Source: Falsiroseomonas oryzae (GTDB lineage: Bacteria > Pseudomonadota > Alphaproteobacteria > Acetobacterales > Acetobacteraceae). From it: a stretch of DNA of 56,330 nt. The stretch spans positions 1 to 56,330 of the forward strand of contig NZ_JAPSMD010000004.1 of NCBI RefSeq assembly GCF_027856955.1, read 5' to 3'. Made by a program: the position numbers and the translations under genes. This document shows positions 1 to 56,330 of the stretch, piece after piece (positions within the stretch are counted from its first letter, which is position 1; each line of letters begins with the position of its first letter). The notes below the pieces were generated by a model. The model was not told the origin of the DNA, searched no databases, and saw nothing but the letters and a program-made list of their open reading frames with translations.

Positions 1-2
1 AG

Positions 3-365
3 GGCTGGGAGTGGGGCTTCACGGAGTTCGGCTCGCCGGGCCCCGGGCTGTTCCCGGCGCTCGCCGCGGCGCTGATGGGGGCCGCCGCGCTTGCCGCGGC
101 GTGGCGGCGCGCGCCGCGGCCGGAGCCGATGCGGCAACGCCGGTTACTGGCCTACATCGCCGCCGCGCTTGGCTTCCCGCTGCTGCTGGAGCCTGCCGGC
201 ACCACGCTGGCCATCGCGGCGATGTTCCTGCTGCTGCTGCGCGGGTTGGAACGGCTGCCGTGGCGCGTCGTGGTGCCGGTCACGGCGGGCGCAACGGCGG
301 GGTCCTTCCTGCTGTTCGACCGGCTGCTCCGCGTGCCGTTGCCGCATGGCTGGTGGCTAGGCTGA
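3..365 (+). CDS. tctB: TctB-family tripartite tricarboxylate transporter small subunit, 5' truncated by window edge
   Basis: This is the C-terminal 120 residues of a small hydrophobic protein whose start lies before the window. The first visible residues contain a Gly-Pro-Gly-Leu-Phe-Pro segment like the one after the first membrane helix of TctB proteins. Further hydrophobic segments follow (around LAYIAAALGFPLLL and VVVPVTAGATAGSFLLF). TctB is the small membrane subunit of TTT carboxylate importers and works with the large TctA subunit, encoded 6 bp downstream. The family is poorly conserved, so the call rests on topology and on the adjacent tctA. The receptor subunit tctC is probably upstream, outside the window. 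Confidence 0.8.
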   Translation, partial: GWEWGFTEFGSPGPGLFPALAAALMGAAALAAAWRRAPRPEPMRQRRLLAYIAAALGFPLLLEPAGTTLAIAAMFLLLLRGLERLPWRVVVPVTAGATAGSFLLFDRLLRVPLPHGWWLG

Positions 366-371
366 CGGCGC

Positions 372-1883
372 ATGGAAGTGCTGCCCGGGCTCGCCACAGG
401 CTTCGCCATCGCGCTGGAACCCGGCAACCTTCTGATCGCGCTGGTCGGCGCAGTGCTGGGCACGGCGGTCGGCGTGCTGCCCGGTCTCGGCCCCTCGGCC
501 ACCATCTCACTGCTGCTGCCGGTCAGCGTCCTGCTGGACCGCAACGCGGCGCTGATCCTGCTGGCCGGGATCTACTACGGCGCGATGTACGGCGGCTCCA
601 TCACCTCCATCCTCGTGCGCATCCCCGGCGAGGCCGCGAGCGTCGTCACCTGCCTGGACGGCCACGCCATGGCACGGAACGGGCGCGCCGGCGCGGCACT
701 CGGCCTCTCGGCGATCGGCAGCTTCGTCGCCGGCATCCTCGCGACCTGCGGCATCGTGCTGCTCGGCCCCTGGGTCGCGCAGGAGGCCCTGGCCTTCGGC
801 CCGGTGGAACGCGCCGCGCTGCTGGTCTTCGGCCTGACGCTGGTGGCGCAGGTCGGCGAGGGATCGCGCCCGCGCGCCTGGACCATGGTCGGCGCCGGGC
901 TGCTGCTGTCCACCACGGGCACCGACCTCGTCTCCGGCATCGAGCGCTTCACCTTCGACGTGCCGGAGCTGCGCGACGGCATCAGCATCGCGGTGATGGC
1001 CATGGGACTGTTCGGGGTGAGCGAGGTGCTGCTGCTCGCCGCGTCCCGCGATGCCACGGCGGGTCGCATCATCCCGCATGGCGAGCGCCTGCGCGACCTG
1101 CTGCCGAACCGGCAGGAATGGCGGGAGAGCGGCGGGGCCATCGTGCGCGGCTCGGGGCTTGGCTTCGTGCTCGGCCTGCTGCCCGGCGGCGGCGCGCTGA
1201 TCGCCAGCTTCGCCAGCTACATCCTGGAGAAGCGCATCTCGCGCACGCCGGAACGCTTCGGCCATGGCGCGCCGGCCGGCGTGGCCGGACCGGAATCCGC
1301 GAACAACGCCGCGGCGCAGGCCAGCTTCGTGCCGCTACTGGCGCTCGGCATTCCCGCCAATGCAGTGATCGGGATCATCATGGGCGCGCTGCTGATGCAG
1401 GGCGTGGTACCCGGGCCAAGGCTGGCGCTGGAGCATCCCGAACTGTTCTGGAGCGTGATCGCCAGCATGTTCGTCGGCAACCTCGTGCTGCTGGCGCTGA
1501 ACCTGCCGCTGGTCGGGCTGTTCGTCGCGCTGCTGCGCGTGCCATCCGCCATCATGGGGCCGTTCATCCTGCTGTTCTGCGCCATCGGCGCCTATTCGCT
1601 GAACAACAGCATGATGGATGTCTGGCTGATGGCGGGCTTCGGCGTGGTGGGCTTCCTGCTGCGCCGCCATGGCTGGGACCCCGCGCCGCTGCTGCTCGCC
1701 TTCGTGCTGGGCAGCATGCTGGAGCAGAGCCTGCGCCAGGGCCTGCTGGTAGGGTACGGCAGCCCCATGGTGTTCCTGCAGAAGCCGATCAGCGCCGCCA
1801 GTCTGGCCGCGGCGGCGCTGGTGCTGCTGCTGCCGCTGGCGCTGCGCGCCTGGCGTGGTGCGCCGCCGAAGGGGACGCCATGA
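372..1883 (+). CDS. tctA: TctA-family tripartite tricarboxylate transporter large permease subunit
   Basis: A 503-residue, almost wholly hydrophobic protein, the usual TctA length. Both internally related halves of the family are visible. The first has GVLPGLGP at 34-41 and YYGAMYGGSITSILVRIPGE at about 68-87. The second has LGLLPGGGALIASF at about 265 and FVPLLALGIPANAVIGI near 320. It forms the inner-membrane channel that imports a carboxylate bound by a periplasmic TctC/Bug receptor. It follows tctB by 6 bp, and its TGA overlaps the ATG of the aminotransferase gene by 4 bp, so transporter and enzymes are probably one transcription unit. The substrate cannot be read from the sequence. Confidence 0.93.
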   Translation: MEVLPGLATGFAIALEPGNLLIALVGAVLGTAVGVLPGLGPSATISLLLPVSVLLDRNAALILLAGIYYGAMYGGSITSILVRIPGEAASVVTCLDGHAMARNGRAGAALGLSAIGSFVAGILATCGIVLLGPWVAQEALAFGPVERAALLVFGLTLVAQVGEGSRPRAWTMVGAGLLLSTTGTDLVSGIERFTFDVPELRDGISIAVMAMGLFGVSEVLLLAASRDATAGRIIPHGERLRDLLPNRQEWRESGGAIVRGSGLGFVLGLLPGGGALIASFASYILEKRISRTPERFGHGAPAGVAGPESANNAAAQASFVPLLALGIPANAVIGIIMGALLMQGVVPGPRLALEHPELFWSVIASMFVGNLVLLALNLPLVGLFVALLRVPSAIMGPFILLFCAIGAYSLNNSMMDVWLMAGFGVVGFLLRRHGWDPAPLLLAFVLGSMLEQSLRQGLLVGYGSPMVFLQKPISAASLAAAALVLLLPLALRAWRGAPPKGTP

Positions 1884-3061
1884 GCCTGCAGAACGAAACC
1901 GCCCCGCCCCCGCTGGGCCGCGCCATCCGCCACGCCTTCGCGCTGGACCCGGACTGGCTGACCATCGGCCATGGCGCCTATGGCGCCACGCCTCGTGCCG
2001 TCCTGGCCGTGCAGGATGCCTGGCGCGCGCGGATGGAGGCGCAGCCCACCCGCTTCTTCAAGGCCATCCTGCCCGGCGCCATCCGCGAGGCGGCGGCTGC
2101 GCTGGCCGCTTACCTCGGCGGGGAGCCGGAGGATCTGGCCTTCGTGGAGAATGCGACGGCCGGCTGCAACGCGGTGCTGCAGAGCTTCCCGCTCGCCCCC
2201 GAGGACGAGATCCTGGTGCTGGACCACGGCTATCGCGCCGTGCGCAACGCCGCGCGCCATGTCGCCACGCGGGCCGGTGCGCGGATCGTCACCGTGCACG
2301 TGCCCTGGCCCGATCCGGACCCCGAGGAGATCGTCGCGCGCGTCGCCGCCGCCATCACAGCCAGCACCCGGCTGGCCATCCTGGACCACGTGACCTCGCC
2401 CAGCGCGCTGGTGCTGCCTATCGACGCGCTGGTCCGCGCCTGCCACGCCGTGGGCGTGCGGGTGCTGGTGGATGGCGCGCATGCGCCGGGCCTGGTGCCG
2501 CTCGACATACCTGCCATCGGCGCCGACTGGTATGTCGGCAACTGCCACAAATGGCTGATGGCGCCGAAGGGCTCCGGCTTCCTCTGGGCGCGGCGCGACC
2601 GGCAGGACCGGCTGCACCCCGTCGTCATCTCGCACCCCTATGGCGAAGGCTTCCCCGCCGAGTTCGACTACACCGGCACGCGCGACAGCACGGCCTGGCT
2701 GGCCGTGCCGGCGGCACTCGACTTCTGCGCGAGCCTCGGCGGGCCCGCGCTGATGCGTCGCAACGCCGAGCTTGCCCGGCAGGGCGGGGAGATCCTGGCC
2801 AGCCGGCTGGGCACACAGGTCGGCGCAGCGCCGGCGCTCTGCGCCGCCATGGCCTCGGTCCGCCTGCCCTGGCGCGGGCCTGCGACGCGGGAAGCCTCGC
2901 TGCTGCTGCGCGAGAGGCTGCTGGACCGGCGCACCGACGCGCCGGTGCACCCGATCGGCGACGGTCTGTGGCTGCGCCTCTCGGCCCAGGCCTACAACGA
3001 GCCGGCCGACTACGAGGACCTGGCCGAACGCTGCGCCGCAACCTTCGCCGAGGCCGCGTGA
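1880..3061 (+). CDS. Class V aminotransferase-fold PLP enzyme (isopenicillin-N-epimerase/cysteine-desulfurase-like)
   Basis: A 393-residue fold-type I PLP enzyme. The open frame extends far upstream, but ATG 1880 overlaps the tctA stop and gives the N-terminus expected of the family (LTIGHGAYGATPRAVL). Visible motifs are VDGAHAPG (the PLP-ring Asp) and NCHKWLMAPKGSGFLW, in which Lys224 is the expected Schiff-base lysine. The Gly-Thr-Arg-Asp segment (YTGTRDSTAW, about 263) is typical of the epimerase-like branch. Members include aminotransferases, epimerases, lyases and desulfurases, so the reaction is open. Its coupling to a carboxylate transporter and two LLM oxidoreductases suggests handling of an amino or sulfur group on the imported substrate; that is inference. 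Confidence 0.85.
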   Translation: MSLQNETAPPPLGRAIRHAFALDPDWLTIGHGAYGATPRAVLAVQDAWRARMEAQPTRFFKAILPGAIREAAAALAAYLGGEPEDLAFVENATAGCNAVLQSFPLAPEDEILVLDHGYRAVRNAARHVATRAGARIVTVHVPWPDPDPEEIVARVAAAITASTRLAILDHVTSPSALVLPIDALVRACHAVGVRVLVDGAHAPGLVPLDIPAIGADWYVGNCHKWLMAPKGSGFLWARRDRQDRLHPVVISHPYGEGFPAEFDYTGTRDSTAWLAVPAALDFCASLGGPALMRRNAELARQGGEILASRLGTQVGAAPALCAAMASVRLPWRGPATREASLLLRERLLDRRTDAPVHPIGDGLWLRLSAQAYNEPADYEDLAERCAATFAEAA

Positions 3062-4053
3062 TGCCGGACGCCTGGCCCTCCGCCGTCGGCGTCAGCCTGG
3101 AAGGCCGGGAGCCGCTGGCGTCGGTCCCGGCGCTTGCCAGTGCGGCGGAGGCGGGCGGCGCCGGCACGCTCTGGGTCGCCTCGCACCTCTTCCTGCGCGA
3201 CCCCGTCACCATGGCGCAGGTTGCGCTGGCGGCGACCACCCAGCTACGCGTCGCGCTGATGGCGATGAGCCCCTACGCCATGCACCCCGTCCACATCGCC
3301 ATGGCCGCGGCCGCGCTGGACGAGCTGCATCCCGGCCGCGTGGTGCTCTGCCTCGGCACGGGCGCACCGGCGGACCGCGACGCGGCAGGCATCGCGGCGC
3401 CGCATCCCCTGGCAACGCTGCGCGAGGCGGTGCTGGTCTGCCGCGGCCTGCTCGCCGGCGACAAGGTCCGTCTGGATGGAAAGGCCTTCCGGCTCGGTGG
3501 CCATCGCGCGCTCGCTGCGGGACCGGCGCGCGTGCCCGTCGTGATCGCTGCCTCGCGCCCAGGCATGTTGCGGTTGGCCGGCGAGGTCGCGGATGGCGTG
3601 CTGCTCTCTGGCGGCAGCTCGCGGCCTTATGTCCGACGCTGCCTCGACATCGTGGGCGAAGCGGCGGCCGGCCGGCCCGTGGCACGGCTCGGGCTGGTCT
3701 ATGCCGCGCATGTCCCGCCGGGCGCGGACCGCCACGCCGCCCTTGCGCCGGTGCGCCGGCGGCTCGCCTTCGTGCTGCGGGGCGCGCACCATGCCGAGAA
3801 CCTCGCCGCCGCCGGCACCGTGCTGGACCAGGCACGGCTCTACGCGCTGACACAGGCGGGCGACTGGGATGCGGCCATGGCGCTGCTGGACGACGACGCG
3901 GTGGCGCACCACGCCGCGGCCGGCTCGCCAGAGGAACTTGCAGCCGCACTTGCCGAGTATCGCGCCGCCGGGCTGGACGAGGTGGTGCTGGCCAACCTGG
4001 CGGATGCGGAGGCCATCGCCGCGACGCTGCGCGCAGCCGGAGGAGCGACATGA
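3061..4053 (+). CDS. LLM-class (luciferase-like) oxidoreductase, subtype A, copy 1
   Basis: A 330-residue TIM-barrel protein of the bacterial luciferase/Mer superfamily, which uses FMN or F420. The barrel signature LWVASHLFLRDPVTMAQVAL is near residue 40, followed by RVALMAMSPYAMHPVHIAM and the LHPGRVVLCLGTGAP glycine motif near 100-115. It is clearly paralogous to the product of 13816-14784, sharing ALMAMSPYA, GAPHPL-type and LRGAHHA segments. ATG 3061 overlaps the preceding stop by 1 bp, and its own stop overlaps the next ATG by 4 bp. A complete F420 operon lies in the same island, so F420 dependence is plausible, but the sequence alone does not separate F420 from FMN users. Confidence 0.85.
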   Translation: MPDAWPSAVGVSLEGREPLASVPALASAAEAGGAGTLWVASHLFLRDPVTMAQVALAATTQLRVALMAMSPYAMHPVHIAMAAAALDELHPGRVVLCLGTGAPADRDAAGIAAPHPLATLREAVLVCRGLLAGDKVRLDGKAFRLGGHRALAAGPARVPVVIAASRPGMLRLAGEVADGVLLSGGSSRPYVRRCLDIVGEAAAGRPVARLGLVYAAHVPPGADRHAALAPVRRRLAFVLRGAHHAENLAAAGTVLDQARLYALTQAGDWDAAMALLDDDAVAHHAAAGSPEELAAALAEYRAAGLDEVVLANLADAEAIAATLRAAGGAT

Positions 4054-5063
4054 AATTCAGCGTCTGCCTGCCGACAGGGTTCGAAGGCGTGATGCACCCC
4101 ATCCCCTTCGTCGAGGCCGAGGATTTCGTGCCCCTCGCACAGGCCTGCGAGCGGCTGGGCTATGACGGCGTCTGGGGCAATGACCACATCACCACGCAGA
4201 ACTACGTAGAGAAGAAGTTCCCCGGCCGCACGCCACGCTTCTACGAGGTCATGACGGTGCTGTCCTTCTGCGCCGCCGCCACCACGCGGCTGCGCCTGGG
4301 GACGGCGGTGGCGGTGCTGCCGATGCGCGACCCGCTGTGGCTGGCCAAGCAGGCGGCGACGCTGGATGCGATGTCGGGCGGGCGGCTCGACCTCGGCGTC
4401 GGCATCGGCGCCTATCGCGAGGAGTTCGAGGCCTGGGCCCCGCGCCTGGCACCCAGCGCGAAGCGCGGCGAGATGCTGGAGGAGTCGCTCGCCATGATCC
4501 GCGCGCTGTTCGAGCAGCCGCGCACGACCTTCGAAGGACAGTACTACGCCTGCCGCGACGTCGCCTTCGCGCCGAAGCCGAAGCAGGCGCCGCTGCCGAT
4601 CTTCGTCGGCGGACACAACCTGGCCGCGGTGGAGCGTGCGGCACGGTGGGGCCAGGGCTGGCTGCCGGGCTGGCGGCCCTGGCCGGAGCTGGCCGAGCGC
4701 ATAGCGCAGCTGCGCGCCCGCACGGCGGAGCTCGGTCGCGACCCGATGGCGGTGGAAGTGGCGCCGGAATTCTCCGTGACGGTCGCGAAGACCATGGAGG
4801 AGGCGGAGGCGCGCTATATGGCCTCCGACCTCGTCGCGCACCGGATCTCGCTGAACTACACCGGGCGCGACCTGTCGAAGCAGGTGGTGGCGAACCTGAT
4901 CGGCTCGCCCGACGTGATCCGCGAGAAGATCGCGGGCCTGGCGGAGATCGGCGTGCAGCACTGCTGCGCGCTGATGTTCCCGGCCAGCGACCTCGGCGAA
5001 TACCGCGAGCAGATCGCCTGGTTCGCGGAGGTCGCCGGGGTCGCGCCCTTCAGCCCAGCGTGA
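4050..5063 (+). CDS. LLM-class (luciferase-like) oxidoreductase, subtype B, copy 1
   Basis: A 337-residue luciferase-like TIM barrel. It has YDGVWGNDHITTQNYV near 40-55, a TTRLRLGTAVAVLPMRDPL strand-helix, and SGGRLDLGVGIGAYREEF near 112-130, the superfamily glycine loop. The C-terminal LIGSPDVIREKI segment is typical of F420-type LLM proteins. It is paralogous to 11510-12529 and only distantly related to the subtype A protein beside it. It is translationally coupled to that gene (ATGA). The pairing of one A and one B protein recurs downstream around the PLP enzyme, so two different oxidoreductases per pathway step are suggested. Substrate unknown. Confidence 0.85.
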   Translation: MKFSVCLPTGFEGVMHPIPFVEAEDFVPLAQACERLGYDGVWGNDHITTQNYVEKKFPGRTPRFYEVMTVLSFCAAATTRLRLGTAVAVLPMRDPLWLAKQAATLDAMSGGRLDLGVGIGAYREEFEAWAPRLAPSAKRGEMLEESLAMIRALFEQPRTTFEGQYYACRDVAFAPKPKQAPLPIFVGGHNLAAVERAARWGQGWLPGWRPWPELAERIAQLRARTAELGRDPMAVEVAPEFSVTVAKTMEEAEARYMASDLVAHRISLNYTGRDLSKQVVANLIGSPDVIREKIAGLAEIGVQHCCALMFPASDLGEYREQIAWFAEVAGVAPFSPA

Positions 5064-6024
5064 CGCCGGTCGCGCGGATCACCTCGGTCCAGCGCGCCGC
5101 ATCCTCGGCGATGAAGGCCTGGAACTCGGCTGGCCGGCTAGTTGCGCCATCCACGCCGAGCGGCTGCATGCGCGCCTGCGCCGCGGGCTCCGCCATGACG
5201 GCGGCGATGTCGGCGGAGATGCGCTCGACCAGCGCCGGCGGCGTGCCGCCGGGCGCTGCGACGCCGTTCCAGGACTGGCCGACGAACCCCGGCAGCGTCT
5301 CCGCCACGGTCGGCACATCGGGCCAGGCGCGGTGACGTGTCGGGCCGGTGGTAGCCAGCAGGCGGAGCCGTCCACCCTGCACATGTGGCCCGGTCGCAGC
5401 AAGCTGGTCGAAGATCGCGTCGAGGTTTCCCGCGACCAGGTCCGTCACCGCGGGCGCGCTGCCGCGATAGGGCACGTGCAGCAGTTCGATGCCCGCGCGC
5501 ATGCGGAACATCTCCCCGATCAGGTGCAGCGTCGTGCCAATGCCGGAGGAGCCGAAGCTCAGCGGACGTGCCGAGGCGCGGGCGAGCGCGATGAACTCCG
5601 GCACCGTACGCGCCGCCAACCCCGGGTGCACCGCGAAGGCGTGGTCGGCCGTGAACAGGATCGAGACCGGCGCCAGGTCTCGCATCGGATCGTAGGCCAG
5701 CGTCGGCAGCAGCACCCTGCCCAGGCTGATCGACACCGGCGAGCCCACCAGCAGCGTATGGCCATCGGGCGCCGCGCGGGAGACGAGCTCCCCGCCTACC
5801 GTGCCGCTCGCGCCCGCGCGGTTCTCCACCACGACCGGCCGGCCGTAGCGCTGTGCGAGGCCGTCGGCCAGGATGCGGGCGGCGCTGTCCGTCGCACCGC
5901 CCGGCGGGAACGGCACGACGATGCGCATGGGGCGTTCCGGGAAGGCTGAGACCTGCGCGGCGCTGCGGCGCAGGGCCGGTGCGGACAGGGCGAGGGCGCA
6001 GAGCGCACGACGTGTCAGGCTCAC
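5050..6024 (-). CDS. Bug-family (TctC-like) periplasmic solute receptor
   Basis: A 324-residue periplasmic receptor of the tripartite tricarboxylate transporter type. It shows the Bug hallmarks: RIVVPFPPGGATDSAAR after the signal sequence, VVVENRAGASGTVGGELV, PDGHTLLVG, and LAYDPMRDLAPVS. The start chosen is GTG 6024, because GGAG lies 6 bases upstream and the next residues form an Arg-Arg-led signal peptide ending near AAQVSA. Upstream extension of the frame reads into intergenic sequence. It faces the LLM gene at 4050-5063 and the two 3' ends overlap by 14 bp. Bug proteins usually bind carboxylates or small amides; the ligand here is not deducible. Confidence 0.88.
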   Translation of the reverse strand: MSLTRRALCALALSAPALRRSAAQVSAFPERPMRIVVPFPPGGATDSAARILADGLAQRYGRPVVVENRAGASGTVGGELVSRAAPDGHTLLVGSPVSISLGRVLLPTLAYDPMRDLAPVSILFTADHAFAVHPGLAARTVPEFIALARASARPLSFGSSGIGTTLHLIGEMFRMRAGIELLHVPYRGSAPAVTDLVAGNLDAIFDQLAATGPHVQGGRLRLLATTGPTRHRAWPDVPTVAETLPGFVGQSWNGVAAPGGTPPALVERISADIAAVMAEPAAQARMQPLGVDGATSRPAEFQAFIAEDAARWTEVIRATGVTLG

Positions 6025-6189
6025 GGCGATCTCCAAGGATTGCGCGCCGGACTTGGCAGGACGCGCGATTCCGACCAGCGTTGCCTCCTCGGTCGGCGAC
6101 GCGCCCTGGGCACCGCGCCGTCCGTAGGCCGAGCATGCCCGTGCGCGGCGAGGTCCCGCAAGGCGGAAGCGACGAGAGGAAGGGCGCCG

Positions 6190-6657
6190 ATGACGACGAC
6201 GGACCTCGTGGGCGGGTCGGAGGAGGACCGCGCGGCGCTGCTCGCGCTTCACGAGACGTACCTGCAGCTCAACGCCCGCTTCGACTGGGAGGGGCTGCAG
6301 GCGGTCTGGAGCCCCACGCCCGAAGCTACCTTCTTCAACCTCAACGGCCACACCTATCGCGGGCGCGAGCATTGGACGCGGCTGTGGCAGTTCTATGCGC
6401 AGAACGTCCGGTCGAGCTACTGGACGCCCTTCGACATCGGCGGCGTGGTCGGCACGGACCTGGCGACGATCTGGTGCCATCGCCGCACCCGACGGCGCTG
6501 GCGCGGCAGCCAGCCCCCGCCGCGCGACCTGCACTACGACGAGGCGGAGTTCACCACGCGCTCCACCATGGTCTTCCGCAAGGAGGACGGGGCATGGCGC
6601 TGCGTCCATGCCCATTTCTCCGAGGCGACCGACACGCCGCGCCCGGGCGGCGTCTAG
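6190..6657 (+). CDS. NTF2-like/SnoaL-like small cone-fold protein
   Basis: A 155-residue protein starting at ATG 6190 after a good AGAGGAAGGG ribosome site. The pattern is a leading helix (EEDRAALLALHETYLQLNAR), then FDWEGLQAVWSP, a FFNLNGHTYRGREHW strand, and a terminal strand pair (FTTRSTMVFRKEDGAW, CVHAHFSEA). This matches the SnoaL/NTF2-like fold used by ketosteroid-isomerase-like enzymes and by many uncharacterised proteins. No catalytic assignment is possible. It stands alone and is divergent from the Bug gene. Its TAG stop lies inside the CTAG that begins repeat copy A. Confidence 0.72.
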   Translation: MTTTDLVGGSEEDRAALLALHETYLQLNARFDWEGLQAVWSPTPEATFFNLNGHTYRGREHWTRLWQFYAQNVRSSYWTPFDIGGVVGTDLATIWCHRRTRRRWRGSQPPPRDLHYDEAEFTTRSTMVFRKEDGAWRCVHAHFSEATDTPRPGGV

Positions 6658-6774
6658 CCCGCGATCGTCCTGACTGTGCACACCGGAGGTGGACACGGCG
6701 AAGGGCGTGAATCGCCAGGCCAGAAAAGCCAGACCGCCGCAGCTCTGAACACACTCAGGGCTACGGCGGGCTAG
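6654..6774. repeat. Dispersed palindromic repeat, copy A (about 121 bp)
   Basis: It begins and ends in CTAG. The left end (CTAGCCCGCGATCGTCCTGA) and the reverse complement of the right end (CTAGCCCGCCGTAGCCCTGA) form imperfect terminal inverted repeats, about 22 of 29 positions identical. The body matches the copies at 24721-24842 (inverted) and 49512-49613. It lies between the convergent NTF2-like gene and livK, and contains the stop codon of the former. Its ends can pair into a long hairpin, so it may act as a bidirectional terminator. No coding sequence was seen inside. Confidence 0.85.
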
Positions 6775-6781
6775 CCTCGGC

Positions 6782-7936
6782 TCAGCGGTTACGCAGGTCG
6801 AGCACCTCGCCCACCTCGACGCGGCGGTTGCGCACGCGGTTGACCACCAGCACGGTGCCGGCCTGGTTCTCCGCGTCGAACTGCACGCTCGGGCCCATCA
6901 CGGTCTGGAAGCGCATCGCGGCCATCGCGTCGCGGATCCGCGGGCCTTCCGCCGTCCCGGCCTCGCGGATGGCCTGGGCGAAGATGCGCAGGCTGTCGTA
7001 GCCCGACCAGGTCTGCAGGTAGGGGATGGAGTTGTGCCGGGCGCGGATCTTCTCCACGAAGGCGCGGTTCTCCGGGCTGTCCACGTCGTGCGAGTAGGGC
7101 CAGACGCTGACCGAGTTCTCCATCACGCCGGCCTCGACGAAGCGCTGCATCAGGCCGCCCAGCTCGACCCGGCCGGTGAAGGGAATCCGCAGGCCCATCT
7201 GCTGGAAGTTGCGCATGAAGTTCGCCTGGTCGTTGCCGAGCTGGAAGAGCGCGAGCCCGTCAGGACGGCGGGACTGGATACGCGTCAGGATGGTGGTGTA
7301 GTCGGCCAGCTGCTGCGGGTGGAAATCCTGCGACAGGATGGTGATGCCCGCGCGCTCGGCATACTGCGCGAAGGCCTGCGCACCACCGCGGCCGAAATCC
7401 GTGTCCTCGGCCAGCACGGCCACCCGCGAGAACTGCCGCGTGCGCGCCAGGTAAGCCGCGAGCGCATCCATCATTGCCGCGTCCGAGGGCTGCAGGCGGA
7501 ACATATACTCGTTGCCGTTGCGCCCGGAGAGCTCGGTGATCCGCGGCGAGGAGGAGATGCCCGTCAGCATCGGCACCCGCGCCTCCTTGACGATCGGCAT
7601 GGCAGCGATGGTGGCGGAGCTGCAATGCGCACCGATGATCGCCACCACCCTCTCCTGGATCAGGCGGTTGACGGAGCCGACGCCTTCCGAGGGGTTGCAG
7701 CGGTTGTCGGCGTAGATCACCTGGACCTGCTGGCCAAGCACGCCGCCCGAGGCGTTGATCTCCTCCCGCGCCAGCTCGATGCCCCAGCGTTCCCACATTG
7801 CCGCGGTCGCGGCAGGGCCGGTATCCGGAAGGCTGACGCCGATCCGGATCTGCGCCGAGGCGGCGTGCGGCTGCACGACCAGGGCGGCGGCAAGAACTGC
7901 CCCTGCTGCCAGCAGGCGGCGACCAAAGCTGCGCAT
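6782..7936 (-). CDS. livK: Branched-chain-type ABC transporter periplasmic substrate-binding protein (LivK family)
   Basis: A 384-residue type I periplasmic binding protein. The signal peptide runs through RRLLAAGAVLAAALVVQPHAASAQ, followed by the family start IRIGVSLPDTGPAA and GIELAREEINASGGVLGQQV. Start ATG 7936 was chosen because the signal sequence begins there and GAGGGG lies about 10 bases upstream; ATG 7954 would add six residues. It is divergent from livHMGF across 179 bp and presumably delivers ligand to it. LivK-like receptors bind amino acids, amides, urea or aromatic acids. The HyuAB and PLP neighbours hint at a nitrogenous ligand, which is inference. Confidence 0.9.
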   Translation of the reverse strand: MRSFGRRLLAAGAVLAAALVVQPHAASAQIRIGVSLPDTGPAATAAMWERWGIELAREEINASGGVLGQQVQVIYADNRCNPSEGVGSVNRLIQERVVAIIGAHCSSATIAAMPIVKEARVPMLTGISSSPRITELSGRNGNEYMFRLQPSDAAMMDALAAYLARTRQFSRVAVLAEDTDFGRGGAQAFAQYAERAGITILSQDFHPQQLADYTTILTRIQSRRPDGLALFQLGNDQANFMRNFQQMGLRIPFTGRVELGGLMQRFVEAGVMENSVSVWPYSHDVDSPENRAFVEKIRARHNSIPYLQTWSGYDSLRIFAQAIREAGTAEGPRIRDAMAAMRFQTVMGPSVQFDAENQAGTVLVVNRVRNRRVEVGEVLDLRNR

Positions 7937-8033
7937 TCGCTGTGCACCCCTCATCCTGTGCCGAGAAGGCGCGCCCTGACGGCCGCGCACGCAGCCATCG
8001 CAGCGGATCGCGAAGCCGCGCGTCAAGAGAGAC

Positions 8034-8062
8034 TTGTCGATGCAGCACGCTCCCTGGATAGT
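8034..8062 (+). promoter_or_regulatory. Candidate sigma70-type promoter for the livH operon
   Basis: TTGTCG at 8034-8039 and GATAGT at 8057-8062 are separated by 17 bases, the preferred spacing, in the divergent livK/livH region. The site is 53 bases upstream of the livH ATG. It is read by eye in GC-rich DNA without transcription data. Confidence 0.35.
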
Positions 8063-8115
8063 CGCATGGCGATGGCGGCGGTCGGGTTGCCATCCGGGCA
8101 GGGGGCGCGCCGGGC

Positions 8116-8994
8116 ATGGACGCGGTCTTCTTCGCGCAGCTTCTCTTCAACGGTCTGGCGATCGGCCTGATCTACGCCCTGATCGCCGTCGGTCTCGCCC
8201 TCGTCTACGGCGTGCTACGCATCGTGAACTTCGCGCATGGCGAGTTCCTCATGCTCGGCGCCTATGCCATGGCCCTGGTCACGCCGGTGCTGGGACTGCT
8301 CTACCTGCCCTCCCTTGCCGTCGCGATGGCGATCACCGCCCTTCTCGGCGTGGTGATGTTCGAACTGCTGTTCGCGCGGCTGAAGGAGACGGATTTCGAA
8401 CGCTCCATCCTGGTGACCACGGGCCTGTCCATCATCCTGCTGCATGGCGTGCAGTGGATCTTCAGCGCCTCTGGCCGCATGGTGGACACCGAATTCGGGT
8501 TCGCGGGCGTGGAGATCGGCGACATACGCATCACCGCGACGCGCCTGGCCGCCGGCGTGGTGGCGCTGGGTGCCTTCCTGGCGCTGTGGCTGATCCTGAC
8601 GCGCACGCAGTTCGGCCGCGCGATGCGGGCCATCTCGCAGAACCGGGAAGCCGCGCTGATGGTCGGCATCCCGCCGCGGAAGGTGGCACGCAACGCCATG
8701 ATGCTGGCCTGCGGCCTGTGCGGCCTCGCCGGCGCGGCGCTGGCGCCGGTGTACCTGGTGCAGCCGATCATGGGCCAGGCGCTGCTGTTCAAGGCCTTCG
8801 CGCTCGTCATCATCGGCGGGCTCGGCCACCTGCAGGGTGCGGCGATCGCCGCGGTCATCCTGGGCGTGGTGGAGAGCCTGGCCGGCGGCTTCCTGACCAT
8901 CGTCTGGCAGGAAGCCATCGTCTTCGTGGCGATGATCCTGGTGCTGCTGCTGCGGCCTCAGGGGCTGTTCGCCACGCGGATCCGCGTGGGCTGA
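8116..8994 (+). CDS. livH: Branched-chain-type ABC transporter permease LivH
   Basis: A 292-residue inner-membrane permease. The diagnostic LivH N-terminal segment is present: YALIAVGLALVYGVLRIVNFAHGEFLMLGAY, about residues 18-48. It has several hydrophobic helices, the coupling region FGRAMRAISQNREAALMVG near 175-195, and ALVIIGGLGHLQGAAIAAV near 230. CAGGGGG precedes the ATG. With LivM it forms the channel of the importer fed by LivK. It is the first gene of a plus-strand run that continues with almost no gaps through hyuB. Confidence 0.93.
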   Translation: MDAVFFAQLLFNGLAIGLIYALIAVGLALVYGVLRIVNFAHGEFLMLGAYAMALVTPVLGLLYLPSLAVAMAITALLGVVMFELLFARLKETDFERSILVTTGLSIILLHGVQWIFSASGRMVDTEFGFAGVEIGDIRITATRLAAGVVALGAFLALWLILTRTQFGRAMRAISQNREAALMVGIPPRKVARNAMMLACGLCGLAGAALAPVYLVQPIMGQALLFKAFALVIIGGLGHLQGAAIAAVILGVVESLAGGFLTIVWQEAIVFVAMILVLLLRPQGLFATRIRVG

Positions 8995-8998
8995 GGCG

Positions 8999-9979
8999 AT
9001 GGGCGCGCTCGATCGGCTGACGGGACCGCTCGTCGCCGCCGGCATCGCGGCGGCGATCGCCCTGCCCTTCTGGGCGCCGAGTCCCTATGCCGTCTATGTC
9101 GCGATCAACGCCGCGCTGTTCACCGTGGCGGCGATGTCGCTGAACCTGGTGTACGGCTTCGCCGGGCTGCTCTCCTTCGCGCAACTGGGCTTCTGGGGCA
9201 TAGGCGCCTATGTCGCGGCGATCGGCGTCAAGGATCTGGGGCTGCCGATCATCCCCGCCTTTCTCCTGGCCGGCGCCGTCTGCGCGGTCGTGGCGGCCGG
9301 CGTGGGGCACGCGGCGCTGCGGCTGAACCGGCATTCCTTCGTCGTCGTCTCCATCGCCTTCACGCTGCTGGTACTGACGCTGGCGCGCGACTGGACCGAG
9401 GTGACGCGCGGCGCGCTGGGCATACCGGGGCTTGGCCTGCCTCGCCCCTTCGGCCTGACGCCGCCGGGTGACTCCTACTACGTCGCGCTGGCCTTTTCGC
9501 TGCCGGCGCTCGGCCTGCTGCTGGTCATCGCGCGGTCGCGGGTCGGTCGGACGCTGCTCGCGATCCGCCAGGACGAGTCGCTGGCGCGCTCGCACGGCAT
9601 CGCGCCGCGCGCCTACCGCCTGTTCGCCTTCGTCGTCGCCGCCGCATTGACCGGCATCGCGGGGGCGATCTTCGTGTTCCACCTGACCATCGTGGATCCG
9701 CTGATCCTCGACATCTACTACATGCAGACCTTCCTGATCATGGTCATCCTGGGCGGGATGGGCTCCTTCTGGGGCGTGGTCGTCGCCGGCATCCTCATGT
9801 CCATACTGCCGGAGGCGCTGCGCTTCTCGAATGACCTGCGCATGATCCTCTACGGGCTGCTGCTGATCCTGGCCGTCACCTTCATGCCCTACGGCTTCGC
9901 GGGCTGGCTGAAGGCACGCCGCGGCGAGGTCTGGCGACGCGCAACCCCGGCCACCCGACTGCCGGCCGGGGACGCATGA
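8999..9979 (+). CDS. livM: Branched-chain-type ABC transporter permease LivM
   Basis: A 326-residue multi-helix permease starting 4 bp after livH. Family motifs are AAMSLNLVYGFAGLLSFAQLGFWGIGAY near 43-70, the coupling segment SRVGRTLLAIRQDESLARSHGI near 180-200, and VILGGMGSFWGVVVAGIL near 250. It pairs with LivH in the inner membrane. Its TGA overlaps the livG start by 4 bp. Nothing is missing compared with usual family length. Confidence 0.93.
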   Translation: MGALDRLTGPLVAAGIAAAIALPFWAPSPYAVYVAINAALFTVAAMSLNLVYGFAGLLSFAQLGFWGIGAYVAAIGVKDLGLPIIPAFLLAGAVCAVVAAGVGHAALRLNRHSFVVVSIAFTLLVLTLARDWTEVTRGALGIPGLGLPRPFGLTPPGDSYYVALAFSLPALGLLLVIARSRVGRTLLAIRQDESLARSHGIAPRAYRLFAFVVAAALTGIAGAIFVFHLTIVDPLILDIYYMQTFLIMVILGGMGSFWGVVVAGILMSILPEALRFSNDLRMILYGLLLILAVTFMPYGFAGWLKARRGEVWRRATPATRLPAGDA

Positions 9980-10758
9980 GCGCGCCGCTGCTCAAGGCCG
10001 ACGGGCTCTGCAAGTCCTACGCCGGCGTGCATGCGGTGGCCGAGGTGTCGTTCAGCCTCGTCGAAGGCACGATCACCGCGATGATCGGCCCGAACGGGTC
10101 CGGCAAGAGCACGACGGTCGATCTCGTCACCGGCTTCCAGGCCGCCGATGCCGGGATGGTGAGCCTGGACGGCCGCGCGCTGACCGGCCTGGCGCCGGAG
10201 CAGATCGCGCGCAGCGGGCTGATGCGCACCTTCCAGCAGGTGCGAGTCTACGACACGCTGGCCATCGAGGAGAACCTGCTGACCGCGGCGCAGGAGACCG
10301 ACGGGACCGGCTGGCTGGACGCCCTGCTGCGCAGCCGGCGCTTCCGTGCCGCGGACTCGGCGGCGCGCGCGCGGGCGGCGGAGCTGCTCGACCTCGTCGG
10401 GCTGGCGCGCATGGCGCAGGCGCCGGCGGGCGTGCTCTCCTACGGGCAGAAGAAGCTTGTCGCGCTGGCCGGCGCGCTGATGCCGCGCCCCCGCCTCGTC
10501 ATTCTCGACGAGCCGGTGGCCGGCGTGAACCCGACCCGCGTCCTCGAAGTGGAAGCGATCATCCGGCGCCTGCACCAGGCCGGACAGTCCTTCCTGATCA
10601 TCGAGCACAACGTGGATTTCGTCATGCGCCTGTCCCAGCGCGTCATCGTGCTGGATCAGGGCCGCAAGATCGCCGACGGCACGCCGGAGGAGGTGCGCGC
10701 CAACGAGGCGGTGCTGGAAGCCTACCTCGGCACGGAGGCGGAGCCCGCCGATGCCTGA
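9976..10758 (+). CDS. livG: Branched-chain-type ABC transporter ATPase LivG
   Basis: A 260-residue ABC ATPase with Walker A GPNGSGKST at 38-46, the LivG-type insert FQQVRVYDTLAIEENLL, a signature region at LSYGQKKLVALAGALM, and Walker B LVILDEPVAGVNP. The signature helix reads GQKKL rather than the more common GQQRRLEIAR-type sequence, a mild variation. It is coupled to livM by ATGA, and its end overlaps livF by 8 bp. It powers import through LivHM together with LivF. Confidence 0.92.
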   Translation: MSAPLLKADGLCKSYAGVHAVAEVSFSLVEGTITAMIGPNGSGKSTTVDLVTGFQAADAGMVSLDGRALTGLAPEQIARSGLMRTFQQVRVYDTLAIEENLLTAAQETDGTGWLDALLRSRRFRAADSAARARAAELLDLVGLARMAQAPAGVLSYGQKKLVALAGALMPRPRLVILDEPVAGVNPTRVLEVEAIIRRLHQAGQSFLIIEHNVDFVMRLSQRVIVLDQGRKIADGTPEEVRANEAVLEAYLGTEAEPADA

Positions 10759-11494
10759 GACAGCGCTGCTGGAACTGCGCGACCTGCGCGCGGGCTACAC
10801 GCCGGACACCGCCATCGTGGATGGTGTTTCCCTCACGCTCTCGCCCGGCACCGTCACCACAGTCGTCGGCGGCAATGGCGCGGGCAAGTCCACGCTGATG
10901 AAGGCGATCTACGGCACGGTCCGCCACCTCGGCGGCGAGGTGCGCCTGCGCGGCGAGCCCATCCAGCACCTGCCGCCCTGGGAGAGGCTGTCGCGCGGCA
11001 TCGGCCTGGTGCCGCAGGGCCGCTGCAACTTCCCGGAGATGTCAGTGGAAGAGAACCTTCGCCTCGGCGCCTATCGCCTGACGCGCAGCGAGGCGGTGCG
11101 CGCGATCGAGCGGGTGGCCGCCATGTTCCCCGTGCTGCGCGCCCGCTGGAAGACGCAGGCCGCGAACCTCTCGGGCGGCGAGCAGCAGCTGCTCGAGACC
11201 GCGATGGTGCTGGAGACGGCCCCGTCCCTGCTGCTGCTGGACGAACCCTCGCTCGGCTTGTCGCCGAAGATGCAGGCGGAGATCTTCGCCACCGCGGCGT
11301 CCATCGCGCGCGACACCGGGCTCACCGTGCTGATGGTGGAGCAGAACGTGCGGGGCGCGCTGCGCGTCTCCGACACCGCGATCGTGCTGGAGCAGGGGCG
11401 CAAGCTGATGGAAGGGCCGGCCGCCGAGGTCGCGCGCGACCCGCGCATCCGGCAGGCCTATCTGGGTGGCGGCGCGACGGCCATGGGGACGTGA
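10751..11494 (+). CDS. livF: Branched-chain-type ABC transporter ATPase LivF
   Basis: A 247-residue ABC ATPase with Walker A GGNGAGKST at 40-48, the LivF-typical RGIGLVPQGRCNFPEMSVEENL stretch split over about 82-101, signature LSGGEQQLLETAMVL, and Walker B LLLLDEPSLGLSP. Its start lies 8 bp inside livG. It completes the KHMGF set. The next gene, an LLM oxidoreductase, begins 16 bp downstream, so importer and enzymes are likely expressed together. Confidence 0.92.
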   Translation: MPETALLELRDLRAGYTPDTAIVDGVSLTLSPGTVTTVVGGNGAGKSTLMKAIYGTVRHLGGEVRLRGEPIQHLPPWERLSRGIGLVPQGRCNFPEMSVEENLRLGAYRLTRSEAVRAIERVAAMFPVLRARWKTQAANLSGGEQQLLETAMVLETAPSLLLLDEPSLGLSPKMQAEIFATAASIARDTGLTVLMVEQNVRGALRVSDTAIVLEQGRKLMEGPAAEVARDPRIRQAYLGGGATAMGT

Positions 11495-11509
11495 GGGGAA
11501 GGTGACGCG

Positions 11510-12529
11510 ATGCGCAAGACGCTGACGGTGAGCGCCGGCCTGCCGACGGGGATGGAGGGCCTGACCTACCCCATCCCCTTCTCCGATCCGGAGACGGTCC
11601 TGGCCATCGCGCTGCACGCCGAGAAGCTGGGCTACCACTCGGTCTGGGGCAACGACCACATGACCACCCAGCACTATGTGCGGGAGGAGTTCCCGGTGCC
11701 GCCGCGCTTCTGGGAACCGCTGGTCACCTACGCCTTCCTGGCTGCCCGCACCACGAAGCTGCGCTTCGGCACCGGCGTGCTGGTCACGCCGATGCGGCGC
11801 GACATCGTGCCCATGGCCAAGCAGATCTGCACGCTGGACCATTTCTCCGGCGGCCGGGTGGAGATCGGCGTCGGCGTCGGCGCCTATCGGGAGGAGTTCC
11901 TGGCACTGCGGCCGGAGGGCGATGCGCATCGCGGCGACATGGTCGCGGAGAGCGTCGCCGCCATGCGGGCGCTGTTCGACAACCGCGTGGCCAGCTTCGA
12001 GGGGAAGTACTATCGCTTCCGCGACGTGGAGTTCACGCCGAAGCCGCTGCAGCGGCGCATGATGATCTACTACGGCGGCAACAGCCGCGCCCACCTGCCG
12101 CGCGTGGCGAAGGATGGCGACGGCTGGCTGCCGGCCGGCATCCATGTGGACCGGCTGCGCGCCGACGTGGCGGAGCTGCACCGCCTGGTGGAGGCGGCGG
12201 GCCGCGACCCCGCGTCCATCGAGGTCGCGCCGCAGTTCATCGTGCATGTCGCGCGCACGCGCGAGCAGGCGATCGAGCGGTTCCGCCGCAGCCAGATGGC
12301 GAAGCATTTGGAGTCGCTGCGCAAGTCAACGCTGAAGGAACAGGGCGCGCACACCAACGAGGAGATCAACCTGATCGGTACGCCGTCCGAGGTCATCGCC
12401 AAGGCTCACGCGCTGCGGGAAGCCGGCGTGACGCACCTGCTCGGCCTGTATTTCGCGGTGAACGAGCCGGCGGAACTGCTGGACCAGATGGAGCTCTTTG
12501 CCACCGAGGTCATGCCGCACATAACCTGA
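11510..12529 (+). CDS. LLM-class (luciferase-like) oxidoreductase, subtype B, copy 2
   Basis: A 339-residue luciferase-like TIM barrel preceded by GGGGAAGG. It parallels the 4050-5063 product throughout: LPTGMEGLTYPIPF, VWGNDHMTTQHYV, FGTGVLVTPMRRD, and SGGRVEIGVGVGAYREEF near 112-130. The C-terminal LIGTPSEVIAKAHALREAG resembles F420-type LLM proteins. Compared with copy 1 the active-site-facing loop after HMTTQ differs (REEFPVPPRFWEPL), so the substrate may differ. It lies between the Liv importer and the PLP enzyme. F420 use is suggested by family and by the cof operon downstream, not proven. Confidence 0.85.
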   Translation: MRKTLTVSAGLPTGMEGLTYPIPFSDPETVLAIALHAEKLGYHSVWGNDHMTTQHYVREEFPVPPRFWEPLVTYAFLAARTTKLRFGTGVLVTPMRRDIVPMAKQICTLDHFSGGRVEIGVGVGAYREEFLALRPEGDAHRGDMVAESVAAMRALFDNRVASFEGKYYRFRDVEFTPKPLQRRMMIYYGGNSRAHLPRVAKDGDGWLPAGIHVDRLRADVAELHRLVEAAGRDPASIEVAPQFIVHVARTREQAIERFRRSQMAKHLESLRKSTLKEQGAHTNEEINLIGTPSEVIAKAHALREAGVTHLLGLYFAVNEPAELLDQMELFATEVMPHIT

Positions 12530-12538
12530 GGCCGCGCG

Positions 12539-13819
12539 ATGATCGCCAGCTGGGCGCAGGCCACGGCCTCCGCCGCGACGTCGCAGGTCTCGATGGGACC
12601 GGGCGCCCCCACATTTCCGCTCTGGCCGCCGCAGCACCGCGGCTGCCCGGCTACGTCGGACGATGCGATGCAGTGGCCGCTCGGCATCGGCTACGACCTG
12701 GCGCGAGTGGATCCAGCCCTGTTCGACCAGGCGCCAGGACCCGGGCTCGACCGCTGGCAGCCGCTGCTGCCGCCGCTCGCGCCCGGGCTCTCGATGGGCG
12801 AAGGCGGCACGCCACTGATCGACGCGCCGGCGATGGCGGAGTGGCTCGGGCTGCCGCGCGATGCGCTGCTGCTCAAGGATGAATCCCGCAACCCGACGCA
12901 CAGCCACAAGGACCGGCTGAACCTCTGCACGGTCAGCGCTGCGCTCGCCGTCGGGGCACCGGGCATCTGCGTCGCTTCCTCCGGCAATCACGGCCTTGCC
13001 GCCGCGGCCTATGCCGCGCGTGCCGGCCTACCGGCCGTCGTCGTCACCGGCGCCGGCGGCCAGCCCGCCTTCCGCGCCTGGTGGCGCGCACTCGGCGCGG
13101 AGGTGCTGACCGTCGCGCCGGAGCAACGCTGGCCGCTGCTGAACCGCATCGTCGCCGAGACGGGCTTCCATCCCGTCAGCAACCTGACGCGCTTCCACAC
13201 CGGCCATCCCTTCGGGCCCGAAGGCTACAAGACCATCGCCTACGAGTTGTTCCTGCAGCTTGGCCGCGCCGCGCCGGCCATGGTCGTCGTGCCGACCGGG
13301 TATGGCGAGATGCTCTACGGCATCCACAAGGGCTTCCAGGAGCTGCGCGCCCTCGGCCTGCTGGACCGCACGCCGCGCATCGTCTCGGCCGAGCCGGCCG
13401 TGCGCGGGCCGCTCGCTCGCGCGCTGGCCGGCAACCTCCCCGCGGTCGAAGTCGCACCGGCGCCGGGACGCGCCGCCGGCATCATGTGCACGGTGAACTC
13501 CTGGCGCGGCGTGGTTGCGGTGCGCGACAGCGGCGGCCTCGGCCTGACGGCGCGGGAGGAGAGCATCGCGGAAGCGCGGACGCGGCTCGCCACCTCCGGG
13601 TCATGGCAGGAGTATTCCGGCGTGGCGGGCCTCGCCGCGCTGCGCGAGGCCCTCGCGGACGGCCGGCTTGCCGCGCCCGCCGACGGACCGGTCGTCGTGC
13701 TGCTTACCTCCGCCGGCATCAAGGACATCCAGGCCGAGGACCTGGCGCCGCTCGCACCGGACACGCCGGCGGCGATCGAGGCCACCCTGGCGCGGCTGAG
13801 GGAAGGACGCGCGGCATGA
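12539..13819 (+). CDS. Threonine-synthase-like PLP-dependent lyase/synthase (fold type II)
   Basis: A 426-residue fold-type II PLP enzyme. Motifs are MGEGGTPL near 86-93, KDESRNPTHSHKDRLN with Lys124 as the expected PLP lysine, the phosphate/carboxylate loop SSGNHG at 147-152, and a C-terminal VVVLLTSAGIKD. This resembles threonine synthase and diaminopropionate ammonia-lyase-like enzymes, which do beta- or gamma-elimination and replacement. The start is uncertain: ATG 12539 follows the previous gene by 9 bp, while in-frame ATGs at 12593 and 12668 would remove a low-complexity N-terminus. Its stop overlaps the next LLM ATG. A role in catabolism rather than threonine synthesis is inferred from the neighbours. 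Confidence 0.82.
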   Translation: MIASWAQATASAATSQVSMGPGAPTFPLWPPQHRGCPATSDDAMQWPLGIGYDLARVDPALFDQAPGPGLDRWQPLLPPLAPGLSMGEGGTPLIDAPAMAEWLGLPRDALLLKDESRNPTHSHKDRLNLCTVSAALAVGAPGICVASSGNHGLAAAAYAARAGLPAVVVTGAGGQPAFRAWWRALGAEVLTVAPEQRWPLLNRIVAETGFHPVSNLTRFHTGHPFGPEGYKTIAYELFLQLGRAAPAMVVVPTGYGEMLYGIHKGFQELRALGLLDRTPRIVSAEPAVRGPLARALAGNLPAVEVAPAPGRAAGIMCTVNSWRGVVAVRDSGGLGLTAREESIAEARTRLATSGSWQEYSGVAGLAALREALADGRLAAPADGPVVVLLTSAGIKDIQAEDLAPLAPDTPAAIEATLARLREGRAA

Positions 13820-14784
13820 CCAGCGGCATCGGCCTGTCGACCGAGGGGCGCGAGGGGCCGGCCCAGCTCTTCGCCCTGGCCGAGGCGGCGGACGAGCTCG
13901 GCGTCGATACGCTCTGGCTCGCCTGCCACCTGTTCCAGCGCGACCCCGTCGCGCAGGCCGCGGCGGTCCTGGCGCGCACGCGGCGTCTCAAGGTCGCGCT
14001 GATGGCGATGAGCCCCTATGCGCTGCATCCCGTCTATCCCGTGATGTCCGCGGCGACGCTCGCGGAGATGCATCCCGGCCGCGTGGTGCTGAGCTTCGGC
14101 GTCGGTGCGCCGGGCGACCTCGCCTCCGCCGGGATCGAGGCGCCGCATCCGCTGCAGACCATGCGCGAGACCTTTGTCATCGCGCGCCAGCTGCTGGCCG
14201 GCGAAAGCGCCGCGCATGAAGGCGCGCGCTTCCGCGTGACGGGCCGGAAGCTGCTGCCGGGACCGCGCCCGGACGTGCCGGTCGCGCTCACTGCCTCGGG
14301 TCCGAAGATGCTGCTGCTGGCGGCCGACATCGCCGACGGCGTGGTGCTCTCCTCCGCCACCTCGGTGGAGTTCGTGCGGGCCTGCGTGGCGGAGCTGCGC
14401 GGGCGCCGGGCGGGCGGCGCGCCCCTCACCATCTACGGCCTGGTGCACTGCGCTCCGCTGGCCGAGGAGCGTGCGGCGCTCGACCGGCTGAAGCCCATCC
14501 TGGCCTTCATCCTGCGCGGTGCGCACCATGCGCGGAACCTCGCCCTGGCCGGATCGCAGCTCGACCAGGCGGCGGTGATGGCGGCGATCGGTCGGGAGGA
14601 CTGGGCCGGCGCCGCGGCGCTGGTCGGCGACGAGGTCGTGCGCCGCCACGCCGCGCTCGGCCCGCCGGACGCCATCGCGCGCCGCCTGGCGGAGTACCGT
14701 GCCGCCGGCCTGGACGAGATCGTGCTGTCCGGGCTGCACGGGCCCGAGGAGCTGCGCGCGGTCATGGCGGGGCTCGGCGGATGA
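13816..14784 (+). CDS. LLM-class (luciferase-like) oxidoreductase, subtype A, copy 2
   Basis: A 322-residue luciferase-like protein paralogous to 3061-4053 over its whole length: LWLACHLFQRDP, KVALMAMSPYALHPVYPVM, MHPGRVVLSFGVGAPGDLA, LRGAHHARNLALAG, and the C-terminal EYRAAGLDEIVL. Subtype A proteins here are shorter than subtype B and lack the WGNDH segment. ATG 13816 overlaps the PLP enzyme stop by 4 bp, and its own stop overlaps the hyuA start. It is one of four LLM genes in the island. Cofactor (F420 or FMN) and substrate are unproven. Confidence 0.85.
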   Translation: MTSGIGLSTEGREGPAQLFALAEAADELGVDTLWLACHLFQRDPVAQAAAVLARTRRLKVALMAMSPYALHPVYPVMSAATLAEMHPGRVVLSFGVGAPGDLASAGIEAPHPLQTMRETFVIARQLLAGESAAHEGARFRVTGRKLLPGPRPDVPVALTASGPKMLLLAADIADGVVLSSATSVEFVRACVAELRGRRAGGAPLTIYGLVHCAPLAEERAALDRLKPILAFILRGAHHARNLALAGSQLDQAAVMAAIGREDWAGAAALVGDEVVRRHAALGPPDAIARRLAEYRAAGLDEIVLSGLHGPEELRAVMAGLGG

Positions 14785-16850
14785 GCGGCGTGCGCCTGGC
14801 CGTCGATATCGGCGGCACCTTCACGGATTTCGTGCTGGACCTGCGGGGCCGTCGCCTCAGCCGCAAGGTTCTCACCACGCCGCGCGCACCCGAACAGGCC
14901 GTACTGGAGGGCACGCGGCTGATCCTGGCCGAGGCCGGGCTGCGACACGGCGACCTGACGCTCGTGGTGCACGGCACCACGCTGGCCACCAACGCCATCA
15001 TCGAGCGCAAGGGCGCGAGGACGGCCCTGCTGGTGACCGAAGGCTTCCGCGATTCCGTGGAAATGGCCTACGAGAACCGCTTCGAGCAGTACGACATCCT
15101 GATGGAGCGCCCGGCGCCGCTGGTACCGCGCGACCTGCGGCTGCCTGTGCCCGAACGGCTCGACGCGCGCGGGCGCACGGTGACGCCGCTGGACGAGGCC
15201 GCCCTCGCCGCCCTCGTGCCGAAGCTCCGCGATGCGGGCGTGCGCAGCGTCGCCATCGGCTTCATGCACGCCTACGTCAATCCCGCGCATGAGCGGCGCG
15301 CCGGAGAGCTGCTGCGGGCCTTGGCGCCCGATCTCGCGATCAGCCTCTCCGCCGAGGTCTCGCCCGAGATCCGCGAATACGAACGCTGGTCCACCGCCAT
15401 TGCGAACGCCTATGTCCAGCCCGTCATGGATCGCTATCTCGGCCGGCTGGAACACGCCTTCCGCGCGGAGGGCGTGGTTGCGCCGATCTTCCTGATGACC
15501 TCCGCCGGCAGCCTGACGACGCTGGACCTCGCGCGACGCTTCCCGGTGCGCCTGGTGGAATCCGGGCCGGCCGGCGGCGCGATCCTCGCCGCCCGGCTGG
15601 CCGCTCAGGGCGGGCTGGACCGTCTGGTCTCCTTCGACATGGGCGGCACGACCGCGAAGATCTGCCTGATCGACGACGGCCAGCCGCGGCACGCCCGCAG
15701 CTTCGAGGTCGCGCGGCACTACCGCTTCCTGAAGGGAAGCGGCATCCCGCTGCGCATCCCGGTGATCGAGATGGTGGAGATCGGCGCGGGCGGCGGCTCC
15801 ATCGCTTCGGTCGACGCCCTGGCCCGCATCCAGGTCGGGCCGGAGAGCGCGGGCTCCGAGCCCGGGCCGGCTTGCTACGGCCGAGGCGGAACGCGCCCCG
15901 CCGTCACCGATGCGGACCTGCACATCGGCCGCCTGCGCCCGGACCGCTTCGCGGCCGGGCGGATCCGGCTGGACGTGGACGCGGCGGCAGCGGCCATCGC
16001 GGCGCAGGTCGCGGTACCGCTCGGCCTGCCGGTCGGCACCGCCGCGCTCGGGGTGGTGGAGGTGGTGGAGGAGAACATGGCGAACGCGGCCCGGCAGCAC
16101 GCCGTGGAATGCGGGAAGGAACTGCGCGGCCGCGCCATGGTCGCCTTTGGCGGCGCCGCGCCCCTGCACGCCGCGCGGCTGGCCGAGAAGCTCGACATCG
16201 CGACCGTGCTGGTGCCGGCCGGGGCGGGGGTCGGTTCCGCAGTCGGCTTCCTGCTCGCCCCCATCGCCTACGACCTGGCCCGCACGCGCCACGCCCTCCT
16301 GGATGCCAGCTTCGACGCGGCGGCGATCGAAGCGCTGCGGGCGGAGATGCGGGCGGAAGCGACCGCCATCGTCCGTGCCGGCGAGCCGGACGCGCCGCTG
16401 GAAGAGCGCTGGACGGTGGACCTGCGCTATGTCGGCCAGGGGCACGAGCTGACCGTCGTGATCCCCGCCGCGCCGGTCACGGCCGACACCCTGCGCCGCC
16501 TGTTCGTGACGCAGTACGCTGCGCAGTTCGGCCGCGCGATTCCGGGGCTGGACGTGGAGGCGATGGGCTGGGCTTTGCGCCTCGCCGCACCGGAGCCGCC
16601 CCTGCCCGCCATGCCGGCGCCGCCGCCGGATCGTGCGGTGGCGCCCGACCGTTTCGTGGACGTCGCCGATCCGCGCGACGGCGCGCCCCGCCCCGTGGCG
16701 CTGCACGACCGGACGTGGCTCGTGCCCGGCGACCTGGTGCAGGGTCCGGCGCTGATCGTCGAGGACGAGACGACCACCTACGTGACCGACAGCTTCGTCG
16801 CGCGGATCGACGCCCTTGGCCACATCCTGCTGACGCGGAGCCCGGCATGA
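14781..16850 (+). CDS. hyuA: Hydantoinase/5-oxoprolinase family subunit A
   Basis: A 689-residue protein of the HyuA/OplA family, which couples ATP hydrolysis to opening of cyclic amides (hydantoins, 5-oxoproline, related lactams) or to carboxylation of acetone-like substrates. The actin-like ATPase signature DIGGTFTDF is at 9-17 and HGTTLATNAI at 64-73. The central domain has VSFDMGGTTAKICLIDDG near 284-300 and EIGAGGGSIASVD near 330. The length matches the usual A subunit. It is coupled to hyuB by a 4-bp overlap. The specific substrate cannot be read from the sequence. Confidence 0.92.
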   Translation: MSGVRLAVDIGGTFTDFVLDLRGRRLSRKVLTTPRAPEQAVLEGTRLILAEAGLRHGDLTLVVHGTTLATNAIIERKGARTALLVTEGFRDSVEMAYENRFEQYDILMERPAPLVPRDLRLPVPERLDARGRTVTPLDEAALAALVPKLRDAGVRSVAIGFMHAYVNPAHERRAGELLRALAPDLAISLSAEVSPEIREYERWSTAIANAYVQPVMDRYLGRLEHAFRAEGVVAPIFLMTSAGSLTTLDLARRFPVRLVESGPAGGAILAARLAAQGGLDRLVSFDMGGTTAKICLIDDGQPRHARSFEVARHYRFLKGSGIPLRIPVIEMVEIGAGGGSIASVDALARIQVGPESAGSEPGPACYGRGGTRPAVTDADLHIGRLRPDRFAAGRIRLDVDAAAAAIAAQVAVPLGLPVGTAALGVVEVVEENMANAARQHAVECGKELRGRAMVAFGGAAPLHAARLAEKLDIATVLVPAGAGVGSAVGFLLAPIAYDLARTRHALLDASFDAAAIEALRAEMRAEATAIVRAGEPDAPLEERWTVDLRYVGQGHELTVVIPAAPVTADTLRRLFVTQYAAQFGRAIPGLDVEAMGWALRLAAPEPPLPAMPAPPPDRAVAPDRFVDVADPRDGAPRPVALHDRTWLVPGDLVQGPALIVEDETTTYVTDSFVARIDALGHILLTRSPA

Positions 16851-18565
16851 GCGCGATGGACCAGATCCGCCTGCAGGTCATGTGGGACCGCATGATCGCC
16901 GTGGTGGAGGAACAGGCGCAGACCCTGGTCCGGACGGGCTTCAGCACCTCCACGCGCGAGGCCGGCGACGTCTCGGCCGGCGTCTTCGACACCGCGGGCC
17001 GCATGCTCGCCCAGGCCGTCACCGGCACGCCGGGCCATGTGAACTCGATGGCCCGCGCCGTGGTGCATTTCCTCGATGCCTTTCCCGCGGCCACGATGCG
17101 GCCCGGCGACGCCTTCATCACCAACGATCCCTGGAAGGGCACTGGCCACCTGCACGACTTCACCGTCGTCACGCCCTGCTTCCGCGGCGGGACGATGGTG
17201 GCGCTGTTCGCCTGCACCTGCCACGTCATCGACGTGGGCGGCCGCGGCATGGGGCCGGAGGCGCGCAGCGTGCTGGAGGAAGGCATCTTCATCCCGATCC
17301 GGCATTTCGCCCGCGCGGGCGTGGTGGACGAGACGCTGGTGGAGCTGATCCGCGTGAACGTGCGCGAACCCGTTCAGGTGGTGGGCGACATCTACTCGCT
17401 CGCCGGCTGCAACGAGGTCGGCTGCCGCCGCCTGCTGCGCATGATGGATGAATTCGGCATCACTGACCTGTCCGGCATCGCCGCCCACATCCTGGACCGC
17501 TCCCGCGCCGCCATGCTGCAGGCGATACGCGCGGTCCCGCCGGGACGCTACGTGAACCGCATGCGTGTGGACGGGCTGGAGGCGCCGCTCGACCTCGTGG
17601 CCACCATGCAGGTCGGCCCGGACGGCATCACCGTGGATTTCGCCGGCACCTCCCCGCCCTCCGCCTTCGGCATCAACGTGCCGCTCTGCTACACCGAGGC
17701 GTATGCGAGCTTCGGCGTGAAGTGCATCGTGGCCCCGAAGGTGCCGAACAACGACGCGACGCTGGGCCTGATCCGCGTCACCGCGCCCGCCGACTGCATC
17801 CTGAACGCGCAGCCGCCGCTGCCGGTCGCCACGCGCCACATCACCGGGCAGTTGCTGCCGGACCTCGTGATCGGCTGCCTGGCGCAGGCGCTGCGCGGCG
17901 AGGTGCCGGCCGAGGGCACCTCCTGCCTCTGGAACCTGATGGCGATGGGCGGCGCGGGGAACGTGAACGTCGCCCCCGGTGAACTGGACGGCGCCACGCG
18001 CTTCAACATCATGTCCTTCCATTCCGGCGGCACCGGCGCACGTCCGGGCAAGGACGGGCTGTCCGCCACGGCCTTTCCCTCCGGCGTGCGCAACGTGCCG
18101 ATCGAGGTCACGGAGCAACTCTCCCCCCTGCTCGTGCGACGCAAGGAATACCGCATGGATTCCGGCGGCGCCGGCACGTTCCGCGGCGGGCTCGGCCAAG
18201 TGATGGAGGTCGTGAACCTGGAGGACGTGCCCTACACCGTCAGCGCCAACTACGACCGCGTGCTGTTCCCGCCGCGCGGCCGCGACGGCGGGAAGGATGG
18301 TGCGCGCGGCGTGCTCTCCCTGGCGTCCGGCACCGTGCTCGAGGGGAAGGGACGGCAGGTGGTGGCGCCCGGCGAGGTGCTGGTGATTGAGATGCCGGGC
18401 GGCGCCGGCCTGGGCGACCCACTGCAGCGCGACCCCGCGCGAGTCGCCGAGGATGCACGTCTCGGCATGGTGTCCGTGGCTGCCGCGCGGTCGGACTACG
18501 GCGTGGTGGTGCACGCCGACGGCTCGCTGGACGAGGCGGCGACGCGGGCGGCGCGCGGTGGCTGA
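16847..18565 (+). CDS. hyuB: Hydantoinase/5-oxoprolinase family subunit B
   Basis: A 572-residue HyuB/OplB partner subunit. Visible family motifs are NDPWKGTGHLHDFTVVTP near 92-109, RVDGLEAPLDLVATMQV, DFAGTSPPSAFGINVPL near 265-281, and the C-terminal MPGGAGLGDPLQRDP. It forms the complex with HyuA that performs ATP-dependent amide-bond opening. ATG 16847 lies within the hyuA stop region. The plus-strand liv-LLM-PLP-hyu run ends here with a hairpin right at its stop codon. Confidence 0.92.
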   Translation: MSAMDQIRLQVMWDRMIAVVEEQAQTLVRTGFSTSTREAGDVSAGVFDTAGRMLAQAVTGTPGHVNSMARAVVHFLDAFPAATMRPGDAFITNDPWKGTGHLHDFTVVTPCFRGGTMVALFACTCHVIDVGGRGMGPEARSVLEEGIFIPIRHFARAGVVDETLVELIRVNVREPVQVVGDIYSLAGCNEVGCRRLLRMMDEFGITDLSGIAAHILDRSRAAMLQAIRAVPPGRYVNRMRVDGLEAPLDLVATMQVGPDGITVDFAGTSPPSAFGINVPLCYTEAYASFGVKCIVAPKVPNNDATLGLIRVTAPADCILNAQPPLPVATRHITGQLLPDLVIGCLAQALRGEVPAEGTSCLWNLMAMGGAGNVNVAPGELDGATRFNIMSFHSGGTGARPGKDGLSATAFPSGVRNVPIEVTEQLSPLLVRRKEYRMDSGGAGTFRGGLGQVMEVVNLEDVPYTVSANYDRVLFPPRGRDGGKDGARGVLSLASGTVLEGKGRQVVAPGEVLVIEMPGGAGLGDPLQRDPARVAEDARLGMVSVAAARSDYGVVVHADGSLDEAATRAARGG

Positions 18566-18582
18566 GGCGCTTGCGGCGCCTC
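18564..18582 (+). terminator. Hairpin at the hyuB stop codon
   Basis: GAGGCGC (18564-18570) and GCGCCTC (18576-18582) form a perfect 7-bp stem with loop TTGCG, beginning inside the hyuB TGA. There is no T-tract, so this is a candidate weak or Rho-assisted terminator between the catabolic run and the cof operon. Confidence 0.4.
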
Positions 18583-18671
18583 GCACCGCGTGGAAGACTC
18601 GCGCCCGCCCGGGACATGGTGCCGCCTTGCTTCACATGCGCAACGCATTCGCGGACGGATCAGGCGCGCGA

Positions 18672-18692
18672 CGCGCCACTCGTCGTGGCGCG
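18672..18692 (+). other. Hairpin in the leader upstream of cofE
   Basis: CGCGCCAC (18672-18679) and GTGGCGCG (18685-18692) form a perfect 8-bp stem around loop TCGTC, 35 bases before the cofE ATG. It could be a leader structure or a palindromic operator for the F420 operon. Inverted repeats arise readily in such GC-rich DNA, so the function is unproven. Confidence 0.3.
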
Positions 18693-18727
18693 ACCGTCCC
18701 CACGACCGTGCCACGCCCCCGCTGACC

Positions 18728-19489
18728 ATGCGGGCGACGTCGCTGGCCGCCACCGCCCTGCCGGGCCTGCCGGAGATCACGCGCGGCGCCGATCTTGCGG
18801 GTCTCTTGGCCGAGGCGCTGCGACGCCAGGCGCTGAGGGTCGCGCGGCAGGACGTGCTGGTGGTGGCTCAGAAGATCGTCTCGAAGGCAGAGGGCCGCGT
18901 CGTGCGACTGGCCGACGTCCTTCCCTCCCCGCAGGCGGTCGAGCTCGCCGACCGGACGGGCAAGGATGCGCGGCTGGTGGAGGTGATCCTGTCGGAATCT
19001 CGCCGCGTCGTCCGCGCCGCGCCGCGCGTGCTGGTGGTGGAGCATCGTCTGGGCTTCGTCATGGCGAATGCCGGCGTGGACCAGTCCAATGTCGCGGACC
19101 CCGGGACGGCGCTGCTGCTGCCACAGGACCCGGATGCCTCCGCCGCACGACTGCGCGACGGGCTCGCCGAGCGGCTGGGCACCGCACCAGCCGTCATCGT
19201 CAGCGACAGCTTCGGGCGCGCGTGGCGCCGGGGCTCCGTCGGCACCGCGATCGGTGTCGCGGGGATGCCGGCGCTGCTGGACCTGCGCGGCCAGCCCGAT
19301 CGCGCCGGGCGTCCGCTGGAGATCACGACCGTCGGCTTCGCCGACCAGGTGGCCAGCGCTGCCGCGCTGCTGACCGGCGAGGCAGCGGAGGGCCGGCCCG
19401 CGGTGCTTGTCCAGGGCCTCGACTGGGAGGCCGCCGAGAGCGGCGTGGGCGCGCTGCTGCGTCCGCAGGAGGAGGACCTGTTCCGGTGA
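18728..19489 (+). CDS. cofE: Coenzyme F420-0:L-glutamate ligase CofE (single domain)
   Basis: A 253-residue GTP-dependent ligase that adds glutamates to F420-0. CofE motifs are VVAQKIVSKAEG at 45-56, ANAGVDQSN at 113-121 and SDSFGRAWRRGS at 159-170. ATG 18728 was chosen because the CofE homology starts there; no strong ribosome site is visible. The length is that of archaeal/proteobacterial CofE. The C-terminal flavin-binding reductase domain of actinobacterial FbiB is absent, which matters for the F420 tail chemistry. The stop overlaps the cofD GTG by 4 bp. Confidence 0.93.
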   Translation: MRATSLAATALPGLPEITRGADLAGLLAEALRRQALRVARQDVLVVAQKIVSKAEGRVVRLADVLPSPQAVELADRTGKDARLVEVILSESRRVVRAAPRVLVVEHRLGFVMANAGVDQSNVADPGTALLLPQDPDASAARLRDGLAERLGTAPAVIVSDSFGRAWRRGSVGTAIGVAGMPALLDLRGQPDRAGRPLEITTVGFADQVASAAALLTGEAAEGRPAVLVQGLDWEAAESGVGALLRPQEEDLFR

Positions 19490-20430
19490 AGGTCGTCGCG
19501 CTCTCCGGCGGAATCGGCGGGGCGAAGCTGGCGCTTGGCCTGATGCATGCGCTGGGGCCCCGTGAGCTGACCGTCGTCGCGAACACCGCCGACGATTTCG
19601 AGCACCTGGGGCTGCTGGTCTGCCCGGATCTCGATACGCTGCTCTACACCCTGGGCGGCCGGGCCGATGCGGAACGCGGCTGGGGCCGTGCGGGGGAAAG
19701 CTGGGGCTGCATGGCAGCGCTGGCGGAGCTGGGCGGACCGGACTGGTTCCAGCTGGGCGACCGCGACCTGGCGACGCATCTGCTGCGCACCAGCCGGCTC
19801 CGCGCAGGCGAGACGCTGACCGCTGTGATGAGCGACCTGGCTGCGCGGTTCGGCATTGCCGCGACGCTGCTGCCGATGTCCGACGACCCGGTCCGCACGC
19901 GCTTGAAGACGGCGCAGGGCTGGATGGAGTTCCAGCCCTGGTTCGTGGGCCGCCGGGCGGAGCCCGCGGTCACCGCGCTCGACTTCGCCGGCGCCGAGGC
20001 GGCGCGGCCGTCCGATGCCGTGCTTGCCGCCCTGGCCGATACGGAGCTCGGTGCGGTGGTTCTCTGCCCCTCCAATCCCTTCATCAGCATCGACCCCATG
20101 CTGGCCATGCCATGGCTGCGTGCGGCGCTGCACGGCTGCCGGGCGCCGGTGATCGCCGTCTCGCCGATCATCGCGGGGCAGGCGGTGAAGGGCCCCACTG
20201 CGCGCATGCTGGCCGGCTTCGGGCTGGAGGTCAGCGCAACGGCGGTCGCACGCCACTACGGCGAGCGGCTGTCGGGCTACGTGGTCGATTCGCAGGACGC
20301 CGCAGCCGCCGCGGCACTGGCGCCGCTGCCGGTGCGCGCCACGCGGACGCTGATGGTCAGCCTGGACGATCGCATCGCCCTGGCGCGCGAGGTGCTGGAC
20401 ATGGCACGCAGCATCGGCCCGCGGCGATGA
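19486..20430 (+). CDS. cofD: F420-0 synthase CofD/FbiA (2-phospho-L-lactate transferase family)
   Basis: A 314-residue transferase that joins the activated three-carbon phosphate tail to the deazaflavin Fo. Motifs are ALSGGIGGAK at 5-14, VANTADDFEHLGL at 31-43 with Asp50 after it, GDRDLATHLLRT near 91-102, PSNPFISIDPML near 180 and SPIIAGQAVKGP near 220. GTG 19486 is the start: it overlaps the cofE stop (GTGA) and has AGGAGGA upstream. Depending on CofC, the tail may come from phospholactate, phosphoenolpyruvate or 3-phosphoglycerate. The sequence alone does not say which. Confidence 0.94.
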   Translation: MKVVALSGGIGGAKLALGLMHALGPRELTVVANTADDFEHLGLLVCPDLDTLLYTLGGRADAERGWGRAGESWGCMAALAELGGPDWFQLGDRDLATHLLRTSRLRAGETLTAVMSDLAARFGIAATLLPMSDDPVRTRLKTAQGWMEFQPWFVGRRAEPAVTALDFAGAEAARPSDAVLAALADTELGAVVLCPSNPFISIDPMLAMPWLRAALHGCRAPVIAVSPIIAGQAVKGPTARMLAGFGLEVSATAVARHYGERLSGYVVDSQDAAAAAALAPLPVRATRTLMVSLDDRIALAREVLDMARSIGPRR

Positions 20431-21092
20431 GCGGGGTCCACGCCCTTCTGCCCATCAAGCTGGTGGCGCAGGCCAAGCAGCGCCTGGCCCGCGCGCTGTC
20501 CGCCGAGATGCGCGCCCGCCTTGCCCTGGCGATGGCCGAGGACGTGCTGGCCGCGCTGGCGGCCACGCCCGGCCTTGCCGGCATCACCGTGGTGACGGCC
20601 GACCCTGCTGCCGCCGCCCTGGCTGAACGCTACGGCGCGCGCGTGATCCAGGACGGCGCGCTGGACGGCCACACCGGCGCTGTCCTGGCCGGCACGCGGC
20701 GCCTGGCGGCGGAGGATGCCGCGGGCGTACTGGCGCTCCCGCTCGACGTGCCCTGCGTGACGCCGGCGGAGATCGCGGCGGTGCTGGACGCGCATGGCGC
20801 GCCGCCTGCCTTCACCATCGTGCCGTCGCATGACCGGATGGGATCGAACTGCGTGGTGGTTTCGCCGCCCGGTGCGGTTCCGCTGCGCTTCGGCGACGAC
20901 AGCTTCGCGCCGCACCTGGCGGCGGCCCGTGCCGCCGGCATCGCGCCGCGCACCCTGGACCTGCCGGGGCTCGCACTCGACATCGACCATCCGGCCGATC
21001 TGGCCGCCTTGCTACGCAGGGCGCCGACCACCCGCGCGCATGCGCTGCTGGCGGCAGCCAGCGCGCCGCAACTCCAGGACATGCCATCATGA
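20427..21092 (+). CDS. cofC: F420 tail guanylyltransferase CofC
   Basis: A 221-residue nucleotidyltransferase that activates the three-carbon phosphate with GTP for CofD. The N-terminal LLPIKLVAQAKQRLA (7-21) is the CofC signature. LALPLDVPCVTPAEI gives the metal/nucleotide Asp region, and IVPSHDRMGSNCVVV corresponds to the substrate loop. ATG 20427 overlaps the cofD stop, and its stop overlaps fbiC. In actinobacteria this function is FbiD. CofC is thought to set tail specificity, so this protein decides between classical F420 and 3PG-F420. Confidence 0.92.
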   Translation: MSGVHALLPIKLVAQAKQRLARALSAEMRARLALAMAEDVLAALAATPGLAGITVVTADPAAAALAERYGARVIQDGALDGHTGAVLAGTRRLAAEDAAGVLALPLDVPCVTPAEIAAVLDAHGAPPAFTIVPSHDRMGSNCVVVSPPGAVPLRFGDDSFAPHLAAARAAGIAPRTLDLPGLALDIDHPADLAALLRRAPTTRAHALLAAASAPQLQDMPS

Positions 21093-23452
21093 CGCCGGAC
21101 GCCGCGCTGGCCCTGGCCGGGCGCACCGACATCGACGCCCTCTGCGCCGAGGCCGCGGCGCTGCGCGATGCCGGGCACGGCCGGCGCGTGACCTGGTCGC
21201 GCAAGGTCTTCATCCCGCTGACGCAGCTGTGCCGCGACGTCTGCCACTACTGCACCTTCGCCCATCCGCCGCACGCCGGCGAAGCCCCCTTCCTCGACGA
21301 CGAGGCCGTGCTCTCCGTCGCGCGCGCCGGTGCGGCTGCCGGCTGCAAGGAAGCGCTGTTCACCCTGGGCGACCGGCCGGAGGCGCGCTGGGACGTCGCG
21401 CGGGACTGGCTCGCCGCGCGGGGCTTCGCCTCCACGCTGGACTATCTCCGGCACGCCGCGGGGCTGGTGCTGCGCGAAACCGGATTGCTGCCCCATCTCA
21501 ACCCCGGCGTGATGGCGCAGGAGGAGCTGGCGGCGCTGAGGCCCGTCTCCGCCTCCATGGGCGTGATGCTGGAGAGCGCGTCGGAGCGGCTCTCGGCCCG
21601 CGGCGGCCCGCATTTCGGCAGCCCGGACAAGCATCCCGCGGCGCGGCTGGCGACGATCGCCGCGGCCGGCGAGGCTGCCGTGCCCTTCACCTCCGGCATC
21701 CTGATCGGCATCGGCGAGACGCGGCGCGAGCGGATCGAGGCGCTGCTGGCGCTGCGCGAGCTGCACGCGCGTCACGGCCATCTGCAGGAAGTCATCGTGC
21801 AGAACTTCCGCGCCAAGCCGGGCACCCGCATGGCCGCCGCCCCCGACGCGACGCTGGAGGAGCTGCGCTGGACCATCGCCGTCGCGCGCCTGCTGCTGGG
21901 TGCGGAGGCGAACATCCAGGCGCCGCCGAACCTGTCGCCGGACGGCCTGGCGGCGCTGCTCGGCGCCGGCATCAACGACTGGGGCGGCGTCTCGGCCGTC
22001 ACGCCCGACCACGTGAACCCGGAACGCCCCTGGCCGCATCTCGACCGGCTGCGCGCCGCAACGGAGGCGGCGGGGCACGAGCTCGTGGAACGCCTGGCCA
22101 TCTATCCGGCCTGGGCGGCGCAGCCCACGCGCTGGCTGGATCCGGCCATGCGCGGCGCTGTCCTGCGTCAGTCCGATGCCACGGGGCTGGCGCGGGAGGA
22201 TGGATGGGTGACCGGCGCCGGCACGCCGCCTCGCGCCGTGCCGCGTCATCGCACGCCGATCGCGCGACTGCTGCACGCAGCGCGACGCGGCGAGAGCGCC
22301 GACGCGGACGACCTCCTCACCCTCTTCGACGCACGCGGCCGGGATCTCGACGCGGTGGTGGCCACCGCCGACGCACTGCGCGCCGAGGCCTGCGGGGACG
22401 TGGTGACCTACGCCGTCAATCGCAACATCAACTACACCAACCTGTGCACCTACGCCTGCGGCTTCTGCGCCTTCTCCAAGGGGCGCGGCCACGCTGACCT
22501 GCGCGGCCGTCCCTACGATCTCGACCTCGAGGAGATCGCCCGCCGCGCGGAGGAGGCCTGGGCACGCGGCGCCACCGAGGTCTGCCTGCAGGGCGGCATC
22601 CACCCCGACTACACCGGCGCCACCTACCTCGCCATCCTGCGCGCGGTGAAGGAGGCCGTGCCGGAGATGCACGTCCACGCCTTCTCGCCGCTGGAGATCA
22701 CGCAGGGCGCGCGCACCCTCGGGCTGGACCTGCGCGACTATCTGTCGCGCCTGCGGGATGCCGGCCTCGGCAGCCTGCCCGGCACCGCCGCGGAAATCCT
22801 GGACGACGAAGTGCGTGCCCTGATCTGTCCGGACAAGCTTCGCACGGACGAGTGGTTCGCCGTGATGGAGTCCGCGCATGCCGTCGGGCTCCGCAGCACC
22901 ACGACGATCATGTTCGGCCATGCGGAGCGGCCGGTGCACTGGGTGCGGCACCTGCTGCGACTGCGCGCGCAGCAGCAGCGCAGCGGCGGCTTTACCGAAT
23001 TCGTGCCGCTGCCCTTCGTTGCGGCGGAGGCGCCGCTCTACCGCAAGAGCCTGGCGCGGCGTGGCCCGACCTGGCGGGAGGCTGTGCTGATGCATGCGGT
23101 CGCCCGTATCGCGCTGCACGGCGCCATCCCGCACATCCAGGCGTCGTGGGTGAAGCTCTCGCCGGATGGCGCGGCGGCGATGCTGGCGGCCGGCGCCGAC
23201 GATCTCGGCGGCACGCTGATGAACGAGAGCATCTCCCGCGCCGCTGGCGCAGCGCATGGGCAGGAGCTGCCGCCGGCGGCGATGGAGCGCCTGATCCGCC
23301 AGGCCGGCCGCACACCGCGGCAGCGCAGCACGCTCTACGCCGAGGTGAGCGCCACGCGGCGCGCAGCCGCCGCCCATGCGGCGCCGCTGCAGCCGGTTGT
23401 GAACAGCCCGGCCGGCAAGCGCGCCCGGATTCACGCCGAGAGCCTGGGCTGA
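21089..23452 (+). CDS. fbiC: Fo synthase, fused CofG-CofH radical SAM enzyme
   Basis: A 787-residue fusion that makes the deazaflavin chromophore Fo from tyrosine and a diaminouracil. It has two radical SAM clusters: CRDVCHYC (Cys48, Cys52, Cys55) in the CofG half and CTYACGFC (Cys453, Cys457, Cys460) in the CofH half. Other motifs are QNFRAKPGTRM and APPNLSPD (CofG), and QGGIHPDYTG and GTAAEILDDEVR (CofH). The fused arrangement is the bacterial FbiC form. ATG 21089 overlaps the cofC stop, completing a four-gene coupled operon. Confidence 0.96.
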   Translation: MTPDAALALAGRTDIDALCAEAAALRDAGHGRRVTWSRKVFIPLTQLCRDVCHYCTFAHPPHAGEAPFLDDEAVLSVARAGAAAGCKEALFTLGDRPEARWDVARDWLAARGFASTLDYLRHAAGLVLRETGLLPHLNPGVMAQEELAALRPVSASMGVMLESASERLSARGGPHFGSPDKHPAARLATIAAAGEAAVPFTSGILIGIGETRRERIEALLALRELHARHGHLQEVIVQNFRAKPGTRMAAAPDATLEELRWTIAVARLLLGAEANIQAPPNLSPDGLAALLGAGINDWGGVSAVTPDHVNPERPWPHLDRLRAATEAAGHELVERLAIYPAWAAQPTRWLDPAMRGAVLRQSDATGLAREDGWVTGAGTPPRAVPRHRTPIARLLHAARRGESADADDLLTLFDARGRDLDAVVATADALRAEACGDVVTYAVNRNINYTNLCTYACGFCAFSKGRGHADLRGRPYDLDLEEIARRAEEAWARGATEVCLQGGIHPDYTGATYLAILRAVKEAVPEMHVHAFSPLEITQGARTLGLDLRDYLSRLRDAGLGSLPGTAAEILDDEVRALICPDKLRTDEWFAVMESAHAVGLRSTTTIMFGHAERPVHWVRHLLRLRAQQQRSGGFTEFVPLPFVAAEAPLYRKSLARRGPTWREAVLMHAVARIALHGAIPHIQASWVKLSPDGAAAMLAAGADDLGGTLMNESISRAAGAAHGQELPPAAMERLIRQAGRTPRQRSTLYAEVSATRRAAAAHAAPLQPVVNSPAGKRARIHAESLG

Positions 23453-23530
23453 GCGGGTGCAGGCGCGCGACTCCACGGCGGGCCGCGACAGCTGGTAGGC
23501 TCGGCGGGTGGACAACGCACTCCCCTCGTC

Positions 23531-24724
23531 GTGACCGACGCCCGGTTCATCGCGGCCGTCGTCATCGCCCAGGTGCTGGTGCAGATCGGCGCCTTCAGCC
23601 TGCCCGCGCTGCTGCCGGGCTACATGGATCGCTGGTCGCTCTCCGCGACGGAGGCGGGCTGGCTCGTCGGCGCCTTCTTCGCCGCCTATGTCGCGGCCGT
23701 GCCCATCCTGGTCGCGCTGACGGACCGCGTGCCCGCGCGCCGCGTCTACATGGTGGGCGCGGGCGCGACGGCGCTGTCGCATCTCGGCTTCGCGCTCGTC
23801 GCGGATGGATTCTGGAGCGCGCTGCCGCTGCGCGCGCTGGCCGGCATCGGCTGGGCCGGCTGCTACATGCCGGGGTTGAAGGTCCTCGCCGACCGGCTGG
23901 AGGGTGCAGCGCAATCGCGCGCCGTCTCCTGGCACGCCGCGGGCGTCGGGATCGCCGGCGCCGTCTCCTTCGCGGTGGCCGGCGCGCTGGATGCGGCAGC
24001 GGGCGCGGAGGCGGCGTTCCTGTTCGGCGGCGCCTGTGCCGTGGCGGCCTTCGCGATCGGGGTGGCGGTCATGCCGGCCTCTGTCACGCATCGCGCGGCG
24101 CCGGCGAGCGCATTGCTGGATTTCCGCCCGGTGCTGCGCAATCGCGCGGCCATGGCGTGGATCGCCGGCTACACGGTACATACCTGGGAACTCGGCGCCT
24201 TGCGCGCCTGGGGCGTCACCTTCCTCACGGCGGCGATCCTGCTGCATGGCGCACCGGGATGGCTGCCTGGCGCCAACGGCCTGTTCACCGCGGCGGGGCT
24301 GCTGGGCGTCGCGGTGTCAGTCTTCGGCAACGAGACCGCCCAGCGGTTCGGCCGGGCGCGCGTCGTCGCCGCGGCGATGGCCGCGGCGGCGCTGCTGTCC
24401 GTCGTCGCCGGTTTCTCCGTGCTGGTGTCCGCGCCGCTCGCGGCGCTGTGCGTGCTGGCCTGGAACGCTGCGATCTACCTGGACAGCTCCGCGCTGACCG
24501 CAGGCACGGTGCAGGCGGCGGAGCGGGAGCGCCGCGGCGCGACGATGGGGCTGCACAGCATGTGCGGCTATGCCGGGGGCTTCCTGGGACCGATCGGCGT
24601 CGGCGTCGCGCTGGACCTTGCCGGCCCCGATGCAGTGCTGAGGTGGGCGCTGGCCTTCGGGCACCTCGCCCCGGTCACGCTGCTCGGCTTCTGGCTCGTC
24701 AGGCGCCTGGGCCGCCCGTCCTAG
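23531..24724 (+). CDS. MFS transporter
   Basis: A 397-residue major facilitator protein with about 12 hydrophobic segments. Between helices 2 and 3 is ALTDRVPARRVYMVG, a variant of the MFS loop 2-3 motif. Helix 4 carries GIGWAGCYMPGLKVLADRL. GTG 23531 was taken because the first helix starts within ten residues; no clear ribosome site is seen. It follows fbiC by 78 bp on the same strand. It could import or export a pathway compound. Its TAG stop lies inside the CTAG that starts repeat copy B. Confidence 0.85.
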   Translation: MTDARFIAAVVIAQVLVQIGAFSLPALLPGYMDRWSLSATEAGWLVGAFFAAYVAAVPILVALTDRVPARRVYMVGAGATALSHLGFALVADGFWSALPLRALAGIGWAGCYMPGLKVLADRLEGAAQSRAVSWHAAGVGIAGAVSFAVAGALDAAAGAEAAFLFGGACAVAAFAIGVAVMPASVTHRAAPASALLDFRPVLRNRAAMAWIAGYTVHTWELGALRAWGVTFLTAAILLHGAPGWLPGANGLFTAAGLLGVAVSVFGNETAQRFGRARVVAAAMAAAALLSVVAGFSVLVSAPLAALCVLAWNAAIYLDSSALTAGTVQAAERERRGATMGLHSMCGYAGGFLGPIGVGVALDLAGPDAVLRWALAFGHLAPVTLLGFWLVRRLGRPS

Positions 24725-24842
24725 ACCGGCGTAGCCCTGACTGCGTTCAGGGCTACGCCGGTCCAGCTTCTCTCGCCTCGCGATTCACGCCCTTCGCCGT
24801 ACCCACCTTCGGTGTGCACACTCAGGGCGATCGCGGGCTGAG
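24721..24842. repeat. Dispersed palindromic repeat, copy B (inverted, about 122 bp)
   Basis: This is the reverse complement of copies A and C; over the first 85 bases it matches copy C with about six differences. It starts with CTAG (24721), which supplies the MFS stop. Its other end supplies the TGA of the minus-strand gene at 24822, whose last residues (SPRSP) are encoded by the repeat. It fills the whole space between two convergent genes. Confidence 0.87.
24724..24763. terminator. 17-bp perfect hairpin within repeat copy B
   Basis: GACCGGCGTAGCCCTGA (24724-24740) pairs perfectly with its complement at 24747-24763 around a 6-base loop. It lies immediately after the MFS stop and about 60 bases beyond the end of the opposite gene. 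There is no T-tract on either strand, but the stem is very stable, so a bidirectional termination or mRNA 3'-end protection role is likely. Confidence 0.6.
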
Positions 24843-26528
24843 GCGCGCGACAAGGTCGTCGTGGAGCGTCAGCAGGCGCTCCGCGCTGAGCAGCGTGTAG
24901 ACTACTGGGCGCAGGTCGGTCGCCTCGAAGGCGCGGAACTCGGCGGCCAGGTCGAGCAGTTCCGCGAGGCTTGCTTCCAGCCGCGCACGGGCCTCCCGCG
25001 CTGCCTCCTCCGGCTGGGGCACGGAGAGGAATCGCGCCAGCGTCAGCGCGCGCGTCGCGCCGGCGAAGCCGCGGAGGTAGCGCCGTGCGATGGCGAAGTG
25101 CCGCCGCAACCCGTCCAGCGCCTCCGTCCGCAGGCCGGACGGCGGATCGTCCAGCGCCGCCGCCGCCGCGTCATGGATGGCGAGCGCCTCCTCCCGCTCG
25201 GTCAGAACGGCGTGCAGGGCTTCGGCCGTGGGTGCCAGCGCCCCGGACTTTGACGGATCCCAGTCGGCGAGGCTGTTCTTCTCCTCCGCCAGCCACCAGG
25301 CATGGTCGAAGCCAACGGGCAGGGTGCTGCTGTCGTTCAGGACGCAGCCCCGGGCGTAGAGCGTGCCGCCCACCGCGTCCCAGCTTCGGCCGAGCAGGCG
25401 TTCCGCCCAGGCACCGCAGGCGGCGCGGTGCACGGGCGTGTCGGGATCCAGCATGCCGGCGCGTGCCATCCACTCCGCATAGATCGCGGCGGCCGGCATC
25501 GCGGGATCCCGCCCCAGCATCGCGCCCGCATGCAGGTTCGCCATGTTCGGCGTGTGGAACGCGCTGTGGCTGTCCAGGCTCTCCCAGTCCGTGCGGAACA
25601 CCAGCCCGTCCACGCCGGCGGCACGCGCACGATCCAGCCGGCCGCGCCAGTCCTCGATCAGGATCGCCGGCGCGATGCCCCAGCCGAAATACTGGCCCAT
25701 GCAGTCGAATTCGAGCCACTGCCGTCGCGCCCCGACGCGCCCGATGCGGGGATTGTCGGGGAAGCTCGGGTAGTAGTCGTGCGGCGTGTTCTTCAGGCTG
25801 ACGGCGATATCGGCGGGCATCGCCTCGAAGGCGGCGGCCAGGTCCTCCTGCGCACGCCTGCTGAAGACGAAGTCGCGGATCACCAGCGACTTTCCCGCCG
25901 CCGCGATCGGGCGATGCATCGCGGCGATCAGGCGGGAGTACCAGCCGCGCGGGCTTGCCGCCGCGCAGAGCTCGCAGCGGCACCGGTTCGCCGTGATGGA
26001 CAGGCGGCTCTCGCCCGTGCCGGGCGCCGTCACCACGCCGGCCAGGCCGGGCAGCTCCTGGAACAGCTCAACGTATTTCGTCTCCACGAAGTCGAACCAG
26101 AAGGGCTCGTTGGGGCACAGGGCCCCGCCCTTGGTGAGTTCGGGCCGCAGCTCCAGGAAGATCTCGTGGAAGAAGAGCTCCTTGTTCTGGAACCAGACCT
26201 CGGTGCCCTGCCGCGCCGCGAGTTCGACGACGCGCCGCAGGTATTCGCGCCGGTGGTAAGGCCCGCTGCGGCGTGTGGGCGTGTACCTGTAGAGCGTGCG
26301 GAAGCTGTCGCGGTAGCGTTCGAAGATGCTGGCCGCGTTCGGGGCGGCGCCGAAATACCGCCCGGGCCAGACGATGCGGTCCACGATATCGTTGCGGTGC
26401 AGGACCAGCGCCGTCATGCCCTGCTCGGCGATGAAGTCCAGCGAACGCCGCACCCGGTCGAAATCCCAGACGAAGCGGCTGTGCATCTCGAGCGCGCGCA
26501 CGCGGAAGGCCGGCGCGCCGGCACTCAT
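24822..26528 (-). CDS. Uncharacterised large TIM-barrel-like protein, paralog 1 (GH67/DUF4838-like by motif)
   Basis: A 568-residue soluble protein without a signal peptide. In order it shows RALEMHSRFVWDFDRVRRSL (11-30), LVLHRNDIVD, EVWFQNKELFF (110-120), CPNEPFWFDFVETKY (138-152), NRCRCELC with Cys183, Cys185 and Cys188, LVIRDFVFSRRAQ, VSLKNTPHDYYPSFPDNP (243-260), WLEFDCMGQYFGWG and FRTDWES (311-317). The strand-helix rhythm and the Cys-x-Cys-x-x-Cys motif recall DUF4838/alpha-glucuronidase-like barrels, but no known function was recognised. ATG 26528 overlaps the stop of paralog 2 by 4 bp. The C-terminus runs into repeat copy B. Confidence 0.75.
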   Translation of the reverse strand: MSAGAPAFRVRALEMHSRFVWDFDRVRRSLDFIAEQGMTALVLHRNDIVDRIVWPGRYFGAAPNAASIFERYRDSFRTLYRYTPTRRSGPYHRREYLRRVVELAARQGTEVWFQNKELFFHEIFLELRPELTKGGALCPNEPFWFDFVETKYVELFQELPGLAGVVTAPGTGESRLSITANRCRCELCAAASPRGWYSRLIAAMHRPIAAAGKSLVIRDFVFSRRAQEDLAAAFEAMPADIAVSLKNTPHDYYPSFPDNPRIGRVGARRQWLEFDCMGQYFGWGIAPAILIEDWRGRLDRARAAGVDGLVFRTDWESLDSHSAFHTPNMANLHAGAMLGRDPAMPAAAIYAEWMARAGMLDPDTPVHRAACGAWAERLLGRSWDAVGGTLYARGCVLNDSSTLPVGFDHAWWLAEEKNSLADWDPSKSGALAPTAEALHAVLTEREEALAIHDAAAAALDDPPSGLRTEALDGLRRHFAIARRYLRGFAGATRALTLARFLSVPQPEEAAREARARLEASLAELLDLAAEFRAFEATDLRPVVYTLLSAERLLTLHDDLVARLSPRSP

Positions 26529-28198
26529 GCGCGCGCGGACCCGATCGCCGCGAGGCGGCGCGCCACGTCGTCTGCCAGCGACAGCAGCCGGCGCTCGTCC
26601 ATCAGCCAATACACGTAATGCGGGAAGGCCGTGTCCTGCATCCGCTGTGCGACCCGCGCGCAGAACGCACGCAGCGGCGGCAGCGTTGCCGCGGCGGCGG
26701 CCGCATCCCCCGGATCGCGCGTAACCTCGGCGCGGCGCGCGAGGAAGACCGTGCGCGCGCAATGCTCGAAGCCCTCGACCCATAGGGCGTAGAGCTCCAG
26801 CATCGTACCGAGCTCCGCCACCATCTCCGCCGGCAGCCCGAGCGCGCCGGCGGAGAGGATCGCCGGCAGTTGCCCTACCTCCTCCATCGCCGCCCGCTTC
26901 TCCGCCAGGATCGCCGCGATGTTCCCGGGCGTCGGCTCGAGCAGGCGCGACGCGCCCGGCTCCCACTCGTCGCGGCCGTGGATCTCCACCAGCATCGCGA
27001 AGGCCTTGTCCAGCGACTCCGGGTACTGGTCGTCCTCGTGGAACAGGTGGCCGCGCACATAGGCCGCCTTCTCCATCACGGACCAGGACGCCTTCATGAA
27101 CGCCTCCAGCCGACGCGGCGCGTCCGATGCGGTGGCGATCGCCGGGTCCTGGTTCTGCGACGCCGTGCGCAGCGGAGAGAGCAGCCCATGGGCCGCCCAC
27201 GCATCGTACACCTCGCGCAGGTCTCGTTCGACCCGCCGCGCCAGCATGCTGCCCGCGAAGACATTCAGCAGGTTCGGCCCGTTCAGCGCACCGCAATCCG
27301 TGATGACTTCCCAATCCGTCCGCAGCGAGATGCCCTCCACCCCCTTCGCCCGGCACTCGCGCATCCGCCTCTGCATGTCCTCCACGACGCTCACGGGAAA
27401 GGTGCCGAGGCCGAAGAACTGGCCCCAGGTGTCGAACTCCACCCATTGCCGGTGCGGGCCGCAATGGCCGATGCGCGGATTGGTCGGGAAGGTCGGGTAG
27501 TAGTCGTGCGGCGTGTTCTTCAGGCTGACGACGATGTCGGAGGAGACGCGTCCCGCGGCCTCGATCATCCGGCTCTGCTGGTCGGCGGTGTAGGAGAAGT
27601 CGCGCACCGCCAGGGTGCGTCCGAGTTCCGCCAGCGGCGCATGCATCGCACCCAGCAGCCGAGCATACCACTCCGTCGCGTCGATATCGGCGCTGTGCGT
27701 GGCGATGGAGACCTTGCTCTCCCGCGTGCCGGGGCTGACGATCACGCCCGCGAGGCCAGGTACGGCCGCCAGCAGCTCGCGGTACTTCGCCTCCAGGAAG
27801 CGCCACCAGAACGGATCAGCCGGGTCCACCGTGCCGTCTGCCCGCCGGAGTTCCGGCTTCAACTCAAGCAGGCCGTCAGCGAAGGATATCTCCTTCACTT
27901 CCAGGTAGAAGGCGATGCCGCGCGCCGCGCAGGCCCGGATGACGGTGTTGATGTAGTGGCGGTTCTGGTGGACGGAGTGCAGCCGGACCGGGTTGCGCTT
28001 CCACAGATAGGCGTCGGGGAACCATGCCTCGGGAAAGACGAGATGCTCGACCATGTCGTTCTGGTGGAACACCAGGGCGTTCAGGTCGAGCTTCTGCATC
28101 AGGCCCAGCGCGCGCTCCACCTGGGCCCATTGCCACATGCGATGGGAATGGAACTCCAGCGCGCGGAAGCCGAAGTCGGGCGATCCGTCTCCGTCCAC
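26525..28198 (-). CDS. Uncharacterised large TIM-barrel-like protein, paralog 2 (Cys motif lost)
   Basis: A 557-residue paralog of the genes at 24822 and 29393. Shared segments are FRALEFHSHRMW, LVFHQNDMVEHLVFPE, YLEVKEISFADGLLELKPEL (99-118), GLAGVIVSPGTRES, TLAVRDFSYTADQQ, VSLKNTPHDYYPTFPTNP and LRTDWEV. Where the other two have Asn-Arg-Cys-x-Cys-x-x-Cys, this one reads THSADIDATEW (168-178), so the Cys cluster is gone. GTG 28198 was taken as start: it lies just after the Bug stop and gives the same short N-terminus as the paralogs. A frame extending to 28453 would overlap the Bug gene heavily and is not credible. Confidence 0.72.
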   Translation of the reverse strand: MDGDGSPDFGFRALEFHSHRMWQWAQVERALGLMQKLDLNALVFHQNDMVEHLVFPEAWFPDAYLWKRNPVRLHSVHQNRHYINTVIRACAARGIAFYLEVKEISFADGLLELKPELRRADGTVDPADPFWWRFLEAKYRELLAAVPGLAGVIVSPGTRESKVSIATHSADIDATEWYARLLGAMHAPLAELGRTLAVRDFSYTADQQSRMIEAAGRVSSDIVVSLKNTPHDYYPTFPTNPRIGHCGPHRQWVEFDTWGQFFGLGTFPVSVVEDMQRRMRECRAKGVEGISLRTDWEVITDCGALNGPNLLNVFAGSMLARRVERDLREVYDAWAAHGLLSPLRTASQNQDPAIATASDAPRRLEAFMKASWSVMEKAAYVRGHLFHEDDQYPESLDKAFAMLVEIHGRDEWEPGASRLLEPTPGNIAAILAEKRAAMEEVGQLPAILSAGALGLPAEMVAELGTMLELYALWVEGFEHCARTVFLARRAEVTRDPGDAAAAAATLPPLRAFCARVAQRMQDTAFPHYVYWLMDERRLLSLADDVARRLAAIGSARA

Positions 28199-28212
28199 GG
28201 TGAACGCCGCCG

Positions 28213-29202
28213 CTACCGCGTCTGTCGCCGCACCACCTCGATGATGCCGGTCTCGGTGATGGTCTGGAGCTGACGCTGCTGGTCCTCCACCCATTTCCGC
28301 TGGAAGGCGGCGGCGTTCAGGTAGCGGGGCTGCAGCCCGTATTCGCGCACCGCCGCCTGCGCGGCGGGGGTGTTCAGCAGCTCGCCGAAGGCTGTGTCGA
28401 GACGCTGTATGATCTGTTCCGGCATGCCCCGCGGCGCGCCGACACCCTGCCACAGCGTCACGACGATGTCGTAGCCGAACTCGCGCGCAGTCGGGATGTC
28501 GCGCAGCGACGGGTCTTCAAGCCGGTTCTCGGCGAAGGCGCACAGCACGCGCACATTGCCGTTGCGGATCTGGTCGCGCAGATCGACCGGGTTGTTGGAG
28601 ATGGCGTGGATATGCCCGCCCAGCAGCGAGGCGATCAAAGGGCCCCCGCCAGGGAAGTTCACCGCCTCGATCTGCAGGTTGGCCGCGAGACGCAGCTTCT
28701 CCGGCCCGATATGAGACGTGTTTCCGTAGCCGGTGATGCCGTACATCAACTGGCCCGGACGGGCGCGCGACCACTCCACCAGTTCGGTCAAGGTGCGCCA
28801 CGGCGCATCTGCCTTGACCGCGAAGACAAAGGGGATCTCGCCCACCTGGGCAATCGCCTGCAGCTCCGTGGCGTAGTTGAAGCGGGCGTGGCCATAGAGC
28901 GGCTGGAACACCATGCCGCTGTTGGTCATGCCGATCGTGTAGCCGTCCGGCCGCGCCTGCACGAGTTCGTTCAGGCCGATCATCGCGCCGGCTCCGGGCC
29001 TGTTCTCGACGACGATCGGCTGGCCGAGCAGCTGCCCGGCCTCGCGCGCCAGGAACCGGCCGATGATGTCCGTGCTGCCGCCCGGCGCGAAGGGCACGAT
29101 CAGTCGCATCGGCCGGCTCGGATAGGCCTGCGCCATGGCGACGCGCGGTGCGACGGAGAGCAGGGCTGCTGCACCTGCCAGGGCGCGACGACGCTCGATC
29201 AT
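28213..29202 (-). CDS. Bug-family (TctC-like) periplasmic solute receptor
   Basis: A 329-residue receptor with a signal peptide (RRRALAGAAALLSVAPRVAMAQ) followed by Bug motifs RLIVPFAPGGSTDIIGR, IVVENRPGAGAMIG, PDGYTIGM and YGITGYGNTSHIGPEKL. GGGAGGGAACC precedes the ATG. It is the first gene of a minus-strand operon with paralogs 2 and 1 of the uncharacterised barrel family, 14 bp upstream of paralog 2. It probably captures the substrate or product of those proteins. No tctA/tctB lies nearby, so it may share permeases elsewhere. Confidence 0.9.
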   Translation of the reverse strand: MIERRRALAGAAALLSVAPRVAMAQAYPSRPMRLIVPFAPGGSTDIIGRFLAREAGQLLGQPIVVENRPGAGAMIGLNELVQARPDGYTIGMTNSGMVFQPLYGHARFNYATELQAIAQVGEIPFVFAVKADAPWRTLTELVEWSRARPGQLMYGITGYGNTSHIGPEKLRLAANLQIEAVNFPGGGPLIASLLGGHIHAISNNPVDLRDQIRNGNVRVLCAFAENRLEDPSLRDIPTAREFGYDIVVTLWQGVGAPRGMPEQIIQRLDTAFGELLNTPAAQAAVREYGLQPRYLNAAAFQRKWVEDQQRQLQTITETGIIEVVRRQTR

Positions 29203-29353
29203 CGTGGTTCCCTCCCCTTTTCGGCGTCGGCCTTCTGGCGCTGCCGTCCGGCGGAGCGTGCTTGCGGCAGGTCGGCCCTGTCAACCGCCTGCGATGCGCG
29301 CCTTGCGCACCCTGCATCGCGGTGTAGCCTGCCGCCAGCGGATCCGGCCGGGC

Positions 29354-29367
29354 GTGCGACGTCGCAC
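29354..29367 (+). promoter_or_regulatory. 14-bp perfect palindrome upstream of paralog 3
   Basis: GTGCGACGTCGCAC is its own reverse complement and lies 25 bases before the ATG at 29393, just ahead of the GGAAGGAGGAG ribosome site. It sits in the divergent region that also drives the Bug-paralog operon, so it is a candidate operator. The core GCGACGTCGC also occurs near 12572, which weakens uniqueness. Confidence 0.3.
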
Positions 29368-29392
29368 CTGCCGGAAGGAGGAGCAGCCCGTC

Positions 29393-31036
29393 ATGCAGCC
29401 CGGCACGCCGACCGCGGCACCGTTCCCGTTCCGCGCGCTCGAGCTGCACGGCCATGCGATCTGGCGACGCGACCGCGTCGCCCGGGCCTTGCAATTCATG
29501 CAGGCGCAGGGGCTGAACGCGCTGGTGCTGCACGAAAGCGACCTCGTGCACCAGGTCGTCTATCCGCGCAGCTGCTTCGACCCCTACGCCCTGTGGCGCG
29601 ATGCCCCGAGCCGACGCGGCGAGAACGCGATCTTCAACAACCGCGCCTATCTGGAGAGCGTCATTGCCCAGGCGTGCGCCGCGGGCGCGGAGACCTGGGT
29701 GAACGTCAAGGAGATCGGCTTCTCCGACGAGGTCCTCGCCCTGCGCCCGGAGCTGTTCAAGGCTGGCGCCGTCTGCCCCACCGAGCCCTTCTGGGCAGAG
29801 TACATCGCGGCAAAGACGGATGAGCTGCTCGGCGACTTCCCCGGCCTTGCCGGCATCATCGTCAGCTTCGGCTCGCAGGAAAGCCGTGCCTCGCGCGCCC
29901 AGAACCGCTGCCGCTGCGCGCTCTGCGCCGCCGAGCCGCTGGAGGCCTGGTATGGAAGGATCATCGCTGCCATGCACGGCCCCGTCACGCGGCGCGGCCG
30001 CCGCCTGGCGGTGCGCGACTTCGCCTACAAGCCGGAGGATCACCGGCCGCTGGTCGCCGCGATGCGCCGGGCTCCGCAGGAGGTCATCTTCTGCATCAAG
30101 GCGATGCCGCATGATTTCTACGTGACCTTCCCGGACAATCCGGCACTCGGCGTCCTGCAGGACCGTCCGCAATGGGTGGAGTATGACTGCCTGGGCCAGT
30201 TCTTCGGCTGGGGGATCATGCCCTGCCTGGTCCTGGACGACCTGGCCGGACGCGTGCCCCGCTGGCGTGCGCAAGGGGCCGCCGGCGCGATCCTGCGCAT
30301 GGAATGGGAGCGCATCAACGATCTCGATGCGCTGGACAACCTCGCAGAGGTGAACCTGATCGGCGCGGCCGCGCTGCTGCGCGGCGAGTCCTGCAGCGCG
30401 GAGACGGCTTGCGGCCGCTGGCTGGCGGCCCATGGCCATGACCCAGGCACCGCCACCTGGCTCACCGCGATCCTGCAGGCCACGCTGCCGATCGTCCGCG
30501 CCACGGCCTATACGGACGGTTTCGTCACCGCCGACAACAGCATGCTGCCGCGCAGCGTGGCGCGGGCGTGGTGGGGGGCGGAGACACGTGACGCGCTAAT
30601 TCCCTGGGCGCCAGAGCGGAATGGCGGCCTGGACCTGGACGCAGAGCGACTGGCAGATCTGATGGGCGAGAAGGCGGTGGCGCTGGAGGCAGCGCGGGTG
30701 CTCTCCGCGCGTGTGCGCGTCGGCGAGCCTGGCCTCGACCCCGCGCTGCATGCGCGGATCCGCGACGCCTTCGCGTGGTTCGAAATATGGGTGGAGGGCC
30801 ACTGCCTTGCATCACGCGTCTGCCTGCTGGCCCGACATGTCGATCGTCCTGGTGCGCGGGCGAGCGCGGCGACGCGTGCGGCGCTGCATGCCGCCGCATC
30901 GGAGCTCGAGACCTTCGCCGATCGCATCGCACCCTTGGCAGCGGACGGGTCCGTGCCGCACCAGGTGGTGATGCTGCTGGACCACAGGCGGGCACGGGAC
31001 ACGGCGGCGGAAGCGCGGGTCATCGCGGACGGCTGA
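29393..31036 (+). CDS. Uncharacterised large TIM-barrel-like protein, paralog 3
   Basis: A 547-residue paralog, divergent from the Bug-paralog operon. It has FPFRALELHGHAIWRRDRV (11-29), LVLHESDLVHQVVYP, TWVNVKEIGFSDEVLALRPE (101-120), CPTEPFWAEYIAAK, NRCRCALC with Cys173, Cys175 and Cys178, LAVRDFAYKPEDH, CIKAMPHDFYVTFPDNP, YDCLGQFFGWG and LRMEWER. In this copy KNTPHDYYP becomes KAMPHDFYV and RTDWE becomes RMEWE, so the putative active site has drifted. GGAAGGAGGAG lies just upstream of the ATG. No signal peptide, so it is cytoplasmic. The function is unknown; a sugar-acid or glycoside role is only a fold-level guess. Confidence 0.75.
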   Translation: MQPGTPTAAPFPFRALELHGHAIWRRDRVARALQFMQAQGLNALVLHESDLVHQVVYPRSCFDPYALWRDAPSRRGENAIFNNRAYLESVIAQACAAGAETWVNVKEIGFSDEVLALRPELFKAGAVCPTEPFWAEYIAAKTDELLGDFPGLAGIIVSFGSQESRASRAQNRCRCALCAAEPLEAWYGRIIAAMHGPVTRRGRRLAVRDFAYKPEDHRPLVAAMRRAPQEVIFCIKAMPHDFYVTFPDNPALGVLQDRPQWVEYDCLGQFFGWGIMPCLVLDDLAGRVPRWRAQGAAGAILRMEWERINDLDALDNLAEVNLIGAAALLRGESCSAETACGRWLAAHGHDPGTATWLTAILQATLPIVRATAYTDGFVTADNSMLPRSVARAWWGAETRDALIPWAPERNGGLDLDAERLADLMGEKAVALEAARVLSARVRVGEPGLDPALHARIRDAFAWFEIWVEGHCLASRVCLLARHVDRPGARASAATRAALHAAASELETFADRIAPLAADGSVPHQVVMLLDHRRARDTAAEARVIADG

Positions 31037-31101
31037 GCCCATGGCCACGGCGCCGCACTGCGAGCGGCGACGCCTGCCGTCCGACCCGACCCGCGCGTCG
31101 G

Positions 31102-31914
31102 TCAGCGGCCAACCTTGGCCAGCACCTCCGCCCGCAGGAAGCGCTCCACCAGCAGCATGAACAGCACGCTCGGCACCAGCAGGATCAGCGCGGTGATCGC
31201 GGCGATCTGCATGTTGCCGCCGGCCGCGGCACTGAACAGCAGCAGCGGCAGGGTGCGCACCTCCGGCGCGCCGACGAAGTAGCTCGCGGTGAACTCGTCG
31301 AGCGATTCCAGGAAGACGAAGACTGCGCTGGCCGCGATGCCGGGCGCCGCCAGCGGCAGCGTCACCGTGCGGAAGGCGGTCAGCGGCCCCGCCCCCATGT
31401 TGCGCGCGGCGAGTTCCACATCCTCCTCCACCGCGGCGAAGGCGGCCGTCGCGATCCAGATCGAGTAGACCAGCCCATGCGCCGCATGCACCAGCACCAC
31501 GCCCGCGACCGTGCCGTTCAGGTCGAAGGTGAAGAAGATGCGCGCGACGTTGATGTAGACGGGAAGGTTCGGGAAGGCCTGCGGCAGCAGGAACAGCAGC
31601 AGGATCGCCGCCCGCCAGCGCAGCCGCGCCTTCGCCAATGCCCAGGCCGCCGGCACCGAGACCGCCAGGCACAGCAGCGTGGTCAGCGACGCGATCCAGA
31701 TGGACAGCCACAGGCTCTCCATCGCCTGGCCCTGCGGGCGGAACACCCTTTCCCAGAAGCGGAAGCCGTACTGGCTGGGCAAACGGTTCGGCCAGAACCA
31801 CGCCTCCGCCACGGACCACAGCACCAGGTTGACCAGCGGCCCGAAGACGAAGAAGGCGAAGAGGCCGAGCAGCAGGCCGCGGGGAAGCCACCAGAAGACG
31901 GAGTCGCGGCTCAT
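31102..31914 (-). CDS. ABC transporter permease, PotC/UgpE-type
   Basis: A 270-residue inner-membrane permease with about six helices. The binding-protein-dependent transport EAA loop is visible as VELAARNMGAGPLTAFRTVTLPLAAPGI near residues 167-194. ATG 31914 overlaps the stop of the other permease by 4 bp and begins MSRDSVFWWLPRG before the first helix. With its partner it forms the channel of a polyamine/phosphonate/iron-type importer. The substrate is not deducible from the permease. Confidence 0.88.
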   Translation of the reverse strand: MSRDSVFWWLPRGLLLGLFAFFVFGPLVNLVLWSVAEAWFWPNRLPSQYGFRFWERVFRPQGQAMESLWLSIWIASLTTLLCLAVSVPAAWALAKARLRWRAAILLLFLLPQAFPNLPVYINVARIFFTFDLNGTVAGVVLVHAAHGLVYSIWIATAAFAAVEEDVELAARNMGAGPLTAFRTVTLPLAAPGIAASAVFVFLESLDEFTASYFVGAPEVRTLPLLLFSAAAGGNMQIAAITALILLVPSVLFMLLVERFLRAEVLAKVGR

Positions 31915-32747
31915 GTGGCGCCGCCCCCCTGCCCGCGCCCGCCCCTCTCCTGAGCGGCCTGGCGCAGCCAGATCCAGGCGACCAGCCCGGTCAGCACGCA
32001 GCTGACGAGCCCCAGGGCATTGGCCGTGCCATAGTCGCCCAGCGAGTTGATGCGCCACGCCATGGCGACGGTCAGCATGGTCGGGCTCTGCCCGCTGATC
32101 ATCAGCGGCACCGACAGCACCGACATCATGGTGACGAAGGACAGCACCAGCGCGACCATCACGTTGCGCGCGACCTGCGGCAGCACGATGCCGAGCAGGA
32201 TGCGCAGGCGGCCCGCACCGAGGTTCTGCGCCGCCTCGATCCCGGATCGGTCCAGCGCCGCCATGGCGCCGGCGACCAGCAGCGTGGCGAAGGGCAGCTG
32301 CTTCCAGACGAAGGTGATGACGATGCCACGCCAGTCCAGGAAGCTCTGCGCCCACTCCTGCGGCATCAGCCCGATCCAGATCAGCGTGTTGTTCATCAGC
32401 CCGTTCTGGCCGATGAAGCCGCGCATCGCCTGCGCCGCGACGATGAAGGGGATGAAGAGCGGCCAGCGATACATCGCCGCCAGCATGCGCACCGCGGTCC
32501 GGTTCCGCCCGAGCGTGAGATAGCCGCCGATCGCGATCGCGCCCAACCCGGTCAGCAGCGTGGAGGCCGCGACGATGACCAGAGTGAACAGAAGGTCGGT
32601 CCGGTACAGGCCGAAGGCCCGCCCGAGATTGTCCAGCGTCGGCCCGGCCGGCCCCTCGAAGGCGCCGACGACGGAGAAGCCCAGCGGCACCAGGAAGAAG
32701 GCGCCGACGACGAACAGCGCCGGCGCCACCAGCAGATAGGGCAGCAC
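31911..32747 (-). CDS. ABC transporter permease, PotB/UgpA-type
   Basis: A 278-residue permease. The EAA-loop region IEAAQNLGAGRLRILLGIVLPQVARNV lies near 184-210, with hydrophobic helices on both sides. GTG 32747, 5 bp after the solute-binding protein stop, puts the first helix at the N-terminus (PYLLVAPALFVVGAFFLVPL). The C-terminal tail is basic and Gly-rich. It heterodimerises with the product of the overlapping downstream permease gene. Confidence 0.87.
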   Translation of the reverse strand: MLPYLLVAPALFVVGAFFLVPLGFSVVGAFEGPAGPTLDNLGRAFGLYRTDLLFTLVIVAASTLLTGLGAIAIGGYLTLGRNRTAVRMLAAMYRWPLFIPFIVAAQAMRGFIGQNGLMNNTLIWIGLMPQEWAQSFLDWRGIVITFVWKQLPFATLLVAGAMAALDRSGIEAAQNLGAGRLRILLGIVLPQVARNVMVALVLSFVTMMSVLSVPLMISGQSPTMLTVAMAWRINSLGDYGTANALGLVSCVLTGLVAWIWLRQAAQERGGRGQGGGAT

Positions 32748-32752
32748 GCGGC

Positions 32753-33895
32753 TCAGTTCAGGACCACGCGCTCATAGGCTTCCTGCAGCGCGCGCATGAA
32801 GTCGGCCTGCGGCATCGGTCGGGCGCCGCGCGCCAGCTGGTCCGGGCCGATGTCGCGGAACAGCCGGTCCCAGGTCTGCTGGTCCAGGTGCTGCCGCACA
32901 TGCTGCGCATCGATGCCGGGCAGCCAGTTGAAGCGCCGCACGATCCCTTCCGCCTGCACCGGCGGGCTGGTCGCCAGTTCCACGAACCGCCGCGCGACAT
33001 CGGCATGCGCGGCCCGCGCGGGGATGACGTAGTACATGGGCTGGCCCGGCAGGCCGCTCTCCGGCAGCACCAGGCGGAAGCCGGGGTTGAGGCGGCCTTC
33101 CGCCTGCCAGGTGTAGAACATGTCCATCCACACCGGCCCCATGTCGATCTCGCCTCGGTTCAGCGCATCCAGCGTGCCGGCATTGCCGGGGGTGATGGTG
33201 ACGTGGCGATTGAACTCCCGCAGGCGCTGGAAGGCGGGGGTGAGGGAGGCGACGGTGTCGGTGTCGAACGGCCCTTCGATCAGCCGGCGCTGGTCGGGGC
33301 CGAAGGCATAGGCCCAGCCGAAAACGAAGCCCACGCCGGACATGCCGCCGCGGATGCCGTTGTAGCCGAAGCGGCGCGGGTTCTGCCGCACCCACTGCTC
33401 CAGCGCCTCGAAGCTGGTCGGCGGGTTCGGTACGCGCTGCGGGTTGAAGGCGATCGCAACCTGGCTGTTGAACATCGGCATGACATAGCCGTCCACGTTC
33501 TGGCCGAGCGCGTTGCGGGTCACCGCGCTGGTCGCCAGGTTGCCGGTCGCAGCCTGCTCGCGGAAGCGCGCGAGCAATCCCTCGCTGACCATGCGTCCGG
33601 CCATGGTCTGGTGCACCACGGCGACGTCCACATCCACGCTCTGCGCGTTCGCGCGGCGCTGCGCCTCCAGCCGTTCCCAGATGCGCTGGCTGCCGGCGTC
33701 GCCCGGGCCGGTGCCGATCGCACGCACCGTCACGCCGGGGTTCTGCCGCTGGAACAGCGGGCCGAGGTAGTCGGTGATGTAGTCCACCATGTTCTGGTCG
33801 CCCGCGGTCAGCACGTTCAGCGTGACGCGCTGCTGCGCCAGGGCAGGTGTCGTGGCCAGCGCGGCGCTGGCCATCAGGAAGCTGCGGCGGTCCAT
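32753..33895 (-). CDS. ABC transporter extracellular solute-binding protein (family 1/PotD-like)
   Basis: A 380-residue periplasmic binding protein. An Arg-Arg signal (MDRRSFLMASAALATTPALAQ) suggests Tat or Sec export. Then comes VTLNVLTAGDQNMVDYITDYLGP, typical of class II binding proteins, and later TPAFQRLREFNRHVTITPGNAGTLDALNRGEIDMGPVWMD in two parts around residues 215-257. GGAGGAGG lies upstream of the ATG. It sits between the ATPase and permease genes of one operon. The ligand could be a polyamine, phosphonate, phosphate ester or metal chelate. Confidence 0.87.
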   Translation of the reverse strand: MDRRSFLMASAALATTPALAQQRVTLNVLTAGDQNMVDYITDYLGPLFQRQNPGVTVRAIGTGPGDAGSQRIWERLEAQRRANAQSVDVDVAVVHQTMAGRMVSEGLLARFREQAATGNLATSAVTRNALGQNVDGYVMPMFNSQVAIAFNPQRVPNPPTSFEALEQWVRQNPRRFGYNGIRGGMSGVGFVFGWAYAFGPDQRRLIEGPFDTDTVASLTPAFQRLREFNRHVTITPGNAGTLDALNRGEIDMGPVWMDMFYTWQAEGRLNPGFRLVLPESGLPGQPMYYVIPARAAHADVARRFVELATSPPVQAEGIVRRFNWLPGIDAQHVRQHLDQQTWDRLFRDIGPDQLARGARPMPQADFMRALQEAYERVVLN

Positions 33896-33924
33896 GATGC
33901 GTCCTCCTCCATGCGGTTCGTTCG

Positions 33925-35016
33925 TTAGTGCGCCGGCGTGACCTCCGCGCGGCGATCCTGTTGCGGTTCGGTTGCGGCGAAGAGATGCGCGGCCGCGGCA
34001 GGAATACCGAGACGCACCGCCGCGCCTTGCGCCACGCGCTCCGGCACGTCCACCAGCACCTCCTGGCCGGCGACGCGGATGGCAGCCCGCCAGCGCCCGC
34101 CCGGATAGGCCGAGAGCGCGACGGTGCCGTGGAACACCAGCCCGTCGATCCCCTCGCCCGGTGCGAGCAGCCGCGCTTCCTCGGGCCGGAAGTGCAGCGT
34201 CGAAGCGCCTGCGGGCGGCGCCCGGCCCGGATCGAGCCGCAAGGGCGGCTCGCCCTCCGCCCCTTCGGCCATGCCGTCGCGCACGCGCACGGGCAAGCGG
34301 TTGGTCGCACCGAGGAAGTCCGCGACATAGGCGCTGGCCGGGCGCGCCCAGAGATCCTCGGGCGAGCCGTGCTGCGCCACGCGGCCTTCGTGCAGGATCA
34401 CGATGCGGTCCGCCAGGATCATCGCCTCCTCGCGGTCATGCGTGACATGGATCGCCGTGATGCCGAGGTCGCGCTGCAGGGCGCGCAACTCGTGACGCAC
34501 GCCTTCCCGCACGCGGGCATCGAGGTTGGACATCGGCTCGTCCAGCAGCAGGATCTCCGGATCCACGGCCAGCGCGCGGCCCAGCGCCACGCGCTGCCGC
34601 TGCCCGCCAGAGAGCTGCGCCGGCAGCCGGGCGCCGAGGCCCTCAAGCCGCAGGAGGCGCAGCATCTCCTCGACGCGAGCGGCGATGCGCGCCTTGTCCC
34701 AGCCGCGGATCGCGAGGCCGTAGCCGATGGTCTTCGCCACCGACATGTGCGGCCACAGCGCATAGGACTGGAACACCATCGCGGCGCCGCGCCGCTCCGG
34801 CGGCGCATGGGTGATGTCGCGCGTGCCCGCACGGATGACGCCGCCCGAAGGCTTCACGAAGCCGGCGATGCTGCGCAGCAGGGTCGTCTTGCCGCAGCCC
34901 GACGGCCCGAGCAGCGCGACGAACTCCCCTGCACCGACCGCGACCGACACGCGGTGCAGCACCGGCGTCGCGCCGTACGACACGGTCAGGTCCTCGACCT
35001 CGACGCTGACGCCCAC
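33925..35016 (-). CDS. ABC transporter ATPase, PotA/UgpC-type
   Basis: A 363-residue ATPase of the CUT1/MOI class. It has Walker A GPSGCGKTT at 37-45, Q-loop VFQSYALWPH, signature [15 protein letters not shown], Walker B ILLLDEPMSNLD and switch His in HVTHDREEAM. A C-terminal regulatory TOBE-like domain of about 120 residues follows. It precedes the solute-binding protein by 29 bp. A 19-nt palindrome separates it from the phosphoesterase gene upstream. Confidence 0.92.
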   Translation of the reverse strand: MGVSVEVEDLTVSYGATPVLHRVSVAVGAGEFVALLGPSGCGKTTLLRSIAGFVKPSGGVIRAGTRDITHAPPERRGAAMVFQSYALWPHMSVAKTIGYGLAIRGWDKARIAARVEEMLRLLRLEGLGARLPAQLSGGQRQRVALGRALAVDPEILLLDEPMSNLDARVREGVRHELRALQRDLGITAIHVTHDREEAMILADRIVILHEGRVAQHGSPEDLWARPASAYVADFLGATNRLPVRVRDGMAEGAEGEPPLRLDPGRAPPAGASTLHFRPEEARLLAPGEGIDGLVFHGTVALSAYPGGRWRAAIRVAGQEVLVDVPERVAQGAAVRLGIPAAAAHLFAATEPQQDRRAEVTPAH

Positions 35017-35045
35017 GCCCGCCTCCCCGTTGGCCGGAGCCTAGA

Positions 35046-35064
35046 GCACGCGCGGCGCGCGTGC
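35046..35064 (-). other. 19-nt palindrome/hairpin between phosphoesterase and ABC genes
   Basis: GCACGCGCGGCGCGCGTGC pairs perfectly about its central base (8-bp stem, 3-base loop). It is bracketed by a direct repeat CTAGAG on both sides (35041-35046 and 35065-35070). It lies in the 74-bp gap between two same-strand genes, so it may attenuate or separate transcription of the ABC genes from the phosphoesterase gene. Confidence 0.4.
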
Positions 35065-35090
35065 CTAGAGGCGCCGGGGGGGCCGGCCGG

Positions 35091-35849
35091 TCAGTCCTCG
35101 AAGCTGATGAAGCCCGTCCGGATGACCTTGGCCCAGACCGGCGCGCCGCGCTCCTCCGTCCGGCGCGCCGCCGCCTCCCAGTCGTACGGCACGGCGAGCA
35201 GGTCCACCCGGTCGCCGCCCGCCTCGTCGAGGGTCAGCATGGCGTAGCGCGCATGCGGCGAGCGCGCCTCGGCGACATGCGGATGCGGCGGGCGCGTGAC
35301 GCGGAAACCCGGCAGGCCGAGGCTGCCCGGATTGACCACCAGCGGCCCGGCGGGAACCTGCACCACGCCGGCCTGGTGGCTGTGGCCGCAGAGCACGACC
35401 CGTGCAGCCATCCCCTCCTCCCCAAGTCGCGCGCGGATCGTCTCCAGCGACGACGGCACGAGCCTTCCGTCGCGCGGCTCCTCGAGCAGGTTCTGGGTGT
35501 CGCTCGATGGCGTGCCGTGGCAGGCCAGCACACCCGGCGCGGGCAGGATGCGCTCCGGCAGGCTGCCAAGCCAGGCCCGCTGGTCCGCCGTCGTCTCCGC
35601 GAAGGCGACCGCGTCCTGCCGGCTCATCGCATCCGGCGCGCGGTCCACCAGCCAGCGATCGTGGTTGCCGCGCACGCTTGGGATACCGCGGTCCATCAGG
35701 AGTTCCGTCGTCTCGCGCGGCCACATCAGCCCCGACGCGCAATCGCCCAGGCAGAGGGTGCTGTCCGCACCGCGCAGCGCGATGTCGTCCAGCACCGCTT
35801 CCAGCGCGGCCAGGTTGCCGTGGATGTCGGTGATCACCGCGATGCGCAT
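35091..35849 (-). CDS. Calcineurin-like metallophosphoesterase (YfcE/MJ0936-type)
   Basis: A 252-residue cytoplasmic phosphoesterase with all five metal-binding blocks: TDIHGN (Asp8, His10), GDC (Asp36), GNHD (Asn62, His63), a CHGTP block near 110 and CGHSHQAG near 153. The family hydrolyses phosphodiesters or phosphomonoesters with two metal ions. It is the first gene of a minus-strand run with the Pot/Ugp-type importer. The ABC system may therefore bring in an organophosphate that this enzyme cleaves; that link is inferred from position only. Confidence 0.85.
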   Translation of the reverse strand: MRIAVITDIHGNLAALEAVLDDIALRGADSTLCLGDCASGLMWPRETTELLMDRGIPSVRGNHDRWLVDRAPDAMSRQDAVAFAETTADQRAWLGSLPERILPAPGVLACHGTPSSDTQNLLEEPRDGRLVPSSLETIRARLGEEGMAARVVLCGHSHQAGVVQVPAGPLVVNPGSLGLPGFRVTRPPHPHVAEARSPHARYAMLTLDEAGGDRVDLLAVPYDWEAAARRTEERGAPVWAKVIRTGFISFED

Positions 35850-35985
35850 GGGTCTCTCGTGGATCGGCGTCTCCCGTGTAGCATGGCGATGCCGGGCCGC
35901 GATGACGCCCGCCGCCGGGCGCCGGGGGCTCGAACCCGGGTAGCGGCCGCCCCGCGCGGGCCTTGCGGTCGCAGGCTGCGCGGTC

Positions 35986-36966
35986 TCAGCCGAGCGTGAT
36001 GTTCGCCTCCCGGATCACCTCCAGCGCGCTGCGGCGCTGTTCCGCCAGCCAGGTCGCAAAGGCTTCCGGGGAGTTGCCGATCATGATCGCACCGGCGGGA
36101 TCCATCCGCGCACGCACGGCCGGGGAACGGGCGGAGACGGCGGCCGCCGCGGCCACCCGATCGATGATCGGCCGCGGCACGCCCGCCCCTGCGAACAACC
36201 CGTTCCAGTCGTTCAGGTCGAAGCCGGGGAAACCGGACTCGGCCAAGGTCGGGACGTCCGGCAGCGACGGGACGCGCTCGAGGCTGGTGACGGCCAGCAC
36301 CCGCGCGCGCCCGGCCTGGACCGGCGGACGGATGGAGGAGGTGGTGATCAGCACGGCGTCGATGTTGCCCGCCAGGATGTCGCGCGCTGCATCCGCGCCA
36401 CCCCGGTACGGCGCATGCACGAGGCGGATGCTCGCCCGCCGTTGGAAGGCGGCCAGTGCCAGATGCGCCATGCCGGCGGCCGGCGGCGTGCCCACGCTGA
36501 TCGTGCCGGGGCGGGCCTTGGCCAGCGCGATGAACTCCGCGATCGTGCGCGCGGGGAAGTCCTGCTTCACCGCGATGACCTGGGGAAAGGCAGAGATCTG
36601 CGTGATGGGCTGGAAGGCGGTGGCGTAGTCGAAGGGCAGGTCGCGCATCAGCGCCGGGTTGGTCAGCTGGTTCGCGGCATCCACCAGGAAGGTGTATCCG
36701 TCGCGCGGCGCCTGCAGCAAGGCGCTTGCCGCCACCACGGCGTTGCCGCCGGTGCGGTTCTCGATGACAATGTTCTGGCCCAGCGCCTCCTGCATGTCCG
36801 CCGCCAGGGCGCGCGCCGCAGTGTCGGCGGCGCCCCCTGCGGCGAAGGCCACGATCCAGCGCATCGGGCGGGTGGGCCATTCGGCCTGCGCCAAGGCCGG
36901 CCGGGCCAGCGCCGTCGCGGCGAGCGACGCGGCCAGCAGGCGGCGGCGGCTTATGTCGTGCGTCAT
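35986..36966 (-). CDS. Bug-family (TctC-like) periplasmic solute receptor
   Basis: A 326-residue receptor with an Arg-Arg-Arg signal (ISRRRLLAASLAATALARPALAQ), then RWIVAFAAGGAADTAAR, IVIENRTGGNAVVAASALL and PRDGYTFLVDAANQLTNPAL. It is closely related to the Bug protein at 44969-45952: both have DGYTFLV, NPxLM, FPQVxAV, GTPPxAGM, DAVILTTS and a C-terminal ANITL. The two belong to the facing operons of one catabolic locus. It is the last gene of the minus-strand amidohydrolase-to-leuB run, 34 bp after the leuB-like gene. Confidence 0.9.
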   Translation of the reverse strand: MTHDISRRRLLAASLAATALARPALAQAEWPTRPMRWIVAFAAGGAADTAARALAADMQEALGQNIVIENRTGGNAVVAASALLQAPRDGYTFLVDAANQLTNPALMRDLPFDYATAFQPITQISAFPQVIAVKQDFPARTIAEFIALAKARPGTISVGTPPAAGMAHLALAAFQRRASIRLVHAPYRGGADAARDILAGNIDAVLITTSSIRPPVQAGRARVLAVTSLERVPSLPDVPTLAESGFPGFDLNDWNGLFAGAGVPRPIIDRVAAAAAVSARSPAVRARMDPAGAIMIGNSPEAFATWLAEQRRSALEVIREANITLG

Positions 36967-37000
36967 TCTCCGGTCCTCCCTGTCGGTTCGTTGTTGGTTG

Positions 37001-38077
37001 TCAGTCTGCCATTGCGGAGAGTTCTCGCGCCACCGCGTCGCCCATGGCCTCGGTGCCGACCAGCATCGCGCCCGGCTCCATGATGTCGGCGGTGCGCAGC
37101 CCCGCCGCCAGCACGCGCCGGACCGCCTGCTCCATCCGCGCCGCGAGTGCGGGCTGCTTCAACGAGTGGCGCAGCATCATGGCCGCCGAGAGAATGGACG
37201 CCAGCGGGTTCGCGATGTCCTTGCCCGCGATGTCCGGAGCCGAGCCATGCACCGGCTCGTAGAGCCCCTGCCCCGCCGCGTTCAGCGACGCCGATGGCAG
37301 CATGCCGATCGATCCGGTCAGCATGGCCGCGGCATCCGACAGGATGTCGCCGAAGATATTGCCGGTGACGATCACGTCGAAGTCGCGCGGCCGCCGGATC
37401 AGCATCATGGAGGCCGCGTCGACATACTGATGCGTCAGCTCCACATCGGGATAGTCGCGCGCGACCTCCGTCACCACCTCTCGCCACAGCGCGCTGGTCT
37501 CCAGCACATTCGCCTTGTCCACGGAGCAGAGCTTCTTGCGTCGCCCGCGCGCTGCCTCGAACCCGGCGCGGGCCACGCGGCGGATCTCGCCTTCGGTGTA
37601 GCGCATCGTGTTGATGCCCACCCGCTCGGCATTCTCCACCCGCACGCCACGCGGCTGGCCGAAATAGATGTCGCCCGTCAGCTCGCGCAGCACGATCAGG
37701 TCCACACCCTCGATCACCTCCCGCCGCAGGGTGGAGGCGCCGAGCAGCTCGGGGAAGGCGAAGACGGGACGGAAATTGGCGAACAGGTCCATCCGCTTGC
37801 GCAGCCGCAGCAGCGCATGCCCCCCGCGCGCCTCGGGCGGGCGCAGGTCACTCTCATAGGTGCCGGCGGCCCCGAACAGCACGGCATCGGCCCGCTCCGC
37901 CAGTGTCGCCGTAGCCTCGGGCAGCGGATCGCCGACCGTGTCGTAGGCTGCGTCGCCGACCGGCGCGGCGCTGAATTCGAACTGCGGCCCGTTGGCAGCC
38001 AGCGCGCGCAGCGCCTTCACCGCCTGGGCCGTCACCTCCGGGCCGATGCCGTCGCCGGCGAGCACCGCGATATGCAT
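37001..38077 (-). CDS. leuB: 3-isopropylmalate dehydrogenase-like enzyme (LeuB family)
   Basis: A 358-residue decarboxylating beta-hydroxyacid dehydrogenase. Family motifs are [13 protein letters not shown] at the N-terminus, [17 protein letters not shown] (substrate Arg residues) near 90-106, [14 protein letters not shown] near 134-147, [27 protein letters not shown] with the metal Asp residues, and [17 protein letters not shown] (NAD binding). ATG 38077 matches the usual family start; ATG 38086 would add three residues. It is coupled to leuD. It could be leucine biosynthesis or, given the catabolic operon, a paralog acting on another 2-alkylmalate. Confidence 0.9.
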
Positions 38078-38090
38078 GCGCGTCATGTCC

Positions 38091-38690
38091 TCAGCTGTTC
38101 TCGCGCCCGAAGCGACGCTCGAAGGCGGCGATCTCCTCGTCATGCCCCAGGGTGAAGGCGAGCTCGTCGATGCCCTCCAGCAGGCACCTCCGCGCGAATG
38201 GATCGATCTCGAAATCGTGCACGCTGCCATCCGCCGCGGTGACCGTCTGCGCCTGCAGGTCCACGGTGACCTCGCCCTGCGGGTCGGTCTCGGCCTGCGC
38301 GATCATCATCGCCACCGTCCCGGCCAGCAGCCGCACCGGCAGCAGTCCGTTCTTCAGGCCGTTCTGGGCGAAGATGTCGCCGAAGGACGGTGCGATCACG
38401 GCCCGGAAGCCATGCCCATGCATCGCCCACACCGCATTCTCGCGCGAGGAGCCGCAGCCGAAGTTGTCGCCGCAGAGGGCGATGCGCCCGGTCCGCCAGA
38501 CCGGACGGTTCAGGGGGAACTCCTCGATCTCGCTGCCGTCGGGACGGTAGCGCAGGTCGCGGAACAGGCAGGCGCCGTGATCCGCGTCGCGCGGCAGATG
38601 CAGGAAGCGCGCCGGCAGGATCTGGTCCGTGTCGATATTGGACTTCGGGAACGGCACGGCGACAGAGCGGACGACCTGGAAGCGTTCCAT
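38091..38690 (-). CDS. leuD: 3-isopropylmalate dehydratase small subunit-like (LeuD)
   Basis: A 199-residue swivel-domain subunit of the aconitase superfamily. It has [21 protein letters not shown] near 10-30, [17 protein letters not shown] near 74-90, and [17 protein letters not shown]. The length is normal for LeuD. ATG 38690 shares a base with the leuC stop (TGATG), so the two subunits are translationally coupled and assemble as one hydro-lyase. See leuC for doubts on substrate. Confidence 0.92.
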
Positions 38691-40114
38691 CACACCGTCT
38701 TCCCCAGCAGGCGACGCACATCGGTGATGCGGCCGGTCACCGCCGCTGCGGCGGCCATCGCGGGGCTCATCAGATGGGTCCGCGCGCCTGGCCCCTGGCG
38801 GCCGCGGAAGTTGCGGTTCGAGGTTGAGGCGACGCGCTCGCCTGGCGCGGCGATCTCGCCATTCGTGCCGATGCACATGGAACACCCGGCCTCCCGCCAG
38901 GCAAACCCGGCCTCCCGGAAGATCCGATCGAGCCCCTCGGCCTCCGCCTGACGCTTCACGGGCGCGGAGCCCGGCACCACCCAGGCGGTGACGCCCGCCG
39001 CCACGCGACGCCCGCGTGCGATCGTGGCCGCCGCGCGCAGATCCTCGATCCGGCCATTGGTGCAGGACCCGATGAAGACGCGGTCCACGGCGATCTCCTC
39101 GATCCTCTGGCCGGGCTCCAGGCCCATGTAGTCCAGCATCTCCTCCATCGCTGCGCGACGCTCCGCGCCCGGCGCCGTCGCTGGATCGGGCACGCATCCG
39201 TGCACCGGCACCGCCTCCTGCGGCGAGGTGCCCCAGGTGACAGTCGGTGCGACCTCCGCGGCATCGATCGCGACCTCGGCGTCGAAGCGCGCCCCGGGAT
39301 CGCTGCGCAGGTCCCGCCACCGCCCGACGGCCCGGTCCCATTCCGCGCCCTGCGGTGCCCGCGGCCGGCCTGCCAGGTATGCGAAGGTCGTCTCGTCCGG
39401 CGCCACCATGCCGGCGCGGGCCCCGGCCTCGATGGACATGTTGCAGAGCGTCAGCCGCCCCTCCATCGTCAGGCCGCGCACCGCGGAGCCCGCATACTCG
39501 ACGACATGCCCAGTCGCCCCCGCGGTGCCGATCGTGGCGATCACGTGCAGGATCACGTCCTTCGCGGTGACGCCGGCGCCCAGTTCGCCATCCACCGTGA
39601 TGCGCATCGTCTTCGGCTTGCGCTGCCAGAGGCATTGCGTGGCCAGCACATGCGCCACCTCCGTCATCCCGATGCCGAAGGCGAGTGCGCCCAGCGCGCC
39701 ATGCGTCGAGGTGTGGCTGTCGCCGCACACGATGATCATGCCGGGCTGGCTGAGCCCCTCCTCCGGCCCCACCACATGTACGATGCCCTGGCGGCCGTCC
39801 TGCAGGCCGAACAGCGTGAACCCCTCGGCCGCCGCATTACGCTCCAGCGAGACGACCATCTCGCGCAGCGCCGGGTTGGGGATGTCGGCCGCGACGCGCG
39901 TGTCGGTCGGCATGTAGTGGTCGGGAGTCGCGAAGGCACGCTCCGGCGCGCGCAGGCGCACGCCGCGAGCCTTCAGCATCTCGAAGGCCGGCGCGGTGCC
40001 GTCGTGCAGCAGGTGGCAGTCCACGTACAGCAGGGTCTGGCCGTCCTCCCGCTCCAGCACGCGGTGCCGGTCCCAGATCTTGTCGAACATCGTGCGTGGC
40101 GTGGCTGCGCTCAT
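38690..40114 (-). CDS. leuC: 3-isopropylmalate dehydratase large subunit-like (LeuC)
   Basis: A 474-residue [4Fe-4S] hydro-lyase. It has [20 protein letters not shown] at the N-terminus, [20 protein letters not shown] near 130-150, [17 protein letters not shown] (first cluster Cys) near 350, and [18 protein letters not shown] with the other two cluster Cys near 410, then [12 protein letters not shown]. The usual LeuC segment after CSMC is LGMN-Pro-Asp; here it is IGTNGEI, hinting at a substrate-specialised paralog. ATG 40114 overlaps the alcohol dehydrogenase stop by 4 bp. Confidence 0.9.
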
Positions 40115-41262
40115 GCGCCTTGTCCCGGATGGGCGTCGCGCAGCAGGCGGAGGTAGTCGTCCTCCGTCGCGCGGCGCGGATTGGTCAGGTGGTGGTGGTC
40201 GCGCATCGCCGCGGCGGCCGCCGCAGGCAACTGCGCGGACTCGATCCCCATCGCCGCCAGGCCGGAAGGCAGGCCGATCGCGGCGTTGCGCGTCCCGATC
40301 GCCTGGGCCAGCGCCTCGACGGATGCGTCGGCAATTTCCATCGCATCCGCGAGGCGCGGCACCAGCGCGGCGATCGCGGGGGCGTTGAAGCGCAGGACAT
40401 GCGGCAACAGCACCGCATTGAGCGTGCCGTGATGCGGAGAGACGGGCAGCGCGCCGAGCGCATGGGACAGGGCATGCACCGCCCCCAGCCCCTTCTGGAA
40501 GGCCAGGGCGCCCTCGACCGAGGCCAGCATCATCGCCGCCCGCGCCGCTCGGTTCGCTCCATCCGCCACTGCGTCGGGCAGAGCGCGCCAGCCACGTCGC
40601 AACCCGTCCAGAGCGATGGCATCCGCGACCGGATTCTCCCGAGGGGCACAGAAGGTCTCGATGCAATGCGCGATCGCGTCCATGCCGGTCGCCGCCGTCA
40701 GCCTCGGCGGCAGGCCAAGGGTCAGGCTCGGGTCGCAGACGGCCGCTCGGGGGATCAAATACGGACTGCCGATCGAGACCTTGCGGCCATCGTCCAGTAC
40801 GATCAGCGCGCCGCGGCTCACCTCGCTGCCGGTGCCGGCCGTGGTCGGCACGGCCACGACGGGGACCGCGGCGCCCGTGATGCGCGAGAGCCCGCCCTCC
40901 ACCACCGCATAGGGCGCCAGCGCCTCCGACGGATGCGTTGCCGCCAGCGCGACCGCCTTCGCCAGGTCCAGCGGCGACCCGCCGCCCAGCCCGATCACGC
41001 CATCCGCACGATGCGCCCGGAACGCCTGGGTTGCGCTCCGCACCGCCCGCTCCGTCGGATTGGGCGGCGTCGCCGCGAAGACGGCGTGCGCCATGCCGGC
41101 CGGCAGCACGGCCAGCAGCCGATCGAGCAGCCCCGCCGCGACCACCCCCGGATCCGTCACCACGAGCGGGCGCAGGATGCCGGCCAGCGCGAGCTCCGCC
41201 GGCAGCTCCGCCAGCGCCCCTTCGCCGAACTGCACGCGGTTCAGGAAGACCATCAGCGCCAT
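40111..41262 (-). CDS. Iron-containing alcohol dehydrogenase family protein (maleylacetate-reductase-like)
   Basis: A 383-residue group III alcohol dehydrogenase. It has the NAD-binding [18 protein letters not shown] near 88-105, [15 protein letters not shown] near 136-150, [15 protein letters not shown] with metal residues, and [21 protein letters not shown] near 256-276. The metal His motif DHHHLTNPR is near the C-terminus. ATG 41262 follows the TetR stop by one base. It lies between the regulator and the LeuCDB-like genes, so it may reduce a keto or aldehyde intermediate of a carboxylate pathway. Confidence 0.88.
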
Positions 41263-41263
41263 G

Positions 41264-42037
41264 CTAGGCGCCCTCGCGCGCCCGAGGGCGGCGCGTCGGG
41301 GCTGCGGGCTTGCGTGCCCTGCCCACCGACCTTCCGCGGCCCGCCGCGATCCCGACGAGCTCGCGCCCGGCACCGCCCAGGAAGATCCTGACCTTCTGCG
41401 CGATCAGCTCGTCCAGGTCCGCCTCCACGGACAGGCCATGCAGCCAGCGCCGGAAGGCGACATGATAGATCGCGGCATGCAGCGACTGCACCAGTTCCAG
41501 TTCCGCGTGACCGACGCGGCCCCGGCCGGGATCGTCCAGGAACTCCCGTCGCAACGCCTTGGCGATCCGCGTGAAGATGCGCCTGGTAAGGATCGCGTAG
41601 TAGGCCGCGTTGAGCGCGCTGTTCGTCAGCCCGCTGAACAGGAACAGACGCACATGCTCGTAGGTCAGCACCTCATGCGCGAAGTGCCGGTAGAAGGCGA
41701 TGAGGCGCTCCTCCACCGGCTTCGCGGCATCCTCCAGCAGCGCCTCCAGCGCCGGATCCCAGTTCTGCGGGAACAGGCGCTCGTACACCGCGACGAGCAG
41801 CACCTCCTTGGTCGCGAAATACTTGTAGAGCAGAGGCTGCGTGATGCCGACGCGCCGCGCCAGCTCGATGGTCCCGGCGCTCAGCCCGAACTCGGCGAAG
41901 TATGCGGTCGCTTCGCGAAGGATGTGCTCGCGACGGTCCGCGGCCAGCATCCGCCGCCGCCGCCCATCCTCCGCGCCCGGCCCGTTCGCACGCGCTGCAC
42001 GTTGCGCGCCACTGCCCCTGGGCTGCATCCCGTCCAT
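41264..42037 (-). CDS. TetR/AcrR-family transcriptional regulator
   Basis: A 257-residue repressor-type protein. The helix-turn-helix is at about 52-73 (SAGTIELARRVGITQPLLYKYF), following the REHILREATAYFAEFGL helix. The remainder is an all-helical ligand domain with a basic C-terminal tail. ATG 42037 adds a basic N-terminal arm; ATG 42028 is possible. It sits second in the minus-strand operon, with the alcohol dehydrogenase 1 bp downstream, so it is likely autoregulated with the genes it controls. The 42943-43076 divergent region is the natural target. Confidence 0.88.
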   Translation of the reverse strand: MDGMQPRGSGAQRAARANGPGAEDGRRRRMLAADRREHILREATAYFAEFGLSAGTIELARRVGITQPLLYKYFATKEVLLVAVYERLFPQNWDPALEALLEDAAKPVEERLIAFYRHFAHEVLTYEHVRLFLFSGLTNSALNAAYYAILTRRIFTRIAKALRREFLDDPGRGRVGHAELELVQSLHAAIYHVAFRRWLHGLSVEADLDELIAQKVRIFLGGAGRELVGIAAGRGRSVGRARKPAAPTRRPRAREGA

Positions 42038-42048
42038 CGCGCGGCCCG

Positions 42049-42942
42049 CTAGACCGGTGCCGCGGCGGCGACGCCGTGCGGCGGGTCGAAGCCGTAGAGC
42101 GCCGCGGGATTCTCCACCAGGATCCGGTGTCGCACCGCCGGGTCGGGCGCCCAGGCCGCCAGCAGGTCGAGCAGATCCGCATCCTCGGGCATGTGGCCCT
42201 CGATCGCCGTGTGCGGCCAGTCGGTTCCCCAGACGCAGCGTTCCGGCGCATGGGCGATGAAGCGCCGCGCGAGCGGCGCGACATCGGCATAGGGGAAGCC
42301 CGCGACCGAGTTGCGGTAGCCGCACAGCTTCACCCAGCAGCGCCCCGTCTCCAGCAGCCGCAGGATCTCGGCCAGCAACGGGTCATTCGCGTCGGCATCC
42401 GCCCGCAGCCCGCCCATATGGTCGAACACCACCGGCACCGGCAGCGAAGGCAATACCGGCAGCACGTGCGGCCAGGTCGCGGTCGGCACGTACATCTCGA
42501 TATGCCAGCCGAAGGCGGCAATCCGCCGCGCAACGGCAGGCAGGTCATCCAGCGACGGCCCGCCACCGGCCGTGGTGATGAAGCGCGTCGCGCGAATGCC
42601 GGCCTGGTGCAGCGCGCGCAGCTCGTCATCCCCGACGCCGGCGGAGACCATGGCCACGCCGCGCGCCCGCGCCGGACCGAGGTTGCGCACCGCGTCGACC
42701 GTCCGCCGGTTGTCCGTGCCGTAGACGCTGGGCTGCACGATCACCATGCGCGCCAGCCCCAGCGTGCCGAGCATGGCCAGGAAGTCCTGCTCCGACGCAT
42801 CGGGCGGCGTGAAGCTGCGGTTCGGCACGAAAGGATAGCGATCCGCCGGGCCGATGATGTGGGCATGACTGTCGCAGGCGAGTGGCGGCAGGGCGAAGCC
42901 GGGCCTGCGCGATGCGATCCTCGGCCCCTGGCAGTGCTGCAT
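42049..42942 (-). CDS. TIM-barrel amidohydrolase (2-pyrone-4,6-dicarboxylate lactonase-like)
   Basis: A 297-residue amidohydrolase-2 protein. The metal motif is DSHAHI (Asp24, His26, His28), followed by the PDC-hydrolase-like IGPADRYPFVPNRSFTPP. Later come VFDHMGGL (metal His), WVKLCGYRNS and RCVWGTDWPHT with the catalytic Asp, then ILVENPAALYGF at the end. The family opens lactones or decarboxylates aromatic acids. It is the promoter-proximal gene of the operon that continues into TetR, so it probably catalyses an early hydrolytic step. The exact lactone is unknown. Confidence 0.87.
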   Translation of the reverse strand: MQHCQGPRIASRRPGFALPPLACDSHAHIIGPADRYPFVPNRSFTPPDASEQDFLAMLGTLGLARMVIVQPSVYGTDNRRTVDAVRNLGPARARGVAMVSAGVGDDELRALHQAGIRATRFITTAGGGPSLDDLPAVARRIAAFGWHIEMYVPTATWPHVLPVLPSLPVPVVFDHMGGLRADADANDPLLAEILRLLETGRCWVKLCGYRNSVAGFPYADVAPLARRFIAHAPERCVWGTDWPHTAIEGHMPEDADLLDLLAAWAPDPAVRHRILVENPAALYGFDPPHGVAAAAPV

Positions 42943-43076
42943 CGGACGTCCCGCGGCGCCGAGCGCCCCTGGAGTTGCTTGTTGAGTGATCTATTCGTTA
43001 GCCTCATGCCCGCGCAAGGGCAAGGCGGCAGGTCGCGGCGCGACGGCCCCGCCCGGCCCGGCGACCGGAGACGACG
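42943..43076. promoter_or_regulatory. Divergent regulatory region with an AT-rich patch
   Basis: This 134-bp space separates two divergent catabolic operons. An unusually AT-rich stretch at about 42975-43000, including GTGATCTATTCGTTA, stands out in this GC-rich window. It probably holds promoters for both directions and the TetR operator. No clear palindrome or confident -35/-10 pair was found. Confidence 0.35.
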
Positions 43077-43733
43077 ATGCAGCGCGACGACACCAGGCTC
43101 CAGCAGTGCGGGCTGCTCTTCGCCGCCATGGAACCCTCCCCGGAGCTGGAGGAGGAGTTCCAGCACTGGTACGACACGGAACACTTCCCCGAGCGCCGCG
43201 ACACGCCGGGCTTCCTGACCGCCGCGCGCTTCGTCTGCATCGATGGCTGGCCGCGCTACCTGGCCATGTACGACCTCGCCGACATCGGCGTCCTCGGAGG
43301 TCCCGACTATGCGCGCATCGCCGTCGACAACTACAGCCACTGGACCGGGCGGATCGTTGCCCGCGTCTGGGGGCAGTATCGCGCCGCGGCGCGCCAGATA
43401 CACCCTGGCGGGCAGTTGCTCGGCGCGTCCGGCAACGCCGCGCGCCTGGTCGTCTGGCGCTTCCGCGGCCTGGCGGAGCATGACGCCGCGACGATCGTCG
43501 AGGGGCTGCGCCGCATCTACGCGGACCAGCCGGAGACGGCGCAACTCCGCGTCTTCGCCGCCGAGCAGCCGGACGGAACGGACTGCCTCGGCATCGTGGA
43601 GCTGCACGCCCCATGGACACCGCCGGCCGGCGCGGTCGCCGCACTCGGCGCGGCCAAGCGCCGTCTGGACGCCGTGAACACCTATGTCCGCTACGAGCGG
43701 CGATGGCCCGGCACCTATCCGAAGGGCACCTGA
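43077..43733 (+). CDS. Uncharacterised dimeric alpha-beta-barrel-like protein
   Basis: A 218-residue cytoplasmic protein. The segment ELEEEFQHWYDTEHFPERRDTPGFLTAARF (about 23-52) is the Trp-Tyr-x-x-Glu-His pattern of EthD/DUF4286-like ferredoxin-fold proteins. A second similar half follows (ETAQLRVFAAEQPDG to YVRYERRWPG). Such proteins are small dimeric enzymes or accessory factors in aromatic and polyketide catabolism. It is the first gene of the plus-strand operon, 11 bp before a hydroxyacid dehydrogenase. The start is ATG 43077; no catalytic residue can be assigned. Confidence 0.7.
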   Translation: MQRDDTRLQQCGLLFAAMEPSPELEEEFQHWYDTEHFPERRDTPGFLTAARFVCIDGWPRYLAMYDLADIGVLGGPDYARIAVDNYSHWTGRIVARVWGQYRAAARQIHPGGQLLGASGNAARLVVWRFRGLAEHDAATIVEGLRRIYADQPETAQLRVFAAEQPDGTDCLGIVELHAPWTPPAGAVAALGAAKRRLDAVNTYVRYERRWPGTYPKGT

Positions 43734-43744
43734 GCGCCCCGGAC

Positions 43745-44776
43745 ATGACCGCCCAGGCATCCGGCGGCGCCGCCCCGCACCGCCCCCTCGTCGTGCTGTC
43801 CGACCCGAGCATCCATCCCGACGCCGTCGCGCTTCTGGCGCGCGACTGCACGCTTCGCATCCTCGACGCCTACAGCCCCGAGGACGTCTTCGCGCAGGCC
43901 GCAAGCGGGGCCAGCGCCATCCTGGCCCGCCTCGGCACGGTGACGCGCCGCGTCATACAGGCCGCGCCGGGGCTGCGGATCGTCGCGCGTCACGGCGTCG
44001 GCGTGGATGCGGTGGACCTTGCTGCGGCCACCGCCCAGGGCGTTGTCGTGACCAGCACCGGCAGCGCCAACGCGGCCGCGGTCGCCGAATACACCTTCGC
44101 CCTGCTGCTGGCGCTGGCCCGCAAGCTGCCGCAGGCCGATCACGCCATGCGCGGCGGCGCGTGGTCACGCGAACCGCTGGTCGGCCTGGAACTCGAGGGG
44201 CGCGTCCTCGGCATCCTCGGGCTCGGCGCCATCGGCGAACGTGTCGCCCGGCAGGCGCTCGGCTTCGGGATGCGGGTGCAGGCCTGGCGCAGCGGGCGCG
44301 CCCAGCGACAGGTGGCCGGCGTCGCCATGGTGGAGCTGCCGGACCTGCTGGCCACCTCCGATGTCCTGACGCTGCACCTTCGGCTTTCGGCCGAGACGGC
44401 GGGCTGTCTCGATGCGGCGGCGATCGCCGCCCTCAAGCCCGGCGCGCTCCTCGTCAACACCGCGCGCGGCGAGCTGGTGGACGAGCCGGCGCTGATCCGC
44501 GCGCTGGCCGCCGGCCGTCTCGGCGGCGCGGCGCTCGATACCTTTGCCGAGGAGCCGCTGCCGGGGGACTCCCCGCTCCGGCGCATGCACAACGTGCTTC
44601 TGTCGCCGCATGTCGCCGGCCAGACCGAGGCCGCGGTGCGCAGGGTCGGGCTCGCGGCGGCCCAGGCCGTGCTCGACGAGCTCTCGGGGCGGCGGCCTGC
44701 CAACGTCCACAACGCCGCGGCCTACGCCGTCCGCCGCGAACGCGGTCTGTTCGCCGCGCCGCTGATCGCCGGATGA
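43745..44776 (+). CDS. D-2-hydroxyacid dehydrogenase (phosphoglycerate-dehydrogenase-like)
   Basis: A 343-residue NAD-dependent dehydrogenase. It has RIVARHGVGVDAVDL near 81-95, Rossmann motif GILGLGAIGERVARQALGFG near 157-176, and the catalytic triad in NTARGELVDE (Arg), DTFAEEPLPGDSP (Glu) and LLSPHVAGQT (His). It reversibly oxidises a D-2-hydroxyacid to a 2-keto acid. It belongs to a different branch from the second dehydrogenase at 45968. With the hydratase and aldolase downstream it may feed or use a 2-keto acid pool. ATG 43745 was chosen as the first start after the preceding stop. Confidence 0.88.
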   Translation: MTAQASGGAAPHRPLVVLSDPSIHPDAVALLARDCTLRILDAYSPEDVFAQAASGASAILARLGTVTRRVIQAAPGLRIVARHGVGVDAVDLAAATAQGVVVTSTGSANAAAVAEYTFALLLALARKLPQADHAMRGGAWSREPLVGLELEGRVLGILGLGAIGERVARQALGFGMRVQAWRSGRAQRQVAGVAMVELPDLLATSDVLTLHLRLSAETAGCLDAAAIAALKPGALLVNTARGELVDEPALIRALAAGRLGGAALDTFAEEPLPGDSPLRRMHNVLLSPHVAGQTEAAVRRVGLAAAQAVLDELSGRRPANVHNAAAYAVRRERGLFAAPLIAG

Positions 44777-44809
44777 GCCGCCCGACAGCGCCAGCACGGA
44801 CGCACTGCG

Positions 44810-44821
44810 TATAGTACTATA
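44810..44821 (+). promoter_or_regulatory. 12-bp perfect AT-rich palindrome, candidate operator
   Basis: TATAGTACTATA is its own reverse complement and stands in a rare AT-rich island within the 192-bp gap before the Bug gene at 44969. It looks like a GntR- or other dimeric-regulator site. TTGACA lies 9 bases downstream (44831-44836), but no convincing -10 box follows at the right distance. The rest of the gap holds no gene that can be supported. Confidence 0.4.
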
Positions 44822-44968
44822 AATTGGCGATTGACAGCCTGACCCGGCCTGGTCCCTCCTTCCGGAAGGCATCGCGTGCATGGCCGGCTTCGCTGGTCGC
44901 GCATGCAGGATGGCGGCGCCCGGCGGGCCTCGGCGCGTCGCGCTCGAACGAAGCGGAGGAAGCGAGGA

Positions 44969-45952
44969 ATGCCCAGCCTGGAACGTCGCCCGCTGCTGGC
45001 CGCCGCGCTCGCGATGCCGGCCCTGCTGCACGGGCGGATGGCCTCTGCCCAGCGCGCCTGGCCATCCCGCTCCGTCACCATCGTCGTCCCCTACGGCCCC
45101 GGCGGCGCGGCCGACACGGTCTGCCGTGCCGTCTTCGCGCGCGTCGCGGACATCGTCGGCCAGCCGGTCGTGGTGGACAACCGCACCGGCGGCAACACCG
45201 TCATCGGCTCCCAGCACGCCTTCCAGCAGCCGCATGACGGCTACACCTTCCTGGTCAACTCGTCGCAGCTGCTGGTCAACCCGGTGCTGATGACGAACCT
45301 GCCGCTCGACTTCCGCACGGCGTTCCTGCCCGTCACGCGCCTCGCGCGCTTCCCGCAGGTGCTCGCCGTGCGCCGGGACTTCCCGGCCGCGAGCCTGCAG
45401 GAGTTCATCGTCCATGCCCGGCAGCGCCCGGGCGCAGTGAACTACGGCACGCCGCCCGGCGCCGGCATGGGGCAGATGGCCGGCGAGCTGCTCCAGGCGC
45501 GGGCAGGCATCCGCATCCAGCATGTCGCCTATCGGCTGGCGACCGACGCGGCGCGGGAGGTTGCGACCGGCACGCTCGACGCCGTCATCCTCACCACCTC
45601 CACCATCAACCCCTATCTCCAGGGTGGCCGCGTGCGCGTCCTCGGTGTCACCAGCGCGGAGCGCAGCCCCATGCTGCCGGACGTGCCCACCTTCGCGGAG
45701 CAGGGACTGCCCGGCTTCAGCATGGAGGATTGGAGCGGCCTCTTCGCGCCGAGCGGCGTGCCGCAGCCCGTCATCGCCCGGATGCAGGCCGTTGTCGCGG
45801 AAGCGGCGCGCGATCAGGCGGTGATCCAGCGGCTCTCGGCCGTCGGCTCCATCCTCGTCGCCGACGAGCCGGCGCAGTTCGCCTCCTGGCTGAACGAGCA
45901 GCGCACGCTGCTTGAGCAGCTGATCCGGGATGCCAACATCACCCTGAGCTGA
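44969..45952 (+). CDS. Bug-family (TctC-like) periplasmic solute receptor
   Basis: A 327-residue receptor. ATG 44969 was preferred over the upstream in-frame ATG at 44876 because GGAGGAAGCGAGGA precedes it and a signal peptide starts there (LERRPLLAAALAMPALLHGRMASAQ). Motifs are TIVVPYGPGGAADTVCR, VVVDNRTGGNTVIGSQ, HDGYTFLVNSSQLLVNPVLM and TPPGAGMGQMAG. It is the sister of the receptor at 35986-36966 in the facing operon. Two near-equivalent receptors in one locus suggest related ligands, probably carboxylates. Confidence 0.9.
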   Translation: MPSLERRPLLAAALAMPALLHGRMASAQRAWPSRSVTIVVPYGPGGAADTVCRAVFARVADIVGQPVVVDNRTGGNTVIGSQHAFQQPHDGYTFLVNSSQLLVNPVLMTNLPLDFRTAFLPVTRLARFPQVLAVRRDFPAASLQEFIVHARQRPGAVNYGTPPGAGMGQMAGELLQARAGIRIQHVAYRLATDAAREVATGTLDAVILTTSTINPYLQGGRVRVLGVTSAERSPMLPDVPTFAEQGLPGFSMEDWSGLFAPSGVPQPVIARMQAVVAEAARDQAVIQRLSAVGSILVADEPAQFASWLNEQRTLLEQLIRDANITLS

Positions 45953-45967
45953 CCTGGGCGCCCCGCC

Positions 45968-46933
45968 ATGCGGCCCAGGGTCGCCGTCATCGACGACTGG
46001 CAGCGCGTGGCACGGGCCAGCGCGGACTGGACCGCGCTCGAAGCCCGCGCCGAGGTGCTCTTCCTGCACGACGCCTTCGCCGACGAGGACGCAGCGGCGG
46101 CAGCGCTGGCCAGCTTCGACATCGTCATGTCCATGCGGGAGCGCACGCCCTTCCCGGCGTCGCTGATCGCGCGGCTGCCGCGCCTGCGGATGCTGAGCGT
46201 CACCGGCGCGCGCAACCGGTCGGTCGACGTGGCCGCACTCGCCGCGCGCGGCATCGTGGTGACCCGCACCGAGGCCGGCGAGGACGGCTCCGCGACAGCG
46301 GAACTCGCGCTCGCCCTCATGCTGGCCGCCGCGCGGCATGTGGCGGCGGGCGACGCGGCGATCCGCGCGGGCGGCTTCCAGGCCGGCATCCTGCCCGGCT
46401 TCACGCTGCGCGGCCGCACGCTCGGCCTGATCGGGCTCGGGCGGCTCGGCACGATGATGGCCGGCTACGGCCGGGCGCTGGGCATGACGCTGCTGGCCTG
46501 GAGCCCGAACCTCACCGCCGCCCGGGCGGATGCCGCAGGGGCGACGCTGGTGCCGAAGGACGCGCTGCTCTCCGCATCGGACGTCGTCAGCCTGCACATG
46601 GTGCTGGCGCCTGGCACGGTCGGCCTGCTCGGCGCCCGCGAGCTCGGCCTGATGCGTCCCGGCGCCATCCTGGTGAACACCTCCCGCGGCGCGCTGGTGG
46701 AGGAGACGGCCCTGCTGGCCGCGCTCGCCGCCGGGCGGATCGTCGCGGCGCTCGATGTCTACGACCGAGAGCCGCTGCCGGCGGATCACCCGCTGCGCCG
46801 TCTGCCCGGCACCGTGCTGACCCCGCATCTCGGTTATTGCGTCCAGGAGAACTACGCCGTGTTCCATCGCCAGGCCATCGAGAACGTCCTCGCCTTCCTG
46901 GACGGCGCGCCGATCCGGCCGCTGGCGGCGTAG
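45968..46933 (+). CDS. D-2-hydroxyacid dehydrogenase family protein, second type
   Basis: A 321-residue NAD(P)-dependent dehydrogenase. The N-terminus RVAVIDDWQRVARASADW is typical of the branch often annotated as D-2-hydroxyacid dehydrogenase of the SerA-like type. Then come the Rossmann motif LGLIGLGRLGTMMAGYGRALG near 156-176, VNTSRGALVEE (Arg), ALDVYDREPLPADHP (Glu) and LTPHLGYCVQENY (His). It starts 15 bp after the Bug stop. A hydratase begins 5 bp downstream, so its 2-keto acid product may feed that step. Confidence 0.87.
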   Translation: MRPRVAVIDDWQRVARASADWTALEARAEVLFLHDAFADEDAAAAALASFDIVMSMRERTPFPASLIARLPRLRMLSVTGARNRSVDVAALAARGIVVTRTEAGEDGSATAELALALMLAAARHVAAGDAAIRAGGFQAGILPGFTLRGRTLGLIGLGRLGTMMAGYGRALGMTLLAWSPNLTAARADAAGATLVPKDALLSASDVVSLHMVLAPGTVGLLGARELGLMRPGAILVNTSRGALVEETALLAALAAGRIVAALDVYDREPLPADHPLRRLPGTVLTPHLGYCVQENYAVFHRQAIENVLAFLDGAPIRPLAA

Positions 46934-46938
46934 CGGCC

Positions 46939-47694
46939 ATGCAGCCCGCCGCCATCGCCGAAGCCGCGCGGCTCCTCGCCGGGGTACAGCGCGGCGAGCC
47001 GCGGCTCGTCGCGCTGCCGACCGGCGCGCAGCCCGCGACCTTCGCGGAGGCTGCCGCCATCCAGGTGGCGATCCTCGCAGCCCTGGGGGAGTCCGCGGCC
47101 GGCTACAAGGTCGCGGGCGTCGATCCGGACAGCGTGATGTGGGGCGCGGTGCTGGGAAGCCGCGCCAAGCCCTCCCCGGCCGTCTTCCGCGCGGCGGCCG
47201 TGCCGATGCTGGGCGTGGAGCCGGAGATAGCCTTCCGTCTTGAGTCAGAGATCACTGCCGCCGACCGCCGCGTGACGCTCGCGGAGTTCGACCGCCTCGT
47301 GAGCGTGGTGCCCGCCATCGAGGTCGTTGACACGCGCTTCACCAGCTACGAACGCACGCCGCTGCTGCATCGCGCCGCCGACTTCATGTCGAATGGAGGT
47401 CTCGTCTTCGGCGCGCCCTGGATCGGCGTCGCCCCGACGGAGCTCGCGACACTCGGCGTCGCGCTCCATGTCGGCGGCCGCTGCGTCGCCGAGGTCTCGG
47501 GCGGGCATCCCGCCGGCGACCCGCGGCTGCCGGCGCTGGCCTTCCTCCGGGCCCCGGGCCGTCCGGACCGGCTGCCGCGCGGCACCATCATCACCACCGG
47601 CTCCTACGCCGGCCTGCATCGCGCCAGGCCGGGCGACCGCGTGGTGGCCAGCTTCGCCGGTCGCGGCGAGCTCACCCTGTCCTTCGAAGCCTGA
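46939..47694 (+). CDS. 2-keto-4-pentenoate hydratase-like protein (MhpD family)
   Basis: A 251-residue member of the MhpD/fumarylacetoacetate-hydrolase-like fold. It has YKVAGVDPDSVMWGAVLG near 55-72, GVEPEIAFRLESEI with two metal-type Glu residues near 93-106, VPAIEVVDTRF near 123-133, and RGTIITTGSYAGLHRARPGD at the end. The family hydrates 2-hydroxy-2,4-dienoates or cleaves/decarboxylates acylpyruvates. The ATG follows the dehydrogenase stop by 5 bp, and an aldolase gene follows, as in meta-cleavage lower pathways. Confidence 0.85.
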   Translation: MQPAAIAEAARLLAGVQRGEPRLVALPTGAQPATFAEAAAIQVAILAALGESAAGYKVAGVDPDSVMWGAVLGSRAKPSPAVFRAAAVPMLGVEPEIAFRLESEITAADRRVTLAEFDRLVSVVPAIEVVDTRFTSYERTPLLHRAADFMSNGGLVFGAPWIGVAPTELATLGVALHVGGRCVAEVSGGHPAGDPRLPALAFLRAPGRPDRLPRGTIITTGSYAGLHRARPGDRVVASFAGRGELTLSFEA

Positions 47695-47711
47695 AGCGTG
47701 GAAGCCGAGCC

Positions 47712-48512
47712 ATGACCGCCAGCGCCCCCGTCGTCGTCAACCGCGTGCGGGAGAAGCTGGCGCGCGACGAGGTCGTCGCCTCCATGACAGCGCGCCTCGT
47801 GCGCGGAATCGAGGTGGCGCAGATCGCCGCCAGCACCGGCTTCGACAGCCTCTACGTCGACCTGGAGCACGGACCGCTGACCATCGACGTCACCGGGCAG
47901 ATCTGCATGGCGGCGCTGGCGCTCGGCGTCACGCCCTTCGTCCGGGTCCCGGCGCTGACGCCGGAATTCGTCGGCCGCGTGCTGGATGCCGGCGCCCTCG
48001 GCATCATCGCGCCGCATGTGCACGGCGCGGAGGACGCGCGCGCGCTGGTCCGCATGGCGCGCTTCCCGCCGCTCGGTACGCGCTCGGCGGCTGGCCACCT
48101 GCCGCAATTCGGGTTCCGCGCCTGGCCGGCGAAGGTTGGCGATCCTGTCCTCGACGCCGCAACCATGGTCATCCCGATGATCGAGACCGTCGAGGCGCTG
48201 CGCAACGCGGAGGAGATCCTGGCCGTGCCGGGCGTGGACATGGTGCTCGTCGGCACCAACGACCTGACGGCGGAACTCGGCATCCCGGGCGAGTTCGACC
48301 ATCCCGAGGTCCGCGCCGCCTATGCCCGGCTGATCCAGGTCGCGCGCGGATGCGGCAAGCATGTCGGCATCGGCGGCCTGGCCACGCGCCCGGACCTGAC
48401 GGCGGAATTCGTGCGCATGGGCGCGCGCTACGTCTCCACCGGCACGGACCTGGGCTTCCTGATCGGCGCCTGCGCCGCCAAGGCGCGCGAGGTGCACGCC
48501 ATGCCGACATGA
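47712..48512 (+). CDS. HpcH/HpaI family aldolase
   Basis: A 266-residue class II aldolase. It has GFDSLYVDLEHGPLTID near 43-59 (the first acidic residues), RVPALTPEFVGRVLDAGALGIIAPHV near 78-103, FPPLGTRSAAGH with the catalytic Arg, PMIETVEAL (metal Glu), and VGTNDLTAELG (metal Asp). It cleaves 4-hydroxy-2-oxo acids to pyruvate (or glyoxylate) and an aldehyde. It sits directly after the hydratase, so a hydratase-aldolase sequence producing pyruvate is likely. Confidence 0.9.
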   Translation: MTASAPVVVNRVREKLARDEVVASMTARLVRGIEVAQIAASTGFDSLYVDLEHGPLTIDVTGQICMAALALGVTPFVRVPALTPEFVGRVLDAGALGIIAPHVHGAEDARALVRMARFPPLGTRSAAGHLPQFGFRAWPAKVGDPVLDAATMVIPMIETVEALRNAEEILAVPGVDMVLVGTNDLTAELGIPGEFDHPEVRAAYARLIQVARGCGKHVGIGGLATRPDLTAEFVRMGARYVSTGTDLGFLIGACAAKAREVHAMPT

Positions 48513-48537
48513 CCGGCGCGAGGGAGAACGGGCAACG

Positions 48538-49515
48538 ATGAGGATCGCAAGGCGCAGCCTTCTGTTTGCCGGCGTGGCCGGGCTCGCCGCCCGCCCTGCA
48601 ACGGCCCAGCCGCGCGAGTGGCCCAACCGCCTGGTGCGCGTGATCGTCCCCTTCGCGCCGGGCGGATCCACCGACGTGATGGGCCGGTTGATCGCCGACC
48701 GGTTCGGCGCGCTGTTCGGCCAGGCCTTCGTGGTGGAGAACCGGCCCGGCGCAGCGGGCATCATCGGCGTGGAGGCCGCAGCCCGCAGCCCGGCCGACGG
48801 GCACACGCTGCTGATCGGCACGATCAGCACGCATGCGATGAACGTGCCGCTCTACGGCGCCAGGCTGTCCTATGACCCGCTCCGGGACTTCCTGCCGGTG
48901 ACGCGGCTGTCCAGCGGCGTCAGCGCCGTGGTCGTGCATCCGGCGCTGCCCGTCACCGACCTGCCTGGGCTGATCGCCTATGCCAAGGCGCATCCCGGCC
49001 AGCTGAACTACGGATCCGGCGGGGCGGGCACCACGACGCATCTGGCAGCCGAGATGCTGAAGCACATGGCCGGCCTCGACATCGTTCACGTGCCCTTCCG
49101 CGCGCCGACGGCGGCGACCGTGGCGCTGGCCGGCGGACAGGTGCAGGTGATGGTGGACACGCTGGTCGCAACGCGCGCGCTGGTCCGCGAGGGGAAGCTG
49201 CGCATGCTCGCCGTCACCTCCCCGACCCGGCTCCCCGAATTCCCCGAGCTGCCCGCGGTGGCGGAGTTCCTGCCGGGCTTCGAGCTCAACGGCTGGACCG
49301 GCCTCTTCGTCCCGGCCGGGACGCCGCCGGCGCTGGTCGAGCGCCTGGACAACGCGGCGCGCGCGGTGCTGGCGGAAGGCCCGACGATGCAGCGTGTCGA
49401 AGCCGCAGGCGCAGTCGCGGCGCCGCTCGGCCCGGACGAGTTTGCCGCCTTCATCCGCGCCGAGATCGCCCGCTGGACCACCGTGGTGCGCGCGGCCGAC
49501 ATCCGGCTCGACTAG
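48538..49515 (+). CDS. Bug-family (TctC-like) periplasmic solute receptor
   Basis: A 325-residue receptor with signal RRSLLFAGVAGLAARPATAQ and motifs RVIVPFAPGGSTDVMGR, FVVENRPGAAGIIGVEA, PADGHTLLIG and LNYGSGGAGTTTHLAAEML. Its type is closer to the classic Bug consensus (ENRPGA, GGSTDV) than the receptors at 35986 and 44969, so the ligand is probably different. It is the last gene of the plus-strand operon, 25 bp after the aldolase. Its TAG stop is inside the CTAG that begins repeat copy C. Confidence 0.9.
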   Translation: MRIARRSLLFAGVAGLAARPATAQPREWPNRLVRVIVPFAPGGSTDVMGRLIADRFGALFGQAFVVENRPGAAGIIGVEAAARSPADGHTLLIGTISTHAMNVPLYGARLSYDPLRDFLPVTRLSSGVSAVVVHPALPVTDLPGLIAYAKAHPGQLNYGSGGAGTTTHLAAEMLKHMAGLDIVHVPFRAPTAATVALAGGQVQVMVDTLVATRALVREGKLRMLAVTSPTRLPEFPELPAVAEFLPGFELNGWTGLFVPAGTPPALVERLDNAARAVLAEGPTMQRVEAAGAVAAPLGPDEFAAFIRAEIARWTTVVRAADIRLD

Positions 49516-49613
49516 CCCGCGATCGCCCTGAGTGTGCACACCGAAGGTGGGCACGGCGAAGGGCGGGAATCGCCGGGCCAGAGAAGCCGGACCGGCGTCA
49601 GCGGTACTCAGGG
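49512..49613. repeat. Dispersed palindromic repeat, copy C (right end degraded, about 102 bp)
   Basis: Starting with CTAGCCCGCGATCGCCCTGA it follows copy B closely for about 85 bases. It then diverges, keeping only ACTCAGGG of the right terminal repeat. It contains the stop codons of both convergent neighbours: TAG of the Bug gene at 49513-49515 and TGA of the minus-strand gene at 49598-49600. Confidence 0.83.
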
Positions 49614-50161
49614 TCCTCCAGCTCCGGCGCGATGCTGCCGGGCAGGCCGAGCTCGAAGGCGTTCAGCGTCAGCGCGACCAGGCAGTAGTAGCCCAGGATG
49701 CCGACCAGCTCGACCATCCCGCGCTCGCCCAGTTCCGCGACGCCGCGCGCGTAGAGCGGCGGCGGCACGCGCGCGGTGGACAGCAGCGTCGACGCCACGT
49801 CGAACACCGCCTGCTCCCGCGCGTCGCGCAGGCGGGGCGGGCGTCGCGCGGCGATGGCGGCGATCACCTCCGGGTCCATGCCCGCCTTCAGACCCTCCCG
49901 CTTGTGCGCTGCCCATTCGTGGTGCGAGGTCCAGTGGCGGGCGCAGACCAGGATCGCCAGCTCCGACAGATGCGGCTCCAGCGTCGTGCGGTAGCGCAGC
50001 AGCTCCCCCAGCTTCTGCGCGCGCTCGGCCAGCTCCGGGTTCTGCAGCCAGGCGATCATCGGCGCCGGCACGCGACCGCGGATGCCTGCGATGGCCTCCG
50101 CGCAGGCCGCCTTCTGCTCCGGTGTCATGGCCTCCTCGGGCGGCATGTCCAGGCGCGGCAT
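49598..50161 (-). CDS. Carboxymuconolactone decarboxylase/AhpD-like protein
   Basis: A 187-residue all-helical protein. The core LSELAILVCARHWTSHHEWAAHKREGL (two pieces around 67-93) is the carboxymuconolactone-decarboxylase family signature. The Cys-x-x-Cys of AhpD peroxidases is absent, so a decarboxylase or hydrolase-like role is more likely than peroxidase activity. A good AAAAGGAGCACC site precedes ATG 50161. It is divergent from the SDR gene. The last residues are encoded inside repeat copy C. Confidence 0.83.
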   Translation of the reverse strand: MPRLDMPPEEAMTPEQKAACAEAIAGIRGRVPAPMIAWLQNPELAERAQKLGELLRYRTTLEPHLSELAILVCARHWTSHHEWAAHKREGLKAGMDPEVIAAIAARRPPRLRDAREQAVFDVASTLLSTARVPPPLYARGVAELGERGMVELVGILGYYCLVALTLNAFELGLPGSIAPELEDPEYR

Positions 50162-50281
50162 GACGGTGCTCCTTTTCAGCTGCTGGCGCAGGATGGGCGC
50201 CCGTGCCGTGGGAGGGAAGGCGGTTGCACGTCGCGGCGTGACCGCGCAGGCTTGCCTGTCGCCAGCGCAGGGGAGCGGGCC

Positions 50282-51082
50282 ATGTCCGAGCGTTTCGCTG
50301 GCAAGGTCGCCGTCGTCACCGGCGCCGGTTGCGTCGGCCCGGGCTGGGGCAACGGGCGTGCGGTCGCGGTCGGCCTTGCGCGGGAGGGGGCCACCGTGAT
50401 CGGCCTGGACCGCCGGCCGGACTCGATGGAGGAGACCGCCGGGCGCATCGCCGCGGAAGGCGGTCGCTTCGAGCCCGCCACGCTCGACGTGACGGACAGC
50501 GCCGCGATCGCCCGCCTGGTCGCGGAGGTGGCGTCGCGCCACGGCCGCATCGACGTCCTGGTGAACAACGTCGGCGGCTCGGCCGCCGGCGGGCCGGTGG
50601 AGATGGCGGAGGAGGTCTGGGATCTCCAGGTCGACACCAACCTGAAGAGCGTCTTCCTGATGCTGAAGCACGTCCTGCCGGTGATGGAGCGGCAGGGCGC
50701 GGGCGCCGTGGTGAACCTGGCCTCCGCCTCCGGCATCCGCTGGACCGGTGCGGCGCAGGTCGCCTATGCCGCGTCCAAGGCCGGCGTCATCCAGCTGTCG
50801 CGCGTCGTGGCCTTGCAGTACGCCGACAAGGGCATACGGGTGAACACCGTGGTGCCTGGCCAGATGCACACGCCGATGGTGGAGGCGCGGCTGGCCAGGC
50901 AGCGTGCCGACGGCGACGTGGCCGCGCTGGTGAGGCAGCGCGTGTCGCGCATCCCGCTGGGCTTCGCCGGCGACGGGCGGGACACGGCGAACGCCGTGCT
51001 GTTCCTCGCCTCGGAGGAGGCGCGCTTCATCACGGGCACAGAACTCGTCGTGGATGGCGGGATGACCGTGCGATGCGGCTAG
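50282..51082 (+). CDS. Short-chain dehydrogenase/reductase (classical SDR)
   Basis: A 266-residue NAD(P)-dependent oxidoreductase. The cofactor motif is TGAGCVGPGWGNGRA (13-27), an expanded glycine loop. Then come NNVGGS near 95-100, catalytic Ser148 and Tyr162-x-x-x-Lys166 (in VAYAASKAG), and a C-terminal FITGTELVVDGG. AGGGGAG lies upstream of the ATG. The long loop after the first Gly is seen in SDRs acting on cyclic or bulky substrates, but specificity cannot be told. It converges on the dipeptide ABC genes with a 4-bp gap. Confidence 0.9.
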   Translation: MSERFAGKVAVVTGAGCVGPGWGNGRAVAVGLAREGATVIGLDRRPDSMEETAGRIAAEGGRFEPATLDVTDSAAIARLVAEVASRHGRIDVLVNNVGGSAAGGPVEMAEEVWDLQVDTNLKSVFLMLKHVLPVMERQGAGAVVNLASASGIRWTGAAQVAYAASKAGVIQLSRVVALQYADKGIRVNTVVPGQMHTPMVEARLARQRADGDVAALVRQRVSRIPLGFAGDGRDTANAVLFLASEEARFITGTELVVDGGMTVRCG

Positions 51083-51086
51083 CCGG

Positions 51087-52703
51087 TCAGGCCGGCGCCG
51101 CGCCTGCGAAATGCCGGCCCGGCACGGAGTCGAGCAGCGCGCGGGTGTAGGCATGCCGTGGCGCGCGGAACACCTCCGCCACCGGCCCGTGCTCCACCAC
51201 CTCGCCGTCCTTCATCACCGCGACCAGGTCGCAGACCTGCGCGGCCACGCGCAGGTCGTGCGTGATGAACACCAGCGACAGGCCGAGGCGAACGCGGAGA
51301 TCCTGCAGCAGACGCAGCACCTGCGCCTGCACCGAGACGTCGAGCGCCGAGACCGGCTCGTCCGCGACCAGCACCTCAGGCTCCAGCGCCAGCGCGCGCG
51401 CCAGGCCGATGCGCTGGCGCTGGCCGCCGCTGAACTCGTGCGGGAAGCGGTCGGTGGCGGCGGGATCGAGCCCGACCAGGGCGAACAGCTCCTTCGCGCG
51501 GCGCATCGCCTCGGCACGCGGCACGCCGTGAACCATCGGCCCCTGCGCAACCAGTTCCCCGGCGCGGCGGCGGGGATTGAGCGACGCGAAGGGGTCCTGG
51601 AACACCATCTGGACGCGGCGTGCGGCCTGCCGCATCTCGCGCCTGCGCAGCTTCAGCAGGTCCGTCCCGTCCAGCGTGATGACGCCGCGCTCGGGCTCCA
51701 CCAAGCGCACGATGCAGCGCGCCAGGGTGGACTTGCCGGACCCGGACTCACCGACGATGCCGAGCGTGGCGCCCTTCGGCAGGTCCAGCGTCACGCCACG
51801 CACCGCATGCGTCACCCGCGCATGGCGGCCCAGGAAGCCGCCGGTGCGATACGTCTTCTCGACGCCGCGCATCTGCAGGATGTTCGTGTCCGACACCGGC
51901 CGCGGCGCCGGCGCGCCGATCGCCGGGACGGCCGCGATCAGCGCGCGGGTGTAGTCGTGCTGCGGCGCGTGCAGCACCTCGCTCGCCGGCCCCTGCTCCA
52001 CCACCAGCCCATGCTGCATCACCGCCACGCGGTCCGCGATCTCCGCCACCACGCCGAAATCGTGCGTGATGAACAGCACGGCGGTGCCCTTGCGCCGCTG
52101 CAGGTCCTTGATGAGCGCCAGGATCTGCGCCTGCGTCGTCACGTCCAGCGCCGTGGTCGGCTCGTCCGCGATCAGCAGCTTCGGGTCGAGCGCGAGCGCC
52201 ATCGCGATCATCGCGCGCTGGCGCTGCCCGCCGGACAGCTCGTGCGGATAGGCGCGCAGCGCCAGGCGCGGGTCGGGGATCCGCACCTCCTCCAGCAGCC
52301 CCAGGGTGCGCGCCGAGATCGCGGCGGCATCCATCCGGGTGTGGATGCGGAACATCTCCGCGATCTGGTCGCCCACCGTGCGCAGCGGGTTCAGCGCCGT
52401 CATCGGCTCCTGGAACACCATGGCGATGCCGGCGCCGCGCAGCGCGCGCATCCGCGCCTCGCTGGCCTGCACCAGGTCCTCGCCGCCGAACAGGACCTGG
52501 CCCGCATCGATCGCGACATTCGCCGGCAGCAGGCGCATCACCGCGCTCGCCGTCATCGACTTGCCGGACCCGCTCTCCCCCACCACGCAGAGGATCTCGT
52601 TCGGCTGGATGTCGAGCGAGACGTCGCGCAGCGCGTGGCTGCGGTCCGCGTTGCGCGGCAGCCTCACGCCGAGCCCGCGGATCGAGAGGACCGGACCGCT
52701 CAT
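51087..52703 (-). CDS. Dipeptide/oligopeptide-type ABC transporter ATPase, fused double domain (DppD-DppF)
   Basis: A 538-residue protein made of two ABC ATPase domains. Domain 1 has Walker A GESGSGKS (42-49), [15 protein letters not shown] and [12 protein letters not shown]. Domain 2 has [13 protein letters not shown] near 320, [15 protein letters not shown] and [14 protein letters not shown]-terminal oligopeptide-transporter-type extension follows each domain ([24 protein letters not shown]). Such fusions replace separate DppD and DppF and occur in glutathione/nickel-type systems. ATG 52703 overlaps the permease stop by 4 bp. Confidence 0.92.
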
Positions 52704-53533
52704 CGCCCACGCAGCCGCGGGTTCAGCGCGTCGTTCAGCCCCTGCCCCACCAGCGAGACCGCCAGCACGGTCACCAGGATCGCGACGCCGGGGATGGCGG
52801 AGACGTACCACTGCACGCGCAGCACGTCCCGCCCCAGCCCGATCAGGTTCCCCCAGGACGCCACGTTGGGGTCGGACAGCCGCAGGAAGGCGAGCGCACT
52901 TTCCAGCAGGATCGCCACCGCCATGACGACGGAGGCATAGACGATCACCGGCGGCAGCGCGTTCGGCAGCACCTCGCGGAAGATGATGCGGGCGTCGCCC
53001 ATGCCCAGCGTGCGGCAGGCCTGCACGAATTCGCGGTTGCGCAGGCTGAGGAACTCCGCCCGCGTCAACCGCGCCGGCGCCGGCCAGGAGACTGCGCCGA
53101 CGGCGACGGTAACGGTCGTGATGTCGGAACCGAACACGGCGACCAGCACCAGCAGCAGCAGGAAGTTCGGCAGGGTCTGGAACGCCTCGGTCACGCGCAT
53201 CAGCGCGTCGTCCACCCAGCCCCCGTGGTAGCCCGCCAGCGCGCCGACGACGATGCCGAGCCCGACCGCGATGGAGGTGGCGACGACGCCGATCAGCAGG
53301 GAGACGCGCGCGCCGTGGAAGATCTGCGCGGCGATGTCGCGGCCCGAATTGTCGGTGCCCAGCGGGAAGCGGGGATTTGCGCCCGGCCATTGCAGCGGCC
53401 GCCCGGCCAGCGACAGCGGGTCGCGCGGGAAGAACCAGTCGGCAGAGAGCGCCATCGCGACGATCACCAGCAGCAGCACCAGGCCGATGACCGCCGGCGG
53501 GCTCTTCAGATAGGCCAGCAGGAAACGCTTCAC
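52700..53533 (-). CDS. Dipeptide-type ABC transporter permease (DppC family)
   Basis: A 277-residue permease. The N-terminal helix (AVIGLVLLLVIVAMALSADWF) is followed by the DppC periplasmic FPLGTDNSGRDIAAQIFHGAR segment near 56-76. The EAA loop region is EFVQACRTLGMGDARIIFREVLPN near 166-190. The start overlaps the DppB-like stop by 4 bp. It forms the channel with DppB. Confidence 0.92.
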   Translation of the reverse strand: MKRFLLAYLKSPPAVIGLVLLLVIVAMALSADWFFPRDPLSLAGRPLQWPGANPRFPLGTDNSGRDIAAQIFHGARVSLLIGVVATSIAVGLGIVVGALAGYHGGWVDDALMRVTEAFQTLPNFLLLLVLVAVFGSDITTVTVAVGAVSWPAPARLTRAEFLSLRNREFVQACRTLGMGDARIIFREVLPNALPPVIVYASVVMAVAILLESALAFLRLSDPNVASWGNLIGLGRDVLRVQWYVSAIPGVAILVTVLAVSLVGQGLNDALNPRLRGR

Positions 53534-54510
53534 CGCCCGGCCCCGATCCGCGGGTCGAGCCGGGCATAGACCAGGTCCACCAGGAAGTTCACCACGATCA
53601 CCAGCAGCGCCGAGATGAAGACGATGCCCAGCAGCGTGTTGAGGTCGCGCTGCACCACCGCCTCATAGGCCAGCCGGCCGAGGCCCGGCAGGGAGAAGAC
53701 GCTCTCCACCACCACCGAGCCACCGAGCATGGTGCCGGCCTGCAGGCCGATCAGCGTCACCATTGGCAGCATCGCGTTGCGCAGCACATGGCGCGTCAGC
53801 ACGCGCGTCTCGTCCAGCCCCTTTGCGCGCGCGGTGCGCACGAAGTCCAGCGTCAGCACCTCCAGCATGGAGGCGCGCATGATCCGCAGGTAGATCGCCA
53901 GGAAGATCAGCCCGAGCGTCAGCGTCGGCAGCACCAGATGCGCCGCGATGTCCAGCACGCGGCGCAGTCCCGTGTAGCCCGCGCCGATCTCCTCGAAGCC
54001 GCCCGCCGGCAGCCAGGCCAGGTGGACCGAGAAAAGCACGATGGCCATCAGCCCGAACCAGAAGGACGGCGTGGCGTAGAACACCAGGCCGAGCGTCGAG
54101 ATCAGCGTATCCGTCCAGCCATTCACCCGCCGCGCGGCCAGCACGCCCAGCACCAGACCGACGAAGAAGGCGAAGGACAGCGCGGCGCTCATCAGCAGCA
54201 GCGTCGTCGGCAGCCGCTCCAGGATCACCGTCGCCACGGGCTTGCCGTAGATGGCGGAGAAACCGAGGTCGAGCCGCACGAGCCGCCAGAAGTAGTTGGC
54301 GAGCTGCGCGGGCACGGAGAGGTCGAGCCCGTAGTAGCGCCGCAGCTCGGCAGCCAGCGCCGCATCCCCGCCACCGCCCATCTGCCCGAGCAGGGCATCC
54401 ACCGTGTCCCCGGGCGCAAGCTGCAGCAGCAGGAACATGCCCGCCAGGATCAGCACGAGCGTGGGCAGCGAGGCGGCCAGCCGCCTCCCCGCCAGCGCGA
54501 GCACCCGCAT
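53530..54510 (-). CDS. Dipeptide-type ABC transporter permease (DppB family)
   Basis: A 326-residue permease with the DppB N-terminal pattern LILAGMFLLLQLAPGDTVDALLGQMGG. The EAA loop is at DFVRTARAKGLDETRVLTRHVLRNAMLP near 226-253, and GSVVVESVFSLPGLGRLAYEAVVQRD follows near 272. The length is normal. It starts 4 bp after the solute-binding protein stop and overlaps dppC by 4 bp. Confidence 0.92.
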   Translation of the reverse strand: MRVLALAGRRLAASLPTLVLILAGMFLLLQLAPGDTVDALLGQMGGGGDAALAAELRRYYGLDLSVPAQLANYFWRLVRLDLGFSAIYGKPVATVILERLPTTLLLMSAALSFAFFVGLVLGVLAARRVNGWTDTLISTLGLVFYATPSFWFGLMAIVLFSVHLAWLPAGGFEEIGAGYTGLRRVLDIAAHLVLPTLTLGLIFLAIYLRIMRASMLEVLTLDFVRTARAKGLDETRVLTRHVLRNAMLPMVTLIGLQAGTMLGGSVVVESVFSLPGLGRLAYEAVVQRDLNTLLGIVFISALLVIVVNFLVDLVYARLDPRIGAGR

Positions 54511-54514
54511 CAGG

Positions 54515-56116
54515 TCAGGAGGCGAGCCACAGGTCGTGCCAGGACGAGGAGGCCCAGCGCGGATTGTTGGCGTAGTTGCGCAGACGCCGGTTGAAGACCG
54601 AGACGAAGATCTGCTCGATCGGCATCCACAGCGGCAGCTCGGTGTTCACGCGCCGGACGAAGTCGGCATAGAGCTGCTTGCGCCGCGCCGGATCGAGCTC
54701 GGTCTGCGCCGCGTCCATGATGCGGTCGGCCTCGGCGTCCTGCCAGCCCCACTGGTTCGTCCAGGGGGCGCCGCGCGGCTGGCCGGAGCGGTACCAGACG
54801 GTGGTCGAGACCGCCGGGTCGTTGCGGTACTGGTGCCAGCCGGTGGCGAGATCGAAGTTCCAGTCGTTGTAGACGGTGCGCAGGAAGCCCGCAGCGTCCA
54901 GGCGCACGATCTCCACGCGGATGCCCACCTCTTGCAGCGACTGCTGGATGAAGGTGGACCACAGGGCGATGTCCTCGCCCCAGGGGGCCGGGTTCAGCCG
55001 CAGCGTGAAGCGCACGCCGCCCGCGCCGCGCCGGTGCCCGGCCTCGTCCAGCAGCGCATTCGCGCGGCGGCGGTCGAAGGCGTATTGCGGCATCGGCTCC
55101 GTCGGGTAGTAGTCCCGCGAGACCGAAGGGATCGGCCCGGTGCCGAGCTTCGCGAAGTCGCCCAGGAAGTTCTCGATGAAGAAGGGCACGTCCAGCGCAT
55201 GCGCGATGGCGCGGCGGACGCGGATGTCGGCCAGCACGGGATTGCGGAAATTGAACTCCAGCGTGTTGGTCCGCGCATTGCCCTCGTTGCCGCGCGTCGT
55301 CACCTCGAAGCGCGGGTCGCGCCCCAGCCGCTGCAGGTCGGCGATGGCCAGCGAGGAATAGGGGCTGAACAGGATCTGCCCGGCTTCCAGCTGCGCCGCC
55401 GCCGCGGAGCGGTCGCCGACCACGCGCCAGACCACCCGGTCCAGGTAGGGCAGGTTGTTGCGCCAGTAGTTCGGATTGCGCTCCGCGATGATGAACTGGC
55501 CGCGCTCGTATTGCAGGAAGCGATAGGGGCCAGTGCCGACCGGCGCGGTGTTGGCCGGGTTCTCCCGGATGTTCGTGCCCTCGTACACATGCTTCGGCGA
55601 GACGTAGCCGAGGTCCGGCAGGGCGCGCAGCAGCAGGTTCAGCGGCATCGGCCGCTCGTAGCGGAACACGGCGGTGCGTGCGTCCGGCGTATCCACGGCG
55701 GTCAGGAACTGCTGCAACGCAGTGCCGTAGTTGAGGATCTTCTTCCACATCTCCATCGCCGTGAACTGCACGTCGGCGGAGGTGAAGGGGCGCCCGTCAT
55801 GCCAGGTGACGCCCTGGCGCAGGCGGAAGGTGATGGTCTTGCCGTCCGGCGCGGCCTCCCAGCTTTCGGCCAGGCAGGCCGTGGGATTGCCGGCCGCGTC
55901 CAGGTCCACCAGCGGCTCCTGCATCTTGCCGCCGACGATGTAGACGCCGGTCGAGGCCTGCAGGCTGGGGTTGAGGATGCGCTGTTCGGTCGCGAAGTGG
56001 ACCGTCATCACCCCGCCGCGGCGGGGCGTCTCCTGCGCGAAGGCTCTCTCGGGAAACATCACGCTCGAGGCGAGCGCGGCGGAGGTGAGAAGTGTCGCGC
56101 GACGCGTGAGATCCAT
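54515..56116 (-). CDS. Dipeptide/oligopeptide-type ABC transporter substrate-binding protein (family 5)
   Basis: A 533-residue class C periplasmic binding protein. A twin-Arg signal (MDLTRRATLLTSAALASSVM) precedes TPRRGGVMTVHF. Family landmarks are LAESWEAAPDGKTITFRLRQGVTWHDGRPF near 83-112, PVGTGPYRF, YPTEPMPQYAFDRRRANALLDEAG and WYRSGQPRGAPWTNQWGW. AGGAGGG precedes ATG 56116. It is the first gene of the operon and supplies ligand to the DppBC-type channel. Possible ligands include short peptides, opines or modified amides. Confidence 0.92.
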   Translation of the reverse strand: MDLTRRATLLTSAALASSVMFPERAFAQETPRRGGVMTVHFATEQRILNPSLQASTGVYIVGGKMQEPLVDLDAAGNPTACLAESWEAAPDGKTITFRLRQGVTWHDGRPFTSADVQFTAMEMWKKILNYGTALQQFLTAVDTPDARTAVFRYERPMPLNLLLRALPDLGYVSPKHVYEGTNIRENPANTAPVGTGPYRFLQYERGQFIIAERNPNYWRNNLPYLDRVVWRVVGDRSAAAAQLEAGQILFSPYSSLAIADLQRLGRDPRFEVTTRGNEGNARTNTLEFNFRNPVLADIRVRRAIAHALDVPFFIENFLGDFAKLGTGPIPSVSRDYYPTEPMPQYAFDRRRANALLDEAGHRRGAGGVRFTLRLNPAPWGEDIALWSTFIQQSLQEVGIRVEIVRLDAAGFLRTVYNDWNFDLATGWHQYRNDPAVSTTVWYRSGQPRGAPWTNQWGWQDAEADRIMDAAQTELDPARRKQLYADFVRRVNTELPLWMPIEQIFVSVFNRRLRNYANNPRWASSSWHDLWLAS

Positions 56117-56201
56117 CAGACCCTCCTGGGGACCGTCATCTTGCGGCGCAGCATGCGGGCCGCGCCGCCGTAACGTCAACTTCGGGCGCAGCCCGCCATG
56201 G

Positions 56202-56330
56202 TCAGGCCGGCACGAAGCGCAGCAGCACGCCGGTGGCTCGGGCGGGCGCGGCCGCCACCGTGGCGCCCGGCGCCGTCCCCAGCGCGCGCGCTGCGGCGGC
56301 AAGGTCGGCGGTGCCCAGCACCAGCGCGGC
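56202..56330 (-). CDS. C-terminal fragment of a truncated gene, possibly VOC/glyoxalase-like
   Basis: The last 42 codons of a minus-strand frame end at TGA 56202-56204, with the start beyond the window. The readable end is LVLGTADLAAAARALGTAPG and a terminal GVLLRFVPA. A helix after an AD-type turn and a final beta strand ending in Phe-Val-Pro resemble the end of VOC/glyoxalase-like proteins. This is a weak call made from composition and pattern. It lies 85 bp upstream of the dipeptide ABC operon on the same strand. Confidence 0.42.
   Translation of the reverse strand, partial: AALVLGTADLAAAARALGTAPGATVAAAPARATGVLLRFVPA

What the first reader, a model, noticed from the sequence alone, without database searches (positions are those of the whole stretch)
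24822..31036. Three divergent paralogs of an unrecognised ~550-residue protein family beside a Bug receptor
The three genes share blocks such as RALExH, LVxHxxD, VKEI/NKEL, PHDYYP-type and RTDWE-type motifs along their full length, yet differ strongly elsewhere. Three copies in 6 kb, two in an operon with a periplasmic receptor and one divergent, suggest a dedicated system, perhaps enzymes acting on related sugar-acid-like compounds. The catalytic-looking RTDWE is kept in two and altered to RMEWE in paralog 3.
Basis: partly seen in the sequence, partly recalled or inferred. Interest (0 to 1): 0.78.

Follow-up and report, generated by a model that had tools for sequence, protein, structure and literature searches.

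The report
Three uncharted uronic-acid-glycosidase-like barrel enzymes
The three neighbouring genes encode members of a widespread but unnamed enzyme family that folds like the enzymes which cut uronic acids off plant sugars; the substrate is still unknown, and the three copies are three old branches that recur together beside uptake systems in distant bacteria.

Summary
Observation confirmed. P1 (24822-26528, -), P2 (26525-28198, -) and P3 (29393-31036, +) are full-length paralogs (34-37% identity), the only three in this genome, and none passes a Pfam or NCBIfam cut-off. AlphaFold2 models of P1 and P2 match GH67 alpha-glucuronidases best (VIA Z 23.8 and 22.7), followed in Foldseek by GH138. 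Alignment to GH67 keeps the catalytic acid (E173), R218, K246 and one base candidate (D251), but the other (GH67 E393) is an invariant Gln, and the GH67 N-terminal domain is missing: GH67/GH138-like, not GH67. The paralogs belong to three deep clades, each spanning several phyla; 18 of 52 other loci combine two or three of them. By a crude gene survey, 40 of 52 have a transporter gene nearby. Five of 52 have uronate- or pectin-related neighbours (one weak), and a distant branch sits beside rhamnogalacturonide genes. Best reading: cytoplasmic exo-glycosidases that release a uronic acid from imported carboxylated glycosides. Fold, clades and linkage are shown; hydrolysis and substrate are inferred. 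P3's 'altered' RMEWE is its clade's usual form; P2 has instead lost a near-invariant CxCxxC.

The parts
24822..26528 (-). P1, clade A member of the GH67/GH138-like family, 568 aa
26525..28198 (-). P2, clade B member, 557 aa (GTG start inferred); overlaps P1 by ATGA; lacks the CxCxxC element
28213..29202 (-). TctC/Bug-type periplasmic receptor; closest to TctC proteins found beside family members in other genera
   Evidence: PF03401 E=4.3e-52
29393..31036 (+). P3, clade C member, 547 aa, divergent from the TctC-P2-P1 group; RMEWE is the clade C form of the motif
26010..26012 (-). P1 codon of E173, aligned with the GH67 catalytic acid (E292 of Cellvibrio GlcA67A, E285 of Geobacillus AguA)
25965..25982 (-). 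P1 CxCxxC element (C183, C185, C188), kept in 68 of 70 rows
25776..25778 (-). P1 codon of D251, aligned with D365 (Cellvibrio) / D364 (AguA)
25692..25694 (-). P1 codon of Q279, invariant Gln where GH67 has Glu (E393 / E392)

Best explanation
P1, P2 and P3 are cytoplasmic GH67/GH138-like (beta/alpha)8-barrel glycosidases (no signal peptide is evident by eye; no predictor was run) that remove a uronic or similar carboxylated sugar from small glycosides imported by the adjacent receptor and a transporter. E173 acts as general acid, D251 (helped by D275/E273) activates water, and R218 and K246 hold the carboxylated sugar in the -1 pocket. The three clades would cut related linkages or act in sequence on one imported oligosaccharide. 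Shown: homology, predicted fold, conserved residues, three old clades, recurrent linkage to uptake genes. Inferred: hydrolysis, an inverting mechanism, the uronic-acid substrate, the division of labour.
For: Foldseek's top hits for two models from different alignments are GH67 (1mqr, E 1.2e-13 and 3.2e-14), then GH138; VIA Z 23.8 (3.7 A, 437 aligned) and 22.7 (4.0 A, 432 aligned) for GH67. Profile against solved sequences: AguA at whole-sequence E=3.4e-4. Profile-profile with three GH67 proteins: E=2.1e-6, placing E173, R218, K246 and D251 on the GH67 acid, R325, K360 and D365 (numbering through). E173, R218, K246 are 70/70, D251 69/70. A transporter gene within 3 kb on the same strand in 40/52 loci; TctA 17 genes in 15 loci against about 1.6 expected from 112 per 53.4 Mb. 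Uronate or pectin neighbours: UxaC 78 bases upstream on the same strand in Jiangella L032; GH28 and GH88 in L019; a divergent GH78 rhamnosidase in L040 and L041; GH28, GH88/RhiN and MFS_2 beside the distant branch in L100/L110, GH28 and a sugar SBP in L109.
Against: No activity is known for any member. The GH67 E393 position is Gln in 70/70, and the GH67 Lys four residues before the acid is Ser or Ala in 70/70. Direct uronate or pectin genes were seen in only 5 of 52 loci, one of them (L046) only a fructuronate-reductase-like protein far below its model's cut-off, and not every neighbour was identified (86 of 185 selected ones were scanned, which shows only the 25 commonest families; others singly). 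The window has no uronate gene recognised beside the cluster, and the own genome lacks UxaC, though it has three PF04295 genes. An ADP-ribosylglycohydrolase-like partner in 7 loci hints at other substrates. In VIA, GH20 barrels tie with GH138 for P1.
Confidence: 0.55

Rival explanations
1. The barrel is reused for a non-hydrolytic step on a sugar acid (isomerisation, elimination, or reaction with an oxidised keto-glycoside made by the neighbouring dehydrogenases).
For: The second GH67 base candidate is invariantly Gln; an SDR dehydrogenase lies within 3 kb on the same strand in 11/52 loci; 2-hydroxyacid dehydrogenases (6 of 86), RraA-like (3) and enolase-type proteins (2) occur among the scanned neighbours.
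Against: The catalytic-acid Glu and the D365 equivalent are kept, as are R218 and K246. Of four SDRs scanned, two pass only a generic glucose-1-dehydrogenase subfamily model and two pass none of the 25 shown, so they may simply process the released sugar.
Confidence: 0.2
2. One or two of the three (P2 without CxCxxC, or P3 of clade C) are catalytically silent partners that regulate or scaffold the active one, for instance as a hetero-oligomer.
For: Recurrent pairing of different clades (18 of 52 loci, and the window); P2 and its Roseomonas AR75 orthologue alone lack the Cys element.
Against: E173, R218, K246, E273, D275 and Q279 are kept in all 70 rows; 31 of 52 loci show a single member, though some contigs are short; P2's modelled barrel is as confident as P1's.
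Confidence: 0.15
3. Plain GH67 xylan alpha-glucuronidases that diverged in sequence only.
For: GH67 is the closest fold and sequence match.
Against: E393 equivalent is Gln in 70/70, the N-terminal domain is absent (P1 aligns from residue 135 of 1l8n), and GH67M is matched only weakly.
Confidence: 0.04
4. GH20/GH84-like N-acetylhexosaminidases.
For: GH20 and GH84 barrels follow in the fold lists; in VIA, GH20C rows tie with GH138 for P1 (Z 21.2 against 21.0); 4/70 members touch PF00728, best E=0.036.
Against: They rank below GH67 in all four lists and below GH138 in both Foldseek lists; their long alignments have larger rmsd (over 6 A). The GH20 catalytic motif itself was not examined.
Confidence: 0.04

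Closest known systems
GH67 alpha-glucuronidase (Geobacillus AguA 1l8n/1k9d/1mqr; Cellvibrio GlcA67A 1gqi/1h41)
   Same: Barrel plus C-terminal helical part; acid Glu, R325, K360 and D365 equivalents in place
   Different: About 13% identity; no N-terminal domain; E393 equivalent is Gln; extra CxCxxC; three co-occurring clades beside TTT or ABC uptake genes
GH138 BP0997 (6hzg, 6hze, 6hzf), an enzyme for rhamnogalacturonan II
   Same: Second family in both Foldseek lists; 6hzg aligns over 489 (P1) and 508 (P2) residues at Z 21.0 and 21.1. Its homologue BT0997 (homology recalled) is called an alpha-galacturonidase in passages of PMC7939467
   Different: 12% and 10% identity; catalytic residues not compared here; in VIA, tied with GH20C for P1
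GH115 alpha-glucuronidase BoAgu115A (4c90, 4c91)
   Same: Related barrel lower in the Foldseek lists; passages of PMC3879575 say GH115 and GH67 share the core fold and not the active-site residues
   Different: Weaker match; longer protein (811 residues in the structure)
Tripartite tricarboxylate transporter receptors (TctC/Bug)
   Same: 28213-29202 is a member; solved relatives include BugD, Bug27 and a terephthalate-binding protein
   Different: Ligand unknown; no TctA or TctB gene recognised beside it

Membership tests
GH67 | Passes the curated model PF07488 (GH67 middle domain) | tested here: not met
   P2 12.2 bits against a cut-off of 23.5, P1 and P3 no hit; best of 70 members E=0.0023 (which gives no bit scores; below the cut-off by inference from the E-value)
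GH67 | Catalytic acid Glu (E292 Cellvibrio / E285 AguA) | tested here: met
   E173 aligned with it, 70/70
GH67 | Both further catalytic carboxylates (D365 and E393; roles recalled) | tested here: not met
   D251 kept in 69/70, but the E393 position is Gln in 70/70
GH67 | N-terminal domain ahead of the barrel | tested here: not met
   Models start at about residues 134-148 of the GH67 chains
GH67 | Release of (Me)GlcA from xylo-oligosaccharides | not testable with these tools
   needs an assay
GH138 | Fold of BP0997 | tested here: met
   Z 21.0 (3.6 A, 489 aligned) for P1 and 21.1 (4.2 A, 508 aligned) for P2; a shared fold only
GH138 | GH138 catalytic residues and RG-II activity | not tested
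   The GH138 structure paper is not held
DUF4838 (PF16126) | Passes the curated model | tested here: not met
   1 of 70 members, E=0.038; none of P1, P2, P3
GH20 (PF00728) | Passes the curated model | tested here: not met
   4 of 70 members, best E=0.036; none of P1, P2, P3
GH115 | Fold and active-site residues | tested here: inconclusive
   Lower-ranked Foldseek match only; residues not compared
TTT receptor (PF03401) | Passes the curated model | tested here: met
   177.8 bits against 27

The most novel reading that the evidence does not exclude
A new glycoside hydrolase family of cytoplasmic alpha-uronosidases, organised as three old clades that are assembled again and again into one uptake-and-cleavage module across phyla. 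GH67's two candidate base residues are divided between its branches: the main branch keeps Asp (D251) and has Gln for Glu, while the distant branch beside rhamnogalacturonide genes has Glu at that place, Arg for the Asp, and Asp as acid. That would be a natural experiment on which residue is the base in GH67-type enzymes.
Probability: 0.35. Interest if true: 0.66.

Novelty: new variant of a known kind. Interest (0 to 1): 0.52.

Why it matters
A restrictive scan of one genome per species found 52 loci of this family in several phyla, and a distant branch is in 21 of 25 genomes of one genus, yet none of 70 members was placed by Pfam and none of the three window proteins by NCBIfam. If the members are uronosidases, they explain how bacteria that import carboxylated oligosaccharides intact free the uronic acid inside the cell, and they give the neighbouring orphan receptors a candidate ligand class. 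The residue swaps would also test GH67 catalysis.

Tried and rejected
Recent local triplication: rejected; each window copy is nearest to a different deep clade, with orthologues at 82, 79 and 73% in Roseomonas AR75. Decayed catalytic site in P3: rejected. The Bug receptor as evidence by itself: rejected, since the own genome has at least 150 (150 of 253 candidates scored). A search for DUF4838 relatives in 100 genomes of the phylum gave none, so no residue comparison was possible. Phmmer of P2 against solved structures gave only a chance hit (E=0.83). At DNA level E. coli genomes have no match to L109's gene. Paper searches listed no paper that by title or abstract start treats this family; the lists were capped (for instance 20 of 181) and the library is open-licence only. 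Promoter and terminator scan: nothing above shuffles. Gene calls in the loci came from a crude script that dropped or mis-started some genes, family members among them; members were therefore counted from six-frame profile hits, and distances were measured to their stop-to-stop frames. Neighbour labels rest on one or a few Pfam-scanned representatives per cluster, and clusters 17 and 18, counted with the peptide-type group, were not scanned. From 85 non-window hits, 67 full-length ones went into the alignment and 18 partial ones were dropped. In one search hits aligned over 400 residues or less, those of L100 and L112, were left out, although L112's gene reads 531 aa in one frame. L112's neighbours are a Gfo/Idh/MocA and a Fic protein, which gives no support for a pectin role there.
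Full report
OBSERVATION. The window holds three full-length paralogs: P1 24822-26528 (-), P2 26525-28198 (-) and P3 29393-31036 (+), 568, 557 and 547 aa, 34-37% identical to one another. A TctC/Bug receptor (28213-29202, -) precedes P2 and P1 in the same direction; P2 and P1 overlap by ATGA; P3 is divergent. The own genome has no further member. Its locus L004 reads C, LacI, TctC, B, A, as in the window but with a LacI regulator.

FAMILY. P1-P3 hit no Pfam or NCBIfam model above its cut-off. A scan of one genome per species gave 52 loci, from Acetobacteraceae, Bosea, Devosia, Microvirga, Comamonadaceae, Paenibacillus, Clostridia, Moorella, Spirochaetes, Actinomycetes, Atribacteria, Opitutae and one archaeal MAG among others; it used two short patterns, so this is a lower bound. 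The family is rare in the own order (3 of 299 genomes: the own one and two that hold only pieces) and phylum (5 of 398, the own one included). Six-frame profile hits gave 67 full-length relatives; 18 partial hits were dropped. Of the 70 rows, 21 touch GH67M weakly (best E=0.0023), 4 GH20 and 1 DUF4838; the other hits listed are scattered and weak.

THREE OLD CLADES. A maximum-likelihood tree of the 70 rows gives clades A (37 rows, with P1), B (22, with P2) and C (11, with P3), each with starred support and several phyla (midpoint root, so which clade is basal is unknown). Of 52 loci, 21 hold two or more members or pieces; 18 of these combine different clades (A+B 8, A+B+C 4, A+C 3, B+C 3) and 3 have one clade only (L055 is frame-broken, and short pieces were assigned by best match). 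So the window's trio belongs to a recurring set and is not a local expansion.

FOLD AND RESIDUES. AlphaFold2 models of P1 and P2 from different alignments have mean pLDDT 94.5 and 94.6. For both, GH67 alpha-glucuronidases are the best solved matches and GH138 comes next in Foldseek (1mqr E 1.2e-13 and 3.2e-14). VIA gives GH67 Z 23.8 (3.7 A, 437 aligned) and 22.7 (4.0 A, 432 aligned), and 6hzg (GH138) Z 21.0 and 21.1. GH20 and GH84 barrels follow; for P1, GH20C rows tie with GH138 (Z 21.2, but 6.8 A). P3 was not modelled. A profile search of solved sequences finds AguA at E=3.4e-4 for the whole sequence, its best single stretch at only 0.52. Profile-profile alignment with three GH67 proteins (L067-L069) gives E=2.1e-6, probability 89%. 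With numbering through 1gqi and 1h41 (the E292A title of 1h41 and E386Q of 1mqr fix it), E173 = E292 (acid), R218 = R325, K246 = K360, D251 = D365, E273 = E386 of AguA, Q279 = E393. E173, R218, K246, E273, D275, Q279, R312 and E316 are 70/70, D251 69/70. That GH67 uses D365 and E393 as further catalytic carboxylates, and R325 and K360 near the sugar, is recalled, not read. The GH67 Lys four residues before the acid is Ser or Ala in 70/70. A CxCxxC element follows the acid loop in 68 of 70; P2 and its AR75 orthologue are the two without it. Its role is unknown.

DISTANT BRANCH. A 26%-identical relative in Klebsiella aerogenes NCTC10006 (two frame-broken CDS, L100) lies beside genes annotated RhiN, transport proteins and polygalacturonase. 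These are enterobacterial by inference only: L110 has the gene order of the Klebsiella locus. L110's neighbours are PF07470 (GH88), MFS_2 and GH28; L109's are SBP_bac_1 and GH28; L112's are a Gfo/Idh/MocA and a Fic protein, without pectin genes among the two scanned. In the 7 sequences compared the E173 position is Asp, D251 is Arg, Q279 is Glu and the Cys element is absent, while R218 and K246 are kept. They are 23-26% identical to P1, so these columns carry alignment risk.

NEIGHBOURHOOD. On the same strand within 3 kb of a member, 40 of 52 loci have a transporter gene: TTT 18, ABC 20, peptide-type 2. Twelve have none by this rule, among them loci with full flanks (L034, L052); L040 and L041 have a divergent SBP gene. 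Cluster labels rest on one or a few scanned representatives. In 12 genomes chosen for having TTT genes beside the family, TctA matches, fragments included, number 112 in 53.4 Mb, so about 1.6 are expected in the 755,612 bases of the loci; 17 genes in 15 loci were seen. The window receptor is closest to TctC proteins of these loci: 14 of the 22 score above the best of the 29 own-genome receptors compared (of at least 149 others). SDR dehydrogenases lie within 3 kb on the same strand in 11 loci. Direct uronate or pectin genes: UxaC 78 bases upstream in Jiangella L032, above its model cut-off; GH28 and GH88 in L019; divergent GH78 alpha-rhamnosidase in L040 and L041; a mannitol-dehydrogenase-family protein nearest to fructuronate reductase, far below that model's cut-off, in L046. 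That is 5 of 52 loci, counting the weak one. An ADP-ribosylglycohydrolase-like gene follows the family gene in 7 loci. Neighbours were not identified completely. In the own genome UxaC is absent, GH67 is absent and three PF04295 genes are present.

READING. The fold, the kept acid and Asp, the two kept basic residues, the uptake genes and the uronate or pectin links point to a cytoplasmic exo-glycosidase for carboxylated glycosides. Against filing it under GH67: one catalytic carboxylate and the N-terminal domain are missing and the curated model is not met. Hydrolysis itself, the anomeric outcome and the substrate are inferences.

LITERATURE. Passages of PMC3879575 describe GH67 as alpha-glucuronidases acting at the non-reducing end and sharing a core fold with GH115; passages of PMC7939467 name BT0997 an alpha-galacturonidase. 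The listings of searches showed no paper on this family; lists were capped and the library holds open-licence papers only.

Noticed in passing
window 20364-23452: CofC (PF01983) and a large radical-SAM protein with a CofH C-terminal region (PF19288), i.e. coenzyme F420 biosynthesis genes in a probable alphaproteobacterium; the ORF before CofC (within 18571-20430, +) looks like CofD by eye.
   Followed up: partly
own genome: At least 150 TctC/Bug receptor genes in 6.45 Mb; besides 28216-29202, three more in this window (5056-6012, 35998-36954, 48547-49377).
   Followed up: partly
window 26525-28198 and L004:6325-7992: P2 and its AR75 orthologue are the only 2 of 70 aligned members without the CxCxxC element after the acid loop.
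   Followed up: yes
L036, L037, L038, L042, L043, L049, L053: A 620-890 aa protein, in L042 with an ADP-ribosylglycohydrolase domain (PF03747) and similar in the other six, directly follows the family gene; suggests a different substrate there.
   Followed up: partly
L050 (Nitrososphaeria MAG): A clade B member and a piece of a second side by side on a 3.1 kb contig assigned to an archaeon; could be a binning error.
   Followed up: no
L019:15417-16805: A group II intron maturase (RVT_1, GIIM) lies between the GH28 and GH88 genes of the [Clostridium] asparagiforme locus.
   Followed up: no
L109-L111, L113-L116: Distant, presumably enterobacterial branch with Asp at the acid and Glu at the Q279 position; GH28/GH88 neighbours where scanned.
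   Followed up: partly
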